Shown here: piece after piece, positions 1 through 33,376 of the stretch
Layout: every line of letters begins with the position of its first letter
Position numbering within the stretch: the first letter of the stretch is position 1
Assembly: GCA_026398935.1 (NCBI GenBank)
Contig: JAPLRW010000216.1
Location: 1 to 33,376 of the forward strand
DNA length: 33,376 bases
Direction: 5' to 3'
DNA from: Methylococcales bacterium
GTDB taxonomy: Bacteria; Pseudomonadota; Gammaproteobacteria; Methylococcales; Methylomonadaceae
The notes under the pieces: model-generated
What the model was told of the DNA's origin: nothing
Seen by the model: the letters and a program-made list of their open reading frames with translations, nothing else
Database searches by the model: none
Translations under genes and position numbers: made by a program

Positions 1-1
1 A

Positions 2-1108
2 GTGACCGATATTGTTGAAAAAGAAATGTATACCTTTGATGACCGTAACGGAGAATCTCTGACCTTGCGTCCAGAAGGCACTGCGGGATGCTTGCGAGCC
101 TGTTTGGAACAAGGATTGTTGCATAATCAAATTCAACGCTTGTGGTATTACGGCCCTAGGTTTCGGCATGAACGTCCGCAAAAAGGCCGTTATCGGCAGT
201 TTTATCAATTGGGGATTGAAACCTATGGTATGGCGGGGCCGGATATTGACACTGAAATTCTGCTGCTCACTGATCGGCTGTGGCGACAATTAGGTATCCG
301 CGATAAGTTGGAATTACAACTGAATTCATTGGGATCTATTGAGGAACGCTTAGTTTATCGTGAGCAATTGGTAGCGTATTTTTCCCAGTATCCTGAGCTA
401 TTAGATGAAGACAGTCAGCGCCGATTGCTGACTAATCCCTTACGAATTTTGGATACTAAAAATCCTGACATGCAAGCATTGGTGGCAGGTGCGCCAGAAT
501 TGATGGATTGCCTAGGGACTGAAAGCCTAGAGCATTTTCAAACGATCACGGCACGGTTGGATAAATTAGGCGTGGCTTACCGCATTAATACACGCTTAGT
601 ACGTGGATTGGATTATTATTCTAAAACGGTTTTTGAATGGGTAACCACTGAATTAGGCGCACAAGGCACAGTTTGTGCGGGCGGTCGCTATGATGGCCTC
701 GTTGCACAATTAGGCGGTAAACCTAACTACGCCATTGGTTTTGCCATGGGTATGGAACGCTTGTTGTCCTTGATGGAAATGTTACCTGACCTGTCTATTG
801 AATCCACCGTTGATGTGTATATGATCTTGGTGGGTGAGCAGGCGGAGGAGGAGGGCTTACTGTTTTCAGAAGCTGTTCGTACTGCCTTACCGGGATTAAA
901 ATTACTGGTTAATTGCGGTGGCGGCAGCATTAAAAGCCAATTCAAAAAAGCGGATAAAAGCGCCGCGCACTATGCGTTAATCATCGGTGAAGACGAAGCG
1001 CTAAATGCGCAAGTTAGCCTTAAATCTTTACGCACGGACATGTCGCAACAAACCTTGTCCCAAGCCGAGATTGTTGAGTATTTACGCGAACAGTTTAAAC
1101 AGCACTGA
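2..1108 (+). CDS. hisS: Histidyl-tRNA synthetase, 5' end missing
   Basis: Class II aminoacyl-tRNA synthetase that charges tRNA-His in the cytoplasm. The reading frame is already open at the window edge, and the GTG at base 2 is an internal Val codon. By comparison with the E. coli protein about 58 N-terminal residues, including motif 1, lie outside the window. Visible class II features are the motif 2 region ([19 protein letters not shown]), the HisA signature [15 protein letters not shown], the glycine-rich CAGGRYDGL and motif 3 ([11 protein letters not shown]). The C-terminal anticodon-binding domain follows ([17 protein letters not shown]). It is followed after 64 bases by yfgM, bamB and der, a common gammaproteobacterial order. 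No truncation is seen other than the window edge. Confidence 0.97.
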
Positions 1109-1172
1109 TTTATGGTTGCATGGTTAATGCAGCATTCAATCACCCCTAATAACCTAGTATAGAGATTAAAAA

Positions 1173-1901
1173 GTGGCTATTTACGATACTGAAGAAGAAC
1201 AAGTTGAAGCGGTAAAGCGTTGGTGGAAAGAAAATTCACAATCCGTCATTATTGGCGTTATTGTGGGTGTCGGCTTAATTTTTGGAGTTAATTTCTGGAA
1301 ATCACAGCAGCATGAAAAAATGGTGCAAGCCTCGTTGATGTACGAGAACTTGATGACTGCGGATACGCAAGGTAAAGCGGATGATGTTGACAAGCTGGCA
1401 CAAAGCTTAGGGTTGCAATACGGTTCGACAGCCTACGCAGGGTATGCTGCACTTTTTCAAGCAAAAGCTAAAGTACAACAAGGCGATATTCCTGCGGCAA
1501 AAGCTATTTTGGAAAAAACCATTGCCACTGCTGATGACAGTTTAAAAAATGTGGCCAAAATTCGCTTGATTAATTTAATGCTCGCGACGGGTGAATATGA
1601 ACAAGGTTTAAAACGTATTTCTGAGACTGATGCATCGTCTATGCAAGGCTTTAGCAGTAACTATGAAGAGCTGAAAGGCGATTTATATGTGGCGCTTAAC
1701 CGCATTGAAGAAGCCAGAACAGCCTATGAAGCGGCACTACGGGAAGGTGGAGCATCACCGCTTTTACAGTTTAAACTGGATGATATAACGGCATCACCAG
1801 TAAAACCACCCGCAATGGGCGATAACAGCGCACCAACGGCTGCGCCCGTGAGTGCTGCAACATCGACTCCCGCTGCTGAACCTGCTGCTGATAAAAAATA
1901 A
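1173..1901 (+). CDS. yfgM: YfgM-like SecYEG-associated membrane protein with TPR repeats
   Basis: A 242-residue single-span inner-membrane protein with a periplasmic tetratricopeptide region. In E. coli the homologue sits at the SecYEG translocon with PpiD and helps periplasmic chaperone traffic. A short cytoplasmic tail contains the family-typical YDTEEEQVEAVKRWW, one membrane helix covers about residues 24-42, and helical TPR-like repeats run to about residue 205. The last 35 or so residues are an Ala/Pro/Thr-rich low-complexity tail. The start is a GTG codon at 1173, chosen because MAIYDTEEEQ matches the family N-terminus. The gene lies 13 bases before bamB, probably in one transcript. Confidence 0.9.
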   Translation: MAIYDTEEEQVEAVKRWWKENSQSVIIGVIVGVGLIFGVNFWKSQQHEKMVQASLMYENLMTADTQGKADDVDKLAQSLGLQYGSTAYAGYAALFQAKAKVQQGDIPAAKAILEKTIATADDSLKNVAKIRLINLMLATGEYEQGLKRISETDASSMQGFSSNYEELKGDLYVALNRIEEARTAYEAALREGGASPLLQFKLDDITASPVKPPAMGDNSAPTAAPVSAATSTPAAEPAADKK

Positions 1902-1914
1902 ACCGTAAACACTC

Positions 1915-3099
1915 ATGCGAAAAATAGCCCTTTTATTAATCAGTCTTAGTCTCGCTGGTTGCAGCATAGTAGAAACTTTAGATGATGCTGTTACTGGCGT
2001 GTCTGACTCTATTTTTGGTGCGGATAATCTTGAACCGCCCGCGGTATTGATTGAATATACCCCTGAGCTGCAAACAGAACTGTTGTGGAAAGAAAGCATC
2101 GGTGTAGGGCCTGGCGCGCGTTACCTTAAATTATCGCCGATTGTAACCAACAGCAGCCTTTTTATAGCGGACAGTGAAGGGTTGGTAAAAGCGTTAGATC
2201 CGCGTACGGGTGATGAGCAATGGGAAGTTGAAACGGGCTTTCCTTTGTCCGCAGGGCCTAGTTTAGGTGAAACTGCGTTGATAGTTGCCAGTAGTCATGC
2301 TGAAGTGGTCGCCCTTAATCCTAAAAATGGACAACAGCTTTGGAAAACCAGAGTGTCCAGTGAAGTGTTATCGGTTCCGGTTATCGCTGATGGCATCGTT
2401 ATTATCCGATCCATTGATGGTCACATGGTGGCATTAAATGAACGCGATGGGCATAAGTTGTGGGATTTTGATCGCAACGTACCGGCATTAAGTTTACGCG
2501 GCAGTGGTACGCCCGTTGTTGAGGGCGATGTACTGTTAGGTGGATTTGACAATGGTAAGTTACTCGCCTTGCGCCTTAAAGATGGGCGACAAATTTGGGA
2601 AGTCAGTATTGCAATGCCTCAAGGGCGCTCGGAAGTAGAGCGTTTGGTTGATTTGGACTCTGATCCGCTCATAAAAGACGGCGTTATTTTTATTGCCAGT
2701 TATCAAGGCGGAATTAGCGCGGCACAGACAAACAATGGCAATATCGTCTGGCGGAATGAAGATATTTCAGCGTATGCAGGCATGAGCCTGAACGGACGCT
2801 ACCTGTATGTGACTGACGCATCCAGTGATGTATTTCAGCTGGATCACCGCAGTGGCGCATCGCTTTGGAAACAAAAAGATTTGCATCAGCGCAGATTAAC
2901 ATCGGCCGTGTCTTACGCAGAATATGTTGTTGTCGGTGATTTTGAAGGGTATGTACATTGGTTGTCGGTAACGGATGGTCGTCAATTAGGACGCGTGCAA
3001 GTGGATTCCGAAGCGATTACCGTTGCACCCGTAGTGAAAGATAATATTGTGTACGTCTATGCAAAAGACGGCACACTTGCAGCCTTAAGGGCGCGGTAG
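1915..3099 (+). CDS. bamB: Outer-membrane assembly lipoprotein BamB
   Basis: A component of the BAM complex that inserts beta-barrel proteins into the outer membrane. The 394-residue product starts with a lipoprotein signal peptide, with lipobox LAGC and acylated Cys at residue 16. PQQ-like beta-propeller repeats follow, with recurring motifs such as VKALDPRTGDEQWEVE, VVALNPKNGQQLWK and MVALNERDGHKLW, as expected for the eight-bladed propeller. Length is normal for the family. It is 13 bases after yfgM and 6 bases before der, in the usual gammaproteobacterial order. Confidence 0.95.
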   Translation: MRKIALLLISLSLAGCSIVETLDDAVTGVSDSIFGADNLEPPAVLIEYTPELQTELLWKESIGVGPGARYLKLSPIVTNSSLFIADSEGLVKALDPRTGDEQWEVETGFPLSAGPSLGETALIVASSHAEVVALNPKNGQQLWKTRVSSEVLSVPVIADGIVIIRSIDGHMVALNERDGHKLWDFDRNVPALSLRGSGTPVVEGDVLLGGFDNGKLLALRLKDGRQIWEVSIAMPQGRSEVERLVDLDSDPLIKDGVIFIASYQGGISAAQTNNGNIVWRNEDISAYAGMSLNGRYLYVTDASSDVFQLDHRSGASLWKQKDLHQRRLTSAVSYAEYVVVGDFEGYVHWLSVTDGRQLGRVQVDSEAITVAPVVKDNIVYVYAKDGTLAALRAR

Positions 3100-3105
3100 A
3101 ATAAA

Positions 3106-4524
3106 ATGTTACCTGTAATAGCCCTCGTTGGGCGTCCAAATGTTGGTAAATCAACATTGTTTAATTATTTAACCCGTAGCCGTGAAGCCTTAGTGGCCGA
3201 CTACCCAGGGTTAACCCGTGACCGTCAATATGGACGCGTTAGACGCGGCAATCGTGACTGTTTGGTTGTTGATACTGGCGGTATCGCCGATGATGCAGCT
3301 GGTGTCGATAATTTCGCCAAAAAACAAGTCGAAATAGCCTTGGAAGAAGCGGATGTTGTCTTCTTTATGGTGGATGCCCGCGAAGGCATTAATGCGTCTG
3401 ATCAAGTGATTGCTGATTCCCTGCGTAAGTTAGGTAAGCCTATCATCTTGGTTACTAACAAGGTTGATGGCCTAAATGCCGATGTTGTAAAAAATGACTT
3501 TTACGACTTAGCGCTGGGCGAGCCGATGGCTATTGCTGCCTCGCATGGTCGCGGTGTTACCGAGTTACTGGCGTGTATTGATAGCATTGTGCCGGAAACC
3601 GAAGCGCCGGAAGCGGAAGCTGATTTAGGCATCGCTATTGCGATTGTCGGTCGACCTAATGTCGGTAAATCGACGTTAGTCAACCGTTTACTGGGTGAAG
3701 AACGTGTAGTGGTGTTTGATGAGCCGGGTACAACACGGGACAGCATCTTTATTCCTTTTGAGCGTAATGATCGAAAATTCACCCTCATTGATACTGCTGG
3801 TATGCGTCGACGCTCTAAGATTGCTTTAGTCGTTGAAAAGTTCAGTGTCATTAAGTCCTTGCAAGCCATTGAAAAAGCCAATGTCGTTATCTATGTGATC
3901 GATGCCAGTGAAGGCATTACCGATCAAGATGCACATTTGTTAGGATTGGTTTTAGAAGCCGGACGCGCACTGATTATTGGTTTAAATAAATGGGATGGCT
4001 TAGACGCCGATCAGCGAGACCTGATTAAACGGCAGTTGGATGTAAAACTGCCCTTTTTAGATTTTGCCGAAAAGCACCCGATCTCAGCCCTGCATGGCAG
4101 CGGCGTGGGTAAATTATTTGATGTTGTACATAAATTGTACGATGCCACTATGATTGACATGTCTACCCCGGCATTAAGTAAGCTGCTGCAAGAAGCGACA
4201 AAAACGCATCAGCCGCCGTTAATCAATGGTCGCCGTATCAAACTGAAATACGCGCATCAAGGGGGAAAAAATCCCCCGATCATTATTATTCATGGCATAC
4301 AAACCGATGCGGTGCCGGGTTCGTATAAAGGGTATTTAGTCAATTTTTTCAGACAAAAGCTGAAATTATTAGGTACACCGATCCGTATAGAATTTAGATC
4401 ACCGCCGAATCCGTTTGATACCAAGAAGTATGAAGACAAGAAACGCCCCTTAACTTTTAGGGAAGAAAAACAAAATAAACGCTTGCCGCAGCATCTTAGA
4501 AACAAAAGTAAAACAGATAAATAA
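3106..4524 (+). CDS. der: Ribosome-assembly GTPase Der (EngA)
   Basis: Tandem-GTPase factor needed for maturation of the 50S ribosomal subunit. The 472-residue protein has two G domains: the first with GRPNVGKS at residues 9-16 and DTGG, the second with [23 protein letters not shown] and NKWD. A C-terminal KH-like domain and a basic tail ([17 protein letters not shown]) complete it. All nucleotide-binding motifs look intact. It begins 6 bases after the bamB stop, so it is almost certainly cotranscribed and perhaps translationally coupled. No clear terminator was seen after it. Confidence 0.97.
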
Positions 4525-4615
4525 AGTTGTGTTATGTATGACGTAACCCTTCTTTTGTTGAGGTTCTGTATTTGAAGTAATATAGGCGTAGGGTGAACAA
4601 CACTTTTATGCCATC

Positions 4616-4650
4616 ATGTCCTCGGGTACACGCTGAACAAATAAACGCTG
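4616..4650. repeat. Imperfect direct repeat, left copy
   Basis: A 35-bp element ending in a 15-base stretch (CTGAACAAATAAACG) that is identical in a second copy at 5549-5583. The two copies agree at 28 of 35 positions and point the same way. They flank the acyltransferase-like gene at 4737-5459. A weaker similarity (GTGAACA...TTTATG) extends upstream with a gap of about 7 bases. Confidence 0.75.
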
Positions 4651-4736
4651 TATTCGAGGGTACTTGTGACCTTTAGGTTTATAAAGGCAAAAACCTCTGT
4701 ATGCCCTATATCTACATGGCTATTTAAACAGTAAAT

Positions 4737-5459
4737 ATGACTTTTTCAAATGCGAAGAAACTGCTTAATACCCTCAAGCAGGTTTTAAAGTTATCTTTTA
4801 TTGAAATTAAATTTTCCGGATATAACGAAGAAAACCGAGAGAATTATCAACAAACGTTTAAATGTCTTACCGCTCCCCATCCGAGGTTTAAAATCATTAA
4901 GCATAAAGTGATCGGGGTAGCATTATTTGATTTGTCACGGTATAAAGATTTCCCCAGCTATTATCAATCAGTTAATGGCAAAAACTCTGCAGCCTATTAT
5001 TCCCGAAAAGCAATAAAAAATCAGTTCGTATTTAAAGAAATTGAGCGAAACGATTATATTCATGACATTCATGTCATTAACAATTCATCAGAATATAGAC
5101 AAGGTAAAAAAATGCCTTGTGCATACACAGACAAGAAAGACCACTATAGCCATATATCCAATTATCGCTATTTTGGCGTTCTCGATACAGAGGGTAGGCT
5201 GGTGTCTTATTGTTATGTTGCTTTCTATGGAGAATTTGCCTTTATTACTAATATACTCGGACATAAGCATTTTTTAAATTATGGGATCATGTATTTAATG
5301 ATGCTTGAAATTAATAAACTCATGTTGACTAGTTACAGGGAAAATGGCTTGAGATTTGTTATGTATGACACGTATTTTGGTGCGAGTGAGGGCTTGAAAA
5401 AATTCAAACAAAAATTAGGATTTCAACCCTTTCACGTAAAATGGCTTTGGCAAGATTAG
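4737..5459 (+). CDS. Uncharacterised protein, possible GNAT/FemAB-like acyltransferase
   Basis: A 240-residue soluble protein that I do not firmly recognise. The second half (YRYFGVLDTEGRLVSYCYVA, then FAFITNILGHKHFLNYGIMYLMM) has the strand-helix pattern of the acyl-CoA N-acyltransferase fold: a self-reporting beta-hairpin, a central strand, then a helix. The C-terminal LKKFKQKLGFQPF resembles the usual GNAT ending in which a residue cluster precedes 'kGF'. No signal peptide or membrane helix is seen. The first 90 residues are Lys/Asn/Tyr rich. Base composition is clearly more A/T rich than in der or tpx, and the gene sits alone between two imperfect direct repeats, so lateral arrival is plausible. 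Substrate unknown. Confidence 0.6.
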   Translation: MTFSNAKKLLNTLKQVLKLSFIEIKFSGYNEENRENYQQTFKCLTAPHPRFKIIKHKVIGVALFDLSRYKDFPSYYQSVNGKNSAAYYSRKAIKNQFVFKEIERNDYIHDIHVINNSSEYRQGKKMPCAYTDKKDHYSHISNYRYFGVLDTEGRLVSYCYVAFYGEFAFITNILGHKHFLNYGIMYLMMLEINKLMLTSYRENGLRFVMYDTYFGASEGLKKFKQKLGFQPFHVKWLWQD

Positions 5460-5548
5460 CTGACTGGATGGGGTAATATTTTGCTGTCTTTATCTTGATT
5501 TAGCTTGCTTCGATAAGGGCAACAATTAAAAACGTGAACATTGAGTTT

Positions 5549-5583
5549 ATGCTCTTGGGTATGCACTGAACAAATAAACGGTG
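5549..5583. repeat. Imperfect direct repeat, right copy
   Basis: Second copy of the 35-bp element found at 4616-4650, in the same orientation, with 28 of 35 bases matching and the same 15-base core. Its last three bases overlap the left arm of the hairpin at 5581-5602. The pair brackets the orphan gene at 4737-5459. Confidence 0.75.
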
Positions 5584-5602
5584 GGCAAAAAAATTTGCCC
5601 AC
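5581..5602 (-). terminator. Hairpin after the pilin gene
   Basis: Perfect inverted repeat GTGGGCAAA / TTTGCCCAC with a 4-base loop, starting 9 bases beyond the stop codon of the minus-strand pilin gene. Its position and strength suit an intrinsic terminator for the pilin transcript, although the downstream T tract on the minus strand is only moderate. Confidence 0.65.
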
Positions 5603-5610
5603 AGCTCTAA

Positions 5611-6045
5611 TTAACATATTCCAGCTGGCTTACAAGTCCCTGATGCCACCCAAGGTATTTGGCCATTAGTTATTGGCCCAGGAATGGATAAAGCGAAAGA
5701 TTCACCCTCTAAACCATCAACTGATGCACCAGGCGCACCGACAGCCGTTATAACGATAATGCTGCCAAATATTTCGGTGCTGCTTATCCTACCCACTGGC
5801 ACGAAATTATTTGCGGGTATACCAAAAGCCCCTGCATTACAGTCCCCTATATTGGATGTTTCTTGTAAGCAAAGCTCAACGGCTATTTTTAATGGTGATG
5901 AGGCTACAACTATTTCGGAAAATTTCGTTCGCTTGATATAAGTTTTATAGGCGGGTAATGCAATGGACACTAAAATGCCGATAATCGCAACCACAATCAT
6001 TAATTCGATTAAAGTAAAGCCTTGTTGTATTTTTTTAAATGTCAT
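5611..6045 (-). CDS. Type IV pilin (PilA/PilE-like major or minor pilin)
   Basis: A 144-residue type IVa prepilin. The short basic leader MTFKKIQQG is cut by prepilin peptidase before Phe, giving the classic mature start [20 protein letters not shown] with Glu at +5. This hydrophobic helix anchors the subunit and builds the filament core. Four Cys residues lie in the globular part: the [11 protein letters not shown] pair and a C-terminal GTCKPAGIC pair that resembles the D-region disulfide of pilins. The product is short, and no assembly genes (pilB, C, M-Q) are nearby. It lies 39 bases downstream of the exported-protein gene at 6085-6420 on the same strand, so the two are probably cotranscribed. 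Whether it is the main pilin or a minor one cannot be told here. Confidence 0.9.
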
Positions 6046-6084
6046 AAAGATATTTTATTGTGCCCACTCTGCATTCAAGATAAC

Positions 6085-6420
6085 TTATAACGATTTATAC
6101 AATTCTAAGCTTTTATTTAATAAGGCAGAAGATACTTTAAAGTTGCCTTGTTTAGATTGTATTTGTCCTTCAATAACATTGTCGTTGGCTGCTTTTACGA
6201 CGGCATCATTGCCAGTGATTAGCTCTGAAGCGGCACGCGCTGCTTTTAAATGTAAATTGGCAGATGCAAAATTACTGTCATTGTTATCAATGATCGCTTT
6301 ATCAATATGCGTAATCGCCTCACTGAGACTAACCGCTGAACTCTTCACTTCTGCTTGAACAGGTGCGCCTAAAAACATCGCCATCAGTACGGGTAATGCG
6401 ATTTTCTTGATAACGTTCAT
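6085..6420 (-). CDS. Small exported helical protein of unknown function
   Basis: A 111-residue product with a clear Sec signal peptide (MNVIKKIALPVLMAMFLGAPVQA, cleaved after AQA-like VQA). The mature part is about 88 residues, predicted mostly helical, with two similar helical stretches (ITHIDKAIIDNNDSNFASANLHLKAAR and IEGQIQSKQGNFKVSSALLNKSLELYKSL) that look like short TPR-type hairpins. No Cys in the mature protein, and few His, so it is not an obvious metal-binding SmbP. It precedes the pilin gene by 39 bases on the same strand. Function is unknown. Confidence 0.75.
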   Translation of the reverse strand: MNVIKKIALPVLMAMFLGAPVQAEVKSSAVSLSEAITHIDKAIIDNNDSNFASANLHLKAARAASELITGNDAVVKAANDNVIEGQIQSKQGNFKVSSALLNKSLELYKSL

Positions 6421-6635
6421 GCTATTCCTTGGAAGTTAAGTGATTGAAAAACGATTGTCTTCCATTTTCATCATACAGCATTCATGCGGCGGTTAGTCGA
6501 GTGTTTTTAAATTAACTGGATTTTAGGGCTTTGTATTAGCCATATGCACATTGCACCGTATTACGTCAGTTACTTGCTAAGCCGACCTTGTTTGATTTAA
6601 AGTGCAGCTTACTTTATAACAACATGGAATTTTCA

Positions 6636-7136
6636 ATGGCTACTATCACTTTTCAAGGCAATCCTTTACATACATCGGGTGATTTGCCCAGTGTTGGCAG
6701 TAAAGCACCCGATTTCAGTTTGGTTAACAGCAAACTACAAGATGTTAATCTCAGCACGTATGCCGGTAAAAGAAAGGTGCTGAGTATTTTACCCAGTTTA
6801 GATACACCAACCTGTGCAGCGTCTGCGCGGCAGTTTAATCAGAAAGCCTCGGGTCTGGATAATACCGTAGTGTTGGTGGTTTCTGCGGATTTACCGTTTG
6901 CACAAAATCGGTTTTGTGAAGCCGAAGGCTTGAAACATGTGTTGCCTTTATCAACCTTTCGCTCCACTTTTGCGCGTGATTACGGCGTGCTATTAACTGA
7001 CACGGTTCTGGCAGGATTAACGGCGCGGGCGATTGTGATTATTGATGAAAAGGATACGGTTATTTATACGGAACTGGTGGCTGAAATTGCACACGAGCCA
7101 CATTATGAGCATGCGTTAGCCGCACTGAAGGCGTGA
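6636..7136 (+). CDS. tpx: Thiol peroxidase (atypical 2-Cys peroxiredoxin)
   Basis: Reduces hydrogen peroxide and lipid or alkyl hydroperoxides using thioredoxin. The 166-residue product matches E. coli Tpx along its length. The peroxidatic Cys is residue 60 in [11 protein letters not shown] and the resolving Cys is residue 94 in [11 protein letters not shown], the usual spacing. The start at 6636 ([10 protein letters not shown]) agrees with the family N-terminus. A longer frame from 6588 adds an unsupported leader, and an ATG at 6624 would add four residues. No strong Shine-Dalgarno is seen before any of them. It is divergent from the exported-protein gene, with a 215-base shared intergenic region, and is followed 32 bases later by mutL. 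Confidence 0.95.
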
Positions 7137-7138
7137 TA

Positions 7139-7167
7139 AAATAGCCTAATTTAACGACAGGCTATTT
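7139..7167 (+). promoter_or_regulatory. Stem-loop covering the mutL ribosome-binding site
   Basis: Perfect 9-bp inverted repeat AAATAGCCT / AGGCTATTT with an 11-base loop. It begins 2 bases after the tpx stop and ends 1 base before the mutL ATG, and the only Shine-Dalgarno-like AGG of mutL (7159-7161) lies inside the right arm. It could be a weak terminator for tpx, a structure limiting mutL translation, or both. Confidence 0.55.
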
Positions 7168-7168
7168 C

Positions 7169-8983
7169 ATGCGTATTCATGCTCTTCCTACTCAATTGGT
7201 TAATCAGATTGCCGCTGGTGAAGTGGTCGAGCGTCCCGCCTCCGTTGTTAAAGAATTGGTTGAAAATTGCTTTGATGCTGGTGCAACGCAGATTTTAATC
7301 GAGATTGAGCAAGGTGGGACGCAGCTGATAAAAATTCGGGATAATGGCTGCGGTATTGAAAAAGACGATTTACCACTCTCACTTTCCCGGCATGCCACCA
7401 GTAAAATTGCGACATTAAAGGATTTGGAGCAGGTGCTTAGTATGGGCTTTCGAGGGGAAGCGTTGCCCAGTATCAGTTCGGTGGCGCGCTTAACCTTAAT
7501 TTCACGCGTTGCTGATGCGGATTGCGCTTGGTGCGTGACGGCCGATGGACGTGAACAGGATTTTAATCCGCAACCAGATCCGCATCCTCTCGGGACTACG
7601 GTCGATGTACGGGATTTGTTTTATAACACGCCTGCCCGCCGTAAATTTTTAAAAGCGGAAAAGACTGAATTTGGGCATATTGAAACCTTAATTAAGCGCA
7701 TGGCGCTCAGCCGTTTTGATATTGGTTTTACGCTGCTGCACAATCAACGGGAAGTCCTCAACTTACGTCCGGCGAACAGTGTTTTAGAGCAAGAGCAGCG
7801 CGTGGTCAGTATTTGCGGTGCGGCGTTTATTGATAATGCCATTACTATTGATTTTGCGGCGTCAGGGTTGTCTTTGACTGGCTGGGTGGGTTTACCTACT
7901 TTTTCGCGCAGTCAGCAAGACATGCAGTTTTTTTATGTCAATGGCCGTTTGATTAAAGACCGATTGGTTGCCCACGCGTTAAAACAAGCGTATCAGGATG
8001 TGTTGTATCATGGCCGCCATCCGGTGTTTGTGCTGTATTTAACCCTTGATCCTGCCTTGGTGGATGTCAACGCGCATCCCGCTAAATTGGAAGTGCGCTT
8101 TCGCGAAGGGCGCTTGGTGCATGATTTCTTATTTACTGCTTTACACCGTAGCCTCGCCAATATCAGGCCTGCTGATCAGGTACACAGCGCTGCACAGGTG
8201 GTTGACTATGTTGATACGCCTTTAAATACCTCAACGATGACTGGAGCAGTTGCATCGTCATCCGCAAAAAATCCGGCTTATGCCTATCAATCTCGCCCGC
8301 AACAAAGTGCATTGCCGCAGGGTGTGGAAGAACACATTCAAGGGTATGCTGCGCTCTATCAAGTCGCGACGGCTAATATGCCGCCGCCAGCGCCAGATGT
8401 ACCGCCATTAGGCTATGCGGTAGCACATATACATAATATCTATATTCTGTCTGAAACGCCGGACGGCATTATTCTGGTGGATGCCCATGCGGCGCATGAA
8501 CGTGTCACGTATGAACGACTAAAACTGCTTTATCAGCAAGGCGCTATTGCCAGTCAGCCATTATTGCTGCCCATTAAAATAATCGTCAGTGCGGCGGAAG
8601 CGGATTTAGCCGAGCAGGAGCAGGCGTTTTTTTTAAACCTAGGCTTTGAGCTAACGCGTACTGGGCCTGAAACAGTGGTGTTGCGTGCTGTTCCGGCGTT
8701 ATTAGGGCAGGGCGATATGGAAGGGCTGATTCGTGATGTGTTGGCGGATATTATGGCGCAGGGTATGAGTCTGCGTATTCAGGAAAAAAGCAACGCCATC
8801 CTAGCGAGTGTTGCCTGTCATGGTTCGGTGCGCGCGCAACGGCGTTTAACCGTGCCGGAAATGAATGCCTTATTGCGGGATATGGAAAAAACCGAACGCA
8901 GCGGTCAATGTAATCATGGTCGCCCAACGTGGGTGGCACTCTCTAGGCAAGAGCTGGATAAGTTCTTTTTACGCGGGCAATAA
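7169..8983 (+). CDS. mutL: DNA mismatch repair protein MutL, endonuclease type
   Basis: Couples MutS mismatch recognition to strand removal. The 604-residue protein has an N-terminal GHKL ATPase (IAAGEVVERPASVVKELVEN, DNGCGI, GFRGEALPSISSV), a transducer region with VNAHPAKLEVRF, a linker of about 80 residues rich in Ala, Gln and Pro, and a C-terminal dimerisation domain. The C-terminal domain has the metal-dependent endonuclease pattern D-x-HA-x2-E-x4-E at about residues 438-449 (DAHAAHERVTYE; Ala where the consensus has Gln). Other parts are ACHGSV and CNHGRP near the C-terminus, where CPHGRP is the consensus. The protein therefore probably nicks DNA itself, unlike E. coli MutL, which relies on MutH. 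The start is 32 bases after tpx. Confidence 0.95.
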   Translation: MRIHALPTQLVNQIAAGEVVERPASVVKELVENCFDAGATQILIEIEQGGTQLIKIRDNGCGIEKDDLPLSLSRHATSKIATLKDLEQVLSMGFRGEALPSISSVARLTLISRVADADCAWCVTADGREQDFNPQPDPHPLGTTVDVRDLFYNTPARRKFLKAEKTEFGHIETLIKRMALSRFDIGFTLLHNQREVLNLRPANSVLEQEQRVVSICGAAFIDNAITIDFAASGLSLTGWVGLPTFSRSQQDMQFFYVNGRLIKDRLVAHALKQAYQDVLYHGRHPVFVLYLTLDPALVDVNAHPAKLEVRFREGRLVHDFLFTALHRSLANIRPADQVHSAAQVVDYVDTPLNTSTMTGAVASSSAKNPAYAYQSRPQQSALPQGVEEHIQGYAALYQVATANMPPPAPDVPPLGYAVAHIHNIYILSETPDGIILVDAHAAHERVTYERLKLLYQQGAIASQPLLLPIKIIVSAAEADLAEQEQAFFLNLGFELTRTGPETVVLRAVPALLGQGDMEGLIRDVLADIMAQGMSLRIQEKSNAILASVACHGSVRAQRRLTVPEMNALLRDMEKTERSGQCNHGRPTWVALSRQELDKFFLRGQ

Positions 8984-9047
8984 GTGCAGCAAGCGGGTTG
9001 AACACCTGTTCTTACGGGCGTATTTTTAGTAAGCGCCGCTCATTTCT

Positions 9048-9098
9048 CTGTAAGCGGTGTAAAAAAACCATACAGTGGTTGTTTTACACCGCTTACAG
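9048..9098. terminator. 51-bp near-perfect hairpin after mutL, possible terminator or enhancer site
   Basis: Left arm CTGTAAGCGGTGTAAAA and right arm TTTTACACCGCTTACAG pair perfectly over 17 bp. The inner bases AAACCA/TGGTTG extend this to 23 bp with one mismatch and a TACAG loop. It lies 65 bases after mutL and about 80 bases upstream of the sigma-54-type promoter. It may end mutL transcription. Alternatively, being a palindrome centred about 104 bases before the -24 element, it may be an activator binding site. The stem is not followed by a long T run, which weakens the terminator reading. Confidence 0.6.
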
Positions 9099-9175
9099 AT
9101 TTGTCATTCCAAGCATTCTGTCCAGATAAGCTTATAAATTACTTTTAATCAATTGCTTGTAAAAAATACTAATAG

Positions 9176-9190
9176 TGGCACAGCGATTGC
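9176..9190 (+). promoter_or_regulatory. Sigma-54 (RpoN) type -24/-12 promoter for sulP
   Basis: TGGCAC at 9176-9181, five bases, then TTGC at 9187-9190. The -24 GG and -12 GC are separated by exactly the 10 bases the sigma-54 consensus requires. Transcription would start near 9201-9203, leaving a 45-base leader before the sulP ATG at 9248. The NtrC-type activator encoded at 18530-19921 carries the GAFTGA motif needed to work with sigma-54 and is the obvious candidate regulator (inference). Confidence 0.8.
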
Positions 9191-9247
9191 TTTCTGCTTA
9201 AGTAGTGAGTAACCAGCAACGATTTTTTTTAAAAGTAGAGGGTATAT

Positions 9248-10885
9248 ATGAGTGATCTTTCTCAGTCTTTAGAAGAGCCAAAAACGGGCTTAGCGGGATT
9301 AAAAGAAAACTGGCGCAGTGATTTATTGTCTGGTTTCTTAGTGTTCCTCATTGCGTTGCCGTTGTGTTTAGGTATTTCGATGGCGTCGGGTTTTCCGCCT
9401 TCCGCAGGGATAATTACCGCCATTATCGGTGGAATAATTGTCTCGCGCATCAGTGGGTCATTCATTACCATTAACGGCCCTGCTGCTGGTTTAATTGTGG
9501 TGGTATTGGATGCCGTTCAGGCATTGGGAGAGGGCGATGCGATGGCGGGTTATCGCTATACGTTAGCCGCTATTGTCATCGCGAGTGTGTTGCAGATACT
9601 CATGGGGGTTTTTAAAGCCGGGCGACTCAGCTCCTTTTTCCCCGCATCGGTCATTCATGGCATGTTGGCGGCGATTGGTATCATTATCATGGCGAAGCAA
9701 ATCCATGTGGTATTGGGAACGACGCCGGAGAAAGGCAGTAGCTTGTTTTCAACCATTGCACAGATTCCGCACAGTATTATGAATCTTAATCCGGAAATTG
9801 CCATTATTGGTCTTAGCGGGTTAGTGATTCTGATTATCTGGTCGCTGCTTAAAAATCCTACCTTAAAAATGATTCCTGCACCGCTGATTGTGGTGTTGGT
9901 GGGTATTGGTCTGGCGAAATATTTTGATCTTGATCATGAACACATGTATTTGTTCCTGCCAGATGCGCATTTTTTACCGCATCATGAGGAAACCGTCGGG
10001 CCGAAATTTTTAGTCGCAATTTCTGAAAATTTCATGTCCAGTTTTTACTTTCCTGATTTTTCTAAGATTACCAGTTTGGAGTTTTGGGAAGCGGTAGTGA
10101 CACGTCATTCTAATCTGGATAAAGATTTAACAGCGGTTGGTGCGGGTAACTTGTTGGCTGGCTTAATCGGTGGTTTGCCGATGATTGCTGAAATCGTGCG
10201 GAGTTCTGCTAATGTTAACAACGGTGCAAAAACCAGTTGGGCTAACTTTTTTCACGGTGCATTGTTATTGTTATTCGTTGTCTTGTTTCCACGCTTGATT
10301 CACAGTATTCCTTTGTCGGCATTAGCGGCATTGTTGGTGTTTACCGGTTTTCGTTTGGCATCACCAAAAGAGTTTGCCAAAGTGATGGGTATTGGTAAAG
10401 AACAGTTGTTTATGTTTTTAGTCACCATTGTCGGGGTGTTAGCGACTGACTTATTGGTAGGGGTGGTGATTGGTATTTTTACCAAATTTACTATCCATAT
10501 GTTGCGCGGCGTTAGGCTGAATAATCTCTTCAAAATTCATTTCGTTGTCGAGCATATAGATGATAAAACCATTCTGGTGGAAATCGTTGGCGCGGCTATT
10601 TTTTCTAACTTTATTGCTTTAAAAAATGCCTTGGCGCAACTGGAGCCGGGTAAGCGAGTGGTCTTTCAGTTAAATAATGCCTATATGATTGATCACACGG
10701 TCATGGAATTTTTGCATGATTTTGAGCATAACTATGCAACGCATGGCGGCGGAACGTGTGAGTTTATTGGTATGGAAACACACGATACCTATTCTAAGCA
10801 TCCTTTGGCGGTGCGTAGAATGAAGACAGATAATATGACTCGGCGTAAAAGCGATCACCATGGCGTGAGTCAAACGCCGCTTTAA
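9248..10885 (+). CDS. SulP-family anion/bicarbonate transporter with STAS domain
   Basis: A 545-residue secondary transporter of the SulP (SLC26-like) family. Members carry sulfate, bicarbonate or other anions, and several next to DabAB genes are DIC transporters (established for chemolithoautotrophs). The membrane region of about 12-14 helices starts with the typical DLLSGFLVFLIALPLCLGIS and GSFITINGPAAGLIVV. A cytoplasmic STAS domain occupies roughly residues 425-520 (TILVEIVGAAIFSNF, VVFQLNNAYMIDHTVMEFL). The helix before the STAS domain contains FTGFRLASPKEF, a SulP hallmark. A sigma-54-type promoter lies 58 bases upstream, and dabA follows after 164 bases. Bicarbonate as substrate is inferred from context. 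Sulfate cannot be excluded from sequence alone. Confidence 0.88.
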   Translation: MSDLSQSLEEPKTGLAGLKENWRSDLLSGFLVFLIALPLCLGISMASGFPPSAGIITAIIGGIIVSRISGSFITINGPAAGLIVVVLDAVQALGEGDAMAGYRYTLAAIVIASVLQILMGVFKAGRLSSFFPASVIHGMLAAIGIIIMAKQIHVVLGTTPEKGSSLFSTIAQIPHSIMNLNPEIAIIGLSGLVILIIWSLLKNPTLKMIPAPLIVVLVGIGLAKYFDLDHEHMYLFLPDAHFLPHHEETVGPKFLVAISENFMSSFYFPDFSKITSLEFWEAVVTRHSNLDKDLTAVGAGNLLAGLIGGLPMIAEIVRSSANVNNGAKTSWANFFHGALLLLFVVLFPRLIHSIPLSALAALLVFTGFRLASPKEFAKVMGIGKEQLFMFLVTIVGVLATDLLVGVVIGIFTKFTIHMLRGVRLNNLFKIHFVVEHIDDKTILVEIVGAAIFSNFIALKNALAQLEPGKRVVFQLNNAYMIDHTVMEFLHDFEHNYATHGGGTCEFIGMETHDTYSKHPLAVRRMKTDNMTRRKSDHHGVSQTPL

Positions 10886-10906
10886 AGTAATCATGGCACG
10901 TATTGT

Positions 10907-10926
10907 CCCTCTCCATCTGGAGAGGG
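10907..10926. repeat. Stem-loop between sulP and dabA
   Basis: Perfect 8-bp inverted repeat CCCTCTCC / GGAGAGGG with an ATCT loop, 21 bases after sulP. It has no T run, so it may be an mRNA-stabilising or partial-termination structure that sets the ratio of sulP to dabAB rather than a full terminator. Similar short CCCTCTCC hairpins are common dispersed repeats in proteobacteria. Confidence 0.5.
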
Positions 10927-10996
10927 ATTGGGAAAATCATCCTCTTCGTTATCAGCACTCAGCCTCTTTTTTACCCTAAAAGACACCTATCAAAGA

Positions 10997-11021
10997 AGGG
11001 AAAGCGTATAAAACTTTCCCT
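10997..11021. repeat. Stem-loop in the dabA leader
   Basis: Perfect 8-bp inverted repeat AGGGAAAG / CTTTCCCT separated by 9 bases and ending 28 bases before the dabA start. It could be an operator half-site pair or an mRNA structure. No promoter elements were recognised with it. Confidence 0.4.
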
Positions 11022-11049
11022 CAATTAACGCATTGAGAGTAGATACTAT

Positions 11050-13635
11050 ATGACTGTAGCGCCTCCAAAAATCAGTTTAGATGACTATTCAGATACGCAG
11101 ACGTTTGATCTGAACGCTGCCATTCAGCATATTTCACATTGGTTACCCACACAGGGGCCGATTAAAGATTTTATTCATCACAACACCCTGCATGCCGTAC
11201 AGCACCATCCGTTTCATAAAGGGGTTGCAATAGCGGCAAAAGTATTTGGCGCGCGCAGCTACTTACCGGCAGCCGATTACCAAGCTATGCATCAGCAAGG
11301 TAGAATTAAAAACTTTGCTATTAACTGGGCTATTGCACATTCGGGCTGTGCGTCGGCAGAAATTCCTGCGTTATGGAAAAAATTATTCGCTGTTGACAGT
11401 TGTGATCATTACCCTCCCGTTTCATTGGCTAATCACGGTATTCGTAATAACTGGCTTACCTATCTGGAAGTGGATTTAAACTCTTTGGCACATCCCCTTT
11501 TATTTCGTTTGCTTGCTAATTTTCTGGATCAAGGTATCAGTCATTGGACGCTATCAAAAGCCGATGAGTCTTTTTGGGAATGTGTGTGGCGGTTGACGCA
11601 TAACAGTTTGTTGCCGTTGTATCCGTTTAATGATGCGAGTGTGCGTGACTTGTTAAGCCTGCCTACTCATGACGTTATTTTGTTTTGTTTACAAAGAATA
11701 GTAGGCTCTCCAGCATGGTATGAACAGTATCTGTTGGAGATGTTACTAGCGCATCCCGGTTGGGCTGGGATGGTGCGGCTTATTGAGCTTGACCCTAACG
11801 CCTTGCTGGAGCATCGTCAGATTTCGTTGGAACAACTCATTGCGGTAGAACTGCTTGCTGAATTAGCCATCTTAACTAAAAAAAGAGGCGTGAATTTTGT
11901 CAGCATTGCGCAAACACCCCATGCGAATGATATAGCGTTATTGAGCGATTATGAGGATAAGGCCATAGTGCCATTAACCTTAAAGGTGTGGCATGAAGCA
12001 ATGGAGTATTCATTGCACAGTGAGTTGTTGATTGCACTAAAGTCGCAAAATGGCTCGACGAAACCTAAAGAGACGCCCATTGTACAAGCTTTCTTTTGTA
12101 TCGACGACCGTGAATGTTCGCTACGCCGTTACTTGGAAGAGCTTAATCCTGCCATTGAAACGTTCGGTGCCGCAGGTTTTTTTGGTATTGATTTTTTGTA
12201 TCAAGGCTTTGATGATGCGTATCCGGTTGCACAGTGTCCCAATATCCTGACGCCAAAGCACTTGATTATGGAATCTAATCTGCAGCCAGAGATTGATAAA
12301 AATGCGGTTAGTGAAGGGTTATCTGATTTGCATATTAAACCGCATTCGCTGTTTCGTGGCTGGCTGTTTACGCAAATATTGGGGCTGGGCTATGCCGTGC
12401 GAATGCTCTGGGATGTTTTTCGTCCTGGCTCACAGTTATTGAGCATTAAAAAATTAAGCGAAGTAGATGCGCATACGCATTTGCATTTGTTGCGGGAGAA
12501 TGACGAGCTGACGGCTGATGGGAAATTATTGGGCTTTTCGTTGACGGAAATGGCCGATAAGATTGAAGGCTTACTGCGTAATATTGGTTTAACTAAAGAC
12601 TTTGCGCCGCTGGTGGTGGTGGTTGCGCATGGCTCAAGCAGCACTAATAATCCGCATTTTGCCGCGTATGATTGTGGTGCATGTTCAGGGAAACCGGGTG
12701 CGCCAAATGCGCGTGCTTTTGCTTGGATGGCCAATCATGAAGGCGTACGTGAAATATTGCGCGAACGGGGCATTGATATTCCCGTCAGCAGTCATTTTGT
12801 CGCGGCACTCCACAATACTAGCCGTGATGAAATTACCTATTTTGATAAACACCTTTATGAACAGTATCCAACGGATGTATTGCAGATTTTTCAAAAAACT
12901 ATGCAGGATGCCTTGCAAAAAAACGCGCTTGAACGCTGCCGGTGGTTTGAACTAGGGCCTACAGCACATTCTGGCGATGAGGCACATGAGCATGTTGTGA
13001 CCCGTGCCTCGTCGATATTTGAACCGCGCCCGGAACTTAACCATTCTAACAATCTTTACTGTGTGGTTGGTAGACGCGCCTTAACGCGGGGATTATTTCT
13101 GGATAGACGCTCTTTTTTACACTCTTACGATGCAGCTACTGATCCTGAAGGGCAATTGATCGTCAAGATTTTATCGGCGATTATTCCGGTTTGTGGCGGG
13201 ATTAACCTTGAGTATATGTTCTCACGGATTGATAATTCGATTTATGGTGCGGGCACTAAGCTGCCGCATAACGTGATTGGTTTACTCGGTGTTGCTAATG
13301 GTGTGGAAGGTGATTTACGTACGGGTCTGCCATCACAAATGATTGAGGTACACGAACCCTCACGGTTATTGATTGTGATAGAGCAAAAAACCGCGTTATT
13401 GGATAAAGCTTTTGCAAAATTGGACGCCGCATTAAAAGAATGGCTGGATCATGACTGGGTGAGAGTGGTCGCGTGCCATCCCGATACACGCGAATTGTTT
13501 TTCTATCACCGTACTGGTTGGGAAGCTGTTGAGTTGCCCTTAGATGCTATAACACCAATTGCCCGTCATTCAGAGCATATTATTGTCGGGCAACAAGCAA
13601 CTATTCCAGTACATTTACTTCGGAGCAACGCATGA
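11050..13635 (+). CDS. dabA: DabA (UPF0753/DUF2309), inorganic-carbon uptake subunit
   Basis: The 861-residue soluble, zinc-binding partner of the DabAB complex, which is thought to hydrate CO2 to bicarbonate vectorially and so accumulate DIC in the cytoplasm. It has the beta-carbonic-anhydrase-like site: Cys350 and Asp352 in FFCIDDRE, His527 in VVVAHGSS, and Cys542 in YDCGACSG. The spacing matches the residues shown to matter in Halothiobacillus DabA (C351, D353, H524, C539). The N-terminus has the family motif IKDFIHHNTLHAVQHHPF. The 3' end overlaps dabB by 4 bases (ATGA), so the two are translationally coupled. Here dabA precedes dabB, whereas many DAB operons have the reverse order. Confidence 0.93.
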   Translation: MTVAPPKISLDDYSDTQTFDLNAAIQHISHWLPTQGPIKDFIHHNTLHAVQHHPFHKGVAIAAKVFGARSYLPAADYQAMHQQGRIKNFAINWAIAHSGCASAEIPALWKKLFAVDSCDHYPPVSLANHGIRNNWLTYLEVDLNSLAHPLLFRLLANFLDQGISHWTLSKADESFWECVWRLTHNSLLPLYPFNDASVRDLLSLPTHDVILFCLQRIVGSPAWYEQYLLEMLLAHPGWAGMVRLIELDPNALLEHRQISLEQLIAVELLAELAILTKKRGVNFVSIAQTPHANDIALLSDYEDKAIVPLTLKVWHEAMEYSLHSELLIALKSQNGSTKPKETPIVQAFFCIDDRECSLRRYLEELNPAIETFGAAGFFGIDFLYQGFDDAYPVAQCPNILTPKHLIMESNLQPEIDKNAVSEGLSDLHIKPHSLFRGWLFTQILGLGYAVRMLWDVFRPGSQLLSIKKLSEVDAHTHLHLLRENDELTADGKLLGFSLTEMADKIEGLLRNIGLTKDFAPLVVVVAHGSSSTNNPHFAAYDCGACSGKPGAPNARAFAWMANHEGVREILRERGIDIPVSSHFVAALHNTSRDEITYFDKHLYEQYPTDVLQIFQKTMQDALQKNALERCRWFELGPTAHSGDEAHEHVVTRASSIFEPRPELNHSNNLYCVVGRRALTRGLFLDRRSFLHSYDAATDPEGQLIVKILSAIIPVCGGINLEYMFSRIDNSIYGAGTKLPHNVIGLLGVANGVEGDLRTGLPSQMIEVHEPSRLLIVIEQKTALLDKAFAKLDAALKEWLDHDWVRVVACHPDTRELFFYHRTGWEAVELPLDAITPIARHSEHIIVGQQATIPVHLLRSNA

Positions 13636-15518
13636 ATAGCTTATTGCTCGCCTGCCAGATTTTACCGCTGTTAGGGCTGGTGCTGATTGCCTTATTGGGC
13701 AACAGTGAGAAAAAAATTGCGGCTATCAGTTTCTGGACAACCCATGCGATGGGACTGAGCATTATTAGCTTGTTGGTGATTTGGGTCAGTCTTGGTTTTC
13801 CGGATCATGAATATGAGTGGTTTACGCTTTATGAGCGCGGCAGTTATCAATTTCCGATTCTTTTTTATCTTGATCGGATCAGTGCTGTGTATCTGTTTGC
13901 GGTATGGCTGATTTTTTCAGTGATCGTGCGTTACTGCCGAAATTATTTGCATCGCGAAGCAGGGTATAAACGCTTTTTTATGACCATCTTCGGTTTTGCG
14001 TTAGGCTTGAACATGGTGGTACTGTCCGGTTCGATTGATATGTTGTTCGCTGGTTGGGAAATCGTGGGTATTTCATCTTTTTTATTGATTGCCTTTTATC
14101 GGCATCGTGTGCAACCCGTGCGTAATGCGTTAAGAGCGTACACCGTGTACCGGTTTTGCGATATTGGCTTATTGCTTGGCGCGTGGATGAGTCATCTGTT
14201 GTTTCATGAAAGTGACCATTTCAGTAATTTATCGGTATTGTTCGAACACAGTGCGCCGACACCGGCCAGTTATCCGGCGTTATTTTTGATGTCGATGCTG
14301 ATTTTTATCGCGGCATCCGGGAAATCAGCACAATTTCCTTTTTGTTTTTGGTTGCCTAGAGCGATGGAAGGGCCGACGCCCTCCAGTGCGATTTTTTACG
14401 GGGCATTATCCGTGCATTTAGGCGTATTTTTGTTACTGCGCACCATGCCGATATGGAGTTATCACTACCTGACACGTACGGTTTTGTTTCTCATTGGTTT
14501 TCTAACGGTGATTATTGCCAGTCTTGCGGAAAAAACCCAATCGAATATTAAAGGTCAAGTGGCGTATGCGTCAATTACGCAAGTGGGCTTCATGTTTATG
14601 GAGCTGGCTTTTGGCTTGGATATGCTGGTACTCGTGCATTTTCTGGGTAACGCTTTTTTACGCTGTTACCAGTTATTAGTATCGCCATCCATTGTCGCGC
14701 ATATGCTGAGAATTGAAGGGGCTATTGATCGTACCCCTGATGTTAAACCATCGTCGATGCAAACCTATTTACCGCTATCCATTCGTGATACGTTGCCGGA
14801 GGTTTTACAAAATACGTTGTATGTATTCGCTTTGCAGGAAGGTAATTTGGAGCTACTGGTACGCTCAATGCTTTGGATACCGTTGAAGAAAATAGGTGCT
14901 AATATTAACCGTGTGCGTGTTAGCGTGAAAATCAGTGTGGGGGTAAGTGCTTTGCTGGTATTAATCGTGCTATTAAAAACCGCGCTTATTAATAGCACGT
15001 ATCTCGCTGCTCCGGTTGCGTTAGCAATGGTGATGGCATCCTTAAGTGCGTTTAGCCAGAAACACAGTTTTAGGCAGGTTTGGAGTGCGGTTGCGTTGAG
15101 TGCGCTATTAGCGGGCGGCTCTGTATGGTTGTTACAACCAACCGCGTTACAAGACCTACTCTTTTTTAGTACGGGTATTATTCCTTCATGGTTACTGGGA
15201 ATGTTGGTACTCAGTAAGCTGCCGAAAAAAGAGAATTTCATCGATTCCCCTTTTGCTTATCGAGGCATGGCAGAAACTAACCCGAAATTATCCTTAGTAT
15301 TGTTTATCAGCTTTTTGGGATTGGTGGGATTTCCGATTACCCCAGCATTTATTGGTGAAGATTTACTGCTGTATCATGCCAGTAGCCAGTATGCGTGGAT
15401 GGCGGCATTGATTGCGATTTGCTTTGTTATTAATGGTATTGCGGCGGCACGCGTCTTCTTAAGAATATGCATGGGAAGACCCTCGGAAATAAGTGAACTT
15501 TTAAAGCATACGGCTTAA
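13632..15518 (+). CDS. dabB: DabB, NuoL/MrpA-like membrane subunit of the DIC transporter
   Basis: A 628-residue polytopic membrane protein of the proton-conducting antiporter family (NADH-quinone oxidoreductase subunit 5-like). In DabAB it is the membrane partner that couples cation influx to CO2 hydration by DabA. Conserved antiporter features are visible: MDMLFAGWEIVGISSFLLIAFYRHR-like segment with Glu in helix 5 (AGWEIVG), SAQFPFCFWLPRAMEGPTPSSA in helix 7-8, and the later SNIKGQVAYASITQVGFM. The conserved antiporter residues therefore appear retained. It is coupled to dabA by the ATGA overlap. The C-terminal third is more divergent. It is unlikely to be part of a true complex I, since no other nuo or mrp gene is near. 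Confidence 0.9.
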   Translation: MNSLLLACQILPLLGLVLIALLGNSEKKIAAISFWTTHAMGLSIISLLVIWVSLGFPDHEYEWFTLYERGSYQFPILFYLDRISAVYLFAVWLIFSVIVRYCRNYLHREAGYKRFFMTIFGFALGLNMVVLSGSIDMLFAGWEIVGISSFLLIAFYRHRVQPVRNALRAYTVYRFCDIGLLLGAWMSHLLFHESDHFSNLSVLFEHSAPTPASYPALFLMSMLIFIAASGKSAQFPFCFWLPRAMEGPTPSSAIFYGALSVHLGVFLLLRTMPIWSYHYLTRTVLFLIGFLTVIIASLAEKTQSNIKGQVAYASITQVGFMFMELAFGLDMLVLVHFLGNAFLRCYQLLVSPSIVAHMLRIEGAIDRTPDVKPSSMQTYLPLSIRDTLPEVLQNTLYVFALQEGNLELLVRSMLWIPLKKIGANINRVRVSVKISVGVSALLVLIVLLKTALINSTYLAAPVALAMVMASLSAFSQKHSFRQVWSAVALSALLAGGSVWLLQPTALQDLLFFSTGIIPSWLLGMLVLSKLPKKENFIDSPFAYRGMAETNPKLSLVLFISFLGLVGFPITPAFIGEDLLLYHASSQYAWMAALIAICFVINGIAAARVFLRICMGRPSEISELLKHTA

Positions 15519-15600
15519 AAACGTTTACGCACGGAAGAGGAAATAGGTTTTAAGCATAATGCGTCACTTAATTTAACCCTAACAGGGAAATACCCGCAGC

Positions 15601-16338
15601 ATGAATAAAGTCCCGCACATTACACTCTATTTTTGGATCATTAAAATCTGCGCCACTACTTTGGGTGAAACCGCCGGCGATCTATTGTCGATGACACTGA
15701 ACGTCGGTTACGGGCTGAGTTCCATTATGCTGTTGGGGTTGTTTTTGGTGTCTGTGATCTTGCAGCTAAAGTCGAGCCACTTTCACCCCGTGCTTTACTG
15801 GACGGTCATTATTACCACCAGTACGGCGGGTACGACCCTGTCCGATTTTATGGATAGAACCTTAGGGCTTGGTTACGCGAATGGATCACTGCTTTTGGGG
15901 GCGGGTTTATTGCTGGTATTGGCGATTTGGCATTTTAGTGAAAAGACATTATCGGTTAATAACATTAAAACTACCAAAGTAGAGCTTTTCTATTGGACGG
16001 CGATATTATTTTCCAATACGTTGGGAACGGCTTTAGGCGACTTTTTAGCGGATGATTCTGGTCTTGGTTTTTTGGGGGGTGCGGTGCTTATTGCGGGGTT
16101 AATTGGTTTAGTTATCGTTGCGGCATATAGCACAAGCATTAATCGTGTCTTATTATTTTGGTTGGCATTTGTGTTAACGCGCCCCTTTGGAGCAACTTTT
16201 GGTGATCTACTTACCAAGCCCCTTGAAAAAGGCGGCTTTGATTTTGGTACTGTTGGCGCCTCTTTAATTCTCGGCTCGTTGCTGATACTGTTTATTTTTT
16301 ATTCAATGATTGTCGATAAACGTTTGGCAGATAAGTAG
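15601..16338 (+). CDS. COG4705-type membrane protein with four internal repeats
   Basis: A 245-residue integral membrane protein, probably of eight helices, belonging to the uncharacterised COG4705 group. Four copies of a motif of about 55-60 residues occur, each centred on a T/A-x-G-x-x-x-G/S-D-F/L core: TTLGETAGDLLS, TTAGTTLSDFMD, NTLGTALGDFLA and RPFGATFGDLLT. After three of them comes a Gly-rich LGYG/LGFL-type stretch. The regularly spaced Asp residues within membrane helices suggest a pore or cation pathway. The gene starts 82 bases after dabB on the same strand with no terminator between, so it is likely part of the DIC operon. The function is not known. A role as an accessory channel is inference. 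Confidence 0.8.
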   Translation: MNKVPHITLYFWIIKICATTLGETAGDLLSMTLNVGYGLSSIMLLGLFLVSVILQLKSSHFHPVLYWTVIITTSTAGTTLSDFMDRTLGLGYANGSLLLGAGLLLVLAIWHFSEKTLSVNNIKTTKVELFYWTAILFSNTLGTALGDFLADDSGLGFLGGAVLIAGLIGLVIVAAYSTSINRVLLFWLAFVLTRPFGATFGDLLTKPLEKGGFDFGTVGASLILGSLLILFIFYSMIVDKRLADK

Positions 16339-16700
16339 GACATTAGTTAGCGACACTTCAGGTTGTTTTTAGTCGTTAGTAATACACTGTTATTTTTAGT
16401 GATGGCGTACTGACCCAAAATCAGCCGTGTTCATTGATTTTTGGGGCAGATTTACTATATCTTAAGTATTTGTCCAGTAGGCCGCTATCAATAAGGAATG
16501 GTCTTAGGCATTATCCGTGTTAATGTTCCATTATTTCTGTTTTTGGCTTATATTGACAACATTAGCAATACGCCTGATGGGGTTGTTTTTGTTGATTTCT
16601 GGGGACGAATAACGGTCTACTTATGATGGTTTACGTGCTACAAAGCTTACTGTAAGTCTGTGGGTACGGTATAAAAAAACTTTTAACTTTGTGTGGATGT
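16339..16700. other. Intergenic stretch without a recognised gene
   Basis: 362 bases, A/T rich, with no open frame that I can support. The only structure noticed is a short inverted repeat CTTAC-T-GTAAG at 16646-16656. It reuses the TGTAAG/CTTACA half-site seen in the hairpin at 9048-9098, and may be an operator for the following small gene or for the two-component genes (weak inference). Confidence 0.5.
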
Positions 16701-16847
16701 ATGCGTATTGTTTATCTGCTGATACTCTTGCTGGTTACGTTGCTTGAAATAGGCCCTTTACCTATTTCTGGCTTGGTGTTGATGTGGGTGGTGATATTTC
16801 GTCCGCAATGGTTTTACGATGTGGTGCAAAAAATTTATGGTAAATAA
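16701..16847 (+). CDS. 48-residue membrane peptide
   Basis: A short frame encoding MRIVYLLILLLVTLLEIG followed by a second hydrophobic part (PISGLVLMWVVIF) and a polar, aromatic tail ending RPQWFYDVVQKIYGK. It looks like a one- or two-helix inner-membrane peptide. Its reality is supported by the intrinsic terminator that begins at its stop codon. No strong Shine-Dalgarno is present (GTGTGGATGT upstream). Function unknown. It sits between the DIC genes and the two-component genes. Confidence 0.6.
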   Translation: MRIVYLLILLLVTLLEIGPLPISGLVLMWVVIFRPQWFYDVVQKIYGK

Positions 16848-16877
16848 AACGTATGCCATAAATGCATGCGTTTTTTT
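16847..16877 (+). terminator. Intrinsic terminator after the 48-residue ORF
   Basis: Stem AAACGTATGC / GCATGCGTTT (one G-T pair) with a 7-base loop, running directly into seven T residues at 16871-16877. A textbook rho-independent terminator on the plus strand. It implies that the two-component genes from 17061 have their own promoter. Confidence 0.85.
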
Positions 16878-17060
16878 GTATCCATTGATTTACTCTGCAG
16901 CACAATGCCTAACAGTAGTCCTCTTTTCGGGAAAGTGGGCAGGGGCGTTTTAAAACAAATCGCCTCTTAATGCTTTTTTCTAAATCCCAAGCGCTAGGCT
17001 GCTACGTTTGGCGTGAAGGTCATCTACCCTTTTAAACTCATATCTGTTCAACGAGGCGCA

Positions 17061-18533
17061 ATGAAAGCAAGAAATTCTCGTCCCTTACAGCACCGTGCAT
17101 TAGCGTTTTTGGTACTGTTGCTCTTGGCGCTAGTAACGTTGGGCGGCATGATTTGGCGAAATCTGCATCACTTCAATACCGTGTTGTCGCATGTTAATTA
17201 TTCCCACAGTGTACAAAATGTATCGGTTAAATTACAGCAATCGCTGATTGAATATTTAACGGAAGCGGTACCCGTGACCTATCCTGAAGAATTAACCAAA
17301 ACCTTTGCGGCGTTAAACCAAACCATGGTTGAAATGGATGCGGTTATCGCGGATGATGGTTTTTTATCAGCCGATACCCGCGTGAGTATGGAAACGCTTA
17401 GAAACATACTCAGTGGTGGTGGTAATCTGGATAAGGTTGAAAAGAATGTTCAATTAATTAATGCCTTAAAAGTATTGACGATGGCGTTGGATAATGAAGA
17501 GATGGTGCGTGATCATTTGTTAGAAAAAATCAGTCATGATACCGAAACGGAATTGTACATGGCATCGATTACCTTAATGGTCATTTTAATTGTGGCGGTG
17601 TTATTTTTATACCGCAGACTTTTACACCCACTCAATGATCTTAAACAGTTATTGCAACGCTTAACGGAAGAAAGTTATATCCCGTTTGCAACTGATCACC
17701 TTGATCCTTTGATTTTGCCAGTGTTTAAAAGTTATAACGAAATGGTTAAACATCTTGCGGAATTAGAAGAAGCGAATAAGTCACATGCACAATCGTTGCA
17801 AAAAGAAGTGCGTATGGCCACGCAAGCGTTACTGGAACAGCAGGTCAGTTTAGCCAGAGCTGAACGTTTAGCGGCGATAGGCGAGGTGGCGGCAGAGTTG
17901 GCGCACGAAATTCGTAATCCGTTAGCAGGCATCCAAATGGCATTCAGTAATTTACGGCGTGAAATTGATGATACGCAACAATGCGAACGTATGGAATTGA
18001 TTGGATCGGAACTGAAACGTCTAGCAAAATTATCTAATGATATGCTTGATCAAAGTCGTCATGTACCGGAATCGGTGAGCCAATTTGATGTATCGGTGTT
18101 AATCCGTGATTTAGTGACCTTAACGCGGTATCAAGTGCCGGAAGTCATTCAATTAACCGTGGATGTGCCTGGCTCTTTAATGGTCAATTTGCCCGAAAGT
18201 GGCTTACGTCAGGCGTTGCTAAATTTACTGTTGAACGCGGCGGATGCTATGGAAGGTGAGGCAGGAGCGGTATGTATTCAGGCATTCAAAGATAAACAGG
18301 GTCTATGTCTTAACGTGCGGGATAACGGCTCCGGTTTTTCGCAAGATATGCTGGACAATGGCATTCGTCCTTTCCGTACCAGTCGTCAGCGGGGCACGGG
18401 TCTGGGTTTGTCTATGGTACAGCGATTTGTAAAAGATGTCGGCGGCAGTATTAAATTATCCAATCAACAATCCCATGGGGCGTGTGTAACCCTGTTGTTA
18501 CCGACAGACTGTATTGCTGGAGCGTTATCATGA
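17061..18533 (+). CDS. Membrane sensor histidine kinase (NtrB-like family)
   Basis: A 490-residue sensor kinase. TM1 is at about residues 12-32, a periplasmic helical sensor domain of about 135 residues follows, and TM2 is at about 168-186. After a HAMP-like linker (RRLLHPLNDLKQLLQRL) comes a coiled coil leading to the HisKA box AELAHEIRNPLAG with phospho-acceptor His282. The catalytic domain has the N box (LLNLLLNAADAM), G1 (DNGSGF) and G2 (GTGLGLSMVQRF). ATG 17061 is preferred over the upstream 17013 start because it has the closer GAGG-type ribosome site and begins a basic segment before TM1. The stop overlaps the next gene by 4 bases. Its signal is unknown; position beside DIC genes suggests a carbon- or ion-related cue (inference). 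Confidence 0.92.
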   Translation: MKARNSRPLQHRALAFLVLLLLALVTLGGMIWRNLHHFNTVLSHVNYSHSVQNVSVKLQQSLIEYLTEAVPVTYPEELTKTFAALNQTMVEMDAVIADDGFLSADTRVSMETLRNILSGGGNLDKVEKNVQLINALKVLTMALDNEEMVRDHLLEKISHDTETELYMASITLMVILIVAVLFLYRRLLHPLNDLKQLLQRLTEESYIPFATDHLDPLILPVFKSYNEMVKHLAELEEANKSHAQSLQKEVRMATQALLEQQVSLARAERLAAIGEVAAELAHEIRNPLAGIQMAFSNLRREIDDTQQCERMELIGSELKRLAKLSNDMLDQSRHVPESVSQFDVSVLIRDLVTLTRYQVPEVIQLTVDVPGSLMVNLPESGLRQALLNLLLNAADAMEGEAGAVCIQAFKDKQGLCLNVRDNGSGFSQDMLDNGIRPFRTSRQRGTGLGLSMVQRFVKDVGGSIKLSNQQSHGACVTLLLPTDCIAGALS

Positions 18534-19921
18534 TTGAAACATTACTGATTATTGAAGATGAAAAATTATTAGGGACTGAACTGTCCCGTCATTATCGACA
18601 ATTGGGTTGGGAAGTGGTGCTGGCCAATACACTGGCAAAAGCAAAAGAAGTATTAATTAATCAAGGCTTGGAGCCACTGCTGATTCTGTCCGATATGAAT
18701 TTACCGGATGGGCATGCGTTGGATTTTATGGAAATCCATAAAAAAAGCGTGAGTTATGCGGAATGGGTGTTTCTAACGGGTTACGGCAGTGTGCCTGATT
18801 CCGTACGGGCGTTGCGCTTGGGCGCTTATGATTTTCTGGAAAAACCCTGTGATCTGGAGCGATTAGACTTAATTGTTACCAGCGCTGCGCGCAGTGCGGC
18901 TATTCAACGACGGGTTATTGATCAAACCAAACAACGGCATCGCCGTTATATGCCTGATGCGTATGTGGGTAAAAGTGAACAGGCACAGCAGGTGAGAGAG
19001 ATATTAACCCGTCTCACGCAAGTGCCTTTTTCAGCATTGATTATCGGCGGGGAAACCGGTACGGGCAAGGGCTTGGCTGCACGAATATTGCATTATGGCG
19101 GATCGCGTGCGCAACAACCCATGATCGAAGTCAATTGTGCCGCGCTGCCCAGAGAATTACTGGAATCAGAGTTATTTGGACATGAACCGGGGGCGTTTAC
19201 CGGCGCCGCAGGTCGACATCGGGGCTTATTGGAACAAGCCGATGGGGGAACGTTATTTATGGATGAAATCGGGGAAATGCCGCTGGATTTGCAGGCCAAA
19301 TTACTCAAAGCCATTGAAGACCATAAAGTGCGACGCTTAGGCGGCGAAAAAGAAATCAACGTTGATGTGCAAATCGTTACGGCCAGTAACCGTGATTTAG
19401 AAAAAATGGCTACGGAGGGCAGTTTTCGTGCGGACTTGTACCATCGCCTGAGTGTGTTTCGGGTGATATTACCGCCGTTGCGTATGGCAACCGAAGATTT
19501 AGATGAGCTGGTGCCGATATTTGTGGCGGAATACAATGCGAAAGCCGGGCGGCATGTAAAAGATATTCCGGCGGCGGTATGGAATAAACTAAAAGCGCAT
19601 CATTGGCCTGGAAATGTTCGGGAGTTACGCAATGTGATTGAACGCTGTGTGTTATTTTCAGAAGGAGTCACCTTTCCAATCATGTGGTTACAATTGCCCG
19701 GTCAAGAACAGACGCCAGTGGCAGATAATCGCGTCATGGACAACAGTATTATTTTGCCTTTAGATGGCAGTATGGCGCTGGATGATATGGATCGCTTTAT
19801 CATTAAAACCGCTTTAGAGCGCGCTGACAATAACCTCACGGCTGCCGCGAGAGCGCTAGGCGCAACCCGCGAAACATTGCGCTATCGAGTACGAAAATAC
19901 AATTTACAAAGTGTTGATTAA
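18530..19921 (+). CDS. NtrC-type sigma-54-dependent response regulator
   Basis: A 463-residue activator of sigma-54 RNA polymerase. Receiver domain residues 1-120 have acidic pocket E9/D10/E11, phospho-acceptor Asp55 in LSDMNLPDG, Thr83 and Lys105. The AAA+ domain has Walker A GETGTGKG at about 174-181, the sigma-54-contacting GAFTGA at 221-226, GTLFMDEIGEMPLD and arginine-finger region. A C-terminal Fis-type helix-turn-helix follows (NNLTAAARALGATRETLRYR). The start at 18530 overlaps the kinase stop (ATGA). A longer frame from 18482 is an artefact inside the kinase gene. The perfect-spacing sigma-54 promoter before sulP, in the same neighbourhood, is its most likely target (inference). No other sigma-54 promoter was found in intergenic DNA here. 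Confidence 0.94.
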   Translation: MIETLLIIEDEKLLGTELSRHYRQLGWEVVLANTLAKAKEVLINQGLEPLLILSDMNLPDGHALDFMEIHKKSVSYAEWVFLTGYGSVPDSVRALRLGAYDFLEKPCDLERLDLIVTSAARSAAIQRRVIDQTKQRHRRYMPDAYVGKSEQAQQVREILTRLTQVPFSALIIGGETGTGKGLAARILHYGGSRAQQPMIEVNCAALPRELLESELFGHEPGAFTGAAGRHRGLLEQADGGTLFMDEIGEMPLDLQAKLLKAIEDHKVRRLGGEKEINVDVQIVTASNRDLEKMATEGSFRADLYHRLSVFRVILPPLRMATEDLDELVPIFVAEYNAKAGRHVKDIPAAVWNKLKAHHWPGNVRELRNVIERCVLFSEGVTFPIMWLQLPGQEQTPVADNRVMDNSIILPLDGSMALDDMDRFIIKTALERADNNLTAAARALGATRETLRYRVRKYNLQSVD

Positions 19922-20038
19922 AGCACCAATAGACAATAGGGCGCACATTGCGTACCATTTTCATGGCGGGATTATCCGGTGGGTTCAGATAAGGGGACGT
20001 GATGCTTACTGATGATGCGCGTCGATTGACTTTACTAA

Positions 20039-21852
<1,814 letters not shown>

Positions 21853-21854
21853 TC

Positions 21855-22127
21855 ATGAACCCGCAACAACTGCTAAAAAAACAAATTGAAAGCCAGATTA
21901 AACGCATCAAAAAAGCCGAACGTGAACGCCCGACCTTACTCTCACAAACCATCTATATCGGCACTTTAGGTTTAGTGATGGTCTTGCCGATTGTCGGTGG
22001 TGCGTATTTAGGGCATTGGCTGGACAGTTTAGTGACCGGCTATTCAACACGCTGGACGCTGAGCTTATTGTTTGGTGGCGTGGTGCTGGGCGTGTTTAAT
22101 GTGTATTTCTTGATTAAGGATGGATGA
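21855..22127 (+). CDS. atpQ: N-ATPase accessory membrane protein AtpQ (AtpI-like)
   Basis: A 90-residue protein with a basic, helical N-terminus (KKQIESQIKRIKKAERER) and two membrane helices (about 31-51 and 63-85). The second is preceded by the GHWLDSL motif typical of AtpI/AtpQ proteins. In N-ATPase operons AtpQ and AtpR are small membrane proteins encoded between atpC and atpB and probably help c-ring assembly or cation handling. A strong AGGAGG site lies just upstream. AtpQ normally leads straight into atpR. Here only a 24-codon frame starting ATGA on the atpQ stop (22124-22198) remains before the island begins. Confidence 0.85.
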   Translation: MNPQQLLKKQIESQIKRIKKAERERPTLLSQTIYIGTLGLVMVLPIVGGAYLGHWLDSLVTGYSTRWTLSLLFGGVVLGVFNVYFLIKDG

Positions 22128-22244
22128 AGGCTGCAACACAGCGTAATATTTGCGCCTTATTCATAATTTTTATATGCAATAGTAAAGATGACGACTAACG
22201 CATTTGGAATTATCAGTCATTAGAAATTAGGTGGAAAAACTTGT

Positions 22245-22469
22245 ATGAACATTGAAACTATCCGTCACGAAGCATTGTTGCTGCCCCCACAAGAGCGGGC
22301 ACAATTGGCAGAGCAATTATTGTCTAGTCTTGATACTTTAATGGAAACAGAGGATGAACAGCTTTGGTTTCAAGAAGCCGCGCGTCGTGCAGAAGAAATG
22401 GACAGCGGATTGGTGCAGCGTATCCCCGCCGATGTGGTTTATCAGGAAGCCTTGGCACTCTTAAGATGA
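22245..22469 (+). CDS. TIGR02574-type addiction-module antitoxin
   Basis: A 74-residue antitoxin-like protein. The start MNIETIRHEALLLPPQERAQLAEQLLSSL is the hallmark of the addiction-module component family TIGR02574 (stability determinant), whose partners are ParE/RelE toxins. The rest is acidic and flexible (ETEDEQLWFQEAARRAEEMDSG), ending IPADVVYQEALALLR. A GGTGG-type ribosome site precedes ATG 22245. Its stop overlaps an ATG by one ATGA unit, the usual coupling to a toxin gene, but that toxin is destroyed (see next entry). It is now an orphan antitoxin. Confidence 0.85.
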   Translation: MNIETIRHEALLLPPQERAQLAEQLLSSLDTLMETEDEQLWFQEAARRAEEMDSGLVQRIPADVVYQEALALLR

Positions 22470-22587
22470 AGTGGGTAGTCAATATACGCTGAGTGATCAA
22501 TTTATGTAGCGCATACACCGCGTGGCTTATTTTTGCTCGCGACCATCTGCCGCTTATTGGCAAAAAACGGATACAAGAATAGCTATC
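22466..22587 (+). pseudogene. Remnant of a ParE/RelE-type toxin gene
   Basis: The frame that starts on the antitoxin stop codon reads MKWVVNIR and then a stop. About 25 bases further, another frame reads RIHRVAYFCSRPSAAYWQK, which resembles the usual C-terminus of ParE/RelE toxins (V-x-A-x-x-x-R-R-x-P-x-Y-W-x-x-R). Only about 120 bases remain where roughly 290 are expected, so the middle of the toxin has been deleted. Recognition rests on pattern matching of short segments. Confidence 0.55.
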
Positions 22588-22809
22588 ATGAATCAAATAA
22601 ACCCTAATAAACTGTTGCTATCAAAATGGATCGCCGTTCATCCAAAGCAAAAAGAACGCCACTTTATCGTCACCAAACTGATTCGGGCAGAAACCCCGGC
22701 CGCAGAGATTATTGCTTGCGAATTAGAAGCCGTGATCAATAACAAGGTCTACGAAATAGACTGGCAAACGCTGAAAGATAAAACGTCTTGGCAGATGGGT
22801 TGGCTTTAA
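22588..22809 (+). CDS. TIGR02450 family Trp-rich small protein
   Basis: A 73-residue cytoplasmic protein matching the TIGR02450 family in overall pattern: INPNKLLLSKW at the start, KERHFIVTKLI, ECELEAVINNKVYEIDW-type middle and WQMGWL at the end. These proteins are widespread in marine and aquatic Proteobacteria and cyanobacteria, and their function is unknown. The upstream frame from 22522 belongs to the toxin remnant, so ATG 22588 is the start. It is the only gene of the island that is not obviously related to toxin or nuclease functions. Confidence 0.85.
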   Translation: MNQINPNKLLLSKWIAVHPKQKERHFIVTKLIRAETPAAEIIACELEAVINNKVYEIDWQTLKDKTSWQMGWL

Positions 22810-22830
22810 GAGGGTTTTTTAAATATATGT

Positions 22831-23013
22831 TAACCCGTAAGGCGGAACGCGATAGCGGTTCCGCCGAATGGCACGGAGCGGTAAACACAAACAGAGGCTA
22901 CATTGATGAACATTGCAGAAAGAATTTATGAAACCGTCAAAACGCTGCCAGAACAAATGGCCTGCGAAGTGTTGCATTTTGCTGAAAGTTTAAAAGCTAA
23001 ACAAGCGGAGGAA
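22831..23013 (+). repeat. 183-bp direct repeat, left copy
   Basis: Matches 24474-24656 at 177 of 183 positions with no gaps. It contains a hairpin (GGCGGAAC / GTTCCGCC, 22841-22865), the ribosome-binding region and the first 36 codons of a DUF2281 antitoxin. The hairpin portion looks like a dispersed intergenic repeat. Confidence 0.95.
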
Positions 23014-23205
23014 AGTGCTATTGCGGTGATTGAATGCAAATTTGACATTAATACAAAAAAAAATTTAAAGGAAACATTTGTTCAAGCGAAGTCCTATGCG
23101 TTAAGGTTACAAGCTTCAATATTAGCTTTAGCAGCAAGACGAGGATTATGGATATTCCGTCAAAATAACGATGGATTTTCCATAGACTATACGAGGTTTC
23201 GCTAG
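22906..23205 (+). pseudogene. Chimeric ORF: DUF2281 antitoxin start joined to a nuclease-like fragment
   Basis: A 99-residue frame. Residues 1-36 (MNIAERIYETVKTLPEQMAC...) are nearly identical to the antitoxin at 24549-24755. At base 23014 the similarity ends and the frame continues in unrelated sequence: VIECKFDINTKKNL, then QAKSYALRLQASILALAARRGLWIF. This resembles part of an HsdR N-terminal or similar PD-(D/E)xK nuclease domain, in which E-x-K is a core motif and Q-A-x-x-Y-A is common. After the stop at 23203-23205 a shifted frame to 23294 gives IGKRAIDALIAQRNRIRKR, possibly the continuation after a frameshift. Probably a recombination scar and not a working gene. Confidence 0.6.
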
Positions 23206-23370
23206 TGATTGGCAAACGCGCTATTGATGCATTGATTGCACAGCGAAATCGTATTCGGAAAAGAACTGGGGGCATAGTCGAATTAAAAGCCTAGCTTCAA
23301 TGCTTCAGCGAAGCTTCGCTATCGCTAAGGCCGCCGATATTTGCGTTAGACTGTAGTGTGATTATAAAAA

Positions 23371-24483
23371 ATGATAAATCAATTAACAGATATTAGTGAA
23401 ATTAGTTTTGATGATAGCTATAAAAATCTATTTCAAGTCGATGATGCACGTCTTAGGGCAGATGCACTTAAACACTCAGTTGTTCCAAGGCTTCGCGTGG
23501 TTTTGAATGGCAGCATTGCTTTTATAAAAAATATCTACAACCTGGATGCTTTAGAAGATTCTCGTGTCTCATGCTATCCAAACTTTAGACCCAAGCGAGA
23601 AAATGAGCTTACACTCCTTTATCAATCTGCATACGCAAGTTTAGGTGGGAAACGGGATAAAGAGAAGTGGCGAGGCTTTAATCGTAAAGGCGGAAAAGTC
23701 GTTCAGCTTCTGCCATTTCGTTATGGCTACATTCTGGAGGAAGAAGGCCTGTATTTTCAATTGGAAAATTACTGGCTAAAAGGTTTGACGGACGAATCAC
23801 ACAAAAAATTATTCGATTTTCACTTGCAGTATGAATCATTGATTCATAGCTTATGTTATAGAGCAACTATTAAGCCTTTGTTTTATCATGGTAATGACTG
23901 TGAACCTATCTCGACTCTGAGAGAGCATTATGATTGGATGACAGAAAGAGGTTTGTTTGATAACTTTTTTGTTTCTGAACACCTTAAATATCCTATTGCA
24001 CCTGATGACCTTAATAGGGCTATAGAAGGTTACGTTATTTTTTATCCCATCTATGATTCTTACATTCAAATTGCAATGGGTAAACCTGTTCGCTTTCTTG
24101 AGCTTGTAGGCAAGCTGAATAAATGGTTAAAGGAAATTGAGGAATTTGACGAAGAGCAGACAGAAGATACTGAAGAATTTACAAATAATCTTTCTGAAGA
24201 TGAACTTTCAAAGGCAAGGATAGCTGCCGAACAACAAATAAAGGTTATGCCCTCAATCCGTTGGCAAGTTTTTCAGAGAGATAATTGGAAATGCGTTGCT
24301 TGTGGTCGGGATTCACACGATGACATAATCCTTCATGTTGACCATATTATCCCACGCTCGAAAGGAGGACAGGACACGCTTGAGAATTTTCAAACGTTAT
24401 GTCATGTTTGTAATATTGGGAAAAGTAATAAAGATACGACTGACCTTAGACGTGTTAACGCCTGTACGGCCGATAACCCGTAA
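23371..24483 (+). CDS. HNH endonuclease with uncharacterised N-terminal domain
   Basis: A 370-residue protein. The C-terminal 85 residues form a clear HNH nuclease: RWQVFQRDNWKCVACGR, HVDHIIPRSKGG, LENFQTLCHVCNIGKSNKD. The two CxxC pairs would hold zinc, and the His/Asn residues are catalytic. The first 270 residues (for example FDDSYKNLFQVDDARLRADALKHSVVPRL) I do not recognise. They may be a recognition or effector-sensing domain. An acidic linker (EEFDEEQTEDTEEF) separates the two. Such nucleases often act in restriction or phage defence, but this is not shown here. No methyltransferase is adjacent. The last three codons lie in the right copy of the 183-bp repeat. A/T-rich composition suggests foreign origin. 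Confidence 0.8.
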   Translation: MINQLTDISEISFDDSYKNLFQVDDARLRADALKHSVVPRLRVVLNGSIAFIKNIYNLDALEDSRVSCYPNFRPKRENELTLLYQSAYASLGGKRDKEKWRGFNRKGGKVVQLLPFRYGYILEEEGLYFQLENYWLKGLTDESHKKLFDFHLQYESLIHSLCYRATIKPLFYHGNDCEPISTLREHYDWMTERGLFDNFFVSEHLKYPIAPDDLNRAIEGYVIFYPIYDSYIQIAMGKPVRFLELVGKLNKWLKEIEEFDEEQTEDTEEFTNNLSEDELSKARIAAEQQIKVMPSIRWQVFQRDNWKCVACGRDSHDDIILHVDHIIPRSKGGQDTLENFQTLCHVCNIGKSNKDTTDLRRVNACTADNP

Positions 24484-24656
24484 GGCGGAACGCGATAGCG
24501 GTTCCGCCGAATGGCACGGAGCAGCAAACACAAACAGAGGCTACATTGATGAATATTGCAGAAAAAATTTATGAAACCGTCAAAACGCTGCCAGAACAAA
24601 CGGCCTGCGAAGTGTTGCATTTTGCTGAAAGTTTAAAAGCTAAACAAGCGGAAGAA
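24474..24656 (+). repeat. 183-bp direct repeat, right copy
   Basis: Second copy of 22831-23013, offset by 1643 bases, with 6 mismatches. It contains the same hairpin (24484-24508) and the start of the intact DUF2281 antitoxin. The two copies bracket the nuclease-like fragment and the HNH gene, and could recombine to delete or amplify that segment. Confidence 0.95.
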
Positions 24657-24755
24657 GAGGCTGGCCGCCGAAAAAAAGCCTTAGCCACCTTGGCAAAATT
24701 TCGAGGTCGCTTCAACGCTGAAAAATTTAACCGCGAAGACTGTTATGACCGCTAG
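24549..24755 (+). CDS. DUF2281 / VapB-like antitoxin
   Basis: A 68-residue antitoxin-like protein: MNIAEKIYETVKTLPEQTACEVLHFAESLKAK is the DUF2281 signature, in which a short helical domain starts with 'Y..v..LP...~..vl.F...L'. A basic tail follows (RRKKALATLAKFRGRFNAEKFNRED) that would wrap the toxin. It overlaps the PIN toxin gene by 11 bases, the standard arrangement of a type II module. ATG 24549 is preferred over TTG 24546. The start sits inside the 183-bp repeat, so this protein shares its first 36 residues with the chimeric frame at 22906. Confidence 0.88.
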   Translation: MNIAEKIYETVKTLPEQTACEVLHFAESLKAKQAEEEAGRRKKALATLAKFRGRFNAEKFNREDCYDR

Positions 24756-25143
24756 AATTTTTGCCGATACCAATCTGTTTATCTACGCGGAATCAAAAGA
24801 ACAGGCAAAGTCTGCTCGCGCTATCGAGATTATTCAGGACTCCCCAGTGATCAGCACCCAAGTTATCAATGAAACCGTTAGCGTTTTGATCAAAAAACAT
24901 CATTTTTTGTTATCAGAAGCCCATGAAATTGCCGAAAGTTTATTGGATTTGTGTGAGGTCGTGCCTGTCGATAGCCTTACCATTCGCAAGGCGATAAATT
25001 TGGCAAAGCGTTATTCGTTATCGCATTGGGACAGTCTGATTGTTGCCGCTGCATTACTTGCTGGTTGTGAAAAACTGTATTCGGAAGATATGCAGCATGG
25101 TCAAATTTTTGATAACCAATTGACAGTGGTTAATCCCTTTTAA
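24745..25143 (+). CDS. PIN-domain ribonuclease toxin (VapC-like)
   Basis: A 132-residue PIN domain. Toxins of this family cleave tRNA or rRNA with Mg2+ held by acidic residues. Visible are Asp8 in IFADTNLFIYA, Glu43 in VINETVSVL, Asp96 in SHWDSLIVAAA and the Glu114/Asp115 pair in LYSEDMQHGQ, so the active site appears complete. It overlaps the DUF2281 antitoxin by 11 bases. It is the last gene of the island; atpB follows after 79 bases. This module is the only one in the island that looks intact, and could keep the island in place by addiction (inference). Confidence 0.92.
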   Translation: MTARIFADTNLFIYAESKEQAKSARAIEIIQDSPVISTQVINETVSVLIKKHHFLLSEAHEIAESLLDLCEVVPVDSLTIRKAINLAKRYSLSHWDSLIVAAALLAGCEKLYSEDMQHGQIFDNQLTVVNPF

Positions 25144-25222
25144 GGCGATTCTGTTTCAATAAACTACAAAATAAATGCTGGATTATTTTAATCAAACGCC
25201 AATTCAACGCTGAGATGCATGT

Positions 25223-25888
25223 ATGGAAAATGATTTTACGTTTACGCTAGGCTTCGTGCAGATTGGTTTATCTGTCATCACTACGTGGGGCATCATGCTG
25301 GTGATTACCTTGCTTGCTTGGCTGTCAACGCGGCATTTGCAACTTTTACCCGGTGCTATTCAAACCGGCGTTGAAGGGATTGTGGCGACCATTGATGAAG
25401 CTATCATGGAAGTAGCGCCAGAACATGGGCGGCAGATTTTGCCGTTTATTGCGTCTTTGTGGTTATTTTTGATTATTGCCAATCTGGTCGGCTTAATTCC
25501 CGGTTTACATTCCCCTACGCGGGATCTTTCTGTTACGTCGGCGTTAGCGGTATTGGTGTTTTTTTCGGTGCATTGGTTTGGTATCCGAACCCACGGGATT
25601 AAACAGTATTTACAGCATTATCTAACCCCCAGCCCAATTTTATTGCCGTTTCATATTATCAGTGAATTTACCCGTACGTTGGCGCTGGCGATTCGGTTAT
25701 TCGGTAATATGATGAGTCTGGAAATGGCGGCGATGCTGATTTTACTGGTGGCGGGTTTTCTGGCACCGATCCCGATTTTGATGTTACACATTATTGAAGC
25801 CTTGGTGCAGGCGTATATTTTCGGTATGCTCGCTTTAATTTATTTGGCGGGCGCTATGCAATCACAACAACTTAACGCACAGGAATAA
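25223..25888 (+). CDS. atpB: N-ATPase subunit a
   Basis: A 221-residue membrane stator subunit that forms the ion half-channels against the c ring. The essential Arg is Arg158 in LAIRLFGNMMS. Other family features are FIASLWLFLIIANLVGLIPG near the middle and LIYLAGAM at the C-terminus. Five to six membrane helices are expected. It resumes the ATPase operon after the island, 3 bases before atpE. A weak ribosome site (GAGATGCATGT) precedes ATG 25223. Since it lies more than 3 kb from atpQ, its expression relies on read-through of the island or on a promoter within it. None was recognised. Confidence 0.93.
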   Translation: MENDFTFTLGFVQIGLSVITTWGIMLVITLLAWLSTRHLQLLPGAIQTGVEGIVATIDEAIMEVAPEHGRQILPFIASLWLFLIIANLVGLIPGLHSPTRDLSVTSALAVLVFFSVHWFGIRTHGIKQYLQHYLTPSPILLPFHIISEFTRTLALAIRLFGNMMSLEMAAMLILLVAGFLAPIPILMLHIIEALVQAYIFGMLALIYLAGAMQSQQLNAQE

Positions 25889-25891
25889 GCT

Positions 25892-26161
25892 ATGTCAGAA
25901 ATTGCTATGATTGTTCTCGGCTCCAGTGTAGCCGCAGTCTTTGGTATTGCTATCGGGGTAATGTTGCCCGCTTTCGCGATGGGTAAAGCCATTGGCAGCG
26001 CGCTGGATGCCTTATCTCGGCAACCGGAATCGGAACGTTCGATTATGCGTACTTTGTTTATCGGTTTGGCGATGATTGAGTCATTGGCGATTTATTGTCT
26101 GGTGATTATTTTAATCGTGTTATTCAAGAATCCTTTATTGGAATACATTGTCACTAAATAG
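25892..26161 (+). CDS. atpE: N-ATPase subunit c
   Basis: An 89-residue hairpin that forms the rotor ring. The ion-binding carboxylate is Glu63 in LAMIESLAIYCLV, and the polar loop is LSRQPES. Aligned to the Na+-binding Ilyobacter c subunit, Glu63, Ser64 and Tyr68 are kept, but the helix-1 Gln ligand is replaced by Met30. Helix 1 also has a Pro (Pro26) and fewer of the usual GxGxGxG glycines (GIAIGVMLPAFAMGKAIG). Pumping of Na+ is therefore uncertain. It starts 3 bases after atpB and is followed by atpF after 15 bases. Confidence 0.93.
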   Translation: MSEIAMIVLGSSVAAVFGIAIGVMLPAFAMGKAIGSALDALSRQPESERSIMRTLFIGLAMIESLAIYCLVIILIVLFKNPLLEYIVTK

Positions 26162-26176
26162 ACGACGAAGGTTGCT

Positions 26177-26926
26177 ATGGAATTTAATGTCTCGACGTTT
26201 GTACTGGAAGTTATTAATTTTCTGGTGCTGATCTGGATTTTGCAACGGCTGTTTTATAAACCTTTACTGGCGGTGATTGCTAAGCGTAAACAGTTTATTG
26301 ATCAATCGCTGGCCGATGCAAAAGCCATTCAGGAAACAGCCGCAGCAGAACGCAGTCTGTATGAAAATCGGCTAAAGTTATGGGAGCAGGAAAAACAGGC
26401 GGCGCTGGTTACTTTTCAGCAGCAACTCGACGTTGAACGCAGTAAACAATTGGAGGCGTTGCAGGCGGAGCTGGAGCAGGAAAAGCAAAAAGCGAAAATC
26501 ACCCTAAGCTATCAGCAACAACAGTTACAGCAACAAACCGAAAGGCAGGCGTTACAAAACGCTACGCGTTTCGCTGGTTTATTATTGCAACAAGCCGCTA
26601 CGCCTGAGCTGGAAACACGGTTATGTGAGCTATTACTGAAGGAATGGGCGTCATTGCCGGAAGCGTGTTGTGGACATTTTCAAGCCTTGGCGGATAAGAA
26701 AAATATTCTGATTAAAGTAACCAGTGCGTTTCCGTTATCGGCAGAGATGCATCGGCAGTTGGAACAAAAGCTGGAAGCACTGACCTTGAAGCCTGTCAAA
26801 ATTAATTATGCCGAAGAGCCGGCATTAATGGCCGGACTGCGTATTGATATTGGTCCTTGGGTGTTAAACGCTAATCTGCAACATGAGTTAGTTGGCTTCG
26901 CCGAGATTGCACATGTTACCGAATAA
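26177..26926 (+). CDS. atpF: N-ATPase subunit b with delta-like C-terminal region
   Basis: A 249-residue peripheral-stalk subunit. It has one N-terminal membrane helix ([24 protein letters not shown]), then a long charged coiled coil rich in Gln, Glu and Lys to about residue 125. The last 75 residues ([42 protein letters not shown]) resemble the C-terminal domain of the F-type delta subunit (V-x-S-A-x-P-L-S, then L-I-G-G-x-x-I-x-I-G). This would explain why no separate atpH is present in the operon. The 3' end overlaps atpA by 14 bases if atpA starts at ATG 26913. Confidence 0.9.
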
Positions 26927-28409
26927 ACCTGGACTAACTAATGGCTTGTTAGCCAAACAAGCGGCGTGGCTGGCTGATTATCAGCTCGGTTTGCGGGTGA
27001 GCGAACAAGGATCAGTGGTTTCTATTGGTGATGGTATCAGCTGGATTAAAGGTCTGCCATCGGCGGCGATTGAAGATATTCTGATTTTCGCCGATGGCAG
27101 TCGCGGCATGGTGTTTGATCTTAACCGTGACCGCATTGGTGCGATTTTACTCTATGAAACCAATACACTGACCGCTGGAACCACCGTGCATCTGTCGCGG
27201 CATTCGCTGAGTATTCCGGTGGGGGATGATGGTATAGGGCGAATTATTGATCCCTTGGGCGCGCCGTTAGATGGCTTAGCGCCACCTGTACAGACGGGGC
27301 GCGAGGATATGGAAAAAGCTTCGCCTGCGATTATTGCCCGTGATTTTGTGCAAAAACCTTTGTACACCGGGATTAAAATTATTGATACGCTCATTCCGAT
27401 GGGTAAAGGTCAGCGGCAATTGATCGTGGGCGATGAAGGTTTGGGCAGAAGTTCGATTGCGATTGATACGGTTATTAATCAGCAAGGCCAGAATGTGCTG
27501 TGTATTTATGTCTTAATAGGGCAAAAACGCTCGGCGGTGGTGAGCACTATCGAAACCCTGCGTAAGCATGGCGCATTGGCGTATACGGTGTGCGTGGTGG
27601 CCGAAGCCAGTGCGTTACCGGGTTTACAATACATTGCTCCGTTCGCGGGGTGTGCGTTGGCAGAATATTGGATGGCGCAGGGCAGGGACACGTTAATTAT
27701 TTATGATGATTTGTCCACCCATGCCAGAACCTATCGCGAGCTGTCTTTACTGTTGCGTAGGCCGCCTGGTCGGGAAGCGTATCCAGGGGATATTTTCTTT
27801 GTACATTCTAGGTTATTGGAGCGCTCGACGTGTTTAAATGCGGCGCACGGCGGCGGCAGTATGACCGCACTGCCCATTGTTGAAACCAAGCAAGGTGAAA
27901 TAGCGGCGTACATTCCTACCAATTTGATTTCGATTACTGACGGGCAAATCTATCTGGATAATGATTTATTTGTATCGGGGTTTCGTCCTGCCATCGATAT
28001 TACTAAATCCGTGTCGCGTATCGGGGGTAAAGCGCAACATCCCAGTATTCGGCATCAAGCAGGACAAATGAAGCTGGATTATCTGCAATTTCTGGAGCTG
28101 GAAGCCTTTACCCGTTTTGGGCAGCGACTGGAAGCGTCGATGGAAGCACGCATTAAACGTGGACGATTGCTGCGTGAAATACTGAAGCAGGATCGTTTGC
28201 GTCCGTTGAGCAGTTTATTTCAATTGGCTTGGTTGACGGCGTTTAATGCTGATTTTTTTAATCAGGCCGACCTTAACCAGATTCCCGCATTGCTCAGTCG
28301 TATTGAACAGGGGGTACATACCACTGAATTGACGTTGGACAGTGCTGATAACGAATGGCAGCTTGCGTTAGGGGAATGGTTGGCTATTGATACCGAGCAA
28401 GGCGCATGA
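26913..28409 (+). CDS. atpA: N-ATPase subunit alpha with degenerate Walker A
   Basis: The 498-residue non-catalytic nucleotide-binding subunit. Family features include [50 protein letters not shown] and [10 protein letters not shown], whose Arg is the finger that completes the beta active site. The P-loop reads GDEGLGRSS where GDRQTGKT is usual. The Walker Lys is Arg179 here, and the preceding RQT is changed too. This should weaken or alter nucleotide binding at the non-catalytic sites. The frame could start at TTG 26892, but ATG 26913 is favoured because the seven extra residues lie inside atpF. The stop overlaps atpG (ATGA). Confidence 0.94.
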
Positions 28410-29227
28410 GCCAAAGCCGCGCGTTACAACTGCACATTACGCAGATGGAGGAAATTCGCAGTATTTTAAATTCCATGAAAAATCTGGCGTTGATTGAGAT
28501 TCATAAATTGGGGCGCTTTCAAACCATGCAGGGGCAAGCGGTCGCAACCATTGAACAAGTGGCACTGGACTTTTTAAGCTTTTACCCTGGCCTGCCGTTG
28601 CCGGATACAAACGTCACCGCGTTGGCGATTCTGGTGGGGGCTGAGCGCGGATTTTGTGGCGATTTTAATGACAGTTTGCTTAAGGCAATGCAGCCTCAAA
28701 CTTACGCGGGTATGATTGCGATTGGCAGCCGCTTGCACAACCGTTTGGCCGATAGCCCCGTACACGTTGTTGCGACTATGCCGGGCGCTAATGTCGCAGA
28801 AGAAGTGCCCGCAGTGTTAGGGCATTTGATTGAAATTATTAATAACCAGCAGCAGAGCCAGCGTGCGCTAACGCTGACGGTTATCCACCATGATGCCGTT
28901 CAGAATCATATCGTTACACAGCAGATTATGCCACCGTTTGTGCAAGCCAAGCCAGTGCAGGTTCAAACAGGCAATGCGCCGCTATTAAATGTCGAGCCGG
29001 CACTGTTTTTTTCCGATTTAATCAGTCATTATTTATTTGCCGCCTTGCATGAGATTTTTTACATTTCACTCATGGCGGAAAATCATCGCCGCTTGCAACA
29101 TCTGGAAGCGGCGGTAAAGCATTTGGATGACGATGTTGTCACGCTACGGCGTAAATCGCAGGTATATCGTCAGGAAGAAATTACGGAAGAAATCGAAGTA
29201 ATTTTGTTAAATACCGAAAATCCGTAG
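28406..29227 (+). CDS. atpG: N-ATPase subunit gamma
   Basis: A 273-residue rotor-shaft subunit. The N-terminal helix contains [24 protein letters not shown], corresponding to the conserved R-I-x-S-I-x-N-x-x-K-I of gamma. The middle has [17 protein letters not shown], and the C-terminal helix [30 protein letters not shown] matches the usual M-x-A-A-x-x-N. The start overlaps atpA by 4 bases. As the last gene of the operon it is followed by two hairpins. Gamma in N-ATPases is typically divergent, and this is consistent. Confidence 0.92.
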
Positions 29228-29304
29228 TCGAGCATTAAGCACTAAGGATGTGGTCAAAATAACGTCCCGATATGTGAGTATTCTTGCAGAGTAATTGCTC
29301 AGTC

Positions 29305-29343
29305 CCCCTCTTTGACCTGTGCCCTTTAGGGTAAAAAGAGGGG
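29305..29343. repeat. Imperfect hairpin after atpG
   Basis: Arms CCCCTCTTT and AAAGAGGGG enclose a smaller CCC-TTTA-GGG stem. It lies in the convergent gap between atpG and the minus-strand aminotransferase gene and may stop transcription from either side. Confidence 0.55.
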
Positions 29344-29395
29344 TTAGTACCCAAAGGGCATAAAGGGAGATTTATTAGATAAAATCCCCCTCGAT

Positions 29396-29414
29396 CCCCC
29401 TTTTTCAAAGGGGG
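29396..29414. terminator. Bidirectional terminator between atpG and the aminotransferase
   Basis: Perfect inverted repeat CCCCCTTT / AAAGGGGG with a 3-base loop, followed on the plus strand by a T-rich stretch (AAGTTATTTTTAG). It lies 33 bases after the stop of the minus-strand gene and belongs to a common family of 'CCCCCTTTTTCAAAGGGGG' intergenic hairpins. Confidence 0.7.
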
Positions 29415-29446
29415 AAGTTATTTTTAGCGAAATCCTAACTAATGTT

Positions 29447-30607
29447 TTAAGATAATGCCCTGATGCCTGTGCTTAAACGCTTTAAAGCGTCATGGATGTT
29501 GTGGTCACTTAACATGCCGTAAGAGACTCTTAGATAACAGCCTTCGTGTAAACCAAATGCACAGCCGGGAATGACGGCGACTTTGTAAGCACTGATTAAC
29601 TGCTTAACAAGGTCGAGATCATTTTTTGCTGTATGCAGTTTCAACAGGCTGTAAAACGCGCCTTCTGTATTGGTAATGTCACAAACATCGTTTAAAGTGT
29701 GTAATTCGGCGTTGACTTGTACGCGAATGGCGGCTAAACGCTGTATCTGGGTTTTACAATACGCCGCACCTGTTTCCAAGGCTCCTATCGCTGCGTGTTG
29801 GCTAATCAGCGGTGGGCAAATTAAATTGGTATCCTGTATTTTTAGCAATGCGGGCAACAAGGCTTCCGGGAAAACCATGTAACCGATGCGCCAACTCGCG
29901 AAACCATACGCTTTAGATAACGAATACAGTGAAATAGTGTGCTGCTCAGCACCGGGAATGCTTGCGGGGGAAAAGTGTTTGGCGTCATTGTAGGTGAAAT
30001 ACTCATACGCTTCATCACTGATATGATAAATATTATGTTCCAGACACAGGGCGTTGACGGCACGCAATACCGCTTCCGGGTAAACCGCACCGGAGGGATT
30101 ATTCGGCGAAACGGTCAGGATAGCGCGGGTTTTAGACGTAATGGCGGCGCGAAGCAGTGCAAGTTGTAATTGATACTCTGCATCTGTCGGCACCATAACT
30201 GGCGTGCAATTGAGCATGCGCACCGCCATTTCCTGATTAAAATAATACGGCAGCGGTAAGATGATTTCATCACCCGGATCGGTAATGGCTAATAACACAT
30301 TTAAAAAAGCCATGTTGGAGCCTGCTGTAACCATGACACGGTAACCCTGTGTGCAGTCGATAGCATTGTCGTTGTGTAACTTGTCAGCGATACAGTCCAG
30401 TAAACGCGGCGTGCCAAGCGCGGCGTTATACCAATGCTCTTCTGCTTGTGCGCCGAAAGTACGGATGGCGTTTAGTGCCGCTGCGGGAGGCGGGTATGAG
30501 ACCATACCTTGCCCTAAGGATAATGTGCCGGGGTTTTGGCGGATATACTCAGCGATAACCGGAATAATCGGCGCTTGGACTGCCGCAAGGGTACGACTCT
30601 GGAACAT
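29447..30607 (-). CDS. Class I/II PLP-dependent aminotransferase
   Basis: A 386-residue fold-type I aminotransferase that moves amino groups between amino and keto acids using pyridoxal phosphate. The PLP-binding Lys is Lys232 in SLYSLSKAYGFASWRIGY. Asp198 (ISDEAYEYF) contacts the pyridine nitrogen, the SPNNPSG motif is at about 167-173, and the substrate carboxylate Arg is in LRVSYG near the end. ATG 30607 (MFQSRTLAAVQ) is chosen because AAGGTG lies just upstream and the frame from 30682 adds a Cys-rich unsupported 25 residues. Exact substrate is not deducible; the family includes aspartate, aromatic and kynurenine aminotransferases. It faces away from the ATPase operon and looks unrelated to it. 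Confidence 0.9.
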   Translation of the reverse strand: MFQSRTLAAVQAPIIPVIAEYIRQNPGTLSLGQGMVSYPPPAAALNAIRTFGAQAEEHWYNAALGTPRLLDCIADKLHNDNAIDCTQGYRVMVTAGSNMAFLNVLLAITDPGDEIILPLPYYFNQEMAVRMLNCTPVMVPTDAEYQLQLALLRAAITSKTRAILTVSPNNPSGAVYPEAVLRAVNALCLEHNIYHISDEAYEYFTYNDAKHFSPASIPGAEQHTISLYSLSKAYGFASWRIGYMVFPEALLPALLKIQDTNLICPPLISQHAAIGALETGAAYCKTQIQRLAAIRVQVNAELHTLNDVCDITNTEGAFYSLLKLHTAKNDLDLVKQLISAYKVAVIPGCAFGLHEGCYLRVSYGMLSDHNIHDALKRLSTGIRALS

Positions 30608-30887
30608 GTTTACACCTTTTAAAAGCACACTTGAAAGCATTACAGACAGGAACGTGTGGCAATTATAGCAACGATGCGCCATTACTCGCTTGTCTCTGTC
30701 ATTGTGTGTGCTGATGCTGGGGAAATTTGTCCAGAGGGGAAGGCATTCAGATTAGCTGTATTGGTTTATAGCTGCTGATACGTGTACGATGGTACTTATT
30801 TCACATCCCTCCTTTTCTAAGAGAGGGGGCTGAATAATTACGTACGATATAGTAACTGTTTCGTTTTTTGTAGGGATGTTAAACACT

Positions 30888-33376
30888 ATGCGCGAGAATC
30901 AGCCGACACGCTTAATGACCCAAAAGCCCTTAACCCCGTGGTATGCCGTATCACCAGCGGATGCATTGCAAGCCCTGCAGGTTGCCAGTGAACAAGGCTT
31001 GGATGCTGCGGAAGTATTACGCCGCCGTGAAAACGTTGGTGTCAATACGCTTACGCCTAGGGCAGGAAAAAGCCCGTTGCTGCTGTTTTTAGCGCAGTTC
31101 AATCAATCTCTGGTGTATATCTTATTGGTAGCGGGAACGGTCACGGCTTTTTTACAGGAATGGGTGGATTCCGGGGTCATTTTTGGCGTGGTGCTGTTAA
31201 ATGCCATTATTGGATTTATTCAAGAGCGGCATGCTTTACAGGCGATTGCCGCGTTGGCAAGCGTGCTGAATAGCAGCGTTTTAGTGCTGCGCAATGGTCA
31301 AAAACGTACGTTGGATGCCACTGAGTTGGTGCCGGGTGATATTGTATTCCTACAATCCGGCGACAAAGTGCCTGCCGATTTACGCTTGTTAACGGTACGT
31401 GAGTTACAGATTGATGAGTCAGCACTCACGGGTGAATCTGTGCCTGTACAAAAAAATACCGCTACGGTAGCGATGGATACGCTTTTAGCAGATCGTGTAA
31501 CGATGGCGTATTCTTCGACATTGGTGACCTATGGTGCGGCCATGGGACTGGTGGTTGAAACCGGTGATCGTACTGAGATCGGTTGCATTAACAAACTGAT
31601 AGCCGCCGTCACCGATTTGGATACACCGCTGACGCTGAAGATTGCGCAATTCAGTCAATGGTTGTTGTGGATTATTATTGTCTTTGCAGTAGCGACGTTT
31701 TGCGTTGGTTGGTGGCGTGGTGAATCGGCATTAGACATGTTTATGGCGTCTGTTGCTCTCGCGGTGGGTGCTATCCCAGAAGGATTACCTGCGGCATTGA
31801 CGATTACCTTATCCATTGGGGTATCGCGTATGGCGAAGCGTAATGCGATTATTCGTAAACTGCCTGCGGTTGAAACCTTGGGCAGTACCACGGTTATTTG
31901 TTCGGATAAAACTGGCACCTTGACCCAGAATCAAATGACGGTGCAATGCATTATCGCTGGTGATGAGCAGTTTGAGGTGAGCGGAAGTGGCTATATTCCC
32001 ACTGGCGCGTTTAGCCTAAATCAGCAACCCGTAGTGGTAACACAGCATCATGCATTAATGGAATGCCTTAAAGCAGGCTTGTTGTGTAATGATGCGCGCT
32101 TACTGGAGAATGCCGGCGAGTGGTGTATTGAAGGTGATCCTACTGAAGGCGCGTTACTGGTAGCGGCACACAAAGCTACTCTTTATCCGCCGCAAGTTAA
32201 TGGTCACCATCCTCGCCTTGATACCTTGCCTTTTGAAGCGCAACATCAGTTTATGGCGACGCTGCATCATAATCACGCCTTGGATGTTCACCAGATTTAT
32301 TTAAAAGGCTCGGTCGAAAGTATTTTACCGCGCTGTGTTAATGCATTTGACGCGCAACTAAGCTTGAGTACGCTGAATGTATCGGCGATTCAGCAACAGG
32401 TTGAGGCGTTAGCGAGGCAAGGTTTACGTGTATTAGCCTTTGCACGGGGTGATCATGGTTTAAATGACACCACGGTTGAGCATGAGGAAGTGCGGGGTGG
32501 TTTAACCTTTATCGGTTTGCAAGCGATGATTGATCCTGCTCGCCCAGAAGCGATGGCGGCCGTCGCGGCGTGTCAGGCGGCCGGTATTCGCGTCAAGATG
32601 ATTACCGGCGACCATCCAGGAACGGCGCGAGCCATTGCCATTAAGCTGGGCTTATTGCGTGCGGGGCGATTGCATCGGTTGTTTGCTATTCCAGTGCAAG
32701 GGCGGGTGATTAGCGGTAGTGATCTTGCACAGCTGTCAGTTGAGGATATGATACCGCTGGTTGATGACTGTGATGTGTTCGCTCGCATTACGCCAGAGCA
32801 AAAACTGCGCTTGGTGCAAGCGTTACAAGCGAAAGGTCATGTCGTGGCAATGACTGGGGACGGTGTGAATGATGCTCCAGCGCTAAGACAGGCAAATATC
32901 GGCGTTGCGATGGGAAAAGGCGGCACAGAAGTCGCTAAGGAAGCGGCAGCAATGGTGTTGACCGACGATAATTTTGCCACGATAGAGGCGGCGGTGGAGG
33001 AGGGGCGTGCGGTATTTGATAATCTTATCAAGTTTATTGCCTGGACGCTACCCACCAATCTGGGTGAAGGTTTGATGATTGCCGTAGCCGTTTTTGCGGG
33101 TGTGGCGTTACCGATTACCCCAGTGCAGATTTTGTGGATCAATATGAGTACGGCGGTTTTGCTGGGATTAATGCTGTCGTTTGAGGCTAAAGAGCCCGGA
33201 CTAATGCAGCAGAAACCACGCTCACCAGCGCAACCTATTCTGACTAGGCGACTAACTTTGCGTATTTTCTTGGTCGGCTTACTGTTATTGACCGGTTCTT
33301 TTGGCTTATTTGAGTGGGAATTGTCGCACGGCGAACCCTTATCGGCGGCGCGTACGGTGGCGGTGAATGTGTTTGT
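30888..33376 (+). CDS. P2-type cation-transporting ATPase, 3' end missing
   Basis: An 829-residue fragment of a P-type ATPase running off the window. The phosphorylated Asp340 lies in SDKTGTLT. LTGES (actuator domain), MTGDGVNDAPAL (hinge) and AVGAIPEGLPA (M4) are all present, as in PacL/SERCA-type pumps. In M5, PTNLGEG keeps the Asn and Glu that bind the cation. In M6 the sequence is NMSTAVLLG, with Ala756 where SERCA-type Ca2+ pumps have Asp (NLVTDG). The N-terminal cation-ATPase domain is visible at residues 15-80. Ca2+ specificity is thus doubtful; another cation is likely. ATG 30888 is chosen because it gives the usual N-terminal length. The 280-base gap before it holds no recognised promoter. 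Confidence 0.92.
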   Translation, partial: MRENQPTRLMTQKPLTPWYAVSPADALQALQVASEQGLDAAEVLRRRENVGVNTLTPRAGKSPLLLFLAQFNQSLVYILLVAGTVTAFLQEWVDSGVIFGVVLLNAIIGFIQERHALQAIAALASVLNSSVLVLRNGQKRTLDATELVPGDIVFLQSGDKVPADLRLLTVRELQIDESALTGESVPVQKNTATVAMDTLLADRVTMAYSSTLVTYGAAMGLVVETGDRTEIGCINKLIAAVTDLDTPLTLKIAQFSQWLLWIIIVFAVATFCVGWWRGESALDMFMASVALAVGAIPEGLPAALTITLSIGVSRMAKRNAIIRKLPAVETLGSTTVICSDKTGTLTQNQMTVQCIIAGDEQFEVSGSGYIPTGAFSLNQQPVVVTQHHALMECLKAGLLCNDARLLENAGEWCIEGDPTEGALLVAAHKATLYPPQVNGHHPRLDTLPFEAQHQFMATLHHNHALDVHQIYLKGSVESILPRCVNAFDAQLSLSTLNVSAIQQQVEALARQGLRVLAFARGDHGLNDTTVEHEEVRGGLTFIGLQAMIDPARPEAMAAVAACQAAGIRVKMITGDHPGTARAIAIKLGLLRAGRLHRLFAIPVQGRVISGSDLAQLSVEDMIPLVDDCDVFARITPEQKLRLVQALQAKGHVVAMTGDGVNDAPALRQANIGVAMGKGGTEVAKEAAAMVLTDDNFATIEAAVEEGRAVFDNLIKFIAWTLPTNLGEGLMIAVAVFAGVALPITPVQILWINMSTAVLLGLMLSFEAKEPGLMQQKPRSPAQPILTRRLTLRIFLVGLLLLTGSFGLFEWELSHGEPLSAARTVAVNVF

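Follow-up and report, generated by a model that had tools for sequence, protein, structure and literature searches.

The sulP, dabA and dabB genes carried by a 33,376-nucleotide stretch of DNA from a Methylococcales bacterium (the window, meaning the whole stretch that was analysed) are very probably driven by RpoN together with a linked NtrC-type histidine kinase (HK) and response regulator (RR), as members of a regulon whose probable signal is a shortage of inorganic carbon (Ci). What is observed is a sequence architecture that is conserved and that both co-occurs with the regulator and is linked to it. The host is very probably a gammaproteobacterial methanotroph, because the 44 named DabA loci in our collection derive almost entirely from methanotrophs (Methylococcaceae, Methylovulum, Methylobacter and others), one being a MAG labelled Comamonadaceae.

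The gene group follows a gene named mutL by reading and runs in the order SulP, DabA, DabB, DUF347, HK, RR and an ATPase operon, the genes from sulP to the RR gene all lying on the forward strand. The first encodes a SulP-family anion (probable bicarbonate) transporter (9248-10885), which is assigned to the family by PF00916 and scores below the cut-off of the BicA equivalog (116 of 880 bits). DabA, the inorganic carbon transporter subunit (11050-13635; PF10070, 738 bits), adjoins a DabB-like proton-channel subunit of antiporter type (13632-15518; PF00361/PF00662), which is the combination that defines a DAB complex. A DUF347 membrane protein (15601-16338) follows; DUF347 genes also stand beside SulP/DAB genes at L020/L107 and L043 (L, G and C denote our loci, genomes and contigs) and beside a second SulP-like gene in a congener (L161:2607-4379), whose product has a CaMKII_AD/SnoaL-like C-terminal domain and whose upstream region shows the same layout as that described below. 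The sensor histidine kinase (17061-18533), the sensor part of which is modelled as helical, is followed by the NtrC-family response regulator, a predicted activator with a receiver, an AAA+ domain with GAFTGA and a Fis-type HTH. A sequence-only reading of this DNA had placed such a GAFTGA activator about 9 kb downstream of the promoter, and it is indeed encoded at 18530-19921, 9.3 kb away. The ATPase operon after the RR gene (20051-29227) reads like that of an N-type, possibly sodium-pumping, ATPase; HNH (23371-24483) and PIN (24745-25143) genes lie between its subunit genes as if inserted, and in a congener (L092) HK-RR adjoins an atpD-like gene that is 86% identical.

The sequence TGGCACAGCGATTGC at 9176-9190 on the forward strand agrees with the -24/-12 consensus TGGCAC-N5-TTGC in ten of ten positions, with 10 bases between GG and GC, and TTT lies directly 3' of it. 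Both the letters and the spacing given by the sequence-only reading proved exact, and its claim that this was the sole intergenic match can be extended, as neither strand of the 33-kb window holds another exact match. When up to two mismatches are allowed the window holds 43 matches compared to a shuffle mean of 40.4, so that within the window the perfect match alone is informative, and sites with two mismatches were discarded as occurring at chance frequency. The element lies 72 bp upstream of the sulP ATG at 9248, is conserved in relatives and, counting C9190 as -12, predicts a transcript start (+1) at 9202, inside the interval of 9201-9203 that had been proposed. The genome encodes RpoN (PF04552, 225 bits, G000:C266). 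A sigma-70-like element was not found in 8950-9300, which says little because shuffles average just 0.7 there. A second copy of TGGCACAGCGATTGC is present at L001 (G000:C48:455-469), where the approximately 450 bases remaining on the contig hold no ORF of at least 80 aa.

Upstream of this promoter element lie two predicted sites of an NtrC-type regulator, which are conserved in relatives: UAS1 (GGTG-TAAAAA-AACC, 9056-9069), centred at about -140 from the predicted +1, and UAS2 (GGTT-GTTTTA-CACC, 9077-9090), the centres being 21 bp, or two DNA turns, apart. The two share the motif GGTK-N6-MACC, form the sole exact pair with a 7-bp gap in the 3.6-Mb genome, begin 120 bp before the 9176-9190 site and are held within a long inverted repeat (9047-9099) with 24-nt arms that are 96% complementary. 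By eye, the upstream regions of relatives contain a palindrome GGTT-N6-AACC, often doubled, with centres 21-23 bp apart. Between the pair and the promoter, AATCAATTGCTTG at 9147-9159 (forward strand) matches the IHF consensus, WATCAANNNNTTR, in nine of nine positions, a score reached by about 1% of 200 shuffled spacers. In 20 of the 29 genomes that have both pair and site, the spacer contains an IHF match scoring 8/9 or 9/9, where shuffles would lead one to expect 5.6; in 13 of the 29 such a match begins 28-31 bp upstream of -24. The predicted UAS pair, the putative IHF site and the -24/-12 element make up the textbook sigma-54 layout; the sequence-only reading had noted the last of these and neither of the first two. 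A search of 61 genomes for the pair with one mismatch matched 38, many with nonzero controls and several through one repeated motif resembling conserved coding sequence, and its raw tallies were not used, although individual matches chosen by eye were added to the set of loci; two further pairs in the window's own genome (C216 and C245) were dropped, a sigma-54 site of 8/10 being absent nearby.

RR orthologues and SulP were sought in 61 genomes, and a sulP upstream region was scored as positive when it held a site scoring 8/10 or better, GG and GC being obligatory, 40-80 bp before the start and a pair scoring 14/16 or better 140-200 bp before it, these position windows having been fixed after the first loci were viewed. 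Of the 37 RR-positive genomes, 29, the window's included, have pair and site ahead of their best sulP, compared to none of the six in which the RR was not found (Fisher p ~5e-4, a value that is indicative only, as the genomes are not phylogenetically independent). Among regions first viewed after the ranges had emerged, 12 of 13 RR-positive regions pass, G004 being the exception, and none of six RR-negative regions does; G013 is excluded from this count, its region being L059, which had been viewed earlier. Within a single genus, G010 has the RR and the sites whereas in G036 neither was found, and in G024, where no RR was found, a SulP 78% identical to that of the window is encoded without the site. 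In 6800 dinucleotide shuffles of the RR-positive upstream regions the site occurred in 0.6%, the pair in 0.015% and both together in none. The RR-positive genomes that fail are G003, G004, G018, G019, G021, G040, G054 and G057, some of them solely through their distance or a single weak element: in G003 a pair of 15/16 is accompanied by a site of 9/10, but at 108 bp from the start, and in G019 a pair of 13/16 by a site of 8/10 at 130 bp. G047 was counted as RR-positive on an RR fragment (116 aa, 85% identical) on the same contig as sulP; before it was moved and G003 and G019 were added, the counts were 28/34 and 1/7. G002 and G055 were left out, the RR being present and SulP not being found at E 1e-90, while G058 (through a UAS match) and G040 entered by loci outside the SulP search, and without both the comparison is 28/35 to 0/6 (p ~4e-4).

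The dabA upstream regions were examined from a starting set of 49 DabA loci, of which three duplicates, five truncated loci and three with less than 300 bp upstream were left out. Where dabA is not directly preceded by sulP, a sigma-54 site of at least 8/10 is present in 27 of 31 loci (2.5% in shuffles), whereas it is present in none of the seven in which dabA directly follows sulP, as in the window; precedence was judged from gene order, so that other upstream genes of the same operon are possible. The 31 loci comprise L037 (no site), L038 (8/10) and a subset of 29, in which the site occurs in 26 (ten of these at 9/10 or better) and a UAS of at least 7/8 precedes dabA in 21, compared to 14% in shuffles. 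Among the loci with short upstream sequence, L027 has a site of 8/10, L045 one of 9/10 and L040 none. Since, in addition, sulP and dabA are divergent in L043 and L044 with an own site for each, the predicted sigma-54 site accompanies the leading gene.

Spacing provides a further line of evidence. A total of 1.83 Mb of loci, some chosen for a UAS pair and none for distance, was scanned for a pair and a site 75-134 bp apart, which yielded 64 matches, 58 of them distinct and 49 of these outside called ORFs; the nine inside called ORFs, some chance-like (L046, L099, L113) and others resembling over-long ORF calls, were excluded from the test. Measured from the start of the pair to the site (n=49), the spacing was 118-124 bp in 28 cases, 107-113 bp in ten, 98-100 bp in four, 86-89 bp in five, and 79 and 134 bp in one each, thereby clustering near 88, 99, 110 and 121 bp, about 11 bp from one cluster to the next (Rayleigh R 0.66 for an 11-bp period, with a significance inflated by relatedness). 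The predicted enhancers and promoters are helically phased, as DNA looping from one fixed face of the helix would predict.

The RR has the domains of NtrC-family architecture (PF00072, PF00158, PF02954). An alignment of 21 of the 46 orthologues, down to 56% identity, shows no variation in D55 (the phospho-Asp), Walker A, GAFTGA or key HTH residues. None of the best 25 NCBIfam models for either HK or RR attains its cut-off. As modelled, the kinase sensor (mean pLDDT 72.8, pTM 0.44) is a helical bundle for which the closest PDB match is NarQ (E 3.6e-3), with QseE among the top matches (E 0.024), and the modelled resemblance to NarQ/QseE is held with low-to-moderate confidence. In 23 of 38 loci, HK-RR shares a stretch of up to 20 kb with DabA or with a SulP of 43% identity or more, in varied orders, SulP, HK and RR being direct neighbours in L102 and L104 and Hyf-like genes standing between SulP and HK-RR in L093 and L099; neither was seen in the other 15, where some stretches stop at contig ends. 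As only 5 of 34 HK upstream regions hold a sigma-54 site of 8/10, the regulator itself would mostly lack such a promoter.

Beyond the order, RR matches at E 1e-120 occur in at least 20 of the 369 genomes sampled from the class, a lower bound because four candidates per genome were scored; one match is from the window's own genome and one from the same order, two are 47-48% identical and the rest 57-67%. In 18 stretches around RR orthologues outside Methylococcales, no SulP of more than 21% identity was seen, which suggests that the regulator is older than its carbon role, or that its role is broader. Eight of these 18 stretches have a UAS-like pair and site, some probably by chance, and in one of the 18 a gene for cytochrome bd subunit I (L249:6531-8023) lies near the RR orthologue, with a UAS-like pair and a sigma-54 site near the gene start.

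Other genes carry all or part of the same layout. In the window's genome, a Hyf/Nuo-like operon (G000:C251; L181:4173-8184, L185) is preceded by a pair of 14/16 and a site of 9/10, 121 bp apart; its large subunit appears to lack cysteines at the two places where nickel ligands would be expected, and the complex is possibly a partner in Ci uptake. In L169, SulP and then Hyf-like genes follow a single such promoter. YfdX genes have a pair upstream in three genomes: one in the window's genome (C230; L179:3343-4281) perhaps shares the layout, with a pair of 14/16 located 120 bp before a weak site of 7/10, and in relatives a YfdX gene has a pair with an 8/10 site at 123 bp (L170:4697-5689) or with a 10/10 site at 194 bp, an unusual spacing (L171:5078-6016). 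In two genomes the full layout is also found 247 and 349 bp, respectively, before L024:4842-6764, a polysaccharide deacetylase/GHL13 gene by Pfam, and L100:4981-6903, which looks alike.

Based on these data, a mechanism may be proposed in which regulator binding, activation, the role of IHF, the extent of the operon and the signal are inferred. The HK would phosphorylate the neighbouring RR, which would then bind the paired palindromes at 9056-9090; IHF would bend the DNA at 9147-9159, and the AAA+/GAFTGA domain of the RR would open RpoN polymerase at about 9202. The promoter at 9176-9190 would serve sulP-dabA-dabB, and possibly the DUF347 gene as well. The signal is probably Ci shortage, as the targets are SulP and DAB. 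Control of dissolved inorganic carbon transporters by RpoN and a linked two-component system had been put forward from the window's sequence, and this proposal is supported, at the level of comparative sequence analysis, by the conserved layout, the co-occurrence of the RR, the lack of sites where no RR was detected, the phasing and the dabA sites.

That the 15-mer is a chance match to the consensus in a 3.6-Mb genome can practically be dismissed: the genome holds 16 exact matches, seven of which fall within ORFs, and the reversed control pattern still yields five, but across many genera this element is conserved ahead of sulP and dabA, together with the UAS and the phasing. Exact sites outside ORFs include those upstream of nifH, nifN and nirB (all above NCBIfam cut-offs) and of one IscA-type gene, and the identified genes behind such sites are mostly of kinds expected of RpoN. 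It is very unlikely that the palindrome at 9047-9099 is the mutL terminator rather than an enhancer; it lies just 3' of mutL and could form a long RNA hairpin, but a T-run is absent 3' of it, the terminator scan picks a different stem-loop (9005-9018), and relatives have a like palindrome pair ahead of sulP, at a constant distance from -24. The palindrome could serve as both. It is also unlikely, if somewhat less so, that a sigma-54-dependent promoter is activated by another enhancer-binding protein, for example NtrC in a coupling of carbon to nitrogen, the HK-RR pair serving other genes. The genome encodes 12 proteins with a strong Sigma54_activat match, the RR and 11 others, further exact sites precede nif and nir genes, and outside Methylococcales RR orthologues stand beside other genes, one of them near that for cytochrome bd; against this, pair and promoter are absent from all six SulP genomes without a detected RR, including that with the 78% identical SulP, RR and sulP stay neighbours despite reshuffled gene orders, and the UAS is unlike the NtrC site.

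Greater weight must be given to the idea that the regulon answers to pH, proton motive force, redox state or some further signal that is not carbon, a real if lesser possibility in our view because the candidate targets include the Hyf-like complex, the YfdX genes and, in one distantly related genome, cytochrome bd; SulP and DabA are, however, the most consistent targets. Also in favour of carbon, provided that the SulP gene concerned has the layout, removal of CO2 from Methylococcus capsulatus raised the transcripts of all five carbonic anhydrases 2.0- to 3.8-fold, the largest rise (3.8-fold) being that of the one reported to lie in an operon with SulP (PMC11423575); this response is unspecific because all five rose. 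The passages of the paper that deal with CO2 removal name no regulator (PMC11423575). A more far-reaching scheme, speculative and in our estimate rather improbable as a whole, is a Methylococcales-wide sigma-54 carbon-limitation regulon in which the NarQ-like kinase would sense shortage of bicarbonate or CO2, bicarbonate being a candidate ligand as a small oxyanion like the nitrate of NarQ; one UAS would co-induce SulP, DAB and the Hyf-type complex, and the latter, without hydrogenase cysteines, would be the energy-driven partner of SulP for bicarbonate accumulation.

The preferred reading, control of SulP and DAB by RpoN and the linked HK-RR pair, has parallels among known systems. In rhizobia, DctB/DctD control dctA through an NtrC-family two-component activator, tandem UAS and a sigma-54 transporter promoter, features that the sulP system would share, while dctA serves dicarboxylate uptake and has another UAS sequence. 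Of the curated families, AtoC/AtoS score best for the RR and HK, with NtrC second for the RR, yet both proteins remain far below the cut-offs (AtoC 349 of 714, NtrC 339 of 559; AtoS 167 of 646). QseE/QseF (GlrK/GlrR) likewise combine an NtrC-type RR with sigma-54 targets, and QseE is among the structure matches of the kinase sensor, but the RR reaches 260 of 763 on the GlrR model, and the targets given for QseE/QseF are glmY and rpoE (PMC6075780). LysR-type regulators of the CbbR/CmpR kind do the same job of matching Ci uptake and fixation to supply, and differ in their sigma-70 partner from the sigma-54 and AAA+ activator predicted here. LysR proteins work with sigma-70, those of the CbbR/CmpR kind control genes of carbon fixation and carbon concentration, and LysR-type control is usual for carbon genes in textbook autotrophs; the contrast with LysR regulators drawn by the sequence-only reading is thus a fair one. 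CbbR is described as a positive regulator of cbb operons (PMC2607301).

In the open literature, no report of sigma-54 control of SulP or DAB genes was found in titles and abstracts among the matches listed, and the terms bicarbonate, SulP and Methylococc are all absent from the main text of a survey of sigma-54 regulons (PMC12316311). The mechanism is classical, whereas its deployment to place SulP and DAB under RpoN throughout a methanotroph order appears, within the open literature searched, to be new. Carboxylation in methanotrophs requires CO2, and the same literature yielded no account of the regulation of Ci uptake in these organisms. The present analysis supplies a predicted promoter with its enhancer sequence and a predicted kinase-regulator pair, all testable in culturable methanotrophs, and the regulon signature flags more candidate Ci genes, namely those of the Hyf-like complex, YfdX and DUF347. 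It points to Ci transporters that would be under RpoN, as opposed to the LysR-type control of textbook autotrophs.
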